NCBI RefSeq assembly: GCF_014205155.1
Contig: NZ_JACHMX010000001.1
Coordinates: 8,556,001 to 8,620,000, forward strand
Origin: Amycolatopsis umgeniensis
GTDB taxonomy: Bacteria > Actinomycetota > Actinomycetes > Mycobacteriales > Pseudonocardiaceae
Length of the DNA: 64,000 bases
Reading direction: 5' to 3'
A model generated the notes under the pieces. That model was given only the letters and a program-made list of their open reading frames with translations, searched no databases and was not told the origin of the DNA. A program made the translations under genes and the position numbers. Shown one piece after another: positions 1 through 64,000 of the stretch. Every line of letters starts with the position of its first letter. Within the stretch, counting starts at the first letter, position 1.

Positions 1-1
1 G

Positions 2-229
2 GCGCTGGCGACCGTCGGGGTCGCGGCCCTGCTGGGGACCGTGGTGGCGGGAATTCCCCTGGTGCTGCTGAACCTCGGCCTGCGCGGGACACCGCTGCCG
101 TCCGGCACGATCGCCGTCTTCGGCGGGGTCATCGCCGGGGCGATCCTGCTCGGCCTGCTCTCGCTCGGCCTCGCCACCCGGGTGGCGCTGCGGTCCAAGC
201 CGATCGAGGCGATCGGCCTCCGCGAGTAG
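2..229 (+). CDS. FtsX-type ABC permease, C-terminal fragment
   Basis: The reading frame is open from base 2, so this is the end of a gene starting outside the window. About 75 residues are visible, with two hydrophobic segments followed by the ending RSKPIEAIGLRE. A last membrane helix and a short cytoplasmic tail of the form (K)P(I/A)EA(I/L)R are typical of FtsX/MacB-family permeases, which form the membrane part of ABC exporters. Substrate unknown. A matching ATPase gene would be expected upstream, outside the window. Confidence 0.65.
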   Translation, partial: ALATVGVAALLGTVVAGIPLVLLNLGLRGTPLPSGTIAVFGGVIAGAILLGLLSLGLATRVALRSKPIEAIGLRE

Positions 230-248
230 TGCGATCCCCGTCGTCCGG

Positions 249-1598
249 TCAGCTCTCCGCGGCAGGCCGGACGGCGGGGATCTTCCCGCCGCGGAAGGCG
301 TCCACGAACAACCGGTGGTCCTCCCGCGACTGCTCGGCGTAGGCCATCCCGAACTCGGTCAGCGCGCGGACGAACTCGTCTTCGCGGTCACCGATCACTT
401 CGGCGATGGCCGCTTCGCTCTGGAAATCGACCAGGGTCTGCTCGGAGTCCGAATCGGACACGCAGTGCATCTTCGCGGTGGCCCGGCCGAGGTAGTCGAG
501 CACCGGCCGCATCTCCGCCGGCTCGGTCAGATCCGACCAGTCCAGATCGTCGACGTAGGGCGACAACTCCGAGACGACGAAACCCGTCCCGTCGATCTCC
601 GTGTACCCGAGCCAAGGATCCGCGTGCGCCTGCAGGGCGCGCTGCGAGACGGCGGTGCGGTGCCCCTCGTTGGTGAAGTAGTCGCGGATGCTCTGCTCGG
701 ACACGATCCGGCTCGGCGCCGCGATGTTCCCTTGTTTCATCGACAGGACGACGTCGTTCTCGAGTGCCTGGGTCCGGCCTTCGACGAGGATGTTGTACGC
801 GGGCAGCCCGGCCGAGCCGATGCCGAACCCGGTCCGGCCGACGATGTCCTTGACCCGGTAGGTGATGCTGCCGAACCGCTTGTTCTCCGGAATGGTGTCC
901 AAATAGGACTCGAAGGCGGCGGTCGCGGTTTCGCGTTCGGCCTGTTCCAGTACCCGGACCCCCGGACCGTGCCGGAACCTGCGGTCGTAGTCCTCCACGG
1001 TGGTCACTTCGTCGAGCAGGTCGATCCGCGTCTTGAGCCTGGCCCTGAGCAGGACACTGTGCAGAACGCCTTCGGTGCTGTCCAGCTGGAGCCGGACGAG
1101 CTCGTCGCCGGGACGCTCCGCGTACTCGCGGACCTGCTTCACATAGGCGCGCAGGTAGGTGCCGATCAGCGTCTCGATGTCGTCGTCCGAGATCGCCTTG
1201 CTCCACGCCAGCAGCGCGACACTGGCCGCCAGCCGTTTGAGGTCCCAGGTGAAACAGCCGAGGTAGGCCTCGTCGAAATCGTTGACGTCGAACACCAGCG
1301 TCCCGGACGAATCCATGTAGCTGCCGAAGTTCTCGGCGTGGAGGTCGCCCTGGATCCACACCCGGCTGGTCTCGTCGTTCGCCCACGGGTCGTCCTCGTG
1401 CGCCATGTCCGCGTAGAACAGGCACGCCGAACCGCGGTAGAACGCGAACGGGGCGGCCGCCATCTTGCGGAACTTGCGGCGGAACGCGTCGGCGTCCGCG
1501 CGCATGAGATCGTCGAAGGCCTCCACCAGCACCTCGACGATCCGCGCTTGCCGATCGTCCTCGCCCTGCTCACGGATCCGTTCGACCACACCTGCCAT
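249..1598 (-). CDS. DUF2252 family protein
   Basis: About 449 residues. The motif GDLHAENFG (about residues 85-93) followed by DVNDFDEA (about 105-112) resembles the catalytic loop and metal-binding DFD of aminoglycoside-phosphotransferase/kinase-like folds and is the hallmark of DUF2252. The sequence continues with WDLKRLAAS. ATG at 1598 is preferred because GGAGG lies 5 bases upstream; a GTG sits directly before it. The protein is probably cytoplasmic, as no signal peptide or membrane segment is seen. Substrate and role are unknown. It is convergent with the FtsX fragment and downstream of the DUF1206 gene on the same strand. Confidence 0.8.
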   Translation of the reverse strand: MAGVVERIREQGEDDRQARIVEVLVEAFDDLMRADADAFRRKFRKMAAAPFAFYRGSACLFYADMAHEDDPWANDETSRVWIQGDLHAENFGSYMDSSGTLVFDVNDFDEAYLGCFTWDLKRLAASVALLAWSKAISDDDIETLIGTYLRAYVKQVREYAERPGDELVRLQLDSTEGVLHSVLLRARLKTRIDLLDEVTTVEDYDRRFRHGPGVRVLEQAERETATAAFESYLDTIPENKRFGSITYRVKDIVGRTGFGIGSAGLPAYNILVEGRTQALENDVVLSMKQGNIAAPSRIVSEQSIRDYFTNEGHRTAVSQRALQAHADPWLGYTEIDGTGFVVSELSPYVDDLDWSDLTEPAEMRPVLDYLGRATAKMHCVSDSDSEQTLVDFQSEAAIAEVIGDREDEFVRALTEFGMAYAEQSREDHRLFVDAFRGGKIPAVRPAAES

Positions 1599-1649
1599 CA
1601 CGACCTCCAGACGCGTCTCACGGTGCCACAGGTCGGTTCGCCGGGCAGA

Positions 1650-2417
1650 TCAGATCTTGCGGAATCGGGCGTCCAGCAGCGCGAAGGCGCCGAAAGCGGC
1701 GATCCCGGCCGCGAGCGCGAGCAGCATCGGACCACCGTAAGGCTGGGCGACGAGCGTCTTCAGCGCGGCGTCGAGCCCGCTCGCCTTGGCGGGGTCGAAC
1801 GTGACCGCGGCGATGACCGTCAGCACACCGACGGTGCCGTACGCGACGGCGACCGCGATCCAGCCGATCTGCCCGAGCCGGATCGTCGTGGTCCTGGTCG
1901 GTCCCGAGGCGCTGCCGAAATCGAGTTCCCGAACGAAGGTCTTCCGGATCCCGCGCGAGGCGAGGAACACCGCCACCGCGACGACGGCGATCCCGGCGAC
2001 GGTCACCAGCGCCGGCCCGTAGGACTCCGCGAGGACTTCCGCGACCAACGACGTCTGACCGTCGTCCGCTCCCGCGATGGCGATCTTCACCGCGCTGTAG
2101 GAGACGAGCCCGTACAGCACGACCTCGATACCGCTGACGATCCTGCGCACCGTCCGCCGCCGCGCCTTCACGTGCCGATGCCCGGTGAGTGCTTCGCTGA
2201 GCTGCCACAACGCCAGCACGGCGAGACCGGCCGCGATCAGCCACAGCAGCCACGCGCCACCTTCGGCGACCACCACCTGCAAGGCGCCCGCCTTGTCGGC
2301 CTTGGCGTTGTCGCCCAGGGCGACCTGCGCCGCGAGCCACGCGACGAGCAGATGCACGACGGCGTAACAGAGAAGCCCACCTCGGGCTATCAGGTCGAAC
2401 GTCTTGCTGTCGCGCAT
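1650..2417 (-). CDS. DUF1206 family membrane protein
   Basis: About 255 residues with six hydrophobic segments arranged as three repeats of a two-helix unit; repeats begin near FDLIARGGLLCYAVVHLL, RRIVSGIEVVLYGLVSYSAVKIA and LGQIGWIAVAVAYGTVG. This triplicated pattern defines DUF1206, an integral membrane family of unknown function common in actinobacteria. ATG at 2417 is chosen over upstream possibilities because AAGGA lies 7 bases before it. The gene is divergent from the ABM-like gene at 2636 across a region holding a perfect 16-bp palindrome. Confidence 0.8.
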   Translation of the reverse strand: MRDSKTFDLIARGGLLCYAVVHLLVAWLAAQVALGDNAKADKAGALQVVVAEGGAWLLWLIAAGLAVLALWQLSEALTGHRHVKARRRTVRRIVSGIEVVLYGLVSYSAVKIAIAGADDGQTSLVAEVLAESYGPALVTVAGIAVVAVAVFLASRGIRKTFVRELDFGSASGPTRTTTIRLGQIGWIAVAVAYGTVGVLTVIAAVTFDPAKASGLDAALKTLVAQPYGGPMLLALAAGIAAFGAFALLDARFRKI

Positions 2418-2580
2418 CGGGCGATCCTTGTCGAGCGGGCGCCCGTTCACCAGGGCCGGCCGGAGCAATGTGTCCGATCTGTCAGCTTTTCCGCGCTGCC
2501 GGTCAGCCGTACCACTCGTCGAGGCCCGTACCGGTCTTCGCGGAGCGGGGTTTGGCGAACGTCACAGTGCCGCTCTTGAT

Positions 2581-2596
2581 CTCCACCTAGGTGGAG
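2581..2596. promoter_or_regulatory. perfect 16-bp palindrome, possible operator
   Basis: CTCCACCTAGGTGGAG is its own reverse complement. It lies between the divergent starts at 2417 and 2636, 39 bases before the latter, where a dimeric repressor or activator would be expected to act. No regulator gene adjoins it, so the binding protein is unknown. Confidence 0.35.
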
Positions 2597-2635
2597 GGTG
2601 AATCCTGGGGTCACCAACTGCTTCAAGGAGTGATC

Positions 2636-2995
2636 ATGAACGAGGACAAGGGTTTCTACTCGATCATCGAGTACGCGGTCGACGGGCCCGAGACCCAGTC
2701 GGCGCTGGTGGACGCCTTCGCCGACATCCAGGACCGCTGGGTCCGGTTCTACCCGGGGTACGTCTCGGCGCGGTTCCACGCGAGCATCGACGGCACGAGG
2801 GTCTTCAACCTCGTCAGCTGGGCGAGCGAGGCGGACTACCGGCATTTCGAAGAGACGTCGGACACCGCGGGCCGCCTCGAAGCCATCCAGGCGGCGCTCG
2901 ACGGCCTGCCCGGCGAGGTGGAGTCGCGGGTGAGCGCGAACCCGCGCTACCGCGTGGTCCGCGAAATCGGCCCAGGCTCGCGAGTGGCTGACTGA
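2636..2995 (+). CDS. small ABM-like (dimeric alpha/beta barrel) protein
   Basis: About 119 residues. YSIIEYAVDG..., then RFYPGYVSARFHASIDGTRVFNLVSWASEADYRHF, is the beta-alpha-beta pattern of antibiotic-biosynthesis-monooxygenase-like proteins (ferredoxin-like fold, dimeric barrel), including the typical W-x-S/(D)-x-x-x-(Y/F) segment. Such proteins can be monooxygenases, haem-degrading enzymes or ligand-binding proteins; nothing here fixes the substrate. ATG at 2636 is chosen because AAGGAG lies 5 bases upstream. Soluble, cytoplasmic. Confidence 0.65.
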   Translation: MNEDKGFYSIIEYAVDGPETQSALVDAFADIQDRWVRFYPGYVSARFHASIDGTRVFNLVSWASEADYRHFEETSDTAGRLEAIQAALDGLPGEVESRVSANPRYRVVREIGPGSRVAD

Positions 2996-3031
2996 CCGCG
3001 GGGGATCGGCGTCGGAGGATCACGCGCGGGA

Positions 3032-3060
3032 GGGCCGAAAGTCCCGGTCCGAAAAGGACC
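3032..3060. promoter_or_regulatory. DosR(DevR)-like box plus adjacent hairpin
   Basis: On the minus strand bases 3045-3032 read GGGACTTTCGGCCC, close to the mycobacterial DosR box core (GGGACT-TT-x-G-x-CCC). Directly after it GGTCCGAAAAGGACC (3046-3060) is a second imperfect copy/short hairpin. The element sits about 67-95 bases before the Acg-type nitroreductase; acg of Mycobacterium tuberculosis is DosR controlled. The match is by eye and no DosR gene is in the window. Confidence 0.4.
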
Positions 3061-3126
3061 ACGGCCACTCCCGGCGGCGCCTCCGGCGCGACAGGCTGAG
3101 AGGACCCTCTCCGGCTAGGAGCCGCG

Positions 3127-4080
3127 ATGATCCTCACTGAAACACCGGTCGTCACCGCCGCGCTGGAGGCCGCGGTCCGGGCGCCGTCGCCTCACAACAC
3201 CCAGCCCTGGCTTTTCGAGCTCGGGCCGGACGTCATCGACGTCGTCCTCGACGAGAACCGCGTTCTCACGGTGTGCGACCCGGACCGGCGCGAGGCGCGG
3301 CTGTCGTGCGGCGCGGCTCTGCTGAACCTCGAGCTCGCGATCGCTGCCGCCGGGCGGTCTTGCGACGTGGAGCTGCTGCCGGAGAAGGACCGGCCGGAAC
3401 TGCTGGCGAGGGTCGGGCTCCGGGCCCGGCACCGGGCGACGGCGGCCGAGCAGCGCCTGGCAACGTCGATCCGCGCGCGGTACAGCAACCGGCGGCCGTT
3501 CGCCTCGACCCCGGTCCCGGCCGGGGCCCGGCACGCGGTGCGGCTGGCGGCCCGCGAAGAGGGCGCGAAACTGATCCTGCTCGACGAGCTCGGTCTGCTG
3601 GAGGCCGTCGCCGGCCTGATCCGGCGGGCCGATCACCTGCAGACGCTCGACGAAGGCTTCCAAGCGGAACTGCGCGCGTGGACCAAGGGGGACGGCAGCC
3701 ACGACGGCGTCCCCGCCTACGCGGGCGGGCCGCGTCCCTCGGGCGGGCTGCTGCCGGTGCGGCACCACGGGGAGAGCGACCAGACACGGGAATTCGAACG
3801 CGACCCGGTCGTCGCGGTGCTGACGACGCCGACCGACGGGCCGCTCGCGCAGGTCCGGGCCGGGCGGGCGATGCAGCGGGCACTGTTGACGGCGACCTCG
3901 CTCGGCCTCAGCGCGTCCTTCTATTCGCAGCCCATGGAAATCCCGTCCGCTCGCACCGTCCTGCGGTCGCTGCTCGGGGAGAACGAACACCCCCACATCG
4001 TTTTCCGCCTGGGCTATGGCTTCCCTGGGAGCACCACACCGCGCCGCCCGGCCGGCGCGGTCACCAGGATCAGACCGTGA
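3127..4080 (+). CDS. Acg-type nitroreductase-like FMN protein
   Basis: About 317 residues. The N-terminal VTAALEAAVRAPSPHNTQPW is the FMN-phosphate-binding segment of the Acg (Rv2032) branch of nitroreductases, followed by RYSNRRPF, a conserved (R)xSxRxPF motif, and C-terminal LGLSASFYSQPME. Known members bind FMN, but many lack ordinary nitroreductase activity and are thought to store flavin or respond to stress and low oxygen. A DosR-like box lies upstream. The TGA overlaps the GTG of the next gene (4-base overlap), so the two are probably translationally coupled. Confidence 0.8.
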   Translation: MILTETPVVTAALEAAVRAPSPHNTQPWLFELGPDVIDVVLDENRVLTVCDPDRREARLSCGAALLNLELAIAAAGRSCDVELLPEKDRPELLARVGLRARHRATAAEQRLATSIRARYSNRRPFASTPVPAGARHAVRLAAREEGAKLILLDELGLLEAVAGLIRRADHLQTLDEGFQAELRAWTKGDGSHDGVPAYAGGPRPSGGLLPVRHHGESDQTREFERDPVVAVLTTPTDGPLAQVRAGRAMQRALLTATSLGLSASFYSQPMEIPSARTVLRSLLGENEHPHIVFRLGYGFPGSTTPRRPAGAVTRIRP

Positions 4081-4826
4081 GCGCACCCGCCGTACTCGGC
4101 ACCCACGAGTGGACGGCCGAGGAGACCCGGATCCTGGTGCGGGCCGCGCGCTGGACGCCACGGCAGTGGCTGCGCGGCGAATGGCCGCTGGAGGTCCGGG
4201 GCGACGGCGTCGACGTGGTCGAGCGGCCGGGGGAGGACAGCAGGGGGAGGCTCATCGCGTGCGGCGCGCTGCTCGTCCATCTCGAGATCGCCATGCGGGC
4301 GCTGGGCTGGCTCCCGAAGACCGATTTCTCGCGCGACGACGCCGATCCGCGACGGATCGCGCGGATCACCGCCGCCGCGCGGAAACGCCCCGACGCCGGC
4401 GATCTCGCCTGGTTCGGGGCGATGTCCGGGCGCGCGTCGTACTCGTGTCACGGTTCGCCGATCCTGAGCGTGGACGAGGAACCGGCCGACGGTGTCCGCG
4501 TGAAGTCGCTTTCGCCGCGCCGGATCCGGTCCCTGCCGAGGGTCGGTGCCGCGATCGCCCGGACGATCGCGCCACCCGGCGAGGATCCGGAGGAATCCTG
4601 GTCGGCGTTCTTGGTGACCACCGCATCCGAGGCACGCCGTCCCCTCGTGCGGGCGGGGCTGCTGGCACAGCGGATCCGGTTGCACGCCACCGAGGCGGGC
4701 CTGCGGTGCTCGACCGTCATCGAGCCGTTCGATCCGCCGAAGGTCCGGGTCTCGCTGTTCGGGCTCACCGGGCTGCCCGGTATCCCGCAACTGGTGGTCG
4801 GCATCCATCACGCGCGGCGGCGATAA
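4077..4826 (+). CDS. degenerate Acg-type nitroreductase paralogue
   Basis: About 249 residues from GTG at 4077, which overlaps the stop of the preceding gene. The overall layout matches its neighbour: RLIACGALLVHLEIAMRALGW aligns with the neighbour's RLSCGAALLNLELAIAAAG. However, the FMN-binding (A)PSPHNTQPW is replaced by ARWTPRQWL, and the NRRPF motif is replaced by a region with SGRASYSCHGSPI. It is about 70 residues shorter. It may be a non-catalytic or altered partner in a heterodimer. The assignment rests on context and spacing more than on motifs. Confidence 0.6.
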   Translation: MSAPAVLGTHEWTAEETRILVRAARWTPRQWLRGEWPLEVRGDGVDVVERPGEDSRGRLIACGALLVHLEIAMRALGWLPKTDFSRDDADPRRIARITAAARKRPDAGDLAWFGAMSGRASYSCHGSPILSVDEEPADGVRVKSLSPRRIRSLPRVGAAIARTIAPPGEDPEESWSAFLVTTASEARRPLVRAGLLAQRIRLHATEAGLRCSTVIEPFDPPKVRVSLFGLTGLPGIPQLVVGIHHARRR

Positions 4827-6121
4827 CGGGCGCGGATCCCTAAGGCCGCGAGCAGCCCGAGGACGGCCAGCCCGATCGGCCGGAGCGTGACCGTCCATGG
4901 CCACGACGCGCCACCGAGTTCGAGATGCGCGGACGGGTATTCCAGAGTCCTGGCCGTCCATCGCGTGGTCGCGGTGTCCGTGGTGTGCGCCAGGTCTTCG
5001 AGTACCGCGTCGAACGGGAAACCGGGCCCGGCGTGCAGGTAGACGGGTGAGAACCCGGAGTACCGGTCGGCGGCGTGACTCGCGGCGGCGTCGGCGCCGG
5101 GCACGATCAGCCGGTCGAGGTCGTCCGCCACCGCGGTGCGCGGGGCGAAGGTCAGCCCGTGCCGGGACTGGATCGGCGTGCCGACGGCCGTCGTCTCGAC
5201 CGCCAGCGACTGGCCGTAGGTGTCGAACACCGCGGCGAGTTCCAGTTCCCGGATGCCGCTGGTCAGCAGGACACCCAGCCTCGGCTTGTCCCATCGGAAG
5301 GCGGTGTTGAACCCGACGACGGTGTCCGCGGCCTCAAAGGTGTTCTGTGCCATCGGTGTGCTGGAGCCGGGGAAGTAGTGGGTCCATCCGACGGCTTCGG
5401 CCGTTTTCCGCGCGGTCTCGGTGCCGGCGATCCGCTCGGTGATCCGGAACGCCCCGTCGATCCCGGACAGGATCCCGGCCGTGGTCACGATGTTCCCGTC
5501 GTCGACGTACCGTGTGCCGCGAATCCAGTCCACGGTGGGGAATTCGTCGTCGAAACCGCCGATGCGCAGCCAATGCGCGGTGGCGTGGCGTCCGTCGAGG
5601 AGCCCGGCCGAGGCGAGGACGCCCGAACCGTTGCAGACGCTCATGAGCAGCGCGCCCTTCGACGACTGCCGCCGGAGCCAGTCGGTCACCGGCCGCGTGG
5701 TCGGCTCGCCGAGGTCCGGCAGGGCGGGCACCACCACGACATCCGGCGCGCCGGATGACAACAGGCTGTCGAGGTCGGCGAAACTGAGGTCCGGGATGAG
5801 GTCGAGCCCGCCGGTCAAGGTGACCGGCCGGGCCTCCGGCGCGACGGTGTAGACGTTGAACGCGCCGGCCGCCGCCAGGATCTCGTACGGGGCGAGCGTG
5901 TCCGAGACGACGGCGCCTTCGTTCCCCACGACGACCACCGCGGTCGGCTTGGCGGGATCGTGCGCGCGCCGGACCGGTTTCGGCACGACGCCGTCAGGTC
6001 TCGGTGTGTAGCGGTTTTCGAAGCTGGCGCTGAGCGTGATCCCGCCGAGTGTGAGCGGCAGGGCCAGCGCGGCGACGGTGAACGCGAGCACGGTCAGCGT
6101 GACACGGAAGAAGGCGCGCAT
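4808..6121 (-). CDS. membrane-anchored DJ-1/PfpI family protein
   Basis: About 437 residues: N-terminal membrane segment (FFRVTLTVLAFTVAALALPLTL), a DJ-1/PfpI domain with the nucleophile elbow LLMSVCNGSGVLASAGLLDGRHATAHW (Cys as candidate catalytic residue), a second region, and a C-terminal helix (WPWTVTLRPIGLAVLGLLAALGI) before a basic tail. DJ-1/PfpI proteins include amidases, chaperones and, fused to HTH domains, GlxA regulators; no HTH is present. The catalytic part probably faces outwards between two membrane anchors. ATG at 6121 is 2 bases after the stop of the upstream membrane gene, so they form an operon. Confidence 0.7.
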   Translation of the reverse strand: MRAFFRVTLTVLAFTVAALALPLTLGGITLSASFENRYTPRPDGVVPKPVRRAHDPAKPTAVVVVGNEGAVVSDTLAPYEILAAAGAFNVYTVAPEARPVTLTGGLDLIPDLSFADLDSLLSSGAPDVVVVPALPDLGEPTTRPVTDWLRRQSSKGALLMSVCNGSGVLASAGLLDGRHATAHWLRIGGFDDEFPTVDWIRGTRYVDDGNIVTTAGILSGIDGAFRITERIAGTETARKTAEAVGWTHYFPGSSTPMAQNTFEAADTVVGFNTAFRWDKPRLGVLLTSGIRELELAAVFDTYGQSLAVETTAVGTPIQSRHGLTFAPRTAVADDLDRLIVPGADAAASHAADRYSGFSPVYLHAGPGFPFDAVLEDLAHTTDTATTRWTARTLEYPSAHLELGGASWPWTVTLRPIGLAVLGLLAALGIRARYRRRA

Positions 6122-6123
6122 CC

Positions 6124-6522
6124 TCAGGCTCCGTACTCGGCGCGGCGGCGGAGCATGGCGGCGAGCATCGCGGGCACCATCAGCACGTGCCCGGCCGTCA
6201 TCAAGGTCGGCCCGGAGACCAGGCCGGTCCAGAAGAACGGCAGGAAGAGAACGTAGGGCAGGTACATCGCGGCCGACATCTCCGCGATCGAAGCCCAGCC
6301 GTGGCGCCGGATCCGCATCCACAGCGCCATGCCGAGCGACATGTTCGTCGCCATCACCAGTGCGCTCGCGGTCACGTTCTTCGCCAGATCCGGCCACAGG
6401 AACGACCAGACCGGTTCGAGGACGATCATCCCGGCCACCATCGCGACGAGCATCTCGACGGCGTGGCGTGTGAAGTGCAGGACGGCCCTGCCGCGGGTCT
6501 TCGGTTCTGTCGTGTGGTTCAT
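6124..6522 (-). CDS. small four-helix membrane protein
   Basis: About 132 residues from ATG at 6522, with GGGAG shortly upstream. Four hydrophobic stretches are visible (AVEMLVAMVAGMIVLEPVWSF, ALVMATNMSLGMALWM, AAMYLPYVLFLPFFWTGLV and VLMVPAMLAAM). This pattern, with MATNMSLGMALWMRIRRHGW, is shared by uncharacterised actinobacterial flagellar-biosynthesis-protein-like/DUF membrane proteins; no function is assigned. It precedes the DJ-1 gene with a 2-base gap and probably works with it. Confidence 0.65.
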   Translation of the reverse strand: MNHTTEPKTRGRAVLHFTRHAVEMLVAMVAGMIVLEPVWSFLWPDLAKNVTASALVMATNMSLGMALWMRIRRHGWASIAEMSAAMYLPYVLFLPFFWTGLVSGPTLMTAGHVLMVPAMLAAMLRRRAEYGA

Positions 6523-6619
6523 TCCCGGCTCCCTCGATCGGTGCAATGGGAGCAATGTTCGGGTTCGGCGGGGCATATCGGCAGGTGCCGGAAGTCATGA
6601 CCGGGGTCATGTGACCCCG

Positions 6620-7255
6620 TCAGAACAGGCCGAGTTCCTTCGCCCGCAGCGCAGCCTGGGTCCGGTCCCGCACCTGGAGTTTGGTCAGCACGCTCGTCAC
6701 GAGATTCTTGACCGTGCCCTCGGCGAGGAACAGCGTCTTGGCGATCTCCCGGTTGCTGCGGCCGTCCGCCAGGAGCCGGACCACTTCGAGCTCCCGCTCC
6801 GAAAGCGGGCTCGCACGCGGCGGGTCGGCGGGCAGTTGGGCCACCTTCGCCACGAGCTTCGCCGCCACCGAGGGCTGCAACACCGACTCGCCCCGCTTGG
6901 CCGCGACCAGCGCCTCGACAAGCCGGGCCGACGAGACGTCCTTGAGCAGATACCCGACGGCACCTGCCCGCAACGCGGCGAAGACGTCCTCGTCGTCGTC
7001 GAACGTGGTCAGCGCGAGTACGCGGACGCCGGGTTGCTCGGCGCGCAACCTGGTGGTCGCGGCGATCCCGTCCAGCACCGGCATCCGCAGATCCATCAGC
7101 GCGACGTCGGGACACAGTTCGGCGCAGAGCCGGACGGCCTGCTCGCCGTCGCCCGCTTCACCCACGACCTCGATCTCGGGCTGGACCTCCAACAGCGTCG
7201 CCAACGCCTCGCGGAACAACGCCTGGTCGTCGACGATCAGCACGCGGACGCTCAT
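6620..7255 (-). CDS. NarL/FixJ-type response regulator
   Basis: 211 residues. Receiver domain at 1-120 with phosphoacceptor Asp55 in LMDLRMP, acidic pair in VDDQ and the conserved Lys in LLKD; LuxR-type HTH at about 145-211 (LSERELEVVRLLADGRSNREIAKTLFLAEGTVKNLVTSVLTKL). Its ATG overlaps the end of the kinase gene by 4 bases, so it is the cognate partner. Target genes are unknown; the DJ-1/membrane operon immediately downstream on the same strand is a candidate. Confidence 0.92.
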   Translation of the reverse strand: MSVRVLIVDDQALFREALATLLEVQPEIEVVGEAGDGEQAVRLCAELCPDVALMDLRMPVLDGIAATTRLRAEQPGVRVLALTTFDDDEDVFAALRAGAVGYLLKDVSSARLVEALVAAKRGESVLQPSVAAKLVAKVAQLPADPPRASPLSERELEVVRLLADGRSNREIAKTLFLAEGTVKNLVTSVLTKLQVRDRTQAALRAKELGLF

Positions 7256-8373
7256 CCCGGCACCTCCACGGTGAGCGTCAAACCGTGCCCTTCCGCGGAG
7301 TCGACCGACACCCGGCCGCCCAGCCCGGCGACCCGCTCGCGGAGTCCCACGAGCCCGAAACCCTTGTCCGGTGCGGGATCCCCGGCCAGGCCGCGGCCGT
7401 CGTCGCGGACTTCGAGCCGGACCCGATCGGTGACGGCGTAGTCGAGCACCACGGTCGCGGCCTGGGCCCGCGCGTGCTTGCGCACGTTGGTCAGTCCCTC
7501 CTGGGCCGCCCGGAACAGCGACTCCTCCACTTCGACGCGGGTGTCCCGCGCCGTGCCCTTGACCTCGAGCCCGGTCGGCACACCGGCCGCGGACGCTTCG
7601 TCCACCAAGGTCCGCAACGCTTCCGAAAGAGGTGCGGAGTGCGGTTCCCGCAACGCCGAGACCGACCGGCGGACCTCCGCCAGCGCCTCGCGCGACTGGT
7701 CCTGCGCCTTGGCGAGCATCGCGTCGACCCGTTCCGTGTCACCGGTGCCGATCACCGCGCGGGCGGCCTGCAGCATCATCTGCACGACCGTCAGATGGTG
7801 ACCGAGCCCGTCGTGGATGTCGCGCGCGACCCGATTGCGCTCCTGGGTCGTCGCGAGCTGTTCGGCCTGGGCGGCGTAGTCGCGAAGACGTTCATGCGCC
7901 TCGGCCAGTTCCTCCCGCGACCGCTTCTCGCGGACGATCAGCTCGGTCACCACCGCGGCGAACACCATGACAGCCAGCGTCCCGAGCCCTTCGCGGAGCC
8001 CGTCCAACGGCGCCATCGGCAGATGGATCAGCGGGATCAGCACGGCGACCCCGAAGGCCACGGGCAGTGGCAGCAGCAACACGGTGTGACAGACGAGGAC
8101 CACGAGAAGCAGGACCGCGCCGACAGCGGCGCCCGAAAGCGAGAACAGTGTGAAGCCGAGCGGTAACTGAACGCAGACGTACGCGATCGCGAGCGCCCGC
8201 CCGCGTTTCTGGACCCACGGGAACCCGGCGATCGCGATCGCCGCGTAGACCAGCCCGACGACGAGCGTCGGCAGCACGAGCGTCTCGTAGTTGGCCGAGC
8301 CGAGGGGCAACGTCACGTACGCGACGAGGGTCAGCACGGCCAGGGCCCGGTTCACGGACACACCATGCCACAC
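7252..8373 (-). CDS. sensor histidine kinase (HisKA_3 type)
   Basis: About 373 residues. Five or six membrane helices cover residues 10-145 with no large extracellular sensor domain, followed by a short coiled linker, the phosphoacceptor motif VARDIHDGLGHH (His187) and an HATPase domain (NVRKHA as N box; DDGRGL and GFGLVGLRERV as G boxes). It is an intramembrane-sensing NarX/DesK-like kinase that phosphorylates the regulator encoded just downstream. The start is uncertain: GTG at 8373 or GTG at 8361/8355. The 5' region is next to a TTTAGTCCTCT-type repeat. Confidence 0.9.
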   Translation of the reverse strand: MWHGVSVNRALAVLTLVAYVTLPLGSANYETLVLPTLVVGLVYAAIAIAGFPWVQKRGRALAIAYVCVQLPLGFTLFSLSGAAVGAVLLLVVLVCHTVLLLPLPVAFGVAVLIPLIHLPMAPLDGLREGLGTLAVMVFAAVVTELIVREKRSREELAEAHERLRDYAAQAEQLATTQERNRVARDIHDGLGHHLTVVQMMLQAARAVIGTGDTERVDAMLAKAQDQSREALAEVRRSVSALREPHSAPLSEALRTLVDEASAAGVPTGLEVKGTARDTRVEVEESLFRAAQEGLTNVRKHARAQAATVVLDYAVTDRVRLEVRDDGRGLAGDPAPDKGFGLVGLRERVAGLGGRVSVDSAEGHGLTLTVEVPG

Positions 8374-8376
8374 ACT

Positions 8377-8431
8377 CGCGTTCAGTCCTCTAAATGCGAT
8401 AGATGCACCGCATCCAGAGGACTAAATGCGG
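8377..8431. repeat. inverted pair of TCCTCT(AA/GG)ATGCG elements
   Basis: A forward copy (TTCAGTCCTCTAAATGCG from 8381) and a reverse copy (CGCATCCAGAGGACTAAATG from 8409) face each other 10 bases apart. Related copies occur at 29224-29247, 62578-62600, 62702-62725 and, reversed, about 62746-62766. It overlaps the probable promoter and leader of the kinase gene. Confidence 0.6.
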
Positions 8432-8485
8432 TAGTGACCTCGCAACACCGGACCGACCCCGGTTCGATGTCTTGGTCGGCTGGAA

Positions 8486-8540
8486 GTACGTGAAGGCCCC
8501 CTTCCTTGCGCCTAGCGCAAGGAAGGGGGCCTTCACGTAC
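8486..8540. terminator. perfect 26-bp stem, 3-base loop
   Basis: Left arm 8486-8511 and right arm 8515-8540 are perfect complements around loop CTA; the stem includes GTGAAGGCCCCCTTCC. It lies 303 bases after the LacI stop on the minus strand, so it could end that transcript, but it has no U tract and belongs to the dispersed GTGAAGG palindrome family. Confidence 0.5.
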
Positions 8541-8578
8541 TTGGGGGAGGGGTGAAGGTCGAGTTTCTCCGGCTGAGC

Positions 8579-8601
8579 CGCGTGAAGGGGGCCTTCACGC
8601 G
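8579..8601. repeat. GTGAAGG/CCTTCAC hairpin
   Basis: CGCGTGAAGG (8579-8588) and CCTTCACGCG (8592-8601) pair perfectly around GGG. It has the same core as the large hairpin 40 bases away and as partial copies at about 8690-8702, 8763-8776 and 8798-8817. Confidence 0.55.
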
Positions 8602-8842
8602 CGGTTGTCGCGACTGGTGATGTCGCTGGGGTCCAAGATGCTGGTTCGGGCCGGATGAGGGGAACTTTGAGGGACTTTGGGTCCCTCAAGGAGTCCTTCA
8701 CGGACTTGCGGGTCGTCACGTTCGCCCCATGTGCACCAGCAGTCACACCGCGACACCCAAGTCCGTGAAGGGGGCCTTGCCTACTCTGAAGGTAGTGAAG
8801 GAGTCCTTCACGGACTCCGGAACCCCGTCGGCCCCGCGACTG

Positions 8843-9841
8843 TCAGGCGATGGTGCTGTTCCGGATCTCCAGCGAAAAAGGCGTCTGGACGTCCTCGGGT
8901 TCGAGGTCGCTCCCGCCCGCGATGCGCCGTCGCAGCAGATCGACCGCGGCCCGCGCGATCGCCGCCTTGTCCGGGGCGATCGTCGTCAGCGAGGGCAGGC
9001 TGTACGCGCTCTCCTCGTTGTTGTCGAAGCCGACGATCGCCATGTCCGACGGCACCTGGACGCCCCGCTCGGCCGCGGCGCGAAGGGCGCCGATGGCGAG
9101 AAGGTCGTTGAAGCAGAAGACCGCGTCCGGCGGTTCCGGCAGCGCGAGGAGATGCGCCATCGCCTCGGCGCCGTTGGCGCGGTGGTAGCGAAGGGCGGGC
9201 AGGACCAGTTCCGGAATGGGCGCGATCCCCGCCTCGTCGAGCGCGAAGTGGTAGCCCTCCAGCCGTTGCGCTGCGGTGTGGCGCTGCGGATGCGCGCCGA
9301 TCGCGGCGATCCGGTGGCGGCCGAGCGAGATCAGGTGCCGCACCGCGATCCGCGCGGCCTGGACGTTGTCGATGCCCACATGGTCTATCGGGACGTCGAC
9401 GACGTGCTCGCCGAGCATCACGAGCGGCACACCCGGCGCCAGGTCTTCGAAGTCGTTGGTGTGCAACGCTTCCGGGCTGATGATCGCCCCGTCGATCAGA
9501 TGCGGGCCCAGTGCGGACAGCGCGTTGCGCTCCCGCTCGCGGGTGCCGAGGGTCTGTTCGATGAGCACGTTCCACTCGTGCTCCTGCGCCGCCTGCAGCA
9601 CCAGTCCCGCCAGCTCGCCGAAGTACGGGATGCTGAGTTCGGGCAGCATCAGCCCGAGGAACCCGGTGCGGCCGCGGCGGAGGTTGCGGGCACCGAGATT
9701 CGGCCGGTAACCGGTCGACGCCAGTGCTTCCTCGACGCGTTTGCGGTTCTCCGGCTTCACGAAGTCGTAGCCGTTGACCACGTTCGAGACGGTCTTGACC
9801 GAGACGCCCGCAAGCTTGGCGACGTCCTTGAGCGTGGCCAC
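8843..9841 (-). CDS. LacI-family transcriptional regulator
   Basis: About 332 residues from GTG at 9841 (GGGGAG upstream). N-terminal HTH TLKDVAKLAGVSVKTVSNVVNG followed by the hinge YRPNLGARNLRRGRT and a periplasmic-binding-like effector domain ending SLEIRNST. The gene is divergent from the sugar ABC importer, with a LacI-like operator midway, so it probably represses that operon until a furanose sugar or its breakdown product binds. Confidence 0.93.
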   Translation of the reverse strand: MATLKDVAKLAGVSVKTVSNVVNGYDFVKPENRKRVEEALASTGYRPNLGARNLRRGRTGFLGLMLPELSIPYFGELAGLVLQAAQEHEWNVLIEQTLGTRERERNALSALGPHLIDGAIISPEALHTNDFEDLAPGVPLVMLGEHVVDVPIDHVGIDNVQAARIAVRHLISLGRHRIAAIGAHPQRHTAAQRLEGYHFALDEAGIAPIPELVLPALRYHRANGAEAMAHLLALPEPPDAVFCFNDLLAIGALRAAAERGVQVPSDMAIVGFDNNEESAYSLPSLTTIAPDKAAIARAAVDLLRRRIAGGSDLEPEDVQTPFSLEIRNSTIA

Positions 9842-9902
9842 CCTCGCTCCCCTCTGCAGTGCTCCGGCACAGATCCGGCACAGCCTAGCCGCGCGAACGG
9901 CG

Positions 9903-9933
9903 GATTTACAACGTTGTACCAACGATGTAAATC
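9903..9933. promoter_or_regulatory. LacI-type operator in divergent promoter
   Basis: GATTTACAACG (9903-9913) and CGATGTAAATC (9923-9933) form an inverted repeat with 10 of 11 pairs; inside it TACAACGTTGTA (9907-9918) is a perfect 12-bp palindrome. It lies between the LacI start (9841) and the substrate-binding protein start (10003). A palindrome centred on CG is typical of LacI-family sites. Confidence 0.6.
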
Positions 9934-10002
9934 TGGCATCGTCCTTATGAGTGACATGGGTCACCGCAGACCCGTGTGCTCGACTTCCCCGAGGAGCGAT
10001 CG

Positions 10003-11073
10003 ATGTCCCTGCCCATCCGCCGCACCCTGGTCCTGGTGGCCGGCCTCGCGCTCGCGCTGACGGCCTGCACCAGCCGCGAGAACCAGCAATCCGCCCCGTC
10101 GGGGGCGGGACCGGCCGCTTCGGCGGCGCCGAGCCAGGCCGCGACCGGGCCGGGGTGCGCCCGCGAGAAGACCGGCTACCCGCAGGTGGACGTGAAGAAC
10201 GCGGTCATCGGCTTCTCCCAGTCGGAGAAGGAGGCGAACCCGTTCCGGATCGCCGAGACGCAGTCCATCAAGGACGAAGCGGCGAAACTCGGTGTCCCGG
10301 CGGACAAACTGCTGGTCACCAACGCGCAGAGCGATCTCAACAAGCAGGTCAGCGACATCAAGTCGTTGCTGGACCGGGGCGCGCAGCTGCTCATCGTGGC
10401 GCCGCTGAACTCCGACGGCCTGCAGCCCGCCCTCGACGCGGCGAAGGCCAAGAAGGTCCCGGTCATCACGATCGACCGCAAGGTGACCTCACAACCGTGT
10501 TCGGACTACCTGACCTTCATCGGCTCGAACTTCGTCGAGCAGGGCAAGCGCGCGGCACAGGAGATGGTGAAGGCGACCGGCGGCACCGGCAAGGTCGCGA
10601 TCCTGCTCGGCGCGTCCGGCAACAACGTGACCACCGACCGCACCAAGGGTTTCAAGGACGAGATCGCTTCGACGCCGGGCATCTCGATCGTCGCCGAGCA
10701 GACCGGTGAATTCGACCGCTCCAAGGGACAGACGGTCATGGAGCAGCTGATCCAGAGCAACCCCGAGATCACCGCCGTCTACGCCGAGAACGACGAGATG
10801 GGCATCGGCGCGGTCACCGCGCTCAAGGCCGCGGGCAAGACGCCGGGCAAGGACGTCAAGATCGTCTCGATCGACGGCACCCGCAACGCCGTCCAGCTCA
10901 TCGCCGACGGCAGTTACAACGCGGTCATCGAGTCCAACCCGCGCTTCGGCCCGCTCGCCTTCTCCACCCTGGCGGACTTCGCCGCGGGCAAGGAGATCCC
11001 GCCGACCGTGGTGATCTCCGACGACCAGTACGACTCGGCGAACGCCGCGCAGAAGCTCGGGAACGCGTACTGA
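10003..11073 (+). CDS. sugar ABC importer, substrate-binding lipoprotein (YtfQ-like)
   Basis: About 356 residues. Lipoprotein signal with lipobox LTAC at about residue 22, then a low-complexity linker and a type I periplasmic-binding fold. IGFSQSEKEANPFRIAET, APLNSDGLQPAL, DRTKGFKDEI and EFDRSKGQTVMEQ closely follow Escherichia coli YtfQ, which binds galactofuranose. The start is ATG 10003, since GAGGAG is 6 bases upstream. It is the first gene of a five-gene operon; the next ATG is 2 bases after its stop. Captures a sugar outside the membrane. Confidence 0.88.
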   Translation: MSLPIRRTLVLVAGLALALTACTSRENQQSAPSGAGPAASAAPSQAATGPGCAREKTGYPQVDVKNAVIGFSQSEKEANPFRIAETQSIKDEAAKLGVPADKLLVTNAQSDLNKQVSDIKSLLDRGAQLLIVAPLNSDGLQPALDAAKAKKVPVITIDRKVTSQPCSDYLTFIGSNFVEQGKRAAQEMVKATGGTGKVAILLGASGNNVTTDRTKGFKDEIASTPGISIVAEQTGEFDRSKGQTVMEQLIQSNPEITAVYAENDEMGIGAVTALKAAGKTPGKDVKIVSIDGTRNAVQLIADGSYNAVIESNPRFGPLAFSTLADFAAGKEIPPTVVISDDQYDSANAAQKLGNAY

Positions 11074-11075
11074 CG

Positions 11076-12554
11076 ATGGAACCGGTTCTCGAGGTCGAAG
11101 GCGTGACGAAGACGTTCGCCGGGGTGCGCGCGCTCGACGACGTGTCGTTCGCGCTCCGGCCGGGCGAGGTGCACGCGCTGGTGGGCGAGAACGGCGCCGG
11201 CAAGTCGACGCTGATCAAGGTGCTCACCGGCGTGCACAGACCGGACTCCGGCACGATCCACGCGCGGGGCGCGATCTCCACGATCTACCAGGAGGTCAAC
11301 CTCATCCCGCTGATGAGCGTGGCGAGCAACGTGTACCTCGGCCGCGAGCCGAGGAGACGGCTCGGGCTCGTCGACTGGGCGCGGATGAACTCCGACGCGG
11401 CGGCCCTGCTGGCGGACTACGGCATCGACACCGACGTCCGCCGTCCACTCGGGACACTCGGCGTCGGCGCCCAGCAGATGGTCGCGCTCGCCCGCGCCGT
11501 CTCCGTCGACGCCGACGTCGTGATCATGGACGAGCCGACGTCCTCGTTGGAGCCGCGTGAGGTCGAGACGCTGTTCGAGGTCATCGGCAGGCTGCACGAG
11601 CGCGGGATCGCGATCGTGTACGTCAGCCACCGGATGGACGAGCTGTACCGGATCTGCGAACGGGTGACGGTGCTGCGGGACGGCAAGCGGGTCCACACCG
11701 GACCGCTCGCCGACCTGCCGAGGCTGGAACTGGTGTCGATGATGCTGGGCCGCAGTGTCGGCGACATCCGATCGCACGGGTCGACAGCCTTCGAGGGTGA
11801 TCACGAAGCGGGCAGGGAACCGATACTGCGCGCGGAAAACCTCACCAGCGGCAACCGGCTGGGCGGAGTCTCGGTGGAGATCAAACCCGGCGAGATCGTC
11901 GGGCTGGCCGGGCTTCTAGGCTCCGGCCGGACCGAGACCGCGCGGGCGATCGTCGGCGATCTGCCGCTGTCCGGTGGCACCGTTCTCGTGGGAGGGAAGC
12001 AGATCCCGCGGGGCAATGTGGCGGCCGCGATGCGCGCGGGCGTGAGCATGCTCGCCGAAGACCGCAAGACCGAGGGGATCATTCCCCATCTTTCGGTCCG
12101 GGAGAACATCGTGCTGGCCGCGTTGCCGAAGCTGTCCCGCTTCGGCCTGGTCAGCCGGGCCCGGCAGGACAGGATCGTCGACACGTTCGTCAAACGCCTG
12201 CGGATCAAGGTGTCCAGTCCCGACCAGAAGGTTTCCGAGCTTTCCGGCGGCAACCAGCAGAAGGTGCTGCTGGCCCGCTGGCTGTGCACCGAACCGAAGG
12301 TGCTGCTGCTCGACGAGCCGACCCGGGGCATCGACGTCGGCGCGAAGGCGGAGGTACAGGCGCTCATCGACGAACTCGCCAAGGACGGGCTCGCCGTCCT
12401 GCTCATTTCTTCCGAGATGGAGGAACTCCTCGACGGCGCCGACAGGCTGGTCGTGCTCAAGGACGGCGCGGTGGTGGGGGAACTGGCGGGGGAGCAGCTG
12501 ACCCAGGACCACGTGCTGGCCGCGATCGCCTCGGGCGGGGAAACGAATGACTAG
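11076..12554 (+). CDS. sugar ABC importer ATPase, two ABC domains (YtfR/RbsA-like)
   Basis: 492 residues with two nucleotide-binding domains. Domain 1 has Walker A GENGAGKST, a signature region LGVGAQQMVALARA and Walker B VVIMDEPTS. Domain 2 has a degenerate Walker A (GLLGSGRTE), AEDRKTEGI and an intact signature LSGGNQQKVLLARWL with LLLDEPTRGIDVGAK. This asymmetry is normal for RbsA/MglA/YtfR ATPases. It energises the two permeases; its stop overlaps the first permease by 8 bases. Confidence 0.93.
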   Translation: MEPVLEVEGVTKTFAGVRALDDVSFALRPGEVHALVGENGAGKSTLIKVLTGVHRPDSGTIHARGAISTIYQEVNLIPLMSVASNVYLGREPRRRLGLVDWARMNSDAAALLADYGIDTDVRRPLGTLGVGAQQMVALARAVSVDADVVIMDEPTSSLEPREVETLFEVIGRLHERGIAIVYVSHRMDELYRICERVTVLRDGKRVHTGPLADLPRLELVSMMLGRSVGDIRSHGSTAFEGDHEAGREPILRAENLTSGNRLGGVSVEIKPGEIVGLAGLLGSGRTETARAIVGDLPLSGGTVLVGGKQIPRGNVAAAMRAGVSMLAEDRKTEGIIPHLSVRENIVLAALPKLSRFGLVSRARQDRIVDTFVKRLRIKVSSPDQKVSELSGGNQQKVLLARWLCTEPKVLLLDEPTRGIDVGAKAEVQALIDELAKDGLAVLLISSEMEELLDGADRLVVLKDGAVVGELAGEQLTQDHVLAAIASGGETND

Positions 12555-13545
12555 CACCCAGCAGAGAACCGAGGGCCCGGGAAGCATCATGACGGACACG
12601 GCGAAGACGGTGGACCGGACCAGGGTGGCGCGCTGGCTGCAGGAGTACGGCGTGTACGTCGCCGTCGTCGCGCTCGTGCTGTTCAACATCGCGTTCACGG
12701 CGAACTTCCTGACCGTGGGCAACTTCCGCACCCAGCTCATCCAGGCCGCACCGGTACTGGTGGTCGCGCTCGGGATGGCGCTGGTGATCGGCACCGAGGG
12801 CGTCGACCTCTCGGTGGGCGCGGTGATGGCCCTGTCGGCGGCGATCATCCCGTTGTACCTCGGCGCCGGGACGCTGCCCGCCGTCGCCATCGCGCTCGCC
12901 GCGGGACTGGCGGCGGGCGCGCTCAACGGCGTCCTCGTGGCCAAGGTCGGGATCCAGCCGATCGTGGCGACACTGGCCTTGCTCGTCGGCGGGCGCGGGC
13001 TCGCGCTGGTGCTCGCCGACGGCCAGCTCGTCCAGCTGCACGATCCGGGTTTCCTCGCCCTCGGCACCGGTGAAGTCCTCGGGATCCCGGTGAGCGTCCT
13101 CATCGCGGCCGTCCTGGCCGTCCTGATGGCGGCGCTGGTCGGGAAGACGGCGTTCGGCAGGCGGCTGGTCGCGATCGGCGGCAACCGCCGTGCCAGCGTG
13201 CTCGCCGGGCTGCCGGTCAACCGCGTCCTCATCGGCGTCTACGCGATCTGCGGACTGCTCGCCGCGCTGGCCGGGGTGCTCTCCACCGCCCGGCTCGGCG
13301 CCGGCGACCCCGCGGACGCCGGACTGCTGATGGAACTGTCCGCGATCACCGCGGTCGTGGTCGGCGGGACCCCGCTGACCGGCGGACGCGTCCGCATCCT
13401 CGGCACGGTGATGGGTGTCCTGCTCATGCAGCTCGTCCGCGCCACGCTCATCAAGCACAACCTGCCGGATTCGACCGCGCAGATGATCCAGGCCGCGATC
13501 ATCGTCGGCGCGGTGTACGTCGCACGGGAACGGAGCAGCCGATGA
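12547..13545 (+). CDS. sugar ABC importer permease 1 (YtfT-like)
   Basis: 332 residues, about eight to ten membrane helices. It carries the RbsC-family EGVDLSVGAVMALSA and the C-terminal VVVGGTPLTGGRVRILGTVMG motif. ATG at 12547 lies inside the ATPase gene, 5 bases after a GGGG run; ATG at 12589 is an alternative. It ends in an ATGA overlap with permease 2, so the two are translationally coupled and probably form a heterodimeric channel. Confidence 0.9.
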   Translation: MTSTQQRTEGPGSIMTDTAKTVDRTRVARWLQEYGVYVAVVALVLFNIAFTANFLTVGNFRTQLIQAAPVLVVALGMALVIGTEGVDLSVGAVMALSAAIIPLYLGAGTLPAVAIALAAGLAAGALNGVLVAKVGIQPIVATLALLVGGRGLALVLADGQLVQLHDPGFLALGTGEVLGIPVSVLIAAVLAVLMAALVGKTAFGRRLVAIGGNRRASVLAGLPVNRVLIGVYAICGLLAALAGVLSTARLGAGDPADAGLLMELSAITAVVVGGTPLTGGRVRILGTVMGVLLMQLVRATLIKHNLPDSTAQMIQAAIIVGAVYVARERSSR

Positions 13546-14534
13546 CCGCGGCGCCCACCTTGGCCGGGCAGGACTCCACCCGGCGCGAGCTGATGACCGG
13601 AGTACTGCAGAAACAGGGCGCGGCCATCGCGCTGGTGCTCATGGTCGCCGTGGCGTGGCTGCTGTTCCCGCGCTTCGGCAGCCTGGACAACCTGCGCGAC
13701 ATCGCGTTGCAGAGCTCGTTCCTCGCGATCATCGCGCTCGGGATGACGTTCGTGATCATCACCGGCGGGATCGACCTGTCGGTCGGTTCCGTGTACGCGC
13801 TGGGCGGGGTCCTCGCGGCATACGGTTCTCAGTGGGGCTTCCTCGTGGCGCTTTTGCTCCCGCTGGCGGTCTGCGGGCTGATCGGGCTGATCAACGGGCT
13901 TCTCGTCGCGAAAACCGGGATGGCGCCGTTCATCGTCACGCTGGCGACGCTGCTCTTCGCCCGCGGGCTGTTGCTCGCGATCACCAGCGAAGGCGCCACG
14001 ACGTACAAGATCCCGGAGGGTGAGGCGTTCGTCGAACTCGGGCGCGGCACGCTGTTCGGGTTCGGTTATCCGGTGTTCATCGCGGCGGCGCTGTGCCTGA
14101 TCGGCGGGCTCCTGCTGCGGCGGACCCGGTTCGGGCAGTCGGTGTTCGCCACCGGCGGCTCGGAGCAGTCCGCGAAGCTGATGGGACTGCCCGTCGCGCG
14201 GACGAAGGTCACCGTCTACGTCATGAGCGGTGTCCTTTCCGGGCTCGCGGGCGCGCTCACCGCGGCCTATCTGCAATCCGGTGTCACGGTGATCGGGGTC
14301 GGCCTCGAACTGGACGCCATCTCCGTCGTCGTCATCGGGGGCACCCTGCTGACCGGTGGGATGGGCACGATTCTCGGAACGGTCATCGGGGTGGGCATCC
14401 GAACGGTCATCCAGAACGTCATCAACCAGATAGGAACTCTCGACAGCAACTACCAGTCGGTGGTCAGCGGCGCGTTCCTGCTGGTGGTCGTTGTCCTGCA
14501 GCGGTCGCTGGCCCGCACGACCACCCGGAGATAG
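13542..14534 (+). CDS. sugar ABC importer permease 2 (YjfF-like)
   Basis: 330 residues with GGIDLSVGSVYALGG and VVIGGTLLTGGMGTILGTVIGV, the same family motifs as the preceding permease. Having two distinct permeases after one binding protein and one double ATPase is the arrangement of E. coli ytfQRT-yjfF rather than rbs. It overlaps the first permease by 4 bases. The GH2 gene follows 9 bases later, tying import to extracellular hydrolysis. Confidence 0.9.
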   Translation: MTAAPTLAGQDSTRRELMTGVLQKQGAAIALVLMVAVAWLLFPRFGSLDNLRDIALQSSFLAIIALGMTFVIITGGIDLSVGSVYALGGVLAAYGSQWGFLVALLLPLAVCGLIGLINGLLVAKTGMAPFIVTLATLLFARGLLLAITSEGATTYKIPEGEAFVELGRGTLFGFGYPVFIAAALCLIGGLLLRRTRFGQSVFATGGSEQSAKLMGLPVARTKVTVYVMSGVLSGLAGALTAAYLQSGVTVIGVGLELDAISVVVIGGTLLTGGMGTILGTVIGVGIRTVIQNVINQIGTLDSNYQSVVSGAFLLVVVVLQRSLARTTTRR

Positions 14535-14543
14535 GGAGATCGC

Positions 14544-17267
14544 ATGCACCGAAGAACCGCGCGCGTCCTGAGCGTCGTGGCCGGTCTGCTGGCCGCCGCG
14601 ACGACACTCGTCCCCGTCGCCCAAGCCGCCCCCGTCCCGCTCCCGACTCCATGGACGAGCCAGGTCTCGCCGTCCAACGCGTTGCCCGAGTACCCGCGCC
14701 CGCAACTGGTGCGCTCGGAATGGCTCAACCTCAACGGGACCTGGGGGTTCACCGGCGCGCCGAACCTGAACTCGCCGCCGATCGGCAGGCCGCTGGGCGA
14801 GAACGTCCTCGTGCCTTACCCGATCGAGTCGATGCTTTCGGGGATCAAACGGCACGAGGACAACATGTTCTACCGCCGGACGTTCACCGTTCCGTCCACT
14901 TGGGACGGCCGCAGGGTGAAGCTCAACTTCGGCGCCGTCACCTGGGAGACCAGGGTCTGGGTCAACGGGACGTCGATCGGGAGCCACACCGGCGGTTTCG
15001 ACGCCTTCTCGTTCGACATCACCCCGGCGCTCAAGGCGGGGGAGAACGAGATCGTCGTCGGTGTCGCGTCGCCGGTCGACGGCAGCCGGTACCCGATCGG
15101 GAAACAGCGCAAGACGCCCGGCGGCATCTTCTACACGGCGGCGTCGGGGATCTGGCAGACCGTCTGGCTGGAACCGGTCCGGGCCGAGCACATCACCCGG
15201 CTCGACACCACGCCGGACGTCCCCGGCGGCGCGCTCGACCTCGTGGTCCAAGGCACGCCCGGGCAGCAGGCGACCGCCGAAGTGCTTTCGGGCGGCCAAG
15301 TGGTCGGCACCGCGACCGGAGCCGTCGGATCCCACCTGCGGGTTCCGGTCCCGAACGCGCGGCTGTGGTCACCGGACGATCCGTTCCTCTACGACCTGCG
15401 GGTGCGGCTGCCGGGAGGCGACGTCGTCACCGGGTACTTCGGCATGCGCTCGCTGGGCAAGGCGATGGTCGGCGGCGTGATGCGGCCGCTGCTCAACGGC
15501 AAGTTCGTCTTCCAACTGGGCACCCTCGACCAGGGGTATTGGCCGGACGGCATCTACACCGCGCCGACGGACGAGGCGCTGCGGTTCGACCTCGCACGCC
15601 AGAAGGCCTTGGGCTTCAACATGGTCCGCAAGCACATCAAGGTCGAACCGGCGCGATGGTTCTATCACGCGGACAGGCTCGGGCTGATGGTCTGGCAGGA
15701 CATGCCCGCGCTCGACGCCGTCGACGAAGTCCCCAACGGGCACACGAACTTCGAGTCCGAACTGCGGCGGATGATCGAGCAGCACAAGGGCATCACGTCG
15801 ATCGTGCAATGGGTGCCGTTCAACGAGGGCTGGGGCGAGTACGACGCCGGACGCATCGTCGACCTGGTCCGCTCGATCGACGACACCCGGCTGATCAACC
15901 ACAACTCGGGTTCCAACTGCTGTGTGTCCGATCCGGATCCCGGCAACGGTGACGTGATCGACGATCACGCGTACCAGATCTCCACCGGCACAAGGCAACC
16001 CGACGCGAGACGGGTCGCGGTGCTGGGGGAGTACGGCGGCCTCGGCAGACGCGTCGTCGGGCACGAATGGGAACCCGGCAAGGGTTTCGCGTACGGCGCG
16101 CTGTACCCGGACGAGACGTCGCTGACGAACCGGTACGTGGAGATCACGAAGCAGGTCGGGCGGATGGTGCAGGGCCGCGGGCTTTCCGCGTCGGTCTACA
16201 CCGAACCGTACGACGTCGAGAACGAGGTCAACGGCTTCTACACCTACGACCGCCGTGTCCTGAAGATGACCGAAGCGCGGGTGCGCGAGATCAACCAGAA
16301 GGTGCTCGCCATCGCCAAGGGCACCGAAGTGGGCAAGGGCGAGCCGGTTTCGCTGAGGGTCACCACGGCCGGGTACACCGACCGGTACTTGCGGCACCAG
16401 AACGATTTCGTCCGCACCGACGTCCTCGGCGAAGGCAGCGCGGACGTCGCCAAGAAGGACGCGACGTTCTGGGTACGGCAGGGGCTGGCCGACGCGGCGT
16501 GCCTGTCGTTCGAGTCGCGGAACTACCCCGGGCAGTTCCTGCGGCACGCGTCGTCGCGGATCCGCAAGGACGCGAACGACGGTTCGGCCCTGTTCGCCGC
16601 GGACGCGACCTTCTGCGCGAGGGAGGGTGCCGGAGGAACGGCACTGGAGTCGTTCAACCAGCGTGGCGCCTACATCCGCCACTACGCGGAGACGGTCTAT
16701 CTCGCGCGCAGCGGCGGGGCGAACCCTTGGGACACCCCGTCGGGTTTCGCGGCGGACACGACGTGGGCCGTCTCGGTCCCGCTCTGGCGCAGCGGCGCCG
16801 ACCTGCCGCTGGATCAGGCAAGGTCGTTCAAGGTGACCACACCGGGCTTCACCGACCGTTTCCTGCGGCACCGTGACGGTCTCGCGCGGACGGACGTGGT
16901 GAACGCGTCGAGTGCGGCGGTGCTCAAGGCGGACGCGACGTTCTTCGTGCGGCGCGGCCTCGCGGATCCGTCGTGCTACTCGCTGGAGGCGCGCAACTAT
17001 CCGGGCCAGTTCCTGCGGCACGCGGACTTCCGGGTGCGGCTCGGCGGGAACGACAACACCGACCTGTTCCGGAAGGACGCGACGTTCTGCGCCCAGCCCG
17101 GACCCGGTGGCGTGCGGCTCGCGTCGGTGAACGAACTGGGCACGAACATGCGGCACTACGCCGAGGAGGTCTTCGTCGCGGCCAGCGGCGGTGGCCACCC
17201 GTTCGACAACCCGGTCTCGTACGACCAGGACGTCACCTGGGCGGTCTCGGGGGCTTGGGCTCCGTAG
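14544..17267 (+). CDS. secreted GH2 glycosidase with two AbfB (CBM42) modules
   Basis: 907 residues. Signal peptide about 1-28 (ending AQAAP). GH2 sugar-binding jelly roll about 35-190, an immunoglobulin-like region, then the catalytic barrel with acid/base Glu428 in PFNEGWGEY and candidate nucleophile Glu496 in VLGEYGG. Two C-terminal AbfB modules (about 600-740 and 755-907), each with the TDR(Y/F)LRH...YPGQFLRH...HYAE pattern, bind arabinofuranose side chains. GH2 contains beta-galactosidases, glucuronidases and, from memory, galactofuranosidases. The furanose-type importer upstream suggests a furanoside substrate. Confidence 0.88.
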   Translation: MHRRTARVLSVVAGLLAAATTLVPVAQAAPVPLPTPWTSQVSPSNALPEYPRPQLVRSEWLNLNGTWGFTGAPNLNSPPIGRPLGENVLVPYPIESMLSGIKRHEDNMFYRRTFTVPSTWDGRRVKLNFGAVTWETRVWVNGTSIGSHTGGFDAFSFDITPALKAGENEIVVGVASPVDGSRYPIGKQRKTPGGIFYTAASGIWQTVWLEPVRAEHITRLDTTPDVPGGALDLVVQGTPGQQATAEVLSGGQVVGTATGAVGSHLRVPVPNARLWSPDDPFLYDLRVRLPGGDVVTGYFGMRSLGKAMVGGVMRPLLNGKFVFQLGTLDQGYWPDGIYTAPTDEALRFDLARQKALGFNMVRKHIKVEPARWFYHADRLGLMVWQDMPALDAVDEVPNGHTNFESELRRMIEQHKGITSIVQWVPFNEGWGEYDAGRIVDLVRSIDDTRLINHNSGSNCCVSDPDPGNGDVIDDHAYQISTGTRQPDARRVAVLGEYGGLGRRVVGHEWEPGKGFAYGALYPDETSLTNRYVEITKQVGRMVQGRGLSASVYTEPYDVENEVNGFYTYDRRVLKMTEARVREINQKVLAIAKGTEVGKGEPVSLRVTTAGYTDRYLRHQNDFVRTDVLGEGSADVAKKDATFWVRQGLADAACLSFESRNYPGQFLRHASSRIRKDANDGSALFAADATFCAREGAGGTALESFNQRGAYIRHYAETVYLARSGGANPWDTPSGFAADTTWAVSVPLWRSGADLPLDQARSFKVTTPGFTDRFLRHRDGLARTDVVNASSAAVLKADATFFVRRGLADPSCYSLEARNYPGQFLRHADFRVRLGGNDNTDLFRKDATFCAQPGPGGVRLASVNELGTNMRHYAEEVFVAASGGGHPFDNPVSYDQDVTWAVSGAWAP

Positions 17268-17296
17268 GCCGGTCTCGTGAGTGTCGTAACCGGCGC

Positions 17297-17348
17297 GACC
17301 TTGATCAACGGAGGGTTGAGCGTCCCCGATCCTCCGTTGATCAAGGTC
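17297..17348. terminator. 18-bp stem after the GH2 gene
   Basis: GACCTTGATCAACGGAGG (17297-17314) pairs perfectly with CCTCCGTTGATCAAGGTC (17331-17348) around a 16-base loop. It lies 30 bases after the stop of the importer/GH2 operon, as expected for its terminator, although no T run follows. Confidence 0.6.
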
Positions 17349-17363
17349 CGAGACTCGAGTAGT

Positions 17364-17430
17364 TCACGTGACTGGATGGACGGCACGTGTGATCAGACGG
17401 ACGACACGCGTGATTGGATGGACGACTCAC
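17364..17430. repeat. three imperfect ~21-bp direct repeats
   Basis: CACGTGACTGGATGGACGG, CACGTGTGATCAGACGGACGA and CACGCGTGATTGGATGGACGA follow each other at about 17365, 17384 and 17405. They fill the region just upstream of the leaderless gene at 17462 and could be tandem binding sites or simply a local minisatellite. Confidence 0.45.
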
Positions 17431-17461
17431 GGCTCGCACTACGCCCGGTAACCTTGCCCCC

Positions 17462-18211
17462 ATGACCGGCCCGGACACACCCGCCTCGTTCAAGCTCGCG
17501 TACGTCCCCGGCGTGACGCCCTCGAAGTGGGTCCGGATCTGGAACGAGCGGTCGCCCGGCGTTCCGCTGGACCTCGTCCAGACGACCGCCGCCGACGCCG
17601 CCGCGCTGGTCCGGGAGCGCGAAGTGGACGCCGTCCTGCTGAGGCTCCCGATCGACCGCGAGGGCTTGCACGCGATCCCGCTCTACACCGAGACGACTGT
17701 CGTGGTCGTCCCCAAGGACCACCTGGTCGCCGCCGCGGACGAGGTCTCCGTCGACGACATCGCCGACGACATCGTGCTGCACCCGCTCGACGACACGCTG
17801 GAGTGGGACCGGCCGCCCGGGAAACCCGCGCTGGAGCGTCCCGCCACGACGGCGGACGCCATCGAACTGGTCGCCGCCGGCGTCGGGCTGCTGCTCGTCC
17901 CGCAGTCCCTCGCGCGCCTGCACCACCGGCGTGATCTGACCTACCGTCCGATCTCCGGCGCACCGGAGTCCGGGGTCGCACTGTCCTGGCCGGAAGAAGA
18001 GACCACCGACCTGATGGAGCAGTTCATCGGGATCGTCCGCGGCCGGACCGTCAACAGCACCCGGGGGCGGCAGCAGGCGCCGGAGAAGCAGGTCCAGGAG
18101 AAGAAAGCCAGTGAGAAGAAAGCGCCTGCGAAGATCAAGCGCCCCCAGCCTGGCGGCCGGAAGCCGCAGCGCGGTGCTCCCAAACGCGGCAAGCCCCGCC
18201 GCCGCAGCTAG
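17462..18211 (+). CDS. LysR-type effector domain without HTH, with basic tail
   Basis: About 249 residues. Residues 8-190 form a LysR substrate-binding-like domain (FKLAYVPGVTPSKWVRIWNER..., VDAVLLRLPID, ETTVVVVPKDH, VAAGVGLLLVPQSLARLHHR), but no winged helix precedes it. The last 50 residues are Lys/Arg/Pro-rich (EKKASEKKAPAKIKR...). TAACCT lies 7 bases before the ATG, which fits leaderless expression. It is convergent with the DUF5997 gene, a pairing I recall from other actinobacteria. It may bind a small ligand and nucleic acid through the tail. Confidence 0.75.
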   Translation: MTGPDTPASFKLAYVPGVTPSKWVRIWNERSPGVPLDLVQTTAADAAALVREREVDAVLLRLPIDREGLHAIPLYTETTVVVVPKDHLVAAADEVSVDDIADDIVLHPLDDTLEWDRPPGKPALERPATTADAIELVAAGVGLLLVPQSLARLHHRRDLTYRPISGAPESGVALSWPEEETTDLMEQFIGIVRGRTVNSTRGRQQAPEKQVQEKKASEKKAPAKIKRPQPGGRKPQRGAPKRGKPRRRS

Positions 18212-18221
18212 CCGGAGCTGA

Positions 18222-18282
18222 CGATGCCCCCAATGCCACATTGGAGACACTGAGCGTCTCCAATGTGGCATTGGGGGCATCG
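18222..18282. terminator. bidirectional 27-bp hairpin
   Basis: Left arm 18222-18248 and right arm 18256-18282 are perfectly complementary; the loop is ACTGAGC. It sits between the convergent stops of the LysR-like and DUF5997 genes, so it can end both transcripts. The core CCCCCAATGCCACATTGGAG differs from the other palindrome families in the window. Confidence 0.75.
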
Positions 18283-18301
18283 CGAAGGACTGAGACCCGG
18301 C

Positions 18302-18679
18302 CTAGCCGTCGGTGCGGGCGGCTTTCACCCGCGCCTCTTCCTTGCGGACCTCGGCCTGGGTCTCGCGCTCACGCTTCAGCCAGTCGGGCTCTTCGGTCTT
18401 GACCGCGTCGATCTGGTCGGTGGTGAGGGCGCCGGTGATCCCGCCTCGCGCCAGGCCGCTGATGGAGATGCCCAGCTTCGCCGCGATGACCGGGCGCGGG
18501 TGCGGCCCGTTGCGGCGCAGTTCCCGCAGCCACTCGGGCGGCTCGGCCTGCAGCGCGTTCAGTTCGTCGCGGGAGACGACACCCTCCTGGAACTCCGCCG
18601 GGGTGGCCTCGAGGTACACACCCAGCTTCTTCGCCGCTGTCGCGGGCTTCATGGTTTGAGGGGTCTTGTGCGACGTCAT
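18302..18679 (-). CDS. DUF5997 family protein
   Basis: About 125 residues: TMKPATAAKKLGVYLEATPAEFQEGVVSRDELNALQAEPPEWLRELRRNGPHPRPVIAAKLGISISGLARGGI, a conserved actinobacterial family with a Lys-rich start and a region resembling a helical DNA/RNA-binding fold. TACCCT lies 6 bases before the ATG at 18679, so a leaderless start is likely. Function unknown; the facing HTH-less LysR-like gene is a plausible partner. The C-terminus is highly charged. Confidence 0.75.
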   Translation of the reverse strand: MTSHKTPQTMKPATAAKKLGVYLEATPAEFQEGVVSRDELNALQAEPPEWLRELRRNGPHPRPVIAAKLGISISGLARGGITGALTTDQIDAVKTEEPDWLKRERETQAEVRKEEARVKAARTDG

Positions 18680-18727
18680 TGCCTCAGGGTAACGAGCGGC
18701 CAGGGCTCCCCTGATCACACCCGGTGA

Positions 18728-18997
18728 TCAGCCCTCGGCCTGGTCTTCGAGGAGGTTCGGCAGCGGACGCCGGGGCTCGCGGACGCCTGCGGGGTCTCCG
18801 CCGCCGGTGATCCAGACGGTCACCGCACTCCACTGAGGCAGCCGCGCTCCGGGCGCGGGCAACTGCGCGGCGACCCGGCCGTTCAGGAGGGGGTGCGGGC
18901 TGTCGGGATCGGGTCCTTGCAGCAGTAACCCCGCCTCGTGCCCGGACAACCAGGCATCGAGTGCCTGCTTCCCCACGAAGTCCGGCACCACGGCCAC
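18728..18997 (-). CDS. single PASTA-domain protein
   Basis: 89 residues. VVPDFVGKQALDAWLSGHEAGLLL...VAAQLPAPGARLPQWSAVTVWITGG is one PASTA domain (V-P-D-hydrophobic-V-G start, Q-x-P-x-x-G middle, V-x-V-x-h-S/T end), followed by a short acidic tail. PASTA domains normally sit outside the cell on Ser/Thr kinases or PBPs and bind muropeptides, but here there is no signal peptide, membrane helix or kinase. GTG start with GAGGAATC directly upstream. Confidence 0.7.
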   Translation of the reverse strand: MAVVPDFVGKQALDAWLSGHEAGLLLQGPDPDSPHPLLNGRVAAQLPAPGARLPQWSAVTVWITGGGDPAGVREPRRPLPNLLEDQAEG

Positions 18998-19024
18998 GAT
19001 TCCTCACCCACGACCAAAATACCG

Positions 19025-20038
19025 TCAAACGCCCTTGGCCGGGAGAGGTACGACACCGGTTCCGGCGAGCACCCCGGCCACGGCGACCAAGGCGAGGACC
19101 AGCCAGGCGACCGGATGTCCGAGGTTGAGCGTCCAGTAGGTCCCGACCCGCCGGTGCACCAGCAGCGCCGGGTCTCCCCGGTTCAGATAGACCATCCCGG
19201 CCGCGTGCCAGTAGCGGTCGTCGTCGCGTTGCTCGTACGGGGTTTCCGCTTCGTCGCCGATGGGGGAGAGCCGGTGCCCGGCGTCGCCCGCCCGGACGGC
19301 GAAGACGATCCACGCGAGGAAGGCCGCGGCCAGCGGAAGGTAGGCCACGATCGTGACCGGCACCGTCGTTTCCACGATCTCCCACACTTGGAGCGAGACC
19401 ACGAGCAGTGTCGCGTTGACGCAGCCTGCGGAGATCAGCAGCAGACTGAGCACGCCGTGCAGGTACTCCCGGTATCGCGAAGCCGAAGCCGACGGCTGTG
19501 CGGCGTCGATCTCGGGGCGGGCACGGGGGATCGCGATGGCCAGGAGCGAGATCAGCACGACGAGCAGGGCTTGTGCGATGACCGTCGAGAAGGCCGTCAC
19601 GTCCTTGGACAGGCCGATGGCCGCCGTGGCGACGGCCAGCAACCCCGCTGGCGTCAAGAGAATCCACTGTGGACGAACCGGGTCGGACCACAGCGAGGTG
19701 TCGGCGGCGACCGCCTGCCGTGTCCCCGCGTACCAGCCGCCGTCCCGTTTCGCGGCGGTGATCGAACGATGCGCCAGTCCGCCGAGCAGCGAATACGCCA
19801 CGACGAGACCGATCAGGACGACGTCGGGCGCGAGCCGGGTGAAGACGACGGCCGCGCAGGCGATGAGGGCGGCTGCCCCGATTCCCCGGTTGTAGCGGCG
19901 GCGGACGAGGGCGATGACGGGCTCTTCGGCGCGTCCTGCCGGGATCCGGACACCGAACGGGAGCGTCGGCCGCGACAGGGCGGGCGCGGACAGGAAGACA
20001 CCCGCGGTGAACACGATCAGGGCGAGGTTCAGCGTCAT
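19025..20038 (-). CDS. DUF5808/DUF1648-type membrane protein
   Basis: 337 residues with about eight membrane helices. The cytoplasmic segment DDDRYWHAAGMVYLNRGDPALLVHRRVGTYWTLNLGHP is the DUF5808 signature. Such proteins commonly form operons with YtrA-type GntR regulators, as here: its ATG overlaps the GntR stop by 4 bases. They are linked with envelope stress or antibiotic response in Firmicutes, but the function here is unknown. Confidence 0.75.
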   Translation of the reverse strand: MTLNLALIVFTAGVFLSAPALSRPTLPFGVRIPAGRAEEPVIALVRRRYNRGIGAAALIACAAVVFTRLAPDVVLIGLVVAYSLLGGLAHRSITAAKRDGGWYAGTRQAVAADTSLWSDPVRPQWILLTPAGLLAVATAAIGLSKDVTAFSTVIAQALLVVLISLLAIAIPRARPEIDAAQPSASASRYREYLHGVLSLLLISAGCVNATLLVVSLQVWEIVETTVPVTIVAYLPLAAAFLAWIVFAVRAGDAGHRLSPIGDEAETPYEQRDDDRYWHAAGMVYLNRGDPALLVHRRVGTYWTLNLGHPVAWLVLALVAVAGVLAGTGVVPLPAKGV

Positions 20039-20430
20039 CGCCGCGTGCCCACCGCGAAGGAGTCCAGCACGCTTTCACACCGGCCCGTCACCTCGCGCGG
20101 ACCCAGTCCGAGCGCGACGGCCTCGGCGAGCAGGGTGCGCAGCCGCTCCTGCCACTCGTCCGCGTAGCCGTCCTCCGCCGGCCCGGAGCCGGCGTCCCGC
20201 CGCACGACGGCGCCGGTCTTGCGGTTGATCCGGATGAATCCCTGCGTCCGCAACAGGTCGTAGGCCTTGTTGACGGTGTGGAAGTTGATCCCCAGGTCGG
20301 CCCCGAGTTGCCGGGTCGAGGGCAGGGCGCTGCCCTCGACCAGCACGCCGTCGGCGACGGCTTCGACGATCCGGTCGCGGATCTGCTGGTAGATCGGCAC
20401 CTCGCTGTCGAGGTCGAGTGTCAGCAACAC
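20035..20430 (-). CDS. GntR-family regulator, YtrA subfamily
   Basis: About 131 residues from GTG at 20430. The winged helix is at residues 10-70 (VPIYQQIRDRIVEAVADGVLVEGSALPSTRQLGADLGINFHTVNKAYDLLRTQGF), followed only by a short helical tail, as in YtrA. The usual YtrA start (L-x-L-D-x-x-S-x-x-P-I-Y) supports this GTG over one at 20454. TATCCT lies 6 bases upstream and TTGTTA about 18 bases before that, so a leaderless promoter is likely. Probably autorepresses the GntR-DUF5808 operon. Confidence 0.85.
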   Translation of the reverse strand: MLLTLDLDSEVPIYQQIRDRIVEAVADGVLVEGSALPSTRQLGADLGINFHTVNKAYDLLRTQGFIRINRKTGAVVRRDAGSGPAEDGYADEWQERLRTLLAEAVALGLGPREVTGRCESVLDSFAVGTRR

Positions 20431-20501
20431 CCACCAAGGATATCTGCTATACACTTACTATAACAACTACATCAGATAGCTACCGAGGGAAGGTGGTCGT
20501 G
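20431..20501. promoter_or_regulatory. AT-rich divergent promoter region
   Basis: This 71-base gap between the GntR gene and the gene at 20502 is strikingly AT-rich for the window (for example CTATACACTTACTATAACAA). It contains TACACT, a half site like those of YtrA operators, and a likely -35/-10 pair for the leaderless GntR gene. The GntR protein probably binds here. Confidence 0.45.
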
Positions 20502-20864
20502 ATGGCGAAGATGGACATCGCCGAGGGCGGGGTGCGGGTGAGGTTCTCGGCCTGGGAGCGGTTGGCGGTGTGGCGCGACGAAGTGGTGGTGCCGCTGGCG
20601 GCGATCAGGGCCGTCGAGCGCGTCGAGGCGCCGGTGGGACGGGCCCGCGGTGGGCGGGCCGGAGTGCTGATCAGCGGCGTGCTGAAGGTGGGGTACTGGG
20701 GGCTGGGGACGGGAGTCCGTCAGCTGGTGTCGGTCCGCCGGGGCGTGCCGGCGCTACGGCTCGAGATCGATCGCGCGGTCGCCGGGCTTCGCTTCGACGA
20801 AGTGCTCGTCAGCGCGCGGAACGCGGCGGAACTCGCCGCCGCGCTCGCGCCGAGCCGCGTCTAG
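20502..20864 (+). CDS. small PH-like domain protein
   Basis: About 120 residues. Alternating beta strands (VRVRFSAWERLAVWRDEVVVPLAAIRAVERVEAP, GVLISGVLKVGYWG, RQLVSVRRGVPALRLEIDR) followed by a C-terminal helix (SARNAAELAAAL) match bacterial PH-domain proteins. ATG 20502 has GGAAGG 8 bases upstream. It is divergent from the GntR operon and overlaps the convergent gene at 20861 by 4 bases. Ligand unknown. Confidence 0.55.
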   Translation: MAKMDIAEGGVRVRFSAWERLAVWRDEVVVPLAAIRAVERVEAPVGRARGGRAGVLISGVLKVGYWGLGTGVRQLVSVRRGVPALRLEIDRAVAGLRFDEVLVSARNAAELAAALAPSRV

Positions 20865-21355
20865 AGGTAGTCGAAGAACCGGTCCCACCACGACGGTGGC
20901 CGGTCCGGCGGGTACAGGGCGTCGAAGCCGCTGATCCCGGTGTACTTGGTCCACAACGGATGTTCGGAGACGGGCAGGTAGCCGAGTGCTTCCAGCTCGT
21001 CTTCGACCCGGCTCCGGTCCCGCGCCGGGAAGAACTCGAGCTCTTCGTCCTCGTCGTAACTGCCCGGATTTCCCAGTGTCACCGCGACGAGACCGCCGAA
21101 ATTGCTGACCGTGACGGTCAGCTGGTCCACCGCGGAGGTCGCGCTCGCCGGGATCACGATCCTGCCGAGATGGCTGGCGTCCTGAACGTTGCGGTCGACA
21201 TCGCAGACACAGTCGAAGGCTCGCCCGAGCCGCTCGGCCAGTTGCTCGAATCGGGCTCGAGCGGCAGGTCCGTCGAAGTCGTGCGGTACCTCCCAGTAGC
21301 CGGGTTCGTCCAGCTCTCGCAGCATCGCCCAGGTCTGCTGTTCGTCGAGGGGCAT
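20861..21355 (-). CDS. hypothetical soluble protein
   Basis: 164 residues, not recognised. Rich in acidic and aromatic residues (GYWEVPHDF, DEDEELEFFPARD, WTKYTG, PPSWWDRFFDYL). A middle stretch (GRIVIPASATSAVDQLTVTVSNFGGLVAVTLGN) resembles an alpha/beta immunity-like or SMI1-like layout, but no motif is decisive. No membrane segments. A near-palindrome GTCCACT-T-AGTGAAC lies 28 bases before the ATG. Confidence 0.6.
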   Translation of the reverse strand: MPLDEQQTWAMLRELDEPGYWEVPHDFDGPAARARFEQLAERLGRAFDCVCDVDRNVQDASHLGRIVIPASATSAVDQLTVTVSNFGGLVAVTLGNPGSYDEDEELEFFPARDRSRVEDELEALGYLPVSEHPLWTKYTGISGFDALYPPDRPPSWWDRFFDYL

Positions 21356-21382
21356 CGTCGCCTCCCGGCCTCGGGTGGTCTA

Positions 21383-21397
21383 GTCCACTTAGTGAAC
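21383..21397. promoter_or_regulatory. inverted repeat near promoter of the 20861 gene
   Basis: GTCCACT (21383-21389), T, AGTGAAC (21391-21397): 6 of 7 pairs match. It lies 28-42 bases before the ATG at 21355, in -10 position, where a MarR- or ArsR-type repressor would act. The regulator is unknown. Confidence 0.35.
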
Positions 21398-21459
21398 TGA
21401 CCTTAACCAGCCGCATCCCGTGCGGACAATGGTGGGACGAATTCTCGTCCGAAAAAGTT

Positions 21460-21487
21460 TCCCGGGTAGCGCCAGCGCTACCCGGGA
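21460..21487. repeat. 13-bp stem hairpin in a divergent promoter region
   Basis: TCCCGGGTAGCGC and GCGCTACCCGGGA pair perfectly around CA. It lies between two divergent genes, so it does not follow any gene end. It is about 80 bases before the ATG at 21568 and could be an operator or leader hairpin. Confidence 0.5.
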
Positions 21488-21567
21488 TCCGGGAGGCTGC
21501 CCTCCTGATCTTCGTGCCCGATTCGACCAGTGTGATCAGTGTTGATCCGGTCGATGAAGGAGTACGC

Positions 21568-22704
21568 ATGACGGTACGCAAGGGTGTCGTGGTCCTGACG
21601 GTGGCGGGGCTGTTGGGCTCCGCATGGACCACGGCGGCGGACGCGGCCCCCGCCAAGGGGTCTGAGCTGCAGCAAGGCCTCGATTCATTGGTACGTCAGG
21701 AGAAGTTCCCGGCCGCTCTGGCCTCTGTGACCGGCAGAGGGCGCACGACGTCGCTGGTGGCGGGGTCCTCGCGGATCGACCGCCAGGTCCCGGTCCCCCG
21801 CGACGGCAGCGTCCGGGCGGGCAGCAACACCAAGACGTTCACCGCGGTCGCGGTCCTGCAGCTGGTCGCCGAGGGCAAGGTGGAACTGGATGCCCCGATC
21901 GAGAAGTACCTTCCCGGGATCGTGCGGGGGGAGGGCATCGACGGCACCGAGATCACCATCCGGCACCTGTTGCAGCACACCAGCGGACTGCCGAACTACA
22001 CCGAGTATCTCGGCCTCCAGGACTTCGAAAAGGTGCAGCACCGGTACTTCCCGAACCACGAACTGCTCGCCGCGGCCTTGAGCCATCCGGCGAAGTTCGC
22101 GCCCGGCACCAAATGGGAGTACAGCAACACCGGCTACCTGCTGGCGGGCATGGTCATCGAGAAGGTGACCGGACGCCCGATCCAGGAACAGATCACCGAA
22201 CGTGTGATCAAGAAGGCGGGACTGAAGCACACCTACTGGCCGCAGGTCGGCGACCAGACCATCCAGGGACGGCACCCGCAGGGTTACGCCATCGGCAACG
22301 CCGCCACCGGCAAGGTGATCGACGCGACCGAGCTGGACCCGTCCTGGGGTGGCGCCGCCGGTCAACTGATCTCGACGCCGAGCGACCTGGCGCGGTTCTT
22401 CCGCGTCCTGCTCGAAGGAAAGCTGCTGCCCGCCGCGCAGCTGGCCGAGATGCGCAAGACGGTCGACGCGCCGCTGTTCCCGGGGACGAAATACGGCCTG
22501 GGCCTGATGAGCAACCCGCTCAGCTGCGGTGGGGTGTACTGGGGGCACGGCGGGGATATCCACGGCTTCGAAACCCGTGGCGGGGCAACGGAAGACGGCC
22601 GTACGGTCGGCCTCGCGGTGACCGCCATGCCAGGGACTTTCGGAGACGCCGAGAAGGGCTCCAAGGCGGTGATGGCCACTGTGGACAGTGCTTTTTGCCG
22701 GTGA
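21568..22704 (+). CDS. secreted serine beta-lactamase-like/DD-peptidase-type hydrolase
   Basis: About 378 residues. Signal peptide to about residue 25 (ending ADAAPA), then a class C beta-lactamase-like domain: nucleophile motif SNTK in VRAGSNTKTFTAVAVLQ, YSN in WEYSNTGYLL, and a third motif HGGDIHGF. The family includes DD-carboxypeptidases (Streptomyces R61), esterases and beta-lactamases, and acts outside the membrane on cell-wall peptides or esters. ATG 21568 is chosen for AAGGAG 5 bases upstream. Confidence 0.85.
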   Translation: MTVRKGVVVLTVAGLLGSAWTTAADAAPAKGSELQQGLDSLVRQEKFPAALASVTGRGRTTSLVAGSSRIDRQVPVPRDGSVRAGSNTKTFTAVAVLQLVAEGKVELDAPIEKYLPGIVRGEGIDGTEITIRHLLQHTSGLPNYTEYLGLQDFEKVQHRYFPNHELLAAALSHPAKFAPGTKWEYSNTGYLLAGMVIEKVTGRPIQEQITERVIKKAGLKHTYWPQVGDQTIQGRHPQGYAIGNAATGKVIDATELDPSWGGAAGQLISTPSDLARFFRVLLEGKLLPAAQLAEMRKTVDAPLFPGTKYGLGLMSNPLSCGGVYWGHGGDIHGFETRGGATEDGRTVGLAVTAMPGTFGDAEKGSKAVMATVDSAFCR

Positions 22705-22708
22705 CCGA

Positions 22709-22776
22709 CGCCTGCCCGCCCACACCCTTGTGGACGGGCAGGCGCCCGATTCGCTGTCACCCGGCGATCGGGCGCC
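22709..22776. terminator. two tandem stem-loops between convergent genes
   Basis: CGCCTGCCCG (22709-22718) pairs with CGGGCAGGCG (22735-22744), and GGCGCCCGAT (22741-22750) pairs with ATCGGGCGCC (22767-22776). The first follows the serine hydrolase stop and the second precedes the PE-PPE hydrolase stop on the other strand. The overlapping bases mean the two hairpins are mutually exclusive. Confidence 0.65.
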
Positions 22777-22799
22777 GGATGACAGCGGCCTTCACCCGG

Positions 22800-23582
22800 T
22801 CACGGCGCGGGATGCGGCGGACGGCAGTTCTGCCGCGGCAGCGCGTGCGAACCGTTGGTGTACACGCCGTCCGCGATCGTGTCCTCCATGATCGAGCGGT
22901 GATCGGTGGGACGGGCCCACTGGTAACAAAGGTGCTGGGCGAAATACCCGCCAGGCGCTTCGAAGGTGTCGAAGTGGCAGACACCGTCGGTTTCGATGCA
23001 GTAGCGGATGAACGGGATGCCACCGAAATCGGTGCGGCCGGGCCCGAAGGACACGTAGCCGCCGAACGGCGACGGCGCCCCGGCGCCCGGCGGGAGCACC
23101 GCGCTGATCCCGCGTCCCGGCGGACCGACAGGCTGCATCGGATCGGCGAAGATCTTCGCGCTGAACCGCGACTTGTCGACGGCGAGTTTCCCGTCGGCGA
23201 TGTCGTTCAGCACCAGGTTCGCGACCAGCGCGCCCTGCGAGTAGCCCACGACGGTGAATTCCGCGCCGGGGTTCTCGTCGAAGGAGCTCTGGACGACACG
23301 ACGGGCTTCTTCGTGCCCGCGCGCGACGCTCTGGTCCATCGGTGTCTGGTCGCAGTTGGGCAGTCCGGCGGCCCCCGCCGGGTAGTGGACCACCTTCCGG
23401 ATCCCGCCTCGCAACCAGGCGTCGTTGTACACGGTCGCGGCCCCGTCGCAGGTGCCGCCGACGAGGATGTAGTAGCGCGCCTGCTCGGCCGTCTCGGCCT
23501 GGGCCGCCGGCGCCATGGCGCCGACCAGCCCGGTGGCCAGCGCGGCCACCGCCAGGACCCCCCTGAATTTCTTCACGTTCAT
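22800..23582 (-). CDS. secreted PE-PPE-domain alpha/beta hydrolase
   Basis: 260 residues. Signal peptide about 1-29 (AQAETAEQA). YYILVGGTCDGAATVYNDAWLRGG...VVHYPAGAAG matches the PE-PPE domain, and VVGYSQGALVANLVLNDI gives the nucleophile Ser; ADPMQPVGPPGRG and GDGVCHFDT-like segments (ETDGVCHFDTFEAPGG, with a later HALP) follow. Four Cys may form disulfides. This fold is a cutinase-like esterase/lipase in mycobacteria. ATG 23582 has GAAGGGA upstream. Confidence 0.8.
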   Translation of the reverse strand: MNVKKFRGVLAVAALATGLVGAMAPAAQAETAEQARYYILVGGTCDGAATVYNDAWLRGGIRKVVHYPAGAAGLPNCDQTPMDQSVARGHEEARRVVQSSFDENPGAEFTVVGYSQGALVANLVLNDIADGKLAVDKSRFSAKIFADPMQPVGPPGRGISAVLPPGAGAPSPFGGYVSFGPGRTDFGGIPFIRYCIETDGVCHFDTFEAPGGYFAQHLCYQWARPTDHRSIMEDTIADGVYTNGSHALPRQNCRPPHPAP

Positions 23583-23684
23583 CGTCCCTTCCGTTCGACT
23601 ACGGTGCGTGTTCGAACGTTAGGGATGCGTCATGAAATTTTGATGAAACCCGCCATCGGGCCCAGCGAGCTGGGCCGAACGGGC

Positions 23685-24035
23685 TCAGCGATGGGACAGC
23701 ACGTTGACCACGTGGCCACCGGGATCGCGGACGAAGAACCGCCGGACGCCCCACGGCTCGTCGGTCAGTTCGTGCACGATCTCCGCGCCGGAGGCCTTGG
23801 CCGCCGCGTAGGCCGCGTCGACGTCTTCGACCTCGATCGAGGCGGCCGGGACGACGGGCGCTGTTTCGTCATGGGTCATGAGGCTCAGCTGGACCTCCGG
23901 CCGTTCCGGATCCGCCAGGGTCACGATCCAGCCGTGGTCCATCACCACTTCGAAGCCGAGCACCTGCACGTAGAAGGCTTTCACCCGGTCCATCGACTGG
24001 GTTTCGAGGTCGGTGACCACTCTCTTGATCGACAT
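23685..24035 (-). CDS. VOC (glyoxalase-like) family protein
   Basis: 116 residues from ATG 24035: RVVTDLETQSMDRVKAFYVQVLGFEVVMDHGWIVTLADPERPEVQLSLMTHD, then VEDVDAAYAAAKASGAEIVHELTDEPWGVRRFFVRDPGGHVVNVLSH, a full beta-alpha-beta-beta-beta pair. Likely a small-molecule-binding or resistance-type member. The first 167 bases overlap the reading frame of the upstream MFS gene on the same strand. An 18-bp palindrome (24027-24044) spans the start codon. Confidence 0.85.
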   Translation of the reverse strand: MSIKRVVTDLETQSMDRVKAFYVQVLGFEVVMDHGWIVTLADPERPEVQLSLMTHDETAPVVPAASIEVEDVDAAYAAAKASGAEIVHELTDEPWGVRRFFVRDPGGHVVNVLSHR

Positions 24036-25257
24036 GTGTCGATCCTGGCACAGGGGTCCGACGCTTTCGGGGGAGCAGGAGCGGCGTCGCCAGCATGAGC
24101 GCCCCGGCGATGCCGACAGCGGCACGCGGGCCGGTGAACGCGGCGAGCAGGCCCCATGTCGCGGTCAAGCCCGCGGTGGTGAGCTTGCCCGCGATCGACC
24201 AGGCCGAAAGGGTGCGCGCCGCGCGGTCGAGGGGTACCTGTTCGAGCCTGCTGGTGGCCAGCACCGGGTTGAACACGCCGATGCAGGTGATCAGGCAGAG
24301 TTCGACGACGATGACCAGGACCAGCCCCGAAACACCGGGATGGACGAAGACCAGCCCGACGGGCCAGCAGACGCGCAGCCACCCCGCGACGAAGAGGACC
24401 CGGTCACGGCCGTACCGGGCGACCACGCTCCGGGAAAGCCTCGACCCGATCAGCCCGCCGAGACAGGGCACGGCGAAGGCCACCGCGTACTCCCACGGGG
24501 CGAAACCGAGCTGACCGAGCATGAGGACGGCGAGCAGCGGCGCGGTCGCCATGATCAGGCCGTTGACCACGATCGTGTTGACGAACAAGGGCCGCAGCAG
24601 CGGATGGGTGAGGATGAACCGCCAGCCTTCCCACAGGTCGCGGCCGCTCAGCCGGGGGCCGTCCGGCCTCGCGGGTGGTGGCTCCGAGCCGCCGACCGCG
24701 CGGATCCCCACCGCCGAGAGCAGATAGCTGACCGCGTCGGCGGCGATCGTGATCACCGGCCCGAACAGGCCGACGGCGAAACCGCCGAGCGGCGGGCCGA
24801 GCACCGTCGCCGTCCACGTGGTCGATTCGAACCGCGCGTTCGCGACGAGCAGGTCTTCCTTCGGCAGCAGCGTTTTCAGGAAGGCGCCACTGGCGGCGAG
24901 GAACGTGATGTCCGCCGCGGCGACGATCACCGACACGGCGAGCAGCTGTCCGAAGCCGAGCAGCCCGAACGCGTAGGCCACCGGAACGGTCAGCAGCGCC
25001 GCGCAGCGGACCAGGTCCATCGCGATCATCACCGGCCGTTTGCGGCGGAACTCGACCCAGGGGCCGAGCGGCAGCGCGACCACGGCGCCCACGACGAGCC
25101 CCGCGGCCGCCAGCAGCGAGACCTCGGTGGCGCCCGCACCCAGCGCCACGATGGCGATGAGGCTGAACGCGTCGAACGCGAACCTCGTGCCGAAAGCGCT
25201 CGCCGCGTACGCCGCCCAAAGCCAGCCGAATCGTCGCCCCAGCGACCGCCCACCCAT
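23869..25257 (-). CDS. MFS transporter
   Basis: About 462 residues by frame, with roughly 12 membrane helices over the first 400 (from WLWAAYAASAFGTRFAFDAFSLIAIVAL to GPRAAVGIAGALMLATPLLL). It resembles the MFS_3/enterobactin-exporter-type efflux family, with EFRRKRPVMIAMDLVR between helices 2 and 3. The last 60 residues are hydrophilic, run through the start of the VOC gene in another frame and look like read-through of a lost stop. ATG 25257 is preferred to TTG 25269. Substrate unknown. Confidence 0.82.
   Translation of the reverse strand: MGGRSLGRRFGWLWAAYAASAFGTRFAFDAFSLIAIVALGAGATEVSLLAAAGLVVGAVVALPLGPWVEFRRKRPVMIAMDLVRCAALLTVPVAYAFGLLGFGQLLAVSVIVAAADITFLAASGAFLKTLLPKEDLLVANARFESTTWTATVLGPPLGGFAVGLFGPVITIAADAVSYLLSAVGIRAVGGSEPPPARPDGPRLSGRDLWEGWRFILTHPLLRPLFVNTIVVNGLIMATAPLLAVLMLGQLGFAPWEYAVAFAVPCLGGLIGSRLSRSVVARYGRDRVLFVAGWLRVCWPVGLVFVHPGVSGLVLVIVVELCLITCIGVFNPVLATSRLEQVPLDRAARTLSAWSIAGKLTTAGLTATWGLLAAFTGPRAAVGIAGALMLATPLLLPRKRRTPVPGSTHVDQESGHRPRNPVDGPGESLLRAGARLRSGDGPRLDRDPGGSGTAGGPAEPHDP
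24027..24044. promoter_or_regulatory. 18-bp palindrome over the VOC start codon
   Basis: GATCGACATGTGTCGATC: arms GATCGACA and TGTCGATC with the start codon in the centre. It could hide the start in an mRNA hairpin or act as a protein-binding site, or it may be chance. Confidence 0.3.
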
Positions 25258-25341
25258 TCGCGAGATCAAAGCAAGGCTGGGCGCCGAAGTCGAACAACGC
25301 GTCGTTGACGGCCTACAACCGGCGGTTGTGCGACGCGCCGC

Positions 25342-26529
25342 TCAGAGGTCCCCGAGCGCGGTGACCGGCGACTCGACGCAGTCGGCGACGAAGCGCAGGA
25401 ACCCGCCTGCGGTCCCGCCGTCGCACACCCGATGGTCGAACGCCAAGGTCAGCTCGCAGATCTTCCGCGCAACCAACGCGCCGTCGACGACCCAGGCGCG
25501 GTCGATGATCCGGCCGATCCCGAGGATGGCCGCCTCCGGATGGTTGATGATCGCGGCGGAGCCGTCCACCCCGAACACGCCGTAGTTGTTCACCGTGAAG
25601 GTTCCGCCGGTGAGGCCGGCCGGGCCGAGTTTTCCTTCGCGGGCCTGGGTCGTCCGCTCGCCGATCGCCGCCGAAAGCTCCCTTGTGGACAGTGATCCCG
25701 CGTCGCGGACGACCGGCACCACGAGACCGCGGTCCGTCTGCGCGGCGAAACCGAGGTTGATGTCCCGCAGCTGGACGATTTCGTCGCCTTCGACACGCGA
25801 GTTCAGCTCGGGGTGCTTCCGCAGTCCCGCCACGGCGAACCGGGCCACGAGGCCGAGGAGGCTCACCGGGCGGTCCGGTGCCGAGGCGTTGAGCGACTTC
25901 CGCGCGGCGAGGAGTTCGGTCGCGTCGACGTCGACCCAGACCGTCGCCTCGGGAATCTGGCGTCGCGAGGTCGTCAGCTTGTCGGCGACAGCCTTGCGGA
26001 CCCCGGTGAGCGCGATCCGCGTCTCGCCGTCCCTCTGCTCGGGGACGGTGAGCGCCGCTTCGACGTCGGCTCGCCGGATGATGCCGCCCGGGCCGCTGCC
26101 GGTCAGTTTCGTCAGGTCGATCTTGTTGTCAGCGGCCATTTTCCGGACGAACGGCGAGATCACGCCCGGTGCTTTGGGCGGCAGCTCGACGACGGTGGCG
26201 CGCGTCCGGCGACGCCGCGTCGTGGTGGTCGTGCCGTAGCCGATCAGGACGTTGCCGCTGCCTTCGCTCGCCGTCGTCACGCCGGGTTCGGTGAACGCGG
26301 GGCCGATGGTGAGCAGGGGAGCGCCGACCGGCAGCGACTGGCCGGGCTCGCCATGGAGACGCGTGACGACACCGGCGAACGGCACCGGTACCTCGACGGC
26401 GGCCTTCGCGGTCTCCACTTCGACGACCGGCTGGTCGACGCCGACGGTGTCGCCCTCCGCGACGAGCCAGTTCACGATCGACGCCTCGGTCAGTCCCTCG
26501 CCGAGGTCCGGGAGCAGGAAGTCAGGCAC
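25342..26529 (-). CDS. bkdC: branched-chain 2-oxo acid dehydrogenase E2 (lipoyl acyltransferase)
   Basis: About 395 residues. Lipoyl domain 1-75 with lipoylated Lys42 in VETAKAAVEV; E3-binding domain about 120-160 (ISPFVRKMAADNKIDLTKLTGSGPGGIIRRADVEAAL); catalytic domain with DHRVCDGGTAGGFL near the C-terminus. It takes the acyl group from E1 and passes it to CoA. GTG 26529 gives the usual MPDFLLPDLGEG start; TTG 26535 is an alternative. Overlaps E1-beta by 8 bases. No E3 gene follows, so dihydrolipoamide dehydrogenase must come from elsewhere. Confidence 0.92.
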   Translation of the reverse strand: MPDFLLPDLGEGLTEASIVNWLVAEGDTVGVDQPVVEVETAKAAVEVPVPFAGVVTRLHGEPGQSLPVGAPLLTIGPAFTEPGVTTASEGSGNVLIGYGTTTTTRRRRTRATVVELPPKAPGVISPFVRKMAADNKIDLTKLTGSGPGGIIRRADVEAALTVPEQRDGETRIALTGVRKAVADKLTTSRRQIPEATVWVDVDATELLAARKSLNASAPDRPVSLLGLVARFAVAGLRKHPELNSRVEGDEIVQLRDINLGFAAQTDRGLVVPVVRDAGSLSTRELSAAIGERTTQAREGKLGPAGLTGGTFTVNNYGVFGVDGSAAIINHPEAAILGIGRIIDRAWVVDGALVARKICELTLAFDHRVCDGGTAGGFLRFVADCVESPVTALGDL

Positions 26530-27520
26530 CGGCAACCGCCGGTTCGTCGTTCCACTGGAGCCGGGCGACGGTGTCCAGGATCCGGTCGACGTCCGGAAGC
26601 TGGTGGCGTTCCAGTTTCGGTGGCGGGTAAGGGATGTCCAGTCCGGTGACCCGCAGGACGGGCGCGTGCAGCTGGTGGAAGCACTGTTCAGTGACCCTGG
26701 CGACCACCTCCGCGCCGTAGCCGCCGAACCCGGCGGCCTCGTGGACGACGACCGCGCGACCGGTGCGGCGCACCGAAGCGGTGACGGTCTCGTCGTCGAA
26801 CGGGCTCAGCGACCGGAGGTCGACCACCTCGACGTCCCAGCCCTCGGCCTTCGCGGCTTCCGCCGTCTCCATCGCGGTGGCGACCATCGGGCCGTACGCG
26901 ATCAGCGTGACGTCCTTGCCCTCGCGGCGTACGACCGCGCGGTCCATGGCCGCGCCGTCGCGGGTGAAGGACACGGTTTCCTTCGACCAGTAGCGGCATT
27001 TGGGCTCGAGGAAGATCACCGGATCCGGTGAGTCGATCGAGTCGCGCAAGAGGTCGTAGGCGTCCTGGGGCGTGCCCGGCGTGACGACGCGCAGGCCGGG
27101 AGTGTGGGTGTAGTAGGCCTCGCTCGAGTCGCAGTGGTGCTCGACGCCGCCGATCCCGCCCGCGTAGGGGATCCGGATGACCATGGGCAGCGACAGCGCG
27201 CCGCGGGTGCGGTTCCGCAGTTTCGCGACGTGCGAGGTGATCTGCTCGAATGCGGGGTACGCGAAGGCGTCGAACTGCATTTCGACCACCGGGCGGAAGC
27301 CGCCCATCGCCATCCCGACCGCGAAGCCGACGATGCCGGACTCCGCGAGCGGTGTGTCGAAACAGCGTTCCTCGCCGAAGTCGGCGGTGATGCCGTCGGT
27401 CACCCGGAAGACACCGCCGAGCGGGCCGACGTCCTCGCCGAAGATCAGCACGCGATCGTCGTCCTTGACCGCGTCACGCAAAGCGGCGTTGAGCGCCTGT
27501 GCCATCGAGATCTCGGTCAT
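26522..27520 (-). CDS. bkdB: branched-chain 2-oxo acid dehydrogenase E1 beta
   Basis: 332 residues: FGEDVGPLGGVFRVTDGI, TPLAESGIVGFAVGMAMGGFRPVVEMQFDAFAYPAFEQI, then GGVEHHCDSSEAYYTHTPGLRVVTPGTPQDAYDLLR and the C-terminal transketolase-C domain. With E1-alpha it decarboxylates 2-oxo acids from Val, Leu and Ile, supplying starters for branched fatty acids. Its ATG shares one base with the stop of E1-alpha (TGATG), showing translational coupling. Confidence 0.95.
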   Translation of the reverse strand: MTEISMAQALNAALRDAVKDDDRVLIFGEDVGPLGGVFRVTDGITADFGEERCFDTPLAESGIVGFAVGMAMGGFRPVVEMQFDAFAYPAFEQITSHVAKLRNRTRGALSLPMVIRIPYAGGIGGVEHHCDSSEAYYTHTPGLRVVTPGTPQDAYDLLRDSIDSPDPVIFLEPKCRYWSKETVSFTRDGAAMDRAVVRREGKDVTLIAYGPMVATAMETAEAAKAEGWDVEVVDLRSLSPFDDETVTASVRRTGRAVVVHEAAGFGGYGAEVVARVTEQCFHQLHAPVLRVTGLDIPYPPPKLERHQLPDVDRILDTVARLQWNDEPAVAGA

Positions 27521-28617
27521 CAGCCCTCCACGGCTTCCAGTTCGGCCGCGACCAGCGCGCGCTGAGCGGCCAGCTGACGGGTCGGAACGGCGTACACGTG
27601 CTCGAACAACGACAACGGATCCGGCTCGACGTCCGCGTTCAAGGTGTCGCGCACCCCGGCCGCGAAAGTCTCGGCCTCGGCGCGGAAACGCTCGATGTCT
27701 TCGCCGGACAGCAGGTTCTCGGTGGTCAGGTAGGTCTCGAGGCGACGGACCGGGTCCGCCGCGCGCCACTTCTCGACTTCGGCCGGATCGCGGTAGCGGG
27801 TCGCGTCGTCGGCGTTGGTGTGCGCGTCGATCCGGTAGGTGTGCGCCTCGACCAGGACCGGTCCGCGACCGGCCCGCGCGTGCGCGACGGCGTCGTCCAG
27901 CACCGAGAGGACCGCCACCGCGTCGTTGCCGTCGACCTGCTCGGAACGGACGCCGTAGCCGACACCCTTGTAGGCCAGCGCGGGCGCGGCGCTCTGCTTC
28001 TCGAACGGCACCGAGATCGCGAACCCGTTGTTCTGCACGAAGAACACCACGGGCGCCTTGAACACGGCCGCGAAGTTGAGTGCCTCGTGGAAGTCGCCCT
28101 CACTGGTGGCGCCGTCCCCGATGAGCGCGAACGCGACGGCCTCCTCGCCACGGCGCTGCATCGCGTGGGCGAGCCCGGCCGCGTGGAGGGTCTGGGTGGC
28201 CAGCGGGGTGCACTGGGGAGCGACGCGGGTCTCGGCGGGGTCGTAGCCGCAGTGCGCGTCGCCGCGAAGCAACGTCAGGATCTCGCCCGGCTCGAGGCCG
28301 CGGGCGACCAGCGCGACCGAGTCACGGTAAGTGGGGAAGAGCCAGTCGGCTTCGGTGAGGGCCAGCGCGCTCGCGACCTGGCAGGCCTCCTGGCCGGCGC
28401 TCGACGGATAGACCGCGAGGCGGCCTTGCTTCGTCAGCGCGGTCGCCTGGATGTCGAACCGGCGGCCGAGCACCATCAGCCGGTAAGCCTCGACGAGCCG
28501 CTCGGACGGTGGCTCGGTGTAGGCGCCGTGCTCGTCGACACGCGTGCCGTCCTCGGCGAGGAACCGCACCGGGACCGGTGACGGCAGCAACGCGGCGGCA
28601 AGGGTCTCCCGCGACAT
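27520..28617 (-). CDS. bkdA: branched-chain 2-oxo acid dehydrogenase E1 alpha
   Basis: 365 residues. GRRFDIQATALTKQGRLAVYPSSAGQEACQVASALAL and the thiamine diphosphate motif GDGATSEGDFHEALNFAAVFKAPVVFFVQNN (GDG to NN) identify E1-alpha; YRIDAHTNADDATRYR is the phosphorylation-loop region that orders with ThDP. First gene of the bkdABC operon, divergent from the Lrp-type regulator. AAAGGTGG lies shortly before the ATG and overlaps a putative operator arm. Confidence 0.95.
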   Translation of the reverse strand: MSRETLAAALLPSPVPVRFLAEDGTRVDEHGAYTEPPSERLVEAYRLMVLGRRFDIQATALTKQGRLAVYPSSAGQEACQVASALALTEADWLFPTYRDSVALVARGLEPGEILTLLRGDAHCGYDPAETRVAPQCTPLATQTLHAAGLAHAMQRRGEEAVAFALIGDGATSEGDFHEALNFAAVFKAPVVFFVQNNGFAISVPFEKQSAAPALAYKGVGYGVRSEQVDGNDAVAVLSVLDDAVAHARAGRGPVLVEAHTYRIDAHTNADDATRYRDPAEVEKWRAADPVRRLETYLTTENLLSGEDIERFRAEAETFAAGVRDTLNADVEPDPLSLFEHVYAVPTRQLAAQRALVAAELEAVEG

Positions 28618-28625
28618 GACGCAGC

Positions 28626-28662
28626 ACCACCTTTCACAGACATATGATGCTGAAATGGTGGT
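28626..28662. promoter_or_regulatory. inverted repeat between bkd operon and regulator
   Basis: ACCACCTTTCA (28626-28636) and TGAAATGGTGGT (28651-28662) are inverted copies differing by one inserted base, around a 14-base centre containing CATATG. Lrp/AsnC proteins bind such long, imperfect sites. It covers the ribosome-binding region of bkdA, so binding would repress bkd and could autoregulate the regulator. Confidence 0.5.
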
Positions 28663-28695
28663 TTCCGGAGTCCTGGTGTTCAAGAGGCAGGCGAA

Positions 28696-29232
28696 ATGAG
28701 CGACAAACTGCCCGAAGAATCGGTTCAGACACGCCAACCGTCCACGAGTGGCATGGCTCACGGACCGGATCCGGGACGAACGGTCCTTGCCCTCGACGAC
28801 ATCGACCGCGCGATCGTCGGCGAACTGTCCTCGGACGGCAGGCTCGCCGTCCGCGCGCTGGCGGAACGACTGCACATCTCGCGCACCAACGCCTACGCTC
28901 GCCTCGATCGCTTGATATCCGAAGGCGTCATCACCGGTTTCGGCGCCCGGATCGACCCGCGGCGAGCCGGACTCGGGACGAGCGCGTACATCCTGATCAC
29001 CGTCGAGCAGACGTCGTGGCGCACGATGTCGGCCGAGCTGCGGGAGATCCCGTACGTCGAGCACGTGTCCCTGGTCGGCGGCGACTTCGACATCCTGCTG
29101 CTGGTGCGGACGCCGGACAACGCGTCGCTGCGGGATGTCGTCCTGGAACGCCTCCAGGCACTGGACGGAGTGCGGTCTACGCGGACCTGGCTGATCTTCG
29201 AGGAGCAGCGGGGTGCCGCTCCTCGCGTTTAG
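28696..29232 (+). CDS. bkdR: Lrp/AsnC-family regulator of bkd
   Basis: 178 residues: an N-terminal extension of about 35 residues, then HTH (LDDIDRAIVGELSSDGRLAVRALAERLHISRTNAYARLDRLISEGVITGF) and a RAM ligand-binding domain (AYILITVEQTS..., YVEHVSLVGGDFDILLLVRTPDN). It is divergent from bkdABC, the usual place for BkdR, which senses branched-chain amino acids. Its stop codon lies inside a TTTAGTCCTCTGGATGCG repeat. Confidence 0.9.
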   Translation: MSDKLPEESVQTRQPSTSGMAHGPDPGRTVLALDDIDRAIVGELSSDGRLAVRALAERLHISRTNAYARLDRLISEGVITGFGARIDPRRAGLGTSAYILITVEQTSWRTMSAELREIPYVEHVSLVGGDFDILLLVRTPDNASLRDVVLERLQALDGVRSTRTWLIFEEQRGAAPRV

Positions 29233-29247
29233 TCCTCTGGATGCGGG
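29224..29247. repeat. TTTAGTCCTCTGGATGCG element at the bkdR stop
   Basis: The element provides the TAG stop of bkdR (29230-29232). The same element gives the TAG stop at 62584-62586, showing that it enters or is retained exactly at gene ends. Confidence 0.6.
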
Positions 29248-29275
29248 CCCTGGCGGTCGCCGAGGTGCGACTTGG

Positions 29276-29334
29276 GGTGTCGCGAAAGCCACTTTCGGGA
29301 CATCAGATGTCCCGAAAGTGGCTTTCGCGACACC
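29276..29334. terminator. 59-base perfect palindrome after bkdR
   Basis: Arms 29276-29304 and 29306-29334 (29 bp each) pair perfectly around a single A. The stem holds GCGAAAGCCACTTTCGGG. It is 44 bases after the bkdR stop and may end its transcript. The GAAAGCCACTTTC core recurs at 54251-54307 and 54352-54376. Confidence 0.6.
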
Positions 29335-29451
29335 GCGGCGCCGGCTCGGTGAGCTGAATGGTCTATTCCACCGGACAGATCTCTGAACAAATCTGGTCGT
29401 CCCGTTGGAAAATCTCATACCCTCCGGAGCAGGCCGAAGGGAGCTGACCTG

Positions 29452-30369
29452 ATGAGGTGGACCTGGGTGCGTGCGATGGTGGCCTTCGTGGCCGCCGCGG
29501 CGATCGTCCCGGCGAGTCAACCGGCCGCCGCCGAAGCCCGGACGGCGCCCGCCGCGGCCGGCCGGTCCGCGATCTACGGCGGGGGACCGTTCTATCAGGA
29601 CGGACAGGGCGTCATGGACACCCTTCGCTCCTCAGGGTTCACCACGGTCATCCTGTGGAGCATCCATGTCCACGACAACGGAGATCTGTACTACAACGAC
29701 CATCTCGTGGTCTCGGGCGGCAAGTACGTCGGCGACGCCGGATGGCCCGCGCGGCTGCGGACGCTGAAGCAGGCACCGACGTCGGTCAACCGCATCGAGG
29801 TCTCGGTCGGCGCCTGGGGTACGCCGGATTGGGAAGCCATCGACAAGCTGATCACGCGCGACGGCACCGGCAGCGGGACCATGCTGTACCGCAACTTCCT
29901 GGCGCTGAAGAACGCCACCGGCGCCGACGCGATCAACAACGACGACGAAGCGCACTACGACGTCGACTCCACCGTCACCTTCGCCCGCATGGCGAACGCG
30001 ATGGGCTATCGGAACTTCACTCTCGCGCCGTACACCGCTGTCTCGTACTGGCAGGGCGTGAAGAACGGACTCGGCGGCTTGGTCGATCGCGTCTATCTCC
30101 AGGCGTACGCGGGCGGCAGCGGCAACAACCCGGCGACGTGGTCGCAGTCGCTCGGCATGCCGGTGGATCCGGGGCTGTGGAGCAAGAACGGTTCCGGCTG
30201 CACCGCGGGGAACTCGCCCGCGCAGGTGGAGAGCCGGATGAGGTCGTGGAAGTCGTCCGCGGGCATCCCCGGAGGCTTCATGTGGCTGTACGACGACATC
30301 AAGAAGTGTTCGGCGCAAGGCACGGCCGCCGCCTACGCGAGGGCGATCAACACCGCCACCACGAGCTGA
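29452..30369 (+). CDS. secreted GH18-like TIM-barrel protein
   Basis: 305 residues. Signal peptide about 1-29 (ending PAAAEA). IYGGGPFYQDG...TTVILWSIHVHDNGDLYYNDHLVVSGGKYVG, then DAINNDDEAHYDVDSTVTFARMANAMGYRNFTLAPYT and VDRVYLQAYAGGSGNNPATW fit a glycosidase-like barrel; the DDE cluster may stand in for the DxxDxDxE of GH18. Catalysis and substrate are unproven. ATG 29452 has GAAGGGAGC upstream. Confidence 0.6.
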   Translation: MRWTWVRAMVAFVAAAAIVPASQPAAAEARTAPAAAGRSAIYGGGPFYQDGQGVMDTLRSSGFTTVILWSIHVHDNGDLYYNDHLVVSGGKYVGDAGWPARLRTLKQAPTSVNRIEVSVGAWGTPDWEAIDKLITRDGTGSGTMLYRNFLALKNATGADAINNDDEAHYDVDSTVTFARMANAMGYRNFTLAPYTAVSYWQGVKNGLGGLVDRVYLQAYAGGSGNNPATWSQSLGMPVDPGLWSKNGSGCTAGNSPAQVESRMRSWKSSAGIPGGFMWLYDDIKKCSAQGTAAAYARAINTATTS

Positions 30370-30385
30370 CCCTTGCCGCGCCAGT

Positions 30386-30426
30386 GAGTCCCGGGGCGAC
30401 GTCTCCTGCGCGTCGCCCCGGGACTC
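30386..30426. terminator. 16-bp stem after the GH18-like gene
   Basis: GAGTCCCGGGGCGACG (30386-30401) pairs perfectly with CGTCGCCCCGGGACTC (30411-30426) around a 9-base loop, 17 bases after the stop codon. No T run, as is common for actinobacterial terminators. Confidence 0.7.
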
Positions 30427-30487
30427 TGTAACGCTCTTCGTCTTCCCGCCGAATACAGGCGGGTTCAATGGCGGAGGCGGAGGAATC

Positions 30488-30910
30488 GTGGCGCGTGTCC
30501 TGCTCCTGGTATCGGCAGGCGTGCTCTTCCTCGGGACAGTGGCCTGTGCGACGCCGGATTCGCCCGCGCGCCCGGTCGTCACGGTCACGACGAGCGCGGC
30601 GCCTGCCACGACCGACCCGCCGAGCACGAAAGTGACCACGACGATCGTCGCCACCTCGACCACCGCCGCGCCGACCACCAAAGCGCCCACCAAGACGAAG
30701 GCCGGCCAACGCGGAACGGCCTGCCGCAAGGACGCGAGCCAGTGCTACGAGCCGGGGACGAGCACCAAATGCCAGACCGGTGGCTGCGTCGACGCCGCGC
30801 GCGGGATGACTCAGCGCGACATCGAGAAGGCTCGCGACCAGTGGCTGCGTCGGCATCCGGGGTGGTGCGCCGCGGGCGAGACGGGAGCCGTGGCACCCTG
30901 TTCGCCGTGA
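30488..30910 (+). CDS. lipoprotein with Thr/Pro-rich linker
   Basis: 140 residues from GTG 30488 (GGAGG upstream). Lipobox VACA at about 19-22, then about 50 residues of Thr/Ala/Pro-rich spacer typical of cell-wall-spanning linkers, and a C-terminal Cys-rich part (ACRKDASQCYEPGTSTKCQTGGCVDAARGMTQRDIEKARDQWLRRHPGWCAAG). The six or so Cys likely form disulfides outside the cell. Function unknown. Confidence 0.7.
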   Translation: MARVLLLVSAGVLFLGTVACATPDSPARPVVTVTTSAAPATTDPPSTKVTTTIVATSTTAAPTTKAPTKTKAGQRGTACRKDASQCYEPGTSTKCQTGGCVDAARGMTQRDIEKARDQWLRRHPGWCAAGETGAVAPCSP

Positions 30911-31019
30911 GCCACCGCCGTGCACCCCATTCGGGTGATAACGGTTCGGCATTCGATGTATCTGATGTGCTCCCCATTGACACCTTTCTACGATCTCGGC
31001 GACTGGGTGGAGGACTGCT

Positions 31020-31481
31020 GTGACGGTGGAGAGCGCGGGTCAGGACTACCTGACGCGGCAGATCGGGGCGCTGCTCGAAGCGATTCGCGAGGAGGGGCCG
31101 GTCGGCGAGGGCAGACGCAGCTTCCGGCTCGCCGGACATCTCGCCGCGGAGGGCGGGTTCCACCTCGGCGACATCCTCGCCGCGACGGCGCAGTTGCTCG
31201 CCGCCCACGCTTGGAACAACGGCTACCTCGGCGCGGCGGAGCTGCTGACGCGCCGCATGCGGGACTTCGGCGCCGAGTCCGCGGAGCTGGTCCAGCACCT
31301 CGTGCGGTTGGAGACCGGAAGCGAGCAGGGCTGGCTTCTGCAGGGGGACCGTGAAGCCCTGATCGCCTACGCGCGGCGGGCCCAGCGTCCCGACATCGAG
31401 CAGCGGGCGCAGGCGATCGAGCCGTTGCTGCCCGGGGTCACCGGCCCCGAGCGTCCTGATCGGATGGCCAGTGAGTCGTGA
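31020..31481 (+). CDS. hypothetical helical protein
   Basis: 153 residues, GTG start, not recognised. Almost entirely alpha-helical and Ala/Leu/Arg-rich (YLTRQIGALLEAIREEG, LGDILAATAQLLAAHAWNNGYLGAAELLTRRMRDFG, ALIAYARRAQ). No signal peptide or membrane segment. TTGACA at about 30977 may be its -35. The last 44 bases overlap the convergent ROK gene. Confidence 0.55.
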   Translation: MTVESAGQDYLTRQIGALLEAIREEGPVGEGRRSFRLAGHLAAEGGFHLGDILAATAQLLAAHAWNNGYLGAAELLTRRMRDFGAESAELVQHLVRLETGSEQGWLLQGDREALIAYARRAQRPDIEQRAQAIEPLLPGVTGPERPDRMASES

Positions 31482-32613
31482 GATGGTGCTCGGGATCCGC
31501 GAGGATGCCGCGGATCACCGAGCCGGCCGCGCCGCGGACGGCGGCTCCCGTGCCGAGCGCCGAGCGGATGACGCGCACCGGCGACCACGCCGTGCTGGGT
31601 ACGCGGCGTTCCAGCTCGGCGAGGAGTGGCTCACGAAGCCAAGGCTCCAGTCGCGCGTAGATTCCGCCTAGTACCACGGCGGGGACGTCCATCAGGTTGA
31701 CCACAGTGGACAGTCCGACGCCGAGATGGCCCGCGGCGGCGGTGACAGCGCCGATCGCCGCGTCGTCCTGCGATTCCAGTGCGGAGATCAAGTCGTCCAC
31801 CGTGCCGGCGCCCGCCTGCCGGAGGATCTCCTCCTGTCCGGCCATCCGTTCCAGGCAGCCGTTCGCGCCGCAGGAACAAGGCGGGCCGTCGGGCGCCACG
31901 GGCAGGTGGCCGATCTCGCCGCCCGCGCCGCGGACACCCTCGAACAGGGCGCGGTCCAGCACGATCCCCGCGCCGATCCCGATCTCGCCGGACACGTGGA
32001 CGAAATCGGGCAACGCCGAGCCGTGCCAGAGTTCGGCGAGCGCGGCGAAGTTGGCTTCGTTGGCGACGGTGAAGGTCTCGCCGAGCCGGTCCGCGAGGTC
32101 GACATCGCGCCAGCCGAGGTTGGGGGCGAGCCGCACGAGACCGGATTCGACCAGGCCCGGCACCGCGATGCCCACACCGCCGACGGGGACCCCCAGCGAG
32201 TCCGCCCGCTTCCGCGCCTTGTGCAGGAACGCCGACACGCGCTGGAACACGCGCGGGGTCCGGTTGTCCGCGTATCGGACTTCCTCGGCCCGGACGGTGC
32301 CGGTCAGATCGACGAGGCAGTACGCGAGGTAGTCGACGCCGATCTCGATGCCGAGGCCGTGCGGGCCGGTGGGGGACAGGGAGACGACGGTGCCGCGCCG
32401 TCCGGGGCCGACGCGGCGCTCGGGCTCGCCTTCGGCCACGAGATCCGCCGCGATCAGGCGGTCGACCACGCTCGACACGGTGGCCTTCGTGAGCCCGGTG
32501 GCGGCGGCGAGGCCCGCCCGTGAGGTGCCGGGGCCGTCCGCGATGGCACCGAGGACGAGGGCGGCGTTGTGCTGCCGCACGGTGTGCTGTCCAGCCGGAC
32601 GCGTGCCGATCAT
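31438..32613 (-). CDS. ROK-family transcriptional regulator (XylR-like)
   Basis: 391 residues. Winged helix about 15-70 ([40 protein letters not shown]) plus a ROK sugar-kinase-like domain: [18 protein letters not shown], zinc motif [24 protein letters not shown] (CxCGxxGCxE). It is divergent from xylA, with inverted repeats and the xylA promoter between, so it is almost certainly the xylose-responsive repressor. It lacks a full kinase active site check by eye. Confidence 0.9.
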
Positions 32614-32632
32614 CGCGCGAGTGTATTCGTTC

Positions 32633-32688
32633 GATGCCTGAACGAAAGCCTTGACCCGCCGCGGTCGGCGTCGATAAGTTCAGGCATC
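32633..32688 (+). promoter_or_regulatory. xylA promoter flanked by operator half sites
   Basis: GATGCCTGAAC (32633-32643) and GTTCAGGCATC (32678-32688) are perfect inverted copies. Between them lie TTGACC (32651-32656) and, 16 bases on, GATAAG (32673-32678). A nested TTCGTTC...GAACGAA repeat (32627-32647) surrounds the first arm. The ROK protein could bridge the arms and block the promoter. Confidence 0.65.
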
Positions 32689-32706
32689 AAACTAATGGGA
32701 GGCGTG

Positions 32707-33876
32707 ATGGCTCAGGCACCGACGCGTGCGGACAAGTTCAGCTTCGGGCTCTGGACCGTGGGCTGGCAGGCGAACGACATGTTCGGCCCGGCGAGCCGGG
32801 GACCGCTCGACCCGGTCGAGGCCGTGCACCGGCTCTCGGACCTCGGCGCCTGGGGTGTCACCTTCCACGACGACGACCTCGTCCCGTTCGGCTCGGACGA
32901 CGCCGAGCGGGCGCGGCACCTGAAGCGGTTCCAGGGCACGCTCGCCGAAACCGGCCTCGTCGTCCCGATGGTGACCACGAACCTGTTCAGCCACCCCGTC
33001 TTCAAGGACGGCGGCCTGACGAGCAACGACCGCGACGTCCGCCGCTACGCGCTGCGGAAGGTGCTGCGGAATCTCGACCTCGCCGCCGAACTGGGCGCGT
33101 CGACCTTCGTGCTCTGGGGCGGCCGCGAAGGCAGCGAGACCGATGCCGCGAAGGACGTCCGCGCGGCGCTGGACCGCTACCGCGAGGGCATCGACTTCCT
33201 CGCCCAGTACGTCATTGACCAGGGCTACGGCCTCCGGCTCGCGCTCGAACCGAAGCCGAACGAACCGCGCGGCGACATCCTGCTGCCGACCGTCGGGCAC
33301 GCGCTCGCGTTCATCTCCACACTGGAAAACCACGAGATCGTCGGCGTGAACCCGGAGGTCGGGCACGAGCAGATGGCCGGGCTCAACATCGTCCACGGCA
33401 TCGGGCAGGCCCTGTGGCAGGGCAAGCTGTTCCACATCGACCTCAACGGCCAGCGCGGCCCGCGGTTCGACCAGGACCTCGTGTTCGGCCACGGCGACGT
33501 CCTGTCGTCGTTCTTCCTCGTCGACCTGCTGGAACACGGCGGCTACGACGGGCCGCGCCACTTCGACTACAAGCCGCTGCGCACGGAGAACATGGACGGC
33601 GTCTGGGCCAGCGCCGAGGCCAACATGGCCAGCTACCTGCTGTTCGCGGAACGCGCCCGCGCCTTCCGTGCCGATCCCGAGGTACGGGCCGCGCTGGACG
33701 CCGCCCTCGTCCCGGAGCTGGCGACACCGACGCTCAACGAGGGTGAGACCGCCGCGGATCTGCTGGCGGATCGATCGGCTTTCGAGGACTTCGACCCGGA
33801 CAAGGCGGCGGAACGTGGCTACGGCTTCATCCGCCTGTCCCAGCTGGCACTCGAACACCTCACCGGAGCGCGCTAG
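32707..33876 (+). CDS. xylA: xylose isomerase
   Basis: 389 residues; actinobacterial (class I) size. Converts D-xylose to D-xylulose. Active-site pieces: [14 protein letters not shown] (catalytic His), [13 protein letters not shown] (metal ligand Glu and Lys), [15 protein letters not shown], and [15 protein letters not shown] (metal ligands). ATG 32707 has GGGAGG 4 bases upstream. No xylulokinase gene is adjacent. Ends with a 4-base convergent overlap. Confidence 0.97.
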
Positions 33877-34889
33877 AACCGGTCGACGTCGATGACAGCC
33901 TTGGCGAACTCTTCCGGCGCCTCTTGCGGGACGTTGTGGCCGATCCCGTTCAGGACGCGGTGCTCGTACTTGCCGGAGAACTTCGACCGGTAGGCCTTGC
34001 CGTCGGTGTTCGGGCCGTCGAAGTCGCTGCCGATCGTGATCGTCGGGACCGAGACCGTCGGGCCCTGCGCGAGTTTCTGTTCGAGGGCCTCGAGTTTCGG
34101 GTCGCCGTCGGCGAGGCTGAGCCGCCAGCGGTAGTTGTGGATCACGATGGCCACGTGGTCCGGATTGTCGAAACAGGCCGCCGACCGGTCGTAGGTCGCG
34201 TCGTCGAAGGTCCACTTCGGCGACGCGATCTTCCAGATCAGCTTGTTGAAGTCGTGACGGTTGTCCGTGTAGCCGAGGATGCCGCGCTCGGTGGCGAAGT
34301 AGTACTGGTACCACCAGCCGAGTTCGGCGGCGGGGGCGAGCGGCTGCTTGTTCGTCTCCCGGTTGGTGACCAGGTAGCCGCTCACCGAGACGAGCGCCTT
34401 GCAGCGCTCGGGCCACAGCGCGGCGATGATCACGGCCGTGCGGGCGCCCCAATCGAAGCCGCCGAAGACGGCCTTCTGGATCTCGAGGGCGTCCAGCAGC
34501 GCGATGATGTCGGCGGCGATCGCGGACTGCTGGCCGTTGCGGAAGGTGTCCTTCGAGAGGAACCGCGTCGGTCCGTAGCCCCGGAGGAACGGCACGATCA
34601 CCCGGTATCCGGCCGCGACCAGGCGCGGGGTGACGTCGACGTAGCTGTGGATGTCGTAGGGCCAGCCGTGCAGGAGGACCACCACCGGGCCGTCGGCGGG
34701 GCCGGCTTCGGCGTACCCGATGCTCAGCTCCCCGGCGTCGACCTGCTTGAGCGGGCCGAACGAGGTGTTCCCGCCGGTCGTCGCGGACGCGGCCACCGGT
34801 GCCGCCGCGGGCTGGGCCGAACAACTCGCCACGGTGGCTCCCGCCGTCGCGGCGATGACGGCCTGCGCGAACCTTCTCCTGCTGAGCAT
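33873..34889 (-). CDS. Tat-exported epoxide-hydrolase-like alpha/beta hydrolase
   Basis: 338 residues. Twin-arginine signal [15 protein letters not shown] with lipobox-like ASCSA, then an alpha/beta hydrolase: oxyanion motif HGWPYD, nucleophile Asp in [11 protein letters not shown], and C-terminal [15 protein letters not shown] with the catalytic His. Asp as nucleophile with HGWP is the epoxide hydrolase/haloalkane dehalogenase pattern. Probably a membrane-anchored lipoprotein facing outwards. Substrate unknown. Confidence 0.85.
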
Positions 34890-34989
34890 CCTGATCCCTC
34901 CCGCGAAACGCCTGGTACGGGATCGAAACTAAGGACGCGGTGCGGGGCGCGGCGACCGTCGGACGACGTCACCGGTGTAAGTCACCCCT

Positions 34990-35745
34990 CTAAGCGACTT
35001 CCGGCTGGACGTCGAGGAAGGCCATCTCCAGGCGGTGGATCCGGGCCCAGAACTCGGCCTCCCTGCCGGATTCGAGCACGCCGAGATGGCCGCCGGGGAC
35101 GACACGGCCCACGAACGGACCGGAGGTCCACACCCGCCAGCCGCCCGTGGCGTCGTCGCCGGAGGCGAACGCGGGATCGTCGGTGCCGCGCATCGCCGCG
35201 ATCGGGCACGAGAGTCGCGTCCTGGCGGGCCCACGGTAGGCGTTCAGCAGCTGGAGGTCGCCGAGCAGGAGGTCCAGGGCGTACTCCCAGCTCTCGGGCG
35301 AGTCGCGATAGCCCGCGACCGGGGTGAGCCCGGTGCGGCCGAACACCCGCCCCATGGCCGACGCGCCCGCCTTGGCGTTCTTCTCCGGGGAGCGCCGTTG
35401 CGGGGCGCACGCGTCCACGACGATCAACGCGCCAGGGGCGACGCCGAGTCGTTGGGCCGTTTCCAGCGCGACGAAGGCGCCCATTCCGAAACCGATTGTC
35501 ACGGTGCGGGAAAACCAGTCCCTCGGCGTCGCGTCGGCCAAGAGCGAGGCGATTTCTTCGACGGAGGACGCGGGTGCCTCCGCGAGCCGTTCCCCGTGTC
35601 CGGGATATTCGACGCCCCAGACCTCCGCGGCGGCCGCGCCGGCGAGCGGGCCGAACGCTTGGAGCGTGCCGCCCGCGGGCGGAAGCAGCAGGTAGCCGGG
35701 GCCGCGACTGTCTGATGTGGACAGTGGAATGAGCGGGACCGTCAT
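34990..35745 (-). CDS. type II thioesterase-like protein lacking the nucleophile Ser
   Basis: 251 residues. LLLPPAGGTLQAFGPL, WGVEYPGHGERL and C-terminal PGGHLGVLES match editing thioesterases (TEII) of NRPS/PKS pathways. The nucleophile elbow, normally G-H-S-M-G-A, reads GFGMGA: Gly87 replaces Ser (codon GGA). Asp and His candidates remain. No NRPS or PKS gene is in the window. It may be a non-catalytic acyl-carrier-binding protein, or use another residue. Confidence 0.75.
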   Translation of the reverse strand: MTVPLIPLSTSDSRGPGYLLLPPAGGTLQAFGPLAGAAAAEVWGVEYPGHGERLAEAPASSVEEIASLLADATPRDWFSRTVTIGFGMGAFVALETAQRLGVAPGALIVVDACAPQRRSPEKNAKAGASAMGRVFGRTGLTPVAGYRDSPESWEYALDLLLGDLQLLNAYRGPARTRLSCPIAAMRGTDDPAFASGDDATGGWRVWTSGPFVGRVVPGGHLGVLESGREAEFWARIHRLEMAFLDVQPEVA

Positions 35746-35908
35746 GATCCGAAAGATACGCGCGGTTAACCCGAATGGGGTAACGGTTTGGGCTCGACCA
35801 AGATCAATTCACCCGCCAGGGGGAGAGCTTTCCGAGAAGGGCCCCTGACCGTGTCGTATCTGACGCTCCCCGTTCGACGTCCTGATAAAGAGCCGGAAGG
35901 AGAAAGCG

Positions 35909-36286
35909 ATGACCACCACGACACTGGCCTCGACCACGCGGCTGAACCCGGTGCGCCGCACCCTGCCGGTTCTGCTGGCGCTGGAGGACGAAGCGGAAGA
36001 CCTCGGCCGCTTGTCCCCGGACGACCGCCTGACCTGCCACGTGCACGGCCGCTGGATCCACCAGTGCGTCGCCTCACCGGTTCACGTCAACCCGATCACC
36101 CGTCACCGCTGGTGCCGCTCGTGCGCGACCGCGCTGACCGTCTCCGTCGACGAGCTGTCCGGTGCCGTCACGATGTCCTGCCCGCGGTGCGGCCACGGCG
36201 AAAGCGCCGCCTCGGCCCGGCTGATCACAGCGTGCCGGGCCAGCCTGGCGGCGGCGCGAGGCGGCACCGCGGCGCGGGCGGCCTAG
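35909..36286 (+). CDS. small zinc-ribbon-like protein
   Basis: 125 residues. LTCHVHGRWIHQCV followed by HRWCRSCATALTV and VTMSCPRCGHGES provides CxxC pairs (WCRSC, CPRC) that could bind zinc, with further Cys/His in front. N-terminal about 30 residues are Thr/Leu-rich. GGAAGGAG lies 6 bases before the ATG. Found as an uncharacterised family in actinobacteria; may bind nucleic acid. Overlaps the convergent hydrolase by 4 bases. Confidence 0.65.
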   Translation: MTTTTLASTTRLNPVRRTLPVLLALEDEAEDLGRLSPDDRLTCHVHGRWIHQCVASPVHVNPITRHRWCRSCATALTVSVDELSGAVTMSCPRCGHGESAASARLITACRASLAAARGGTAARAA

Positions 36287-37146
36287 ACGACCCACTTGAG
36301 GACACGGTCGATGATCAGCTCGCGATCCTCCGGCCGGAGATAGAGGAAATGCCCGGCGTCGGGCAGGATTTCGACGTCGGCCTGGGGAAGCAGGTTCTCG
36401 AGCCGTGCGGCGGCAGCGGCGGAATCGTGCACGGTGCTTCGCCCGCCGAACAGGGCGAGTGCGGGCACTCGGATGGATCGCAGTGCCTCCTCGCTCGGGC
36501 AGACCTGGAACGGCACCCGCGCGCGGTAAGACCGGATACCGGCGAGCACCAGCCGGGCGGCGGGCTGGTCGAGCACGTCTTCCCCGGCGGACCAGGTCAA
36601 GAACCGCCGCCACAGGCGTTCGCTGTCGAGCACGCCCGCGAGCGCGCCGTACCACAACACCTTCCGGGAGAACGGCGCCGAGACGGTGGTCGCGTCCAGC
36701 AGCCCGATGGAGGCGAGCCTGCCGGGCGCGTGGATCGCCTGGTTGACCGCGTGCCAGCCACCGGTCGAACCGCCGATGAGGTGCACCGCGGTCAATCCCA
36801 GGCTCTCGAAGACGTCGTCGAGCGCACTCGTGCGGTCGCGGATGTCCTTGAACGGCGCCGTTTGCACGCTTCGGCCCGCCTCGCCGAGGGTGTCGATCGC
36901 ATAGACGGCGTGCCGCTCGGCCAGGGCGGGGATCAAGGTCGCGTAGCAGGCGGACGTCGCCAAGAGCCCGGGCAGCAGCGCGATCGGCGGATCGTCGCCG
37001 CCGTAGCGGTAGACCCGTGTGGTGCCGTGGCGCGTCTCGACGTGGAACAGGGCGCTTGGCTCCGGGCACTCGGCCATGGCGCGGTCATAGGCGGCGAAAT
37101 AGCGCCGTTCGGCCGCCGGATCTCTGAATCCCCCGATTTTGGTCAT
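36283..37146 (-). CDS. alpha/beta hydrolase
   Basis: 287 residues from ATG 37146. IALLPGLLATSACYATLIPAL, YAIDTLGEAGRS, nucleophile elbow LIGGSTGGWHAVNQAI (GxSxG Ser), Asp in ALFGGRSTVHD region, and C-terminal DAGHFLYLRPED (His). Typical monofunctional esterase/lipase; cytoplasmic. Divergent from the AraC gene 57 bases away, which probably controls it. Confidence 0.8.
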   Translation of the reverse strand: MTKIGGFRDPAAERRYFAAYDRAMAECPEPSALFHVETRHGTTRVYRYGGDDPPIALLPGLLATSACYATLIPALAERHAVYAIDTLGEAGRSVQTAPFKDIRDRTSALDDVFESLGLTAVHLIGGSTGGWHAVNQAIHAPGRLASIGLLDATTVSAPFSRKVLWYGALAGVLDSERLWRRFLTWSAGEDVLDQPAARLVLAGIRSYRARVPFQVCPSEEALRSIRVPALALFGGRSTVHDSAAAAARLENLLPQADVEILPDAGHFLYLRPEDRELIIDRVLKWVV

Positions 37147-37203
37147 GACGAGAACGCTAGGCAGCGTCCCGTTTCCGGTCTTGAACGAAAGTAAGATGGC
37201 GGC

Positions 37204-38025
37204 ATGGGTGGGTGGAGTCTCGTGGTGCCACGGCGGGACATCGGCCGCGCGCCCGGCGAGCGGGTGCTGCGCCTCCCGGATCCTCGCCTCGCCGCCCACG
37301 TCTCGAGTTACGTCGCGCACGACCTCCCCGACGCCGGGCCGAACTCCTGGCGGGTCACCCCGCTCTCCGCGCTCATCTGGGTGATCGACCTCGAAGCGCC
37401 GAAACGCGCGCTGCCGGAATCACCCGTGCTCGGGCTGCGAGACCGGCCGCTGCTCGCGGAACAAGCCGGCGTTTCGCGAGGTATCGCCGTCGCCCTGACC
37501 CCGCTCGGCGCCTACGGATTGTTCGGGATCCCGTTGCGCGAGCTGACGAACGCGGTGATCGCGGCTTCCGATCTGACGGCGGCCGGACCGTTGACGGAAC
37601 GCCTCGCGGAAGCGGCGGACTGGCCGGAGAGGTTCCGGTTGCTGGACGAGTACCTGGTGGCGAGGCTCGCTCGTGGCCCGGAACTCTCCGCGCCCGTCCG
37701 GTACGCCTGGGACCGTCTCGCGGCTGGCCCTGTCCGCGTCGACGCACTCGCGGAGGAGGTCGGCTGGAGCCGTCAGCACCTCAACGCCCGGTTCCGCGAA
37801 CAGATCGGGCTGAACCCCAGCACGGTCGGGCGGATCACCCGGCTCAACCGCGTGATGGCGCTGGTGAACCGGGTGTCGTCCCTCGCGTGGGCGGAGGTCG
37901 CGCACCTGGGCGGCTACAGCGACCAGGCACATCTCGTACGCGAGTTCAGGGCGTTGACCGGGTGCAGCCCGACCGAGGTCGGGAAACCGGCCGGGTTATT
38001 TGTTCCGCCAGGTCACGGCGCGTGA
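37204..38025 (+). CDS. AraC-family regulator
   Basis: 273 residues with a C-terminal double HTH: AWDRLAAGPVRVDALAEEVGWSRQHLNARFREQIGLNPSTVGRITRLNRVMALVNRVSSLAWAEVAHLGGYSDQAHLVREFRALTGCSPTEV. The N-terminal 150 residues are a DUF6597-like sensor region. TAAGAT lies 6-7 bases before the ATG, suggesting leaderless expression. Likely regulates the divergent hydrolase. Ends with a 30-base overlap with the convergent lipoprotein gene. Confidence 0.88.
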   Translation: MGGWSLVVPRRDIGRAPGERVLRLPDPRLAAHVSSYVAHDLPDAGPNSWRVTPLSALIWVIDLEAPKRALPESPVLGLRDRPLLAEQAGVSRGIAVALTPLGAYGLFGIPLRELTNAVIAASDLTAAGPLTERLAEAADWPERFRLLDEYLVARLARGPELSAPVRYAWDRLAAGPVRVDALAEEVGWSRQHLNARFREQIGLNPSTVGRITRLNRVMALVNRVSSLAWAEVAHLGGYSDQAHLVREFRALTGCSPTEVGKPAGLFVPPGHGA

Positions 38026-38685
38026 ATCGGCGCTTTCGTAAGGCTGCGACGTGTACGCGAGCGAGGCGATCGGGTCCGACGCGCTCCCGAAGTGCAGACG
38101 GCAGGCCTCGAAGACCGCTCCCTTGACCGAGAAGTCCTGCGGTGCGATGTTCCCGCCCTCGCATCCGGTGACGTCCGTGTTCCCCATTCCCAGCAGGGAG
38201 CCCGGCCAGCCGCCGCTCTTGGTCCTCGCGCTCAGGACGGGCGTGGTCACCTTGGCGAGATTCGTGCCGTCGACGTTCGTCAGCTTCTCGCGGACGAAGA
38301 AGAAGTTCTTGCCGCGCAGTTTGGCCTTGTCCTCGTCTTTGAGCGGCAGGCCGTCGATGTCGGCGTCGGCCGCCTTGACCGATTCGACGGTGACCGTCAG
38401 CCCGACGAAGCCCTTCGCGTAGTCACTGTAGAACGGGATGATCGCCTGCTCGCCGAACTTCAGTTTCGTACCCGGTTTGACCGCGTCGCCGGTGACCTCC
38501 AGCGTGGGCGTGGTGGTCAGGTACGGCCTCTCGGTCGTCGTCGGCTCGCTGGCGGACGTCTCCCCGGACGTCGTGGCGGCGGCGCTCCTGGCCTGGCCGG
38601 TGTTGGCAGGCGGTGTGCAGCCGATCAGCGTCGCGCCGAGCATCGCGGCGACGACGGCATGACGAACTCTCGGACGTTTGGGCAC
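37996..38685 (-). CDS. lipoprotein of unknown function
   Basis: About 229 residues from GTG 38685 (GAGGGGAG 7 bases upstream). Lipobox LIGC at about 20-23, then a Ser/Thr-rich linker and a beta-rich domain (KFGEQAIIPFYSDYAKGFVGLTVTVESVKAADADIDGL... KNFFFVREKLTNVDG) resembling the immunoglobulin-like Telomeric-repeat/DUF4352 type domains found in secreted lipoproteins. Two Cys (CEGGN, CRLHF) may pair. Role unknown. Confidence 0.7.
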   Translation of the reverse strand: MPKRPRVRHAVVAAMLGATLIGCTPPANTGQARSAAATTSGETSASEPTTTERPYLTTTPTLEVTGDAVKPGTKLKFGEQAIIPFYSDYAKGFVGLTVTVESVKAADADIDGLPLKDEDKAKLRGKNFFFVREKLTNVDGTNLAKVTTPVLSARTKSGGWPGSLLGMGNTDVTGCEGGNIAPQDFSVKGAVFEACRLHFGSASDPIASLAYTSQPYESADSRAVTWRNK

Positions 38686-38783
38686 GACCGATCTCCCCTC
38701 GAACAGTGAAAGCGCGTGGATTTCCCCCGCTGAGCACTCTAGACAACGAGCGTTCACCCGATCGGCGGAGGTAGGTTGCGGGC

Positions 38784-39641
38784 ATGACCCAGGTTTCGAC
38801 GCCTGCCGAGGCGGCCACGAGGATCACTGGACGAGGCGTCGCCGAGCAGAGGGGTCTCTCGGGCGCGGTGACCGAAGTGGTGCTGGACAGCGGCGACACC
38901 GTGGTCGTCAAACGGGGCCACGCCCGGAACGCGACACCCGCGGAGGCGGCGGGTCTGCGGTGGCTGGGCGAGGCCGACGCCGTACGGGTACCCGAGATCC
39001 GCGGGCACGACGACGAATGGCTGGTGACCGAACTGGTCGGCGGCGGGCGCCCGACGCATCACGCGGCGGAGCGGCTGGGACGGGGGCTGGCGGCGTTGCA
39101 CGCGGCCGGCGCGCCCGCTTTCGGCGCGGCTCCGCCGGACGGGCCTGCCGACGCGTGGATCGGTCTCGCCCCGATGGAGAACGCGCCGGGCGAGGACTGG
39201 CCGGAGTGGTACGCCGAGTACCGGGTCCTGCCGTATGTGCGCCGTGCGATCGACGAAGGCACCTTGGACGCTGCCGAAGCCGCCGTCATCGAGCAGGCCT
39301 GCGCGCGGCTTCCCGAGCTGACCGGACCGGCGGAACCTCCCGCCCGCCTGCACGGTGATCTGTGGAACGGCAACGTGTTGTGGGGAGCCGTCGAGGCCGC
39401 GCTCATCGACCCCGCCGCGCACGGTGGTCACCGCGAGACCGATCTGGCCATGTTGCAGTTGTTCGGCTGCCCGCTGCTCGATCGCGTGCTCGCCGCCTAT
39501 CAGGAGGTCGCCCCGCTCGCCGACGGCTGGACCGACCGGATCGGGGCGCACCAACTGTTCCCGCTGCTCGTGCACACTGTCCTCTTCGGACGGTCCTATG
39601 CCGGGCAGGCGGTCGCGGCCGCGAGGGCGGTGGGCCGGTAG
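38784..39641 (+). CDS. fructosamine/ketosamine-3-kinase family protein
   Basis: 285 residues. Kinase-like fold: TVVVKRGHARNATPAEAAGLRWLGE (ATP-binding Lys), then RLHGDLWNGNVLW (catalytic loop) and ALIDPAAHGGHRETDLAMLQLFG (metal-binding Asp), exactly the order in fructosamine kinases, which phosphorylate glycated amines for deglycation. TAGGTT lies 6 bases before the ATG, so probably leaderless. Convergent with the TetR gene, 1 base apart. Confidence 0.9.
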   Translation: MTQVSTPAEAATRITGRGVAEQRGLSGAVTEVVLDSGDTVVVKRGHARNATPAEAAGLRWLGEADAVRVPEIRGHDDEWLVTELVGGGRPTHHAAERLGRGLAALHAAGAPAFGAAPPDGPADAWIGLAPMENAPGEDWPEWYAEYRVLPYVRRAIDEGTLDAAEAAVIEQACARLPELTGPAEPPARLHGDLWNGNVLWGAVEAALIDPAAHGGHRETDLAMLQLFGCPLLDRVLAAYQEVAPLADGWTDRIGAHQLFPLLVHTVLFGRSYAGQAVAAARAVGR

Positions 39642-39642
39642 T

Positions 39643-40317
39643 TCACCGCGCGATGCGGTCGAGCCATTCGGCGAGCATCGCGTGCTCGGCCGGGGTGAGC
39701 GCGTCCCCGGGTTCCTTCTCCAGCGCGGCTTTGAGTGCGATCGCTCGGCTCGGGATGTCCGAAGCACTCTCGGCCGTGTCGGTGGTGACGGCCGCGATGA
39801 CGTGTTCGCGCGCGGCGATGATCAGGTCCGGATTCGGCAGGCCCGGCGGGCTCGCGATGAGCGAGAGGATCACGCCCATCCCTGTCGCGTGCACCAGTTG
39901 CGCGGCCAGTTCGACGGGGACGCGCAGCCTGCCCGCCTCGGCGATGCGTTCGATGATCCGGCGGAGCATCGCGTCCGCCTCCTGGCGCGCTTCGCGGACG
40001 CGGGGCTCGCCGTACATGAGCATGTAGAAGGCGGGCTGGGAAAGGCCGAACTCGACGTGCAGATTCCAGCCGTGCCGGAGGTCGCGCACCGGGTCGTCGG
40101 TCTCGCCGAGGGCGCGCTTCCCCGACAGATAGCTCTTGAAGCCGTAGCTGGCGACAGCGTCAAGAAGGCCCTCCTTGTCCCCGAAGGTCCGGTAGAGCGT
40201 CGGTGCCTGCACTCCGGCGGCCGCGCTGACCGCACGCGTCGACAACGCCTCGCGCCCGCCGTCCAGCAGGAGCTCCGCCGCCGCGCGGACCAGGCGTTCT
40301 TTCGTCGTCACCGTCAT
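39643..40317 (-). CDS. TetR-family regulator
   Basis: About 224 residues from ATG 40317. HTH at 8-55 (RLVRAAAELLLDGGREALSTRAVSAAAGVQAPTLYRTFGDKEGLLDAVASYGF); ligand-binding domain with FYMLMYGEPRVREARQEADAMLRRIIERIAEAGRL. Divergent from two SDR genes and likely their repressor. The gap holds TATCGGTGATA (40356-40366) and an outer CGATAAC...GTTATCG pair. Confidence 0.88.
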   Translation of the reverse strand: MTVTTKERLVRAAAELLLDGGREALSTRAVSAAAGVQAPTLYRTFGDKEGLLDAVASYGFKSYLSGKRALGETDDPVRDLRHGWNLHVEFGLSQPAFYMLMYGEPRVREARQEADAMLRRIIERIAEAGRLRVPVELAAQLVHATGMGVILSLIASPPGLPNPDLIIAAREHVIAAVTTDTAESASDIPSRAIALKAALEKEPGDALTPAEHAMLAEWLDRIAR

Positions 40318-40324
40318 GTATCGA

Positions 40325-40383
40325 CGATAACACATTCTTGGTAGCGCCGGTTCGATATCGGTGATACGGTGATCTCGTTATCG
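40325..40383. promoter_or_regulatory. TetR/SDR divergent control region
   Basis: CGATAAC (40325-40331) and GTTATCG (40377-40383) are inverted copies around a central short palindrome TATCGGTGATA (40356-40366). One or both are candidates for the TetR operator between starts at 40317 and 40410. Confidence 0.4.
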
Positions 40384-40409
40384 ACGGAAACACCTGATGG
40401 GAGCACATC

Positions 40410-41135
40410 ATGACACGCGTAGCGATCGTCACCGGCGGGTCGCGGGGCATCGGCAGGGAGACCGCCGAGCGGCTGGCCTCCGACGGATTCGCGGTCGTCG
40501 TCGTATACGGCGGCAACAAGGACGAGGCCCAGGCCGCCGTCGACGTGATCAGGGCCAAGGGCGGCCAGGCGATCGCGGCTCAGGCCGACGTCGCCGACGA
40601 GCACGCCGTCGCGGCCGTGTTCGACACCGCGGAGAAGATGTTCGGCGGGGTCGACGTCGTGGTCCACGCGGCCGGGACCATGTATCTGGCGCCGGTGGCC
40701 GAACTGGATCTCGACAGGCTGGACCGGCTGCACCGCACCAACATCCGCGGCACCTTCGTGGTCGACCAGCAGGCCGCCCGCCGCGTCCGCGACGGCGGCG
40801 CGATCGTCAACTTCTCCACGTCGGTGCTCGGCCTCGCCCTTCCCGGCTATGCCGCCTACGCCGCTACCAAGGGCGCGGTCGAGGCGATCACCCTGGTACT
40901 GGCCCGGGAACTGCGCGGTCGCGACATCACCGTGAACGCGGTCGCCCCCGGCCCGACGGCCACGGCGCTGTTCCTCGACGGCAAGGACGAGGAGACCATC
41001 GCGCGGATGGCCGGGCAGCCGCCGCTGGAACGCCTCGGCACCCCGTCCGATATCGCCGAGGTCGTCTCCTTCCTCGCCGGCCCCGCCCGCTGGGTCAACG
41101 GACAGGTCCTCCGCGCCAACGGCGGCATCGTCTGA
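40410..41135 (+). CDS. SDR oxidoreductase (3-oxoacyl-ACP-reductase-like)
   Basis: 241 residues. NADP-binding TGGSRGIGRETAERLA, VVHAAGTM, Ser in NFSTSVLG and YAATK (Tyr-x-x-x-Lys); C-terminal GQVLRANGGIV. Classical SDR; substrate unknown. First of two SDR genes under the divergent TetR regulator; the next begins 31 bases later. GGGAG lies before the ATG. Confidence 0.9.
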   Translation: MTRVAIVTGGSRGIGRETAERLASDGFAVVVVYGGNKDEAQAAVDVIRAKGGQAIAAQADVADEHAVAAVFDTAEKMFGGVDVVVHAAGTMYLAPVAELDLDRLDRLHRTNIRGTFVVDQQAARRVRDGGAIVNFSTSVLGLALPGYAAYAATKGAVEAITLVLARELRGRDITVNAVAPGPTATALFLDGKDEETIARMAGQPPLERLGTPSDIAEVVSFLAGPARWVNGQVLRANGGIV

Positions 41136-41166
41136 GTTTTCGCCACCAGGAAGGGAAGTTCGTGTC

Positions 41167-42063
41167 ATGAGCGACAAGGTCATCGTCATCACCGGTGCCT
41201 CCAGCGGCTTCGGCGCCCTCACCGCGCGGGCGCTGGCGCGCGCCGGGCACACCGTCTACGCGGGCATGCGGCAGACCACCGGCCGCAACGCCCCAGCCGT
41301 CGCGGCGGCCCACGACCACGCGAAGGAACACGACGTCGACCTCCGCGCGATCGAACTGGACGTCGCGTGCCAGCGCTCCGCGGACGCGGCGATCGCCGGG
41401 ATCCTGGACAAGCAGGGCAGGCTGGACGTCGTCGTGCACAACGCCGGACACATGGTCACCGGCCCGGCCGAGGCGTTCACCCCGGACGAGCTCGCCCAGG
41501 TCTACGACACGAACGTCCTCGGCGCGCAGCGGGTCAACCGGGCGGCCCTGCCCGGGCTGCGGGCACGAGGACGGGGACTGGTGGTGTGGGTCGGCAGTTC
41601 GAGCACGCGCGGCGGCACCCCGCCGTATCTGGCGCCGTACTTCGCCGCGAAGGCCGCCATGGACGCGCTCGCCGTCAGCTACGCGGCGGAACTGGCCCGA
41701 TTCGGCATCGGCACCACGATCGTCGTCCCCGGCGCGTTCACCTCCGGGACCAACCACTTCGCCAACGGTGGCCGCCCGGCCGACTCGGCCACCGTCGCCG
41801 CTTACGAAGAGCGGTACGCGGGCCTGATGGACCAGGTCGGTGCTCGGCTCGCCGCCCTCGCGCCACCCGATGCCGATGTCGCCGCCGTCGCGGACGCGAT
41901 AGTCGACGTAGTCCAGGCACCGGCCGGTGAGCGTCCGTTCCGGGTGCACATCGATCCGTCGGACGACGGTTCCGAAGAGGTCTCCGCCGTCGCGGACAGG
42001 ATTCGAGAGCGGTTCCTGAAGCGGATCGGGCTCGAGGACCTGCTCCGTCCAACGGTCTCGTGA
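41167..42063 (+). CDS. SDR oxidoreductase
   Basis: 298 residues. TGASSGFGALTARALARAGHTVYAGMR, HNAGHMVTGPAEAFTPDEL, SSSTRGGTPPYLAPYFAAK (Ser and Tyr-x-x-x-Lys) and a longer C-terminal part than the preceding SDR, as in retinol-dehydrogenase-like members. Probably co-transcribed with it. Substrate unknown. Ends 9 bases from the stop of the convergent hydrolase. Confidence 0.88.
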   Translation: MSDKVIVITGASSGFGALTARALARAGHTVYAGMRQTTGRNAPAVAAAHDHAKEHDVDLRAIELDVACQRSADAAIAGILDKQGRLDVVVHNAGHMVTGPAEAFTPDELAQVYDTNVLGAQRVNRAALPGLRARGRGLVVWVGSSSTRGGTPPYLAPYFAAKAAMDALAVSYAAELARFGIGTTIVVPGAFTSGTNHFANGGRPADSATVAAYEERYAGLMDQVGARLAALAPPDADVAAVADAIVDVVQAPAGERPFRVHIDPSDDGSEEVSAVADRIRERFLKRIGLEDLLRPTVS

Positions 42064-42072
42064 GGCGCCCGC

Positions 42073-43458
42073 TCAACCGGCGAGGAACTCCGCCACAGCC
42101 TTCCGTCCGGCGTCGCCCTGCTCCCGGTTCTGGATCGAATGCGCCGCTCCCTCCACGATCACGACCTTCCCACGTGGGGCCACCTTCGCCTCCGCGTACG
42201 CCCACTCCATCGGCGTGGAGAGGTCGTGGTCACCGTTGAGCAGCAGCACCGGGACGTCCGGCAGCTTCCCGCCCGGGTTCGAGTTCGGCGGCTCGGCAGG
42301 CCACGGCAGGCAGGTCCGGATGAATCCCAGCCCGGTCGCGACGGCCGGACTGAACGGCCACGTGTCCCGGGTGCCCAGGCGCTTCTCGGCCAGTTTCAGC
42401 AACGGCTCGCGGACGAAGCCCGGCGTTCCGGCGTCGCCCCAAGGAAAACGCATGTCCGCGCACAGTGTCGCGGCGTGCAGGCCCGCGCTGAACGAGGCGA
42501 GCGGATCCCCGCCGGAAGCGAGATTCCGCAGCAGCGAATCGAGTTTCGCGGTGTCACCGGCTCGGGCGGTGTGCAGCGCGGTGATCAGATCGGTGCCCAT
42601 CGCCGACGGGTCCCGATAGCTCGGGTCGACGAATTCGTAGGTGACGATCATGTCGAACAGCGCGACACCGGCCGCGGTGTCGCGGTTCCGGACCAGCCAC
42701 GCGAGGTCTTCGGCCGGGTCGAATCCGCACGCTGGTGGTTTGGCGCAGGCACTGCGCAGCACCCGCGCGGTCGCCGTCAGCCCTTGGAGGTACAGCGACT
42801 GCTCGACGGTCGCATGATGGGGGAGCACCGAATCGAGGATCACCTTCGAGACGTTGCCCGGATGCGCGATGGCGTACCGCGCGGCGGTGAACGAACCGTA
42901 GGAAACCCCGTCCACCACCATTTTCCGCGCACCCAGGGCCCGGCGGAGCAGATCGAGGTCGGCGATCGTCGAGTCGCTGCCGTAGAACCGCGCCTTGTCG
43001 CCGAGTGCGGCGGTACAGCCGTCGACAGCCCCTCGGGTCGGCGGTTCGATGTCGGAACTGCCGACCTGTGCCTGCAATTCCGGGCAGTCGAGGGCGTTCG
43101 CGCCGGTGCCGCGCTGATCGATCATCACCAGCCGGTGGTTCTCGAACACCTCCGGCATCCGGTCGAACAGTTTGGTGCTGAACGGGACCCCGGGCTGGCC
43201 CGGGCCACCGGTGAGGAACAGCAGCACTCCCTTGGGGGCCGTCACGTTGTTCGCGGTGGCCACCTGGAGTTTCACCGTGCCGGGGGTGCGCCCGCGATGG
43301 TCGAGCGGCACGGTCAGCGTCGAGCACGTGAAGCGCGCGTCGTGCGCGCAGGTCCGCGAACCCTCCAGCCGCGGCCCGGTGGCCGAGGCGGTGGCCGGGC
43401 CGGCGAGACCGGCCGAAAGCGCGACGATCGCGGCGAGGACGAGCGTTTTCGATCGCAT
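42073..43458 (-). CDS. secreted tripeptidyl-aminopeptidase-like alpha/beta hydrolase
   Basis: 461 residues. Signal peptide about 1-27. VLLFLTGGPGQPG (oxyanion), LVMIDQRGTGANALDCPEL, nucleophile DGVSYGSFTAARYAIAHPG (GxSxG), a Cys-containing cap region, Asp in LLLNGDHDLSTPMEWA and His in VEGAAHSIQN; the C-terminal TAP-like domain is intact. Homologues cleave N-terminal peptides outside the cell in Streptomyces. ATG 43458. Confidence 0.88.
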   Translation of the reverse strand: MRSKTLVLAAIVALSAGLAGPATASATGPRLEGSRTCAHDARFTCSTLTVPLDHRGRTPGTVKLQVATANNVTAPKGVLLFLTGGPGQPGVPFSTKLFDRMPEVFENHRLVMIDQRGTGANALDCPELQAQVGSSDIEPPTRGAVDGCTAALGDKARFYGSDSTIADLDLLRRALGARKMVVDGVSYGSFTAARYAIAHPGNVSKVILDSVLPHHATVEQSLYLQGLTATARVLRSACAKPPACGFDPAEDLAWLVRNRDTAAGVALFDMIVTYEFVDPSYRDPSAMGTDLITALHTARAGDTAKLDSLLRNLASGGDPLASFSAGLHAATLCADMRFPWGDAGTPGFVREPLLKLAEKRLGTRDTWPFSPAVATGLGFIRTCLPWPAEPPNSNPGGKLPDVPVLLLNGDHDLSTPMEWAYAEAKVAPRGKVVIVEGAAHSIQNREQGDAGRKAVAEFLAG

Positions 43459-43590
43459 GGACCGATTCTGACCAGGCCGGCACGAAGAAAACCGGCGTTT
43501 CCGCCAAGTTGGTCCGGTCGGGCGACCCTGAACCGGGACCAGGGAAAAGCCCGGATGCCGGCCGGGGCGCCCGCCTCTACCGTCGTGATC

Positions 43591-44490
43591 ATGATCCGAC
43601 GGATGCTGCTGGCTCTCCTCGCCGGCACGGCGGTCTGCCTCGTGCCCTGGACCGTCTACCTCGCCCACACGCTGCCCGACCGGTACGACACCGGACAGTG
43701 GCGTGCGGCCTGGGTCGGATTCGACATCGCGCTCCTGCTCTGCTTCGCGGCGGGAGCGTGGCTCGGGCTGCGCCGCCGACGGGCGGCCGTGCCGTTGCTG
43801 TCGGCCACGGCCGCGATGTTGTGCTGTGACGCGTGGTTCGACGTCATGCTCGGCTGGACGTCGGCCGAGCGATGGACCAGTGTCGCCCTCGCCCTCGCCG
43901 TCTTCGTCGAGATCCCGGTCGCCGTGGTGCTGGCCCTCGCCGCACGACGGCTGCTGAGCAAGACGATGCCGCGGCGCTCGGTGACGTTGAACGACATCGC
44001 GATGCGTGAAGACCCGCGGTACCAGCGCGTGATGGGCGAGCTTCCCGCCGGGGCCGAAGACGTGGCACGCGGAACGGGGCTCGGGCGAGCGGAAGTCGCC
44101 GCTTGCCTGAAAACCTTGCAGGACAATGGTTTCGTCCGCCGTGACCGGAAAGGGAACTGGATCTCGATCCCGCAGGACCTGCGCGAGCCGAAGCCGGACG
44201 ACTACGAGGGCGCGGACCGGGAGCGGGTCACCGCGTTCCTCGACGCGAAGTACGCGAACGAGGTCGCACTGCTGTCCTGGGCCGCCGAACACCGCGACGA
44301 ATTCGGCCCGTGGTCCACGGCTCAGCGGACCTCGACGCGGCTGACCGAAGAGGAATTCCGTGAACTCGACGCGGAGTACCGCGAGCTGATCACGCGGTAC
44401 TGCCAGCGTCGGCGGCGTCCGGCGGCGGGCGAGAAGGAGCTTTCCGTGCGCTTCTACGCGTTCCCGCCGCCGGAGGCCGTGCCTTCCTAA
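43591..44490 (+). CDS. four-TM protein with C-terminal winged-helix domain
   Basis: About 299 residues. Four membrane helices in the first 130 (LLALLAGTAVCLVPWTVYLA, FDIALLLCFAAGAWLGL, LLSATAAMLCCDAWFDVMLG, VALALAVFVEIPVAVVLAL), then a cytoplasmic part with a helix-turn-helix-wing pattern (PAGAEDVARGTGLGRAEVAACLKTLQDNGFVRRDRKGNWISIPQ) and an acidic helical tail. TACCGT lies 7 bases before the ATG, so leaderless expression is possible. Could be a membrane-tethered regulator. Divergent from the peptidase-like gene. Confidence 0.6.
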   Translation: MIRRMLLALLAGTAVCLVPWTVYLAHTLPDRYDTGQWRAAWVGFDIALLLCFAAGAWLGLRRRRAAVPLLSATAAMLCCDAWFDVMLGWTSAERWTSVALALAVFVEIPVAVVLALAARRLLSKTMPRRSVTLNDIAMREDPRYQRVMGELPAGAEDVARGTGLGRAEVAACLKTLQDNGFVRRDRKGNWISIPQDLREPKPDDYEGADRERVTAFLDAKYANEVALLSWAAEHRDEFGPWSTAQRTSTRLTEEEFRELDAEYRELITRYCQRRRRPAAGEKELSVRFYAFPPPEAVPS

Positions 44491-45158
44491 GGATGCCGCC
44501 AGGCCAGGAACGTCTCCAACGTGGTCAACCGGTGCTCGCGCACGGCCAGTTCGATCTCCCCGGCAGGCGCGCTCCTGTCGAACAGGTCGAGGATCTTCTG
44601 GTGCTCCTGCACGGATTCGTGCGCGCGGCCGGGGACGAAGCTGAACGTCGACGTACGCAGCCCGGCCAGCCGGTTCCAGCCGCGGTTGACCAGATCGAGC
44701 ACCTGAGGATTGGGGCAGGTGCCGAACAGGACACGGTGGAAGTCGCGGTTCAGCGCGGTGAACCGCGACGGCTCGAAGTTGTCCAGGCAGGCCGTCAGCT
44801 GCGCGTTGAGCCCTTTGGCCTCGTCGAGCACCTCGCCGGGCAAGGACGGCGCCGCCAGTGCGGCGGCGTAGCCCTCGACCAGCGCGAGCGTCTGCATTGT
44901 GTGCTGGTAGTCGCTCTCGTCGACCATCGCGACCTGCGCGCCGATGTTGTGCTCGTAGGTCACCAGCCCTTCGGCCTCCAGGCGCCGGACAGCCTCGCGG
45001 ACAGGCACGGTGCTGACCCCGAGTTCCTGCGCGATCTGCCCGAACACCAGCCGGTAGCCGGGGGAGAAGGTGCCGTCGTCGATCCGCGCCTTGATCCAGT
45101 GGTAGGCGATCTGCGACTTGCTCTTCGGGGTCGAGTTCACCGCGTCGCCAGTGGTCAC
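44487..45158 (-). CDS. GntR/FCD-family regulator
   Basis: About 223 residues from GTG 45158, which overlaps the ALDH stop by 4 bases. Winged helix QIAYHWIKARIDDGTFSPGYRLVFGQIAQELGVSTVPVREAVRRLEAEGLVTYEHNIGAQV, then FCD domain with metal-type ligands in NRDFHRVLFG and HQKILDLFD and H-R-L near the end. Likely senses an organic acid or the ALDH product and controls the ALDH and GMC genes. Confidence 0.9.
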   Translation of the reverse strand: MTTGDAVNSTPKSKSQIAYHWIKARIDDGTFSPGYRLVFGQIAQELGVSTVPVREAVRRLEAEGLVTYEHNIGAQVAMVDESDYQHTMQTLALVEGYAAALAAPSLPGEVLDEAKGLNAQLTACLDNFEPSRFTALNRDFHRVLFGTCPNPQVLDLVNRGWNRLAGLRTSTFSFVPGRAHESVQEHQKILDLFDRSAPAGEIELAVREHRLTTLETFLAWRHP

Positions 45159-46588
45159 GAGTAGTGCAGCCAGACTGATTTGATCTCGGTGTACGCGTCG
45201 ATGGCCCACGGTCCCATCTCACGGCCCCAGCCCGACGCCTTGTACCCGCCCCACGGCGCGGCCATGTCGGGGATCGGCGGCATGTTGACGAAGACGGCGC
45301 CCGCCCGGATGCCGTTGGCGAACCGCTGCGCGACGCCGAGATCGCGGGTCCACACGGTGGCCGCGAGCCCGTACTCGGTGTCGTTCGCCCGCGCCAGCAG
45401 TTCGTCCTGATCGTCGTAGGCGGTGACGGCGAGGACAGGCCCGAAGATCTCTTCGCGCATGATCGTCATGTCGTCGGCGACGCCGGCGAACAGCGTCGGC
45501 GAGTAGAAGTAGCCCTCGCGGTCGACGGCCTGGCCGCCGGTGACCAGTTCCGCGCCCTGCTCGCGGCCGGTCGAGACGAGGAAGTCCACGTGTTCGCGGT
45601 GCTTCGCCGACACGAGGGGACCGAGCTGGCTGGACTCGTCCAGACCCGGGCCGACCTTGAGGCCCTCCAGCCCGGCGGCCAGTTTCGCGACGAACTCCTG
45701 CTCCCGTTTGCGGTCCACGAAGAAACGCGTGTACGCGGCGCAGACCTGCCCGCTGTTCAGCGTCGCGCCGGCGAGGTTGCCCGCGACGGCGGCGTCGATG
45801 TCGGCGTCCCCGGCGATGATGCTGGGCGCCTTGCCGCCGAGCTCCAGGGTGAGCCGCTTGAGGTTCGACTCCGCGCTGGCGGCCGTGATCAGCTTCCCGA
45901 CCGCTGTCGACCCGGTGTAGGACAGGTGGTCGACATCGCCGTGTCCGCTCAGGAGAGCGCCGACCGCGCCGTCGCCGGTGACCAGGTTGACCACGCCCGG
46001 CGGGAACCCGGCCTCTTCCACCAGCTCGACCAGCCGGATGCTGGTCAGCGGGGTGACCTCGCTCGGCTTGATCACCACGGTGTTGCCGGTGGCCAACGCG
46101 GGCGCGAGCTTCCACACCAGGATCATCAGCGGGAAGTTCCACGGCGTGATCAGCGCGTTCACGCCGACCGGCTCGCGGCGGGTGTAGTGCAGCGTGTCCG
46201 GGAAGGACACCGGGTTGGTGGTGCCCTGGATCTTGGTCACCCAGCCCGCGAAGTACCGCAGGTGTTCGGCCGCGCCGGTGACGCTGACCTGGCGGGAGAT
46301 CCCGATCGGCTGTCCCTGGTCGCGCGTCTCGAGCGCGGCCAGCTCCTCGTGGTGCTTGTCGACCAGCGCCGCGAGCTCGAACAGCAGCGCGGCCCGCTGG
46401 ACCGGCAGCAGTCCCGCCCAAGCGGGGTCGTCCAGTGCCTTGCGGGCGGCACCGACGGCGGCGTCGACGTCGGCGGGCGACGCGGTGCCGACGTCCTCGA
46501 TCACCTGGCCGGTGGCCGGATCGTACGTCGGCAGGGATCCGCCTCCGGCGGCGGTCCACTGTCCGTCGATGAACAGGCGTGTGGCCAT
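45155..46588 (-). CDS. NAD(P)-dependent aldehyde dehydrogenase
   Basis: 477 residues. ITPWNFPLMILVWKLAPALATGNTVVIKPSEVTPLT (cofactor binding), catalytic Glu249 in LTLELGGKAPSII and Cys283 in LNSGQVCAAYTRFF; EEIFGPVL near the end. Betaine-aldehyde-dehydrogenase-like class. GAGGAG lies before ATG 46588. It is divergent from the GMC oxidoreductase: together they could take an alcohol to an acid. Overlaps the GntR gene, so the pair is co-translated. Confidence 0.93.
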   Translation of the reverse strand: MATRLFIDGQWTAAGGGSLPTYDPATGQVIEDVGTASPADVDAAVGAARKALDDPAWAGLLPVQRAALLFELAALVDKHHEELAALETRDQGQPIGISRQVSVTGAAEHLRYFAGWVTKIQGTTNPVSFPDTLHYTRREPVGVNALITPWNFPLMILVWKLAPALATGNTVVIKPSEVTPLTSIRLVELVEEAGFPPGVVNLVTGDGAVGALLSGHGDVDHLSYTGSTAVGKLITAASAESNLKRLTLELGGKAPSIIAGDADIDAAVAGNLAGATLNSGQVCAAYTRFFVDRKREQEFVAKLAAGLEGLKVGPGLDESSQLGPLVSAKHREHVDFLVSTGREQGAELVTGGQAVDREGYFYSPTLFAGVADDMTIMREEIFGPVLAVTAYDDQDELLARANDTEYGLAATVWTRDLGVAQRFANGIRAGAVFVNMPPIPDMAAPWGGYKASGWGREMGPWAIDAYTEIKSVWLHYS

Positions 46589-46725
46589 GGCTAGCTCCTC
46601 CTCGACCGGTGTGTGATCGAGTATCGGGCGCCACGAGCTCTTCGGTCTTGCCCGCCAGGGCACGCCGATTGTCGGCCAGCGAACCGAATCCGCCGGACGG
46701 GTCCGCGCCTTGCGAGGGTGGGGAC

Positions 46726-48171
46726 ATGGACGTCATCGTGGTGGGAGCGGGTTCGGCCGGTTCGGTGGTCGCCAGGAGACTGGCCGACTCCGGGGCGTGG
46801 GTCACCCTGCTCGAAGCGGGCGGGCCGGACACCAACTCGGCCATCCACGACCTCTCGCGGGCGGGGGAGCTGTGGCACGGCCCGGAGGACTGGGACTACT
46901 ACACCGTGCCGCAGCCGCACGCGGCGAACCGGCGGCTGCACCTGCCGCGCGGGAAGGTGCTCGGCGGGTCGCACGCGCTGAACGCGATGATCTGGGTGCG
47001 CGGCGCCCCCGCCGACTACGACGGCTGGGACCTGCCCGGCTGGCGGTGGGACGACGTGCGCCCGGTGTTCGAGCGGATCGAGAAGGATCTGCTCGACGTC
47101 GTGCCGAACGAACCGCTGCACCCGATCCAGCAGTCCATTGTGGACGCGGCCGTGCAGACCGGCCTGCCGTTCAACCCGGACTACAACGGCGACGAGCTCG
47201 ACGGTGTTTCGGTGCAGCGGGTCACCACGCGGGACGGCAAACGGCTCAACACCTGGCTCGCCTACGGGCAGCCCGCCGTCGAGCGGATGACCGTCCACAC
47301 GGGAGCGCTCGTCCACCGCCTGCTCTTCGAGGGCGACAAGGTGACCGGTGTGCTGGCCGAGGTCGACGGCGAACTGCGCAAGGTCTTCGCCGACGAGGTC
47401 GTGCTCGCCGCCGGCGCGCTGGCCTCACCGGCCATCCTGCTGCGCAGCGGCGTCGGGCCGGTCGACGAACTGGAGGTGCACGGGATCGACGTCGTCGCCG
47501 AGCTGCCGGGCGTCGGGAAGAACCTGCACGACCATCTGCTCGCGCCGGTCATCTTCGCGACCGACCGCCGTCAGGTCGATCCGCCCGCGCCCGGCCGCTC
47601 GGTCACGCAGACCCACCTGTTCTGGCGCAGCCGTCCCGGCCTGCCGGTGCCCGACACCCAGCCGATCCACTTCAGCGTGCCGATGTACGAGTCGTGGATG
47701 ACCGGCCCGGAGACCGGGTTCTCGCTGATGGCGGGCATGGTCACGCCGCGCAGCCGGGGCAGTCTGCGGCTTGCGGGGCCGGATCCGGACGACATGCCAC
47801 TGATCGATCTCGCCGCCCTGGAGGATCCGGCCGACTTCGAGAGCCTGGTCGCGTCGGTGGAACAGTGCAGGGAGATCGGCAGGGCGGCCGCGCTGGCGGA
47901 GGACTGGGGCGCCCGCGAGCTGTATCCGGGGCCGGAAGCCGACGTCCGCGAGTACGTCCGCCGGACCGCCATCACCTACCACCACCAGGTCGGGACCTGC
48001 CGGATGGGGACCGACGCGGAGTCCGTGGTCGATCCGGAACTCGCCGTGCACGGGATCGCCGGGCTCCGGATCGCCGACGCGTCGGTGCTGCCGCGGGTGA
48101 CCACGGGCAACACCAACGCGCCGGCGGTGCTGGTCGGCGAGCAGGCCGCACGGTTCATGCTCGGCCGATAG
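46726..48171 (+). CDS. GMC-family oxidoreductase (choline-dehydrogenase-like)
   Basis: 481 residues. FAD motif VIVVGAGSAGSVVARRLADSG with LLEAGG, GMC signature 1 PRGKVLGGSHALNAMIWVRG, signature 2 GALASPAILLRSGVG, and catalytic His in YHHQVGTCRMGTD with the C-terminal TTGNTNAPAVLVGEQAA. Oxidises an alcohol to an aldehyde. Somewhat short for the family (about 530). Convergent with the esterase gene, overlapping it by 17 bases. Confidence 0.92.
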   Translation: MDVIVVGAGSAGSVVARRLADSGAWVTLLEAGGPDTNSAIHDLSRAGELWHGPEDWDYYTVPQPHAANRRLHLPRGKVLGGSHALNAMIWVRGAPADYDGWDLPGWRWDDVRPVFERIEKDLLDVVPNEPLHPIQQSIVDAAVQTGLPFNPDYNGDELDGVSVQRVTTRDGKRLNTWLAYGQPAVERMTVHTGALVHRLLFEGDKVTGVLAEVDGELRKVFADEVVLAAGALASPAILLRSGVGPVDELEVHGIDVVAELPGVGKNLHDHLLAPVIFATDRRQVDPPAPGRSVTQTHLFWRSRPGLPVPDTQPIHFSVPMYESWMTGPETGFSLMAGMVTPRSRGSLRLAGPDPDDMPLIDLAALEDPADFESLVASVEQCREIGRAAALAEDWGARELYPGPEADVREYVRRTAITYHHQVGTCRMGTDAESVVDPELAVHGIAGLRIADASVLPRVTTGNTNAPAVLVGEQAARFMLGR

Positions 48172-49078
48172 TGCGGCGCAGCCAGGAGGCCCGGGCGGCG
48201 AGCGCGGCCCGGGTCACCTCGCTGTCCGGGGCGAACCGGTCGAAACCGTGGTACGCGCCCGCCCAGACGTGCAGTTCGGTGGGCACGCCCGCCCGCCAGA
48301 GGCGGCGCGCGTAGTCGACGTCCTCGTCACGGAAGATCTCGGCCGCGCCGACCTCGATGAAGGCGGGCGGGAGCCCGGTGAGATCGGTCGCGGTCGACGG
48401 GACCGCGTACGGCGAGGTCTGTCCCTTGAGGAGGGATCGCCAGCCGAACTCGTTGGCTTCCCGTCCCCACACCCCGCGTTCCGCGAATTCCCTGGTCGAG
48501 GCGGAGTCGTTGCGGCTGTCGATCATCGGGCACAGCAGGAGCTGCCCAGCCAGCTCCGGACCGCCGCGATCCCTGGCCAGCAAAGCGATCCCAGCGCTGA
48601 GCCCACCGCCCGCGCTGCCGCCGCCGACGATCAGTCGTGAGGGATCGAAGCCGAGTTCGGCCGCGTTCTCGGCCATCCAGGTCAGGCCCGCGTAGCAGTC
48701 TTCCAGCGGCGCCGGATGCGGATGCTCGGGAGCGAGCCGGTAGTCCACCGTCACCGCGACGAAGCCGAACTCCTCGACCAGCGCGACCATCCGCGGCAGG
48801 TCGGCGAAGCGGTTGTCCAGCACCATGCCGCCGCCGTGGATGTTGTAGAACCCCGGCGCGCCTTGGGCGTTCCGGGGTTTGACGACGGTGACTACCACCT
48901 CGGTGCCGGGTACCGCGCGGTCCTCCCAGACGAGATCGCGCTCGCCGATCGCCTCGGCACAGCTCAGGTTCATGTCGGCCATGGCCTGCCGCATGCCCGC
49001 CAGCGATTCGGCGCTCAACGGCGGCCCGGACGGGAGGCCGGCGAGGGCTTCGGCGAGTTCGGGATCGAAGGCCGTCAC
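48155..49078 (-). CDS. HSL-family alpha/beta hydrolase (acetyl-esterase-like)
   Basis: About 307 residues from GTG 49078, overlapping the upstream AKR stop by 4 bases. NIHGGGMVLDNR (HGGG oxyanion), nucleophile VGGGSAGGGLSAGIAL (GxSAG), Asp in EVGAAEIFRDED and His in GAYHGFDRF. HSL enzymes cleave short-chain esters, lactones or carbamates in the cytoplasm. Third gene of the minus-strand operon ADH-AKR-esterase controlled from the TCTAC-N4-GTAG site at 51155. Confidence 0.92.
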   Translation of the reverse strand: MTAFDPELAEALAGLPSGPPLSAESLAGMRQAMADMNLSCAEAIGERDLVWEDRAVPGTEVVVTVVKPRNAQGAPGFYNIHGGGMVLDNRFADLPRMVALVEEFGFVAVTVDYRLAPEHPHPAPLEDCYAGLTWMAENAAELGFDPSRLIVGGGSAGGGLSAGIALLARDRGGPELAGQLLLCPMIDSRNDSASTREFAERGVWGREANEFGWRSLLKGQTSPYAVPSTATDLTGLPPAFIEVGAAEIFRDEDVDYARRLWRAGVPTELHVWAGAYHGFDRFAPDSEVTRAALAARASWLRRTIGRA

Positions 49079-50034
49079 GGTCCCTCCGGATCGACGACGT
49101 CCCGGTCGGCCCAGTGCGGCTCGACGAGCCCGCGGAGTTCGTCCGCGCCCACGCGCTCGACGAGGTCGACGGCGCCCAGGTTGTCCTCGAGCTGCGCGGT
49201 GCTGGTCGCGCCGAAGAGCGTGGTCGTGTTGGCCGGGTGGGTGAGGGTGAAAGCCAGGCACAGCTGCGCCGGGGTCGCACCCAGTTCCGTCGCGATCTTC
49301 GCGAGTTGTGGGGCGGAGGTGGCGATACGCTCGCGGATGTCGCCGGGGTCGCGGCCGACCTGACGCGCACCGCTGTTCTTGCCCAGCAGGATCCCGCCCT
49401 CGAAGATGTCCGAGGACTGCAGCGTGACCCCGAGTTCGCCGAAGACCTGCTTGAAGGGTTCACCGTCCGGAATGGACCGCCGGGCGACGCTGTACTTCAG
49501 CTGCGCGATGGCGGGGCCGGGTACGTTCTCCGCCGCGGCGAAGTCGTGGAGCGCCTTGATCGTGCCGGCGGACCAGTTGTTCACCCCCCACTGGCGGATC
49601 AGCCCGGCCCGGCGGAGTTCGTCCAGATCGAGCACCAGCTGGTGCAGATCGGTGTCTTCGCGCCGGAGATCGCCCAGTACCACCAGATCCGCGTGCTCGA
49701 CCCCGGCACGGAACAGCGCGTTGTCCAGCTGGTCGCGGAGGTTGTGCTCGGGGTAGTCCTCCAGCCAGAGCTTGGCCGAAAGCAGGTAGTCCTCGCGCCG
49801 GAGCCCGGCCGCGCGGACCATCGCGGAGAACAGCACGTCGGTGTAGACCGGGGTGGCGCCGGGGAAACCGTAGACGCCGACGTCGAAGAGCGTGATGCCG
49901 GAATCGACGGCGGTGCGGACCAGGTTCACCGCCTCGCGGAAGTCCATCCGGTCGTAGGTGTGCCACGAGCCGAGCGAGAGCACGCCGGTGAGCGGGCCGT
50001 CGCGGCCGATCCGGCGCTGGGGGATGACGGGCAT
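49075..50034 (-). CDS. aldo/keto reductase family protein, tetrad His missing
   Basis: 319 residues, (beta/alpha)8 AKR fold: LGSWHTYDRMDFREAVNLVRTAVDSGITLFDVGVYG, QWGVNNWSAGTI, FEGGILLGKN, TTTLFGATSTAQLEDNLGAV. Asp51, Tyr55 (spacing 4 instead of 5) and Lys88 fit the tetrad, but the residue where His is expected (normally LL-H) is Gly121 in LVVLGDLRR. Close paralogue of the protein from 53279. Eight bases after the ADH stop. Activity and substrate unknown. Confidence 0.85.
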   Translation of the reverse strand: MPVIPQRRIGRDGPLTGVLSLGSWHTYDRMDFREAVNLVRTAVDSGITLFDVGVYGFPGATPVYTDVLFSAMVRAAGLRREDYLLSAKLWLEDYPEHNLRDQLDNALFRAGVEHADLVVLGDLRREDTDLHQLVLDLDELRRAGLIRQWGVNNWSAGTIKALHDFAAAENVPGPAIAQLKYSVARRSIPDGEPFKQVFGELGVTLQSSDIFEGGILLGKNSGARQVGRDPGDIRERIATSAPQLAKIATELGATPAQLCLAFTLTHPANTTTLFGATSTAQLEDNLGAVDLVERVGADELRGLVEPHWADRDVVDPEGP

Positions 50035-50042
50035 GGGGTCTC

Positions 50043-51146
50043 CTAGGGAAGGCGGGGGTCGATGACGGCTTTGAGTTCGCCGAGCCGCGACATCGACTCG
50101 ACGCTCTTGGACGCTTCGGAAAGGCCGACAGGCGCGCTGAACAGGTCGTCCCAGGGCAGCCGATCGGCGAACGTGCGGAAGAAGTCCACCGAGCGGTGGT
50201 AGTCGGCGATGTCGCCGTTGAGCGAGCCGACGACGGTGAGTTCCTTGCCCATCACCGTGCCCAGCGCCACGGGGGAGGGGGCGGGTCCGGTGGAACCGAC
50301 GATCGCGATCGTCCCGCGCTGCGCCGCGAAGGCCACGGCCTCCTCACCGATGGTGGGCCCGCCCGCGAAATCGAAGACGTGGTCGGCACCGCGGCCGCCG
50401 GTGAGTTCCTTGACCCGCTCGACGCGTTCTTCGGCGGTGCCGTCGACCGGGATCGTCGCTGTCGCCCCGAAGCGTTCGGCGGTCTCCAAACGGTCGGCGG
50501 GGCCACCGATGGTGATGACGTCGCCCGCGCCGGAGATCCGCGCGACGGCGGTGGCGAACACACCCAGCGCGCCGGCGCCCTGGACCACGACCGTCGCACC
50601 GGGACGGATCCCGCCGGAGCGTGAGACCGCCCGCAGCACGGTCTTGCCCGCGCAGCCCGACATCGAGGCCCAGGTGTCCTTGACGTCGTCCGGGAGGAGG
50701 AGTTTGGCCGCGCCGGGGGTCACGTAGCAGTACCGGACGAGACCGCCCGTGGCGTACGGGAAGACGTCGGAACGCTGGAGGAAGCCGTATCCGCGCTTCT
50801 CGCAGGCGACCGGTTCGCGCAGGATCGTGCAGCCGTAACACTTTCCGCAGGTCGATTCGGACCAGCCGATGCGGTCGCCCTCGGTGATCTCGCGGCCGAG
50901 GGTGTCGGTGGTATCCGGTCCGACGGCCACCACCTCGCCGACCATTTCGTGGCCCAGCACCATCGGGAGCATGCCGGGGAAGGTCATCTGGCCGGACCAG
51001 ATGTGCACGTCGGTGCCGCACAGGGTGGTGCAGGTGATCCGGACCAGCGCGGCGCCCGGTTCCGGCTCTTCCGGCAGCGGTAGTTCCCGCAAGGTGAGCG
51101 CGGAGCCGTGTTCGGTGAGCACCGCCGCTTCGGTTCTGTTGACCAT
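50043..51146 (-). CDS. zinc-dependent alcohol dehydrogenase
   Basis: 367 residues, MDR family. Catalytic zinc ligands in CGTDVHIWSG and GHEMVGEV; structural zinc Cys in CGKCYGCTILREPVACEK (four Cys); NAD fold VVVQGAGALGVFATAVARISGAG. Similar to the group often linked with phosphonate or threonine-type catabolism. First gene of the minus-strand operon; the TCTAC-N4-GTAG palindrome begins 9 bases before its ATG. Confidence 0.92.
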   Translation of the reverse strand: MVNRTEAAVLTEHGSALTLRELPLPEEPEPGAALVRITCTTLCGTDVHIWSGQMTFPGMLPMVLGHEMVGEVVAVGPDTTDTLGREITEGDRIGWSESTCGKCYGCTILREPVACEKRGYGFLQRSDVFPYATGGLVRYCYVTPGAAKLLLPDDVKDTWASMSGCAGKTVLRAVSRSGGIRPGATVVVQGAGALGVFATAVARISGAGDVITIGGPADRLETAERFGATATIPVDGTAEERVERVKELTGGRGADHVFDFAGGPTIGEEAVAFAAQRGTIAIVGSTGPAPSPVALGTVMGKELTVVGSLNGDIADYHRSVDFFRTFADRLPWDDLFSAPVGLSEASKSVESMSRLGELKAVIDPRLP

Positions 51147-51154
51147 CTTTTTAG

Positions 51155-51168
51155 TCTACAGTCGTAGG
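51155..51168. promoter_or_regulatory. TCTAC-N4-GTAG operator, site A
   Basis: TCTACAGTCGTAGG in the 50-base gap between the ADH start (51146) and the amidohydrolase start (51197). Same palindrome as sites B-E at 53228, 60548, 60621 and 63393; proposed target of the TetR protein encoded at 62781-63368. Confidence 0.7.
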
Positions 51169-51196
51169 AGAAAAAGTCCAGATCCTGGAGGAAACC

Positions 51197-52576
51197 ATGC
51201 CGTCGCAACGTATTCGTCCCGCATCACTCGTGGTTCGCGGCGGTCCCGTGCGCACTTTCGACCCGGCGGGCACCGTCGTGCGGGCGATGGCGGTCCGCGA
51301 CGACCGGATCGTCGCCCTCGGTGACGTCGCTCTGGACCACATCGGCCCGGAGACCGAGGTGATCGACCTCGCGGGCAGAACGGTTTTGCCCGGAATCAAC
51401 GACGCGCACCTCCACGCGACCTGGCTGGGCGCCCGGTGGCCGGACACGCTCATCGGTGGTGCGGGATTCACCGGGGGAGAAGAGAAAGCGGTGCGCGACG
51501 CGGCCGAACGGCGGGCCGCCATCCTCCGCGCGGGTGATCTGTGCGCGTCGCTCGGCATCACGAGTTACACCGAGCCCGGTTTGGGCCCCGGCGAGACGGG
51601 CTGCTTCGGCGCCGAGGTGCTCGAGGAATACGCGGCACTGGCCCGGGAAGGGCTTTTGCGCGCGAGGGTGACCGCGCTGCGGTTGTTCGGCCTGCTCGAC
51701 GGCGCGAGTTCGCTGGAAGACTTCGAACGCGGGCTGGCGACGCCGTCGCCGTCCGCGGATCCGGCGTGGCTCACCGTGCCCGGTGTGAAGATCTTCGCCG
51801 ACGGCATCCCGCCGATGCGGTCCGCGTGGACACATCATTGCTACGCCGACGGTTCCCACGGCACGTTGCTGGTCGACGGCGACGACGACCCGGGTCGTGC
51901 GGCCAACCTCGCCGCCATGATCCGTCTCGCCCACGACGCCGGAATGGTGGTCGCCGTGCACGCCACGGGGGATCGCAGCATCGAGGTGGCGCTCGGCTCG
52001 CTGCGCCGCGGCGACCACCTGGTGCACGGGGACCTGGTGACGCGGGATCAGCTGGCGCGGATGGCTTCCGCGGGTGTCGGCCTGACCACCCAGCCCGCGA
52101 TCGCGGTGGCGATGCGGGGGATGCTTTCGGCCGCTCTCGGCGCGGAGGTCGGTGCCCGCGCCTGGCCCTTGGCCGAGATGCTGGACTCCGGTGTCGCGCT
52201 GACCTTGAGCAGCGACGCACCGGTGGTCACCCCGGACTGGCGGGTGCACATCGCCGCGGCCGCCCGGATGCTGGACGCGTCCGAAGTGGACGCCGCGCTG
52301 ATGACCCGGTTGCTGCGCTGCTACACGGTGGCGGCCGCCGAGCAGGACGGGGCCGCGGAGTGGAAGGGTTCGCTGACCGTCGGCCGGGTCGCCGACTTCT
52401 GCGTGCTGGCGGCGAATCCGCTCGAGGTCGCGTTCGCGGACCTGCCGGACGTCGGTGTCGAACTCACCGTGTCCGGCGGCCGCGTCGTGTACTCAGGTGA
52501 GCAGTTGCCCGCCGTCGACCTGGAGGCTCACCCCGGTGAGATGGCCGGCGTCGGCGGAGGCGAGGAACAGGACTGA
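51197..52576 (+). CDS. YtcJ-like amidohydrolase
   Basis: 459 residues. Metal-dependent hydrolase of the amidohydrolase superfamily: LPGINDAHLHATWLG (HxH metal ligands), GVKIFADGIPP (candidate bridging Lys), VVAVHATGDRS, VHGDLV and SSDAPVVTPDW (His and Asp ligands); C-terminal KGSLTVGRVADFCVLAANPL. Cleaves an amide or cyclic amide in the cytoplasm. GGAGG lies 11 bases before the ATG. Its last 84 bases overlap the convergent SDR. Confidence 0.88.
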   Translation: MPSQRIRPASLVVRGGPVRTFDPAGTVVRAMAVRDDRIVALGDVALDHIGPETEVIDLAGRTVLPGINDAHLHATWLGARWPDTLIGGAGFTGGEEKAVRDAAERRAAILRAGDLCASLGITSYTEPGLGPGETGCFGAEVLEEYAALAREGLLRARVTALRLFGLLDGASSLEDFERGLATPSPSADPAWLTVPGVKIFADGIPPMRSAWTHHCYADGSHGTLLVDGDDDPGRAANLAAMIRLAHDAGMVVAVHATGDRSIEVALGSLRRGDHLVHGDLVTRDQLARMASAGVGLTTQPAIAVAMRGMLSAALGAEVGARAWPLAEMLDSGVALTLSSDAPVVTPDWRVHIAAAARMLDASEVDAALMTRLLRCYTVAAAEQDGAAEWKGSLTVGRVADFCVLAANPLEVAFADLPDVGVELTVSGGRVVYSGEQLPAVDLEAHPGEMAGVGGGEEQD

Positions 52577-53227
52577 CGGCACCACGTCGGCGACGGAAGC
52601 GATGGTTCCCAACGGAATCCTCGCTTCCCACGCCGCGCGGGCGGCGGTGTCCGAGGCGAATCCGGCGGTCATCGGCGTGAGCACCGGGCCGGGAGCGACG
52701 GCGTTGACCCGGATGCCGTGCGGCGCCAGTTCGAGCGCGGCCGAGCGGGTGAGCGCCTCGACGGCGGCTTTGGTGGCCTCGTAATGACCGAGCCCGGGCG
52801 TCGGCTGCCGGGCGCCGATGGAGGTGATGTTGACGATGGAGCCGCGAGTACCCGCCTCGACCATATGCGCCCCGACCGCACGGGTCATCAGGAAGGTGCC
52901 ACGGAAATTCACCCGCATGCACAGGTCGAAGACACCGATGTCCAGTCCCACCAACGGACCGCCGCCCCCGGCGAGGCCCGCGTTGTTGACCAGGACCTCC
53001 ACCGGGCCGAATCGGCCGGTGACGAGTGCCAGCGCCGCGTCCACCGATCCCGGGTCGGAGATGTCGAGTTCGACGTGCTCGGCACCGAGTTCGCCCGCGA
53101 GGTCGTGGGCGGCGCGCGCGTCGACGTCGGCGATGACCACGCGGTCGCCCGCGGACTGGAAGGCTTCGGCGACTCCGCGGCCGATGCCACTGGCACCGCC
53201 GGTCACCACTACGAGTCTCTTGTTCAT
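52493..53227 (-). CDS. SDR oxidoreductase
   Basis: 244 residues. VVTGGASGIGRGVAEAFQSAG, VLVNNAGLAGGG, NITSIGARQPTPGLGHYEATKAA (Ser, Tyr-x-x-x-Lys) and C-terminal GVSLQVDGGQ. Classical SDR. Its ATG directly abuts operator site B, so its transcript must have a very short or no leader. Divergent from the second aldo/keto reductase. Confidence 0.92.
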   Translation of the reverse strand: MNKRLVVVTGGASGIGRGVAEAFQSAGDRVVIADVDARAAHDLAGELGAEHVELDISDPGSVDAALALVTGRFGPVEVLVNNAGLAGGGGPLVGLDIGVFDLCMRVNFRGTFLMTRAVGAHMVEAGTRGSIVNITSIGARQPTPGLGHYEATKAAVEALTRSAALELAPHGIRVNAVAPGPVLTPMTAGFASDTAARAAWEARIPLGTIASVADVVPSVLFLASADAGHLTGVSLQVDGGQLLT

Positions 53228-53241
53228 TCTACGATCGTAGA
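53228..53241. promoter_or_regulatory. TCTAC-N4-GTAGA operator, site B
   Basis: TCTACGATCGTAGA, a perfect 14-bp palindrome between the SDR start (53227) and the AKR start (53279). It is the most symmetrical member of the set. Confidence 0.75.
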
Positions 53242-53278
53242 CTAAAACTTGTTTCCGTTGCCAGCGAAAGGAAAACTC

Positions 53279-54220
53279 GTGCACGAGAAGCAGAACGGGC
53301 TGGGCTTCGCCACTTCGGCGCTGGGCCTCGGCTCCTGGAACACGTGGGACCGCATGGACTTCGACGACGCGGTGCGCCTGCTCCGGCACGCGATCGACGC
53401 GGGGGTCACGCTTTTCGACGTGGCCCACTACAACATGGGACCGCATTCCGAGCGGTCACGCACGGATGTCCTTTTCGGTGAGGCGATCCGTGCCGCCGGG
53501 ATCCGGCGCGACGAGTATCAGCTGTGCGGAAAGCTGTGGCTCTGGGACTACCCGAACACCGGTTTCGCCGAGCAGCTCGCGACCTCGTTCGACCGCGTCG
53601 GCGTCGTCCACGCGGAAGCCGTCGTGGTCGGTGACTACTTCGGGGACCAGGACATCCCGCGGATCGTCACCGAGGTCGCCGAACAGATCCGTCTCGGCCG
53701 CTTCGACGTCTGGGGCGTGAACAACTGGCTCGCCGCGGATCTCGATCTCGCACTGGAGTTCGCTTCCCGCGAAGGACTCCCGGCGCCTTCTTTCGCCCAG
53801 CTGAAATACAGCGTCGCACGGCGTTCCATGGCCGAAGGACCGTTCTACGGCAAGCATTTCGAGGCCGGCCGGCTGACCTTGCAGGCGTCGGACATCTTCG
53901 AGGGTGGCGTGTTGCTCGGCAAGACTCCGGAGCGGAAGATCGGCGCTGATCCGGGCGGGATCCGGGAGTCCATCCGGGACGCCGCCTCGCGAGTCGCTTC
54001 CGTGGCCGCCGACTTCGGTGTGAGTACTTCGCAGCTGTCACTTGCGTTTTGTCTCGCGTACGGGCCGGTGGCGAACGTGCTGTTCGGGGTGAGCCGGATG
54101 GCGCAGCTGGAGGACAACCTGGGCGCCGTCCGGCTGGCTTCGGAGCACGGCGCGGAAGTGCGGGCGGCTCTCGAAGATCTCTGGCTGGACCGCTCGGTCG
54201 CCGCCGATGGGACGTTCTGA
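53279..54220 (+). CDS. second aldo/keto reductase family protein, tetrad His missing
   Basis: About 313 residues from GTG 53279 (AAAGGA 6 bases upstream). Paralogue of the 49075 gene: LGSWNTWDRMDFDDAVRLLRHAIDAGVTLFDVAHY, WGVNNWLAADL, QLKYSVARRSM, FEGGVLLGKTP, LFGVSRMAQLEDNLGAV. Asp47, Tyr51 and Lys85 are present; Gly118 (AVVVGDYFG) replaces the tetrad His. The two could form a heteromer. Under operator site B. Confidence 0.85.
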   Translation: MHEKQNGLGFATSALGLGSWNTWDRMDFDDAVRLLRHAIDAGVTLFDVAHYNMGPHSERSRTDVLFGEAIRAAGIRRDEYQLCGKLWLWDYPNTGFAEQLATSFDRVGVVHAEAVVVGDYFGDQDIPRIVTEVAEQIRLGRFDVWGVNNWLAADLDLALEFASREGLPAPSFAQLKYSVARRSMAEGPFYGKHFEAGRLTLQASDIFEGGVLLGKTPERKIGADPGGIRESIRDAASRVASVAADFGVSTSQLSLAFCLAYGPVANVLFGVSRMAQLEDNLGAVRLASEHGAEVRAALEDLWLDRSVAADGTF

Positions 54221-54250
54221 CCCTGCCGGGTGCGGCGTGGCCCGGGTGGC

Positions 54251-54307
54251 ACGTTGTGAAAGCCACTTTCGCAACCTTCGACGTTGCGAAAGTGGCTTTC
54301 ACAACGT
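54251..54307. terminator. 25-bp stem with GAAAGCCACTTTC core
   Basis: Arms 54251-54275 and 54283-54307 are perfect complements around CTTCGAC. It lies 31 bases after the AKR stop. Arm core TGAAAGCCACTTTCGCAAC belongs to the same family as 29276-29334. Confidence 0.6.
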
Positions 54308-54351
54308 CGGCGGAAACGGAGCGCGGCCCGGGTGCCCGGGCAAGTGAGCGA

Positions 54352-54376
54352 TGTCGCGAAAGCCACTTTCGCGACA
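54352..54376. repeat. short hairpin, GAAAGCCACTTTC family
   Basis: TGTCGCGAAAG (54352-54362) pairs with CTTTCGCGACA (54366-54376) around CCA. Its right end runs into the 13-base tandem repeats, whose unit begins with the same GCGACAC. Confidence 0.6.
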
Positions 54377-54422
54377 CCCCCGCGCGACACCCCCGCGCGA
54401 CACCCCCGCGCGACACCCCCGC
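54371..54422. repeat. four perfect 13-base tandem repeats
   Basis: GCGACACCCCCGC is repeated exactly four times (54371, 54384, 54397, 54410). The unit seems to derive from the end of the adjacent hairpin. Likely a slippage-prone minisatellite. Confidence 0.85.
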
Positions 54423-54467
54423 GCCTCGCAAGTCCGTGAAGGCCTCCTTCACTACCTTGAGGGTAGG

Positions 54468-54516
54468 GCTGAAGGGAGCTTTCCCCCCATGACATGCGGG
54501 GAAAGCTCCCTTCAGC
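54468..54516. terminator. 19-bp stem between convergent genes
   Basis: GCTGAAGGGAGCTTTCCCC (54468-54486) pairs with GGGGAAAGCTCCCTTCAGC (54498-54516) around an 11-base loop. It lies 12 bases beyond the stop of the hydrolase at 54528 (minus strand), so it can terminate the long ABC-transporter operon. Confidence 0.7.
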
Positions 54517-54527
54517 TCCGGGCCGCG

Positions 54528-55244
54528 TCAGGCGAGGAACTCCAGCACGGCGGCCTTGAACTCCGGGCTCCGCAGCGCCCCGCCGTGATCCCCGGGCACC
54601 CGCACCAGCGAAGCCCCCGGCACCAGGTCGACGAGAGTCTCGATGCCCTGACTGATCGGATCAGCGGTACCCGCCACGAACCGCGTCGGCACGGCGACCG
54701 CACCGGCGACCGGAGCGAACGGCTCGGCACGCAGGTCTTCGATGCACCGGGCGAGCGCGGCCGGATTGCGTCCCGGCGCGGTGATCATGTGCGCGATCAT
54801 CCCCGTCAGTGGATCCGCGGGTACTTTCCCGCCGTCGGCGTACGCCAGCGCCGCCGCGACGTCGACAGCGCCGAACGGCTCGAACGGGCTCACCCCCGCC
54901 AGCACCAGCCGCCGGACCGGCGCCTGGACCGGCAGTTCCCAGGCCAGCCGTGCGCCGAGCGAGTAGCCGACGACGTCCACTTCGGACAGACCCGAGACGA
55001 GCCGTGAGAGTTCGCCGGTGATCGCGGCGGCGCCGAGCGAGCCCGGGGGCACGGGGCTGGAGCCGTGACCGGGCAGGTCGGGCACGAGTACCTCGCGGCC
55101 CGCGGCGGTGAGCGCGGCGGGCCACCCCGTGGTGATCCAGTCGGTGTGCCCGTCGGAGGCGAAGCCGTGCACCAGCAGAACAGGCGGTCCCGAAACGGTT
55201 TCGGGGCCGAAACGGCGCACGGCCAGAGAAGTGGTGGCAGACAA
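54528..55244 (-). CDS. alpha/beta hydrolase
   Basis: About 238 residues from TTG 55244, with AAAGGA 5 bases upstream. VLLVHGFASDGHTDWI, VPDLPGHGSSP, nucleophile VVGYSLGARLAWE (GxSxG), Asp in FVAGTADPISQ and His in VPGDHGGAL. Compact MhpC-like hydrolase. Eleven bases after the DppC stop, so it is the last gene of the importer operon; it may act on the imported compound. Confidence 0.87.
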   Translation of the reverse strand: MSATTSLAVRRFGPETVSGPPVLLVHGFASDGHTDWITTGWPAALTAAGREVLVPDLPGHGSSPVPPGSLGAAAITGELSRLVSGLSEVDVVGYSLGARLAWELPVQAPVRRLVLAGVSPFEPFGAVDVAAALAYADGGKVPADPLTGMIAHMITAPGRNPAALARCIEDLRAEPFAPVAGAVAVPTRFVAGTADPISQGIETLVDLVPGASLVRVPGDHGGALRSPEFKAAVLEFLA

Positions 55245-55255
55245 CGGAATCCTTT

Positions 55256-56176
55256 CTAGCTGCCGGAGGGACGGCGGGTGCGCAGGCGTTGCATCTCGCT
55301 CAGCGTCCGCGCACGGGCGTCGACGGCGATCCGCAGCGACGAGCCGATGAGGTTCAACAGGAACACGCACACCATGATCGTCACGCCGGGCGCGATCACC
55401 AGCCAGGGCGCCTGCACCAGATACGACCGGCCTTCGGCGATCATGTTGCCCCAGGTCGGGGTCGGGGGAGCGATGCCGAGGCCGAGGAAGCTCATCGCGC
55501 CGTCGACCAGCATCGCCGCCGCCGAGAGGATCACGACCTGCACCAGCGCGAGCGGCAGCACGTTCGGGAACACGTGGACGACGAGGATCTTCCCCTTGCT
55601 CATCCCCGAGACCCGCGCCGCGCCGATGTAGGCGCGGCCGGCGATGCCCAGCACCCGGCTGCGGATCACGCGGGCGGTGAACGGAGTGAAGATCACCGTC
55701 AGCGCGATCAGTTCGGTCCAGATGCTCGCTCCGAGCGAGATCGCCAGAGCCATCGCGAGGATGATCGCCGGGAACGACATCCAGGCGTCCATCACCCGCA
55801 TCAGCACCGCGTCCGCCGCGCGGAAGAACCCGCTGATCAGCCCGATCACCAGACCGGTGAAGGCCGCGCACAGGGTGATCAGGGCGGACAGCCCGAGCGA
55901 CGCCCGTCCGCCGGAGACCAGCCGGGCGAGCACGTCACGGCCGAACGAGTCGGTGCCGAGGAGATGCGCGGACGACGGCGGCAGCAGCCGGTTGACCGGG
56001 TCTGTCGCGCTGACGCTCGGCAGGAAGAACGGCAGCACGATCACGGTCAGGACGATCAACGCCAGCAGCGCGGTGGTGATGACCAGCATCCGGTTGCGCC
56101 GGAACAGTTTGGCCGCGCGACCGGACGAAGGCGTCTCGCGCACCGACGAGGTCTTTTCCACCAGAGCCACGCTCAC
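55256..56176 (-). CDS. peptide-type ABC importer permease (DppC-like)
   Basis: 306 residues. N-terminal OppC segment (LFRRNRMLVITTALLALIVLTVIVLPFF), LLGTDSFGRDVLARLVSGGRASL and the permease EAA-type loop ARVSGMSKGKILVVHVFPNVL. About six helices. Pairs with the DppB-like permease, whose stop it overlaps by 4 bases. Confidence 0.93.
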   Translation of the reverse strand: MSVALVEKTSSVRETPSSGRAAKLFRRNRMLVITTALLALIVLTVIVLPFFLPSVSATDPVNRLLPPSSAHLLGTDSFGRDVLARLVSGGRASLGLSALITLCAAFTGLVIGLISGFFRAADAVLMRVMDAWMSFPAIILAMALAISLGASIWTELIALTVIFTPFTARVIRSRVLGIAGRAYIGAARVSGMSKGKILVVHVFPNVLPLALVQVVILSAAAMLVDGAMSFLGLGIAPPTPTWGNMIAEGRSYLVQAPWLVIAPGVTIMVCVFLLNLIGSSLRIAVDARARTLSEMQRLRTRRPSGS

Positions 56177-57117
56177 GAGACACGCACCTTCGGGTCGAGC
56201 AGTGCGTACGACAGGTCCACCAGCAGGTTGACCAGTACGAACAGCACCGCGACGAACAGCGTCACACCCTGGATCAGCGGGAAGTCGCGGGTGGATACCG
56301 CGCCCATCAGCAGATGGCCGAGCCCGGGCACGACGAAGATGGATTCGATGATCACGATCCCGCCGACCAGCATGGCGAAGTTGCTGCCCAGCTGGGTGAT
56401 CAACGGCATCAGCGCGTTCGGTAGGACGTGCTTGGTCATCACCTGCCGCTCGGAGAGCCCCTTGACCCGCGCGGTGCGCAGATACGCCAGCGGCAGCTCA
56501 CCGAGCAGGCTTTCGCGCAGGGTGAGCACGAACAACGCGGTCTGCCCGATGACCAGCACGGTCAGCGGCAGCACCAGCGCCGGCACCGCGGTGGCCGGGT
56601 CGGTGAACAGGTTTTCGTAACCGCTGGAAGGGAACCAGCGCAGCGTCACCGAGAACACCAGCACGAGCATCAGCGAGATCCAGAAGTCCGGCATCGCCAT
56701 ACCGAGCGCGGAGAGCCGGTCCAGCGCCCGCGCCACCGGATTGCGCGGCGAAACCGCCTGCCAGGACGTGATCGCGACCGAGAGGAAGAAGCTGATCACC
56801 GTGGACAGAACGGCCAGGGTGAGCGTCGGCAGGATGTGGTCGGCGACGACGCCGAGCACCGGAGCGTGATAGGTGATCGACGTCCCGAAGTCGCCGTGCA
56901 GCACGTTCCCGGCCCAGCTGAGGTACTGCTCCCACAGTGGTCCGTTCAGCCCCATGCTCTCCCGCAAGGCGTCCACATCGGACGGTCGCGCGGTCGGGCC
57001 GAGGATGGCCTGCGCCGGGTCGCCGGGGATCAGCCGGATGACGAAGAACATCATCGTCCCGACGATCACCAGGATGATGACCAGATCGCGCAGCCTGCGC
57101 AGCAGCAGACCGGTCAT
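56173..57117 (-). CDS. peptide-type ABC importer permease (DppB-like)
   Basis: 314 residues. LRDLVIILVIVGTMMFFVIRLIPGDPAQAILGP is the standard DppB start; WAGNVLHGDFGTSI, ARVKGLSERQVMTKHVLPNALMP (EAA loop) and GLGHLLMGAVSTRDFPLIQGV follow. ATG 57117 overlaps the end of the binding-protein gene by 4 bases (ATGA). Confidence 0.94.
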   Translation of the reverse strand: MTGLLLRRLRDLVIILVIVGTMMFFVIRLIPGDPAQAILGPTARPSDVDALRESMGLNGPLWEQYLSWAGNVLHGDFGTSITYHAPVLGVVADHILPTLTLAVLSTVISFFLSVAITSWQAVSPRNPVARALDRLSALGMAMPDFWISLMLVLVFSVTLRWFPSSGYENLFTDPATAVPALVLPLTVLVIGQTALFVLTLRESLLGELPLAYLRTARVKGLSERQVMTKHVLPNALMPLITQLGSNFAMLVGGIVIIESIFVVPGLGHLLMGAVSTRDFPLIQGVTLFVAVLFVLVNLLVDLSYALLDPKVRVS

Positions 57118-58694
57118 GATGCCAGCCAGGTGTTCCAGAAGACGCGGTAGAAGTCGCCGTAGCCCTTGAGCTTGGGGGAGTAGGCCGCGTACAGCTTGGA
57201 CTGGCTCAAGGTGATCACCGACAGCTGCTTCCAGGTGAACGCCTGGAGCTTGTCGACCACCGCTTTCGCCTGCTCCGGCGTCGTCGAGGCGTTGAACTCC
57301 GCCATGAGCCCGTCCAGTTCGGGCGAGGACGAACCGTTCAGCGTGCCGAGGGTGAGCGCGGGCATCTGGGCGGGCGAGGTCAGCGCCGAGTCGAAGAACA
57401 GCGTGGTGATGTCCCAGCCGCCCGGTTCCTTGGTCAGCGTGCCGAGCATGGTGGCGAAGTCGAAGGTGTCGATCTTGGTGTTGATGCCGATCTTCGACAG
57501 GCTGTCCTGGATCAGCACGGCCCACTTGCCGAACTCCGGATACGAGTTCGTGGTGACGATGCGGATCGTCGCGCCCGCGGTGATGCCGACCTCGGCCAGC
57601 AGCTGCTTGGCCTTCTCCGGGTCGTGCTTCTTGTAGACCTCTTCACCTGCGGTGGAATAGAACTGCTTGTTGTCCGGCGAGGCGAAGGCGCCGGTCTCGA
57701 GGGTGAGGTCCTTGCTGCCGCCGGTGGCCGCGTTGATCGCTGGCTTGTCCAGCAACAGGTTCAGCGCCTCGCGGGCACGGGGGTCGGCGAACTTCGAACC
57801 GGTGTTGAAGTTGGGGATCACGACGTTGTCGTTGCCGCCGGGGAGGTTGTGCACGACCACGGCCGGGTTGTTGCGCAGCGTCTCGTACTGGTCGTTGGTG
57901 GGCATGATGTGGTCCCACTGCCCGGTCTGCAGGCCGTTGATCAGCGCGTCCTGATCGGAGACGACCTTGTAGGTCACGGTGTCCAGGTACGCGTGCTTGG
58001 CGCCCGCCTGCCCGCCCCAGTCCTCTTCGGACCGGGACTTGTAGCCGGTGTACCGCTCCAGCACCAGTTCACGGCCGATGTCCCAGCTCTTCAGCTTGTA
58101 CGGCCCGGTCCCGATAGCCTTGTCCTGGGCGAAACCGGTCGGCGCGACACCGGTGAGGTTCTTCGCTTCGTAGATCTCCGTGCCCGCGCCGGCGAGCTCG
58201 TTGATCAGCGGGTAGCGGGGCTGCTTGAGCTTGATGGTCACCGTCGCCGGGTCGGTCGGCGTGATCGCGTCGATGTCCGGGGTGACCAGCTGGCCGGTGC
58301 GGTGGACCTGCTGCCAGCGCTTGAGGCTCGCGACGACGTCCTCGGACGTCAGCGGATTGCCGTCGTGGAAGGTGACGCCCTGGCGCAGCTTGAAGGCGTA
58401 GGTGAGCCTGTCCGGGCTGGTGGTGAAGTCCTCGACCAGCATGGGCCGGGCGGTGAAGCCGCGGTCCACCTCGAACAGCTTCTCGTACATCATGTTGCCG
58501 ATATGCGCGGTGACCTGGCCGGGATTCGCGACCATGTCGAGCGACTGCGGATCGGTGGGCACGGCCACGTTGAGGTTGCCGCCGGGCTTCGGGGGCCCGT
58601 CCGCGGCGCCACCGCCGGCCTGCCCTCCCATACACGAGCTGAGCAGCAGGACGGTCGCCAAGCCGAGGGCGGCCGAGGTCAGGGTTCGTCTCAT
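57114..58694 (-). CDS. peptide-type ABC substrate-binding lipoprotein
   Basis: 526 residues. Lipobox LSSC at about 18-21, then a class C/cluster 5 solute-binding fold: GGNLNVAVPTDPQSLDMVANPGQVTAHIGNMMYEKLFEVD, YAFKLRQGVTFHDGNPLTSEDVVASLKRW, KAIGTGPYKLKSW, FADPRAREALNLLLDKPAI. Related proteins bind peptides, nickel chelates, opines or glycosides. Overlaps the ATPase stop by 4 bases. Confidence 0.93.
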   Translation of the reverse strand: MRRTLTSAALGLATVLLLSSCMGGQAGGGAADGPPKPGGNLNVAVPTDPQSLDMVANPGQVTAHIGNMMYEKLFEVDRGFTARPMLVEDFTTSPDRLTYAFKLRQGVTFHDGNPLTSEDVVASLKRWQQVHRTGQLVTPDIDAITPTDPATVTIKLKQPRYPLINELAGAGTEIYEAKNLTGVAPTGFAQDKAIGTGPYKLKSWDIGRELVLERYTGYKSRSEEDWGGQAGAKHAYLDTVTYKVVSDQDALINGLQTGQWDHIMPTNDQYETLRNNPAVVVHNLPGGNDNVVIPNFNTGSKFADPRAREALNLLLDKPAINAATGGSKDLTLETGAFASPDNKQFYSTAGEEVYKKHDPEKAKQLLAEVGITAGATIRIVTTNSYPEFGKWAVLIQDSLSKIGINTKIDTFDFATMLGTLTKEPGGWDITTLFFDSALTSPAQMPALTLGTLNGSSSPELDGLMAEFNASTTPEQAKAVVDKLQAFTWKQLSVITLSQSKLYAAYSPKLKGYGDFYRVFWNTWLAS

Positions 58695-60433
58695 GGGTTC
58701 CGCACTCCAATTTCGGGGTTCGCCGCGAGGAGCCGGCGGGTGTAGTCGTGCTCGGCGCGGAGCCGGATCTCGTCCGGTTCGCCGATTTCGATCAGTTCGC
58801 CCCGGTACATGACGCCGACGCGGTCGGCGACCGAGAGCACCAGGCTGAGGTTGTGCGTGATGAACAGGAAGCTGAGCGCACGCGTGCGCCGCAGTTCGAG
58901 CAGCAGGTTCATCACCTGGCCCTGCACCGAGACGTCGAGCGCGGAGGTGGGCTCGTCGGCGACGATGAGGTCGGGTTCGGCGGCGATCGCGCGGGCGATC
59001 GAGACGCGTTGCCGCTGTCCGCCGGAGAGCTGCGAGGGCAGTTTCTTCGCGGTGTCCGAGGGGAGACCGACCTCGTCGATCAGTTCGGTCACCCGGCGGT
59101 CGAGTTCGGCACCGCGGAGGCCGGTGAGTTCCCGCAGCGGTTCGGCGATGATCCGGGCGGCGGTGTGCCGGGGATCGAGGGAGCTCTGCGGGTCCTGGAA
59201 GATGAGCTGGGCGTGGCGGCGGAACGCGCGTTCGTCGCCTTCGAGCCCGGATGGCGTGCAGCGGTGCGCACCGAAGGCGATGGAGCCCGACGTCGGTGGC
59301 TCCAGCGCGCTGACCAGGCGGCCGAGCGTGGTCTTGCCCGAACCGGATTCCCCGACCAGGCCGAAGAACTCGCCGGGCGCGATCTCCAGCGAGACGTTCT
59401 TGACCGCGTGCACCTCGGGTTCGCGGTTCAGGGAGAACCGGCCGCGGCGACCGTACACTTTGGACACCGAGTCGATGACGAGCGCGGTGCCTTCGCCCGC
59501 GTTGTCCGCCTTGGCGCGGTTCAGCGTCCTGGTCTCGGTGGCGATCGCCGATTCGCCGTTCATCGCGGCTTCGAGCAGCGCTTCGGAGATGGTGGGGAAG
59601 CCGTCGCGCCTGCTCACCCCGAGCTTCGGGACGCAGTCGAGCAGCGCCTTGGTGTAGGGGTGCTTCGGCGCGTGCAGAATGTCCTCTTTGGACCCGAGCT
59701 CGACCAGTTCGCCGCGGTACATCACCGCGATCCGGTCCGCCACCTGCGCGGCCACGCCCATGTCGTGCGTGATGAAGACGCACGCGGTGCCGTGGTCGCG
59801 GCGGACGCGGTCGAACAGGGTGAGGATCTCCGCCTGCGTGGTCACGTCCAAGGCCGTGGTCGGCTCGTCGGCGATGAGCAGGCTCGGGTCCGCCATCAAG
59901 GCCAGCGCGATCATCACGCGCTGCTGCATCCCACCCGACATCTGATGCGGGTACAGGGAAAGCACTCGATCGGTGTCGGTGAGCCCGACCTCTTTCAGCA
60001 GGCCGCGTGCCTTCGCTTCGGCCTCGCGATGCAACGGCGTGCCCTTGCGCGCGGCTTGGCGCGGCAAGGAACCGGGCTTGCGATAGGCCTCGATCAGCTG
60101 CTTGCCGACTCGTTGACTGGGATTGAGCGAATCCAAGGCCTCCTGGAAGATCATCCCGATCCGCGGGCCGCGGTAAGAGCGCATCTCGTCGGCGGAGAGG
60201 CGGGTGAGATCCACGCCGTCGACGGTGATCTCACCGCGGGTGAACACCGGCGCGACGAACTCCAGTAACCGGATGATCGACAAGGCCGTCACCGTTTTAC
60301 CGCTGCCGGATTCGCCGACCACGCAGAGTGTCCGGCCTTGTTCGAGGTCGAACGACAGTTCGCGGACCAGTTCGCGTTCGGTTTCGTCGGCGATCACGCC
60401 GACGGTCAGTTCTCGTAATTCGAGCAGGGTCAT
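58691..60433 (-). CDS. fused ABC importer ATPase (DppD-DppF type)
   Basis: 580 residues with two complete ABC domains: first Walker A GESGSGKTV, signature MSGGMQQRVMIALAL, Walker B LLIADEPTTAL; second Walker A GESGSGKTT, signature LSGGQRQRVSIARAI, LIVADEPTSALDV. The oligopeptide-type C-terminal motif occurs after each. This replaces the usual two genes. ATG 60433 with AAAGGGG upstream. First gene of the importer operon, preceded by operator sites C and C'. Confidence 0.94.
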   Translation of the reverse strand: MTLLELRELTVGVIADETERELVRELSFDLEQGRTLCVVGESGSGKTVTALSIIRLLEFVAPVFTRGEITVDGVDLTRLSADEMRSYRGPRIGMIFQEALDSLNPSQRVGKQLIEAYRKPGSLPRQAARKGTPLHREAEAKARGLLKEVGLTDTDRVLSLYPHQMSGGMQQRVMIALALMADPSLLIADEPTTALDVTTQAEILTLFDRVRRDHGTACVFITHDMGVAAQVADRIAVMYRGELVELGSKEDILHAPKHPYTKALLDCVPKLGVSRRDGFPTISEALLEAAMNGESAIATETRTLNRAKADNAGEGTALVIDSVSKVYGRRGRFSLNREPEVHAVKNVSLEIAPGEFFGLVGESGSGKTTLGRLVSALEPPTSGSIAFGAHRCTPSGLEGDERAFRRHAQLIFQDPQSSLDPRHTAARIIAEPLRELTGLRGAELDRRVTELIDEVGLPSDTAKKLPSQLSGGQRQRVSIARAIAAEPDLIVADEPTSALDVSVQGQVMNLLLELRRTRALSFLFITHNLSLVLSVADRVGVMYRGELIEIGEPDEIRLRAEHDYTRRLLAANPEIGVRNP

Positions 60434-60502
60434 GAATCCCCTTTCCCGTGCCCGCCCGAAGCGGACCGCACTGCCGGGGAACGGGCCTCCGGCGGGGGTA
60501 GT

Positions 60503-60516
60503 TCTACGCATGTTGA
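60503..60516. promoter_or_regulatory. TCTAC-N4-GTTGA, degenerate operator C'
   Basis: TCTACGCATGTTGA differs from the palindrome by one base. On the minus strand TTGACA (60538-60533) lies so that this site would overlap the -10 of a promoter for the importer operon. Confidence 0.45.
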
Positions 60517-60547
60517 CACTGGGCGAGTGCGCTGTCAATGGGTATAT

Positions 60548-60561
60548 TCTACGAATGTAGG
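60548..60561. promoter_or_regulatory. TCTAC-N4-GTAG operator, site C
   Basis: TCTACGAATGTAGG in the 234-base gap between the divergent importer operon (60433) and methyltransferase gene (60668). TATATT directly precedes and overlaps it, in an AT-rich patch. Confidence 0.65.
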
Positions 60562-60620
60562 AAGTTGATATCCGGCAGGTTTTGCCTGGCAGTGGGCGAA
60601 AACTTGCACTGGATTCTTTT

Positions 60621-60636
60621 GTCTACGTCTGTAGAC
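60621..60636. promoter_or_regulatory. GTCTAC-N4-GTAGAC operator, site D
   Basis: GTCTACGTCTGTAGAC: perfect 6-bp arms around GTCT, 31 bases before the GTG of the methyltransferase-like gene at 60668. Best extended copy of the set. Confidence 0.7.
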
Positions 60637-60667
60637 TCTCGGCGGAAACGAGCTAAGGAGGGCACCC

Positions 60668-61654
60668 GTGAGCGGGTCGACCAAGACTGCCGGTCCCGAG
60701 CGGATCGTGGACATCGCCGTGGGGTACATGGCGGCCAAGCAACTCTTCGCGGCGAGCCGGATCGGCCTGTTCACCGCGCTCGCCTCCGGGCCGCTGACGG
60801 TGGCGGAGCTGGCCGGAAAGACCGGCAAACCGGAGAAGATCGCGCGCATCCTCGGTGACGCCATGTCATCACTCGGTCTGTTGTCCCGTGTGGACGGACG
60901 CTACGAACTGGCCGCCGACGCGGCGGAATACCTCGGCGGCGGAGAACTCGATCTGGCGCCGTTCCTGACTTTCCTGGACGCGATCAGCTACCCGCATTGG
61001 TTGCAGTTCGGTCACACGGCCGACAGCGGCGAGCCGGGCAAACTGGAGATGGACGACGCGCGCTGGGGCACGTTCATGTCCGGAGTGATGACGTATAACG
61101 CCCTACACGCGAAGATGTTGGCCGGCGCGTTCGATTTCGGCTCCCATCGAAAGCTTCTCGACCTCGGCGGGCTCTCGAGCGCGTTCGCGGTCGAAGCCAT
61201 GAAGGCCAACGAAGAACTGCACACGACGTTCGTCTTCGACCCGGGCTTCACCGAATCGGTCACCACCGCGGCGGCCTTGGCGGGGCTCGCCGACCGTGCG
61301 ACGGTCGTCGGCGCGGAGACGCCCACTGCACGGCCGGAAGGCGAGTTCGACCTGGTGATGGTCAACCACGTCGTCCACCGCTTCGAAGCGAAGCAGAACG
61401 CGGAGATCCTGCGTAACGCCCGCGCGGCCGCGGCCCCGGGGGCGACGTTGCTGCTCCTCGACTTCTTCCTCGACGACGACGCGAACCAGCGGCCGATCGA
61501 CGCGTTGCACGCGGGGGAGTACCTGGTGATCGACGGGACGGTCGTCTATCCGGAGGCCGAGGTCCGGGAATGGCTGACCGGGGCGGGCTGGCGGGTCACC
61601 GACCGGCTGGCGCTGCCGGGCAGTCCGCGGGTGCTCGTCGCGGAAGCGGTGTGA
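60668..61654 (+). CDS. O-methyltransferase-family protein with altered SAM loop
   Basis: 328 residues, GTG start with AAGGAGG 6 bases upstream. N-terminal dimerisation/winged-helix part (YMAAKQLFAASRIGLFTALASGPLTVAELAGKTGKPEKIARILGDAMSSLGLL) as in hydroxyneurosporene/acetylserotonin-type O-methyltransferases. The Rossmann part is present, but the Gly-rich SAM motif is LLDLGGLSSAF instead of the usual D-x-G-G-G-x-G, and the catalytic-loop region reads HVVHRFEAKQN. Activity uncertain. Overlaps the next gene by 4 bases. Confidence 0.8.
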   Translation: MSGSTKTAGPERIVDIAVGYMAAKQLFAASRIGLFTALASGPLTVAELAGKTGKPEKIARILGDAMSSLGLLSRVDGRYELAADAAEYLGGGELDLAPFLTFLDAISYPHWLQFGHTADSGEPGKLEMDDARWGTFMSGVMTYNALHAKMLAGAFDFGSHRKLLDLGGLSSAFAVEAMKANEELHTTFVFDPGFTESVTTAAALAGLADRATVVGAETPTARPEGEFDLVMVNHVVHRFEAKQNAEILRNARAAAAPGATLLLLDFFLDDDANQRPIDALHAGEYLVIDGTVVYPEAEVREWLTGAGWRVTDRLALPGSPRVLVAEAV

Positions 61655-62586
61655 CCGTGACCCTCGATCCCGCGGTCAAGGAGCTGCTCGCCCGCAGTGC
61701 CCCGCCGGAGGCCCCGGCCGGACCCTTGACGGCCGCCGAACTGCGAGCCGCCTTCGCTGCTTCGTGGCGACGCCCCGACTCGGTCGAAGAGGTCGCCTCG
61801 GTCACCGACCATGTCCTGCCTTCAGGTGTCCGGGTGCGGCTTTACCTGCCTGATGCCGCTGGGGCGGTCCCGGCGTTCGTGTGGATCCACGGTGGCGGGT
61901 GGACGATCGGCTCGATCGACGAGAACGAGGTCGCGTCGCGCGCGGTGTGCAACGCGGCGAAGGTCGCCGTCGTGGCGGTGGACTACCGGCTCGCTCCCGA
62001 GCATCCGTACCCGGCGGCCCCGGACGACTGCTACGCCGTCGTCGAATGGCTCGCCGCGGGCGGTGCCGGGGACGCGGTGGACCCGGGGCGGATCGCGATC
62101 GGCGGGGAGAGCGCCGGCGGCAATCTGTCCACGGTGGTCTCGATGATGTCCCGCGATCGCGGCGGTCCGCCGCTGGCCGCGCAGGTGCTGATCTGCCCGG
62201 TCTACGGGCACCCGGACGACGGATTCCGGTCCTACACGGACTTCGCCGAGGGGTTCGGCATGACGGCCGGGGCGATGCGGTTCTTCTTCGATCAGTACGT
62301 GTCGGATCCGGCGCAGCTGAACGATCCGTACCTGCTGCCGCTGCGGGCCTCGGACCTGACGGGGCTCCCGCCCGCGTTGGTGCTGACCGCCGAGTACGAC
62401 GTCCTGCGGGATGAAGGGGAGGAGTTCGCGCGGCGCCTCACCGACGCGGGGGCGCGAGTGGAGATGACGCGCTATTCGGGGCAGATCCACGGTTTCTACG
62501 GGCTGTACACGGATCTTCCCGCTTCGCCGCGCTCGCACGCGCATGTGGCGAGCTTCCTGACCCGGGTGTTCGACTCGCACGTTTAG
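61651..62586 (+). CDS. HSL-family alpha/beta hydrolase
   Basis: About 311 residues from GTG 61651 (GTGA overlap with the methyltransferase-like gene). VWIHGGGWTIGS (HGGG), VAVDYRLAPEHPYPAAPDDCYAV, nucleophile IGGESAGGNLSTVVSMM (GESAG), Asp in LTAEYDVLRDEGEE, His in QIHGFYG: all hallmarks intact. Cytoplasmic esterase; second HSL enzyme of the proposed regulon. TAG stop is supplied by a TTTAGTCCTCT repeat. Confidence 0.93.
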   Translation: MTVTLDPAVKELLARSAPPEAPAGPLTAAELRAAFAASWRRPDSVEEVASVTDHVLPSGVRVRLYLPDAAGAVPAFVWIHGGGWTIGSIDENEVASRAVCNAAKVAVVAVDYRLAPEHPYPAAPDDCYAVVEWLAAGGAGDAVDPGRIAIGGESAGGNLSTVVSMMSRDRGGPPLAAQVLICPVYGHPDDGFRSYTDFAEGFGMTAGAMRFFFDQYVSDPAQLNDPYLLPLRASDLTGLPPALVLTAEYDVLRDEGEEFARRLTDAGARVEMTRYSGQIHGFYGLYTDLPASPRSHAHVASFLTRVFDSHV

Positions 62587-62600
62587 TCCTCTGGATGCGT
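62578..62600. repeat. TTTAGTCCTCTGGATGCG element at a stop codon
   Basis: GTTTAGTCCTCTGGATGCG from 62581; its TAG is the stop of the HSL hydrolase. Compare 29224-29247. Confidence 0.6.
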
Positions 62601-62612
62601 TCCCTTCCTCGC

Positions 62613-62648
62613 GATTAGGGCCGGAACTCGCGAGTTCCGGCCCTAATC
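62613..62648. terminator. 36-base loop-free palindrome
   Basis: GATTAGGGCCGGAACTCG followed directly by its reverse complement. It lies 27 bases after the HSL stop. Partial copies (AATCACGCGAGT) follow at 62645 and 62667. Confidence 0.6.
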
Positions 62649-62701
62649 ACGCGAGTTCCGTCCTGAATCACGCGAGTCGCGCCTGCGAGGTCGGCGACCG
62701 C

Positions 62702-62725
62702 CGCGTTCAGTCCTCTGGATGCGGG
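62702..62725. repeat. TTCAGTCCTCTGGATGCG element
   Basis: Third forward copy of the TCCTCTGGATGCG repeat, between convergent genes; a reverse copy lies in the hairpin just beyond. Confidence 0.6.
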
Positions 62726-62732
62726 TTGTTCG

Positions 62733-62780
62733 CGCTACGCACTACCGCATTTAGAGGACGAAATGCGGTAGTGCGTAGCG
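62733..62780. terminator. 19-bp stem directly after the TetR gene
   Basis: CGCTACGCACTACCGCATT (62733-62751) pairs perfectly with AATGCGGTAGTGCGTAGCG (62762-62780). It abuts the TetR stop at 62781 and contains a reversed TCCTCTAAATGCGG element in and beside the loop. Probable terminator of the TetR transcript. Confidence 0.7.
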
Positions 62781-63368
62781 TCAGGGGCGGGTGAGGCGCG
62801 CGAAGAACGACTCGAGGTGCTGTTGCTGCAAAGCGATCGTCGAGAATTCCCCGGCGACCAGGCTCATCACGTTCGCCCCGGCGTTGATCAGGACGACCTC
62901 GTCGACCAGCTGCTCGTCGGGGGTTTCGGTGACGATGTCGCCGTCCTCCCGGCCCTCGGTGAGGTACCGGTGCAGCAGGCCCCGCCACGAGCGGATGTGC
63001 TCGAGGTACTTGTCCTGCAGTTTCGGGTTCGTCAGCGAGAGCTGCCAGAAGGTGAGTAGGACACGCCCCGCGGCGATGCGGTCCTCGTCGATCGGCATCG
63101 ACGAGACGCACAGCTCGCGGAGCGCGACCAGCCCGCGCAGCTCGTCCAGCTCCACGTACTCGCGCATCATGCCGAGCGCGCGCTCGTAGGTGGCCTGGAT
63201 GATGTCTTCCTTGCTGGGGAAGTACAGCTTGAGCGCACCGTTGGCGAAGCCGGCCGCGGCCGCGATCTCGCGCATGGTGGCGGCCTCGATCCCGCCCTGG
63301 GTGATCAAATCCCAGGTGACGTCGACGATATGACTTCGCCGTTCGTCGTGGTCGATGATCTTCGGCAT
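62781..63368 (-). CDS. TetR-family regulator (BetI-like), proposed regulon controller
   Basis: About 195 residues from ATG 63368 (GGGAGG upstream). HTH HIVDVTWDLITQGGIEAATMREIAAAAGFANGALKLYFPSKEDIIQATYERAL; BetI-type C-terminal domain ending EFSTIALQQQHLESFFARL. A TCTAC-N4-GTAG site lies 25 bases before its ATG, as expected for autorepression, and the same site stands before four other transcription units to the left. The ligand is unknown. Confidence 0.92.
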   Translation of the reverse strand: MPKIIDHDERRSHIVDVTWDLITQGGIEAATMREIAAAAGFANGALKLYFPSKEDIIQATYERALGMMREYVELDELRGLVALRELCVSSMPIDEDRIAAGRVLLTFWQLSLTNPKLQDKYLEHIRSWRGLLHRYLTEGREDGDIVTETPDEQLVDEVVLINAGANVMSLVAGEFSTIALQQQHLESFFARLTRP

Positions 63369-63392
63369 CGGCAGACCTCCCACACTGGTTCT

Positions 63393-63406
63393 TCTACCAG
63401 TGTAGG
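63393..63406. promoter_or_regulatory. TCTAC-N4-GTAG operator, site E
   Basis: TCTACCAGTGTAGG, 25 bases before the TetR start and 4 bases from the end of the amidohydrolase gene. The arms extend to CTTCTAC/GTAGGAG with one mismatch. Confidence 0.7.
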
Positions 63407-63409
63407 AGA

Positions 63410-64000
63410 TCAGACGCGGTGATACACGCGGTGCCCGGCGAACCACGTTTGTGTCACCTTTGTCTTGACGAGCGCGGACGGATCGGTTCGGAACGGATCG
63501 CGGTCCAGAACGACGAAATCGGCCGACTTTCCCGGGGCCAGTGAGCCCGTGACTTCGCCGAGTCCCATCGCGCGGGCGGCGGCGAGGGTGAAGACCTCGA
63601 TCGCCTCGGCCAGGGTGATCGCCTGCTCCGGCCACAGCGCTCCGGGGAACGTGCCGGTCGGGTCCTGGCGGGTCACCAGGCCGTGGATGCCCTCCCACGC
63701 GTTCGGGGACTCGCTGACGGGCCAGTCCGAACCGCCCGCGACCAGCGCGCCCTCGTCCAGGAGCGACCGGTTCGGCTGCATCCGCCCCGCGCGCTCGCCG
63801 GGCAGGACCTCGGCGATGGCCGCCGGGATGACCCCGGGGACCCACAAGAACGGCGAGATGTCCGCGGCGACACCCAGCGCGGCGAAGCGCGGGAGGTCGT
63901 CGGGGTGGACGAACTGGCCGTGCGCGACCTGGAAACGCGCCTCGGCGAAGCCCTCGGCGCGCACCTTCTCGACCGCGTCCAGCGTCGCGCGCACCGACGC
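63410..64000 (-). CDS. YtcJ-like amidohydrolase, C-terminal part (truncated by window edge)
   Basis: The frame is open to base 64000, so the start is outside. About 196 residues are visible: QVAHGQFVHPDDLPRFAALGVAADISPFLW (metal-ligand His), VAGGSDWPVSESPNAWEGIHGLVTRQDP (catalytic Asp in SDWPVS) and the C-terminal GSLAPGKSADFVVLDRDPF. Same Amidohydro_3/YtcJ family as the 51197 gene. It is upstream of TetR on the same strand and may be co-regulated. Confidence 0.88.
   Translation of the reverse strand, partial: ASVRATLDAVEKVRAEGFAEARFQVAHGQFVHPDDLPRFAALGVAADISPFLWVPGVIPAAIAEVLPGERAGRMQPNRSLLDEGALVAGGSDWPVSESPNAWEGIHGLVTRQDPTGTFPGALWPEQAITLAEAIEVFTLAAARAMGLGEVTGSLAPGKSADFVVLDRDPFRTDPSALVKTKVTQTWFAGHRVYHRV

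Follow-up and report, generated by a model that had tools for sequence, protein, structure and literature searches.

A short palindrome, TCTAC-N4-GTAG(A/G), occupies the control regions of an island of genes in Amycolatopsis umgeniensis, is conserved there, is concentrated in this gene set and travels with the adjoining TetR-family gene. The analysis covered a stretch of 64,000 nucleotides (hereafter the window), positions 8,556,001-8,620,000 of the genome. The original prediction had read these palindromes as a TetR regulon, and this reading is supported by sequence comparison, namely footprinting within the genus, loci from other genera and rearranged islands that carry a diverged TetR. On the strength of these comparisons, we regard the island as a real regulon of the local TetR. 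Since distantly related actinobacteria show this arrangement too, the palindrome is very probably the switch of the adjoining repressor. It is highly likely that the local TetR acts as an autoregulating dimeric repressor at TCTAC-N4-GTAG(A/G), silences a pathway for uptake and conversion, and leaves the DNA in response to a compound of that pathway.

Genes and palindromes of the island

From low to high coordinates, the island comprises est1, akr1 and adh (minus strand), amh1 (plus), sdr (minus), akr2 (plus), abh, dppC, dppB, dppA and dppDF (minus), omt and est2 (plus), and tetR, amh2 and moaF (minus) (Table 1). The encoded set includes a zinc alcohol dehydrogenase, two aldo/keto reductases, a short-chain dehydrogenase, an amidohydrolase (amh1) and three alpha/beta hydrolases, together with an O-methyltransferase-like protein, a dipeptide/nickel-type importer and a second amidohydrolase, amh2, which has no site. 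Comparison of the island proteins with Pfam, NCBIfam and PDB yielded broad enzyme classes only. The name dppB was taken from gene position and annotation, and the gene was recovered as a conserved gene in the genus comparison. Locus L132, where an intradiol-dioxygenase-like gene follows amh1, provides the one hint that the compound may be aromatic.

Table 1. Genes and putative operators of the island, with positions counted from the first base of the window
Feature	Position	Strand	Basis
est1, alpha/beta hydrolase (Abhydrolase_3), last gene of the adh operon	48155..49078	-	Pfam
akr1, aldo/keto reductase	49075..50034	-	Pfam
adh, zinc alcohol dehydrogenase	50043..51146	-	Pfam
putative operator adh/amh1, TCTACAGTCGTAGG	51155..51168	.	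pattern search and genus conservation
amh1, amidohydrolase	51197..52576	+	Pfam
sdr, short-chain dehydrogenase	52493..53227	-	Pfam
putative operator sdr/akr2, TCTACGATCGTAGA	53228..53241	.	pattern search and genus conservation
akr2, aldo/keto reductase, start codon provisional	53279..54220	+	Pfam
abh, alpha/beta hydrolase, start codon provisional	54528..55247	-	Pfam
dppC, dppB, dppA, dppDF, oligopeptide/nickel-type ABC importer	55256..60433	-	NCBIfam and Pfam (dppC, dppA, dppDF)
putative one-mismatch operator copy, dppDF side, TCTACGCATGTTGA	60503..60516	.	pattern search and genus conservation
putative operator dppDF/omt, TCTACGAATGTAGG	60548..60561	.	pattern search and genus conservation
putative operator dppDF/omt, omt side, TCTACGTCTGTAGA	60622..60635	.	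pattern search and genus conservation
omt, O-methyltransferase-like	60668..61654	+	Pfam
est2, alpha/beta hydrolase (LipP1-like; under NCBIfam cut-off)	61657..62586	+	Pfam, NCBIfam
tetR, TetR-family regulator, 195 aa	62781..63368	-	TetR_N PF00440
putative operator, tetR leader, TCTACCAGTGTAGG	63393..63406	.	pattern search and genus conservation

A pattern search of the window returned five exact copies of TCTAC-N4-GTAG(A/G). Four of them start where they had been predicted (51155, 53228, 60548 and 63393), while the fifth, previously given as 60621, starts one base later at 60622; the additional one-mismatch copy was found at its predicted position, 60503. As claimed, every divergent control region between 51.1 and 60.7 kb has a site: one lies in adh/amh1, one in sdr/akr2 and three, including the imperfect copy, in dppDF/omt. 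A further site in the tetR leader lies 24 bp ahead of the start codon, again as predicted and in keeping with the TetR-family trait of a palindrome near the gene's own start. The gene sets named in the original prediction (the ADH-AKR-esterase operon, the amidohydrolase/SDR/AKR units, the importer and the methyltransferase-esterase pair) are indeed the site-bearing ones, with abh and the importer genes covered here solely via the dppDF promoter; in other lineages, abh has its own site.

The five exact copies of CTAC-N4-GTAG in the window compare with a mean of 0.05 in 100 shuffles (largest 1), and the 13 strand-wise matches with up to one mismatch to TCTACNNNNGTAGR with a shuffle mean of 1.21 (largest 6). 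Beyond the named sites, the sole match at this threshold is located at 61102, within omt. The other control regions of the window therefore lack the site at up to one mismatch to TCTACNNNNGTAGR, as had been noted before. Because no site within two mismatches was found between 63407 and 70797, amh2 and moaF are without a nearby site.

The local TetR carries the TetR_N helix-turn-helix domain (PF00440; 50.2 bits against a Pfam cut-off of 24). Its C-terminal part matches TetR_C_6 (28.8 bits) and TetR_C_13 (28.6 bits) weakly, barely over the cut-off of 27. Thirteen NCBIfam families, among them ScbR, BetI, KstR, MftR and FadR, match the protein, all under their curated cut-offs. The best of these, ScbR (NF041196), belongs to the same superfamily, but with 51.8 bits against a curated cut-off of 150 bits the local TetR falls far short of it and is not placed in ScbR. 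By sequence, the nearest solved structure is the TetR-family protein PDB 2nx4 (102.8 bits, residues 1-191 of the local TetR), an entry described only as transcriptional regulator, with no operator or ligand listed.

TetR-family autorepressors of the TetR/tetO type control local, often divergent genes. The island resembles this type in the TetR_N domain, in the position of the regulator gene beside its putative targets and in the palindrome within its own leader, but differs from it in that one regulator gene stands by four kinds of promoter region with six sites.

Conservation within and beyond Amycolatopsis

In order to follow the sites within the genus, we compared 80 genomes, of which 47 contain a TetR match at E ≤ 1e-30. 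In 36 of these, the query included, the protein is 77-100% identical, and in the other 11 only 42-48%. Genus footprinting was based on the 35 other close orthologs (loci L048-L082, some of whose stretches end within the island), from which L083-L087 were excluded; a diverged TetR copy (38-48%) occurs in 12 genus genomes, and eight of their loci were compared. For each control region, the counts refer to loci whose stretch includes the flanking genes. The tetR leader site is identical in all 35 loci. At 60548 and 60622, the arms are unchanged in 33/33 loci each, with ten different spacers between the ten constant arm bases of the omt-side site, and the copy at 60503 is identical in 31/33. A site in sdr/akr2 was recovered by script in 30/31 loci, and the 31st (L065) has it as well, its akr2 being mis-assigned. 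All 31 loci with both adh and amh1 have a site with up to one mismatch between them, 17 as in the window and 14 with GTGGA. In an alignment of 34 rows, the arms are 0.99-1.00 identical, compared to 0.84 for the spacers and 0.84 for the other intergenic columns. The spacing of the triple site in dppDF/omt is near-constant (74 or 75 bp in 34/34 and 44-46 bp in 33/34 measured), with a conserved block between. The L082 stretch, with matches only to gntR, gmc, tetR, amh2 and moaF, has kept the tetR leader site.

Matches to TetR (E ≤ 1e-30) and to amh1 (E ≤ 1e-60) were found in the same 47 of the 80 genomes, which reflects joint inheritance more than regulation because the genes are neighbours. Perfect TCTAC-N4-GTAGA sites number 156 in the 47 TetR-positive genomes (3.3 each) versus 52 in the other 33; the mean of 1.6 perfect sites retained by these TetR-negative genomes counts against the regulon reading.

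For the comparison with other genera, a scan of contigs yielded 192 confirmed stretches, of which the best 80 were used. Named loci among them with a TetR 98-99% identical to the query belong to Amycolatopsis; leaving out the 16 from this genus gave 64 loci with TetR identities of 43-84%. In these 64 loci (from the best 80/192), sites with up to one mismatch occupy 109/110 of the islands' divergent control regions (omt/abh 31/31, akr2/sdr 32/33, omt/dppDF 10/10, amh1/adh 26/26, akr2/amh1 10/10), counts that are not independent events because the loci are related. Altogether, 175 such sites lie in the control DNA of the islands (35,920 bp with the tetR leaders counted in), compared to 23 in the remaining 1,164,855 bp of the same loci. 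Within two mismatches, 53 of the 64 tetR leaders from the best 80/192 have a site, compared to 1.2 expected from shuffles; the 11 leaders without one at this threshold count against the regulon reading.

Loci with at least one such site include Amycolatopsis, Nonomuraea, Actinokineospora, Saccharothrix, Leifsonia, Agromyces and Leucobacter. Among the best 80/192, importer matches adjoin omt in the Nonomuraea loci; most rows from Leucobacter and Leifsonia have none at that place, and the Actinokineospora and Saccharothrix rows show just tetR, akr2, amh1 and sometimes est2. A permuted-letter control of 48 palindromic half-sites over the best 80/192 whole loci, coding sequence included, placed CTAC as the commonest (104); with CGAT (76) and ATCG (73) close to it, this control gives weaker support.

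Seven rearranged islands, whose TetR is 42-47% identical, have a different gene order with sites ahead of the same genes. Sites with up to one mismatch were found before omt (7/7), between tetR and abh (7/7), on the sdr side of akr2 (7/7) and in adh/amh1 (6/6 islands whose stretch included that region). For five diverged-TetR loci in differently cut stretches, an exact site is located near tetR/abh in four; no exact site was found near tetR/abh in L086 (TetR 44%), which counts against the regulon reading.

Promoter-specific imperfections of the putative operators

Outside Amycolatopsis (64 loci, from the best 80/192), the deviations from the palindrome are specific to the promoter. The amh1/adh site reads TCAAC-N4-GTAGA in 26/26 cases, with the broken arm facing amh1, and the akr2/sdr site reads TCTAC-N4-GTATA in 30/32, with the altered arm facing sdr. 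In the island type of the window, the deviant adh/amh1 arm (GTAGG or GTGGA) likewise faces amh1, and the sdr/akr2 site is perfect. Among the rearranged islands, the deviant adh/amh1 arm is on the amh1 side in 6/6; six of them have the GTATA change facing sdr, and L192, the seventh, has it on the far side from akr2, where the stretch ends.

The altered akr2/sdr arm creates TATAAT in 28 of the 32 sites (loci from the best 80/192). Over all classes in loci from the same best 80/192, 56 of 148 one-mismatch sites gain TATAAT matches, compared to 947 of 5250 possible single changes; the gain falls almost wholly to akr2/sdr (30) and omt/abh (23), with the remaining classes level or below. We rejected the idea that operator mismatches serve the -10 box as a general rule, as the test was mixed and the gain nearly confined to two site classes. 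A scan of positions 51100-63450 for consensus sigma-70 promoters found none, with 0.8 expected.

The imperfect operators go beyond the original prediction and suggest graded repression or, alternatively, an operator sequence traded off against the -10 box. Tentatively, the locus may represent an actinobacterial uptake-and-conversion island with its own class of TetR and operator, in which individual divergent promoters keep their own imperfect operators across genera, with the broken arm facing the same gene, a conserved order of release is laid down in the mismatches and the sdr site is a TATAAT compromise; we consider this broader picture possible, with the odds somewhat against it.

Alternative readings and proposed mechanism

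The whole-genome scan that had been suggested with the original prediction was carried out and returned 16 exact copies of CTAC-N4-GTAG in 9,225,930 bases (single contig), five of them in the 12 kb from 51155 to 63406 of the window, compared to 88 copies of a control pattern (the same string reversed). With up to one mismatch to TCTAC-N4-GTAGA, there are 19 places in the genome, six of them in the island (control pattern 33). Among these 19, TCTAC-N4-GTAG(A/G) occurs outside the island at two places only: at 885415, in the leader of a LysR gene, and at 5776854, where it is partnered by ACTAC-N4-GTAGA at 5776873. Of the 11 exact copies outside the island, two form the tandem pair that separates a FAD monooxygenase gene from a divergently oriented TetR gene (5.777 Mb), one is in the LysR leader, and a TetR gene and a PadR gene are each preceded by one. 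The last six overlap called reading frames or have no frame there by the simple frame call. The LysR-leader site, considered as a distant target of the local TetR, is present in 16/80 genus genomes, 15 with the local TetR and one (G075) without; its persistence in the TetR-less G075 counts against the regulon reading.

The palindrome is not confined to the local TetR, because tandem copies of this type also lie in the divergent region of a second TetR gene. This gene, at 5.777 Mb, encodes a TetR_C_31 domain. It resembles the local one in that the region it shares with a divergently oriented enzyme gene contains same-arm sites, but it has two copies 19 bp apart at a single control region, and its protein shows only distant similarity to the local TetR (22% over 116 residues). 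Such a regulator could own the island palindromes, with the local tetR merely one of its targets, and site pairs 18 bp apart in at least seven genus genomes also speak for this. We nevertheless consider it improbable, since the island sites stay with the local TetR in rearranged islands and in other genera, and sit in its leader. Slightly less probable again is that the local TetR binds the sites but activates some promoters, for example that of dppDF, or does both: the three regularly spaced dppDF/omt operators around a conserved block would fit activation, whereas the TetR-family proteins studied are mostly repressors.

The palindromes might also be promoter elements common to these genes rather than repressor operators. 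A -10-like TANNNT overlaps all examined sites of akr2/sdr (32), amh1/adh (26) and tetR (25) in loci from the best 80/192, and the TATAAT of the altered akr2/sdr arm points in the same direction. However, in loci from the same best 80/192, the overlap is not above expectation at omt/dppDF (12/23, 13.6 expected) and near expectation at akr2/amh1 (12/19, 10.8 expected). A promoter element needs no palindrome with a free spacer, nor should it track one gene set, and we regard this as by far the least probable of the alternatives.

Under the preferred reading of a local autorepressor, TetR would bind the palindrome as a dimer in the short pieces of control DNA that divergent genes share and keep the pathway genes off, comprising the ABC importer, hydrolases, dehydrogenases, reductases, an amidohydrolase and the methyltransferase-like protein. 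Through the leader site it would repress its own gene, and a pathway compound would free it from the DNA. Local regulons under a TetR autorepressor are a known type; the breadth over which this one is conserved is unusual. In a literature search with subscription journals and bioRxiv outside its scope, CTACNNNNGTAG, CTAC-N4-GTAG, CTACN4GTAG and TCTACNNNNGTAGA had no match as text, and no title among the matches listed dealt with the local TetR or its island.

With this comparison, a string match becomes a regulon whose genes are listed and which can be put to the test. The operator variants from about 100 loci provide a natural data set on a repressor and a promoter sharing bases. As the repressor probably senses a pathway compound, a ligand screen on the local TetR would offer a direct route to the substrate of the pathway.

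The tetR leader and the adjoining genes

Besides the operator, the proposed TetR site TCTAC-N4-GTAG(A/G), the tetR leader carries an additional inverted repeat, reading ACACTGGT-N6-ACCAGTGT in the window, which overlaps the operator and adjoins the ribosome-binding region. Its ACTGGTAGA..ACCAGT form was present in 34 of the 35 compared genus loci encoding close orthologs of the island TetR and was not found in the remaining one, L082, a locus where most of the island is missing from the fetched stretch.

Next to tetR lie amh2 and a MoaF-domain gene, whose adjacency to tetR is retained in most of the genus loci examined. Beside tetR, these two genes have no operator of the TCTAC-N4-GTAG(A/G) type.

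Positions of the features described (G000, whole-genome coordinates; L numbers, fetched loci)
Feature	Position	Strand
amh2 (Amidohydro_3) and MoaF-domain gene	window 63410-64000 and L016:1411-4107	that of tetR
tetR-leader inverted repeat	window 63382-63403	
akr2-abh intergenic stretch	window 54250-54510	
Leucobacter genes near the island	L174:567-8156	
LysR-leader site	G000 885415-885428 (L104:5416-5429)	
Paired TCTACACTTGTAGA-type sites	L103:9855-9888 (G000 5776854-5776886)	

Further observations on the island

By eye, the akr2-abh intergenic stretch contains repeated short words, namely GCGACACCCCC in tandem and several AAAGCCACTTTCGCAAC-type inverted repeats. For amh1, the homology search reported one TAG within the match stretch in 10 genus genomes (e.g. 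G066, G017 and G070), where the reading frame may merely stop slightly sooner. In the Leucobacter locus L174, a second TetR lies near the island, together with a sulfatase, an NMT1-like binding protein and a gene resembling that of the formylglycine-generating enzyme.

Sites at distant regulator genes

A perfect TCTACGTTAGTAGA is located immediately upstream of a LysR gene and is identical in 16/80 genus genomes; the island TetR is absent from one of these 16. Two TCTACACTTGTAGA-type sites, spaced 19 bp, lie between a gene for an FAD monooxygenase and a divergently oriented TetR gene (G000 ~5.777 Mb), the product of which has a TetR_C_31 domain. Among the matches listed, site pairs spaced 18 bp occur in at least seven other genus genomes.
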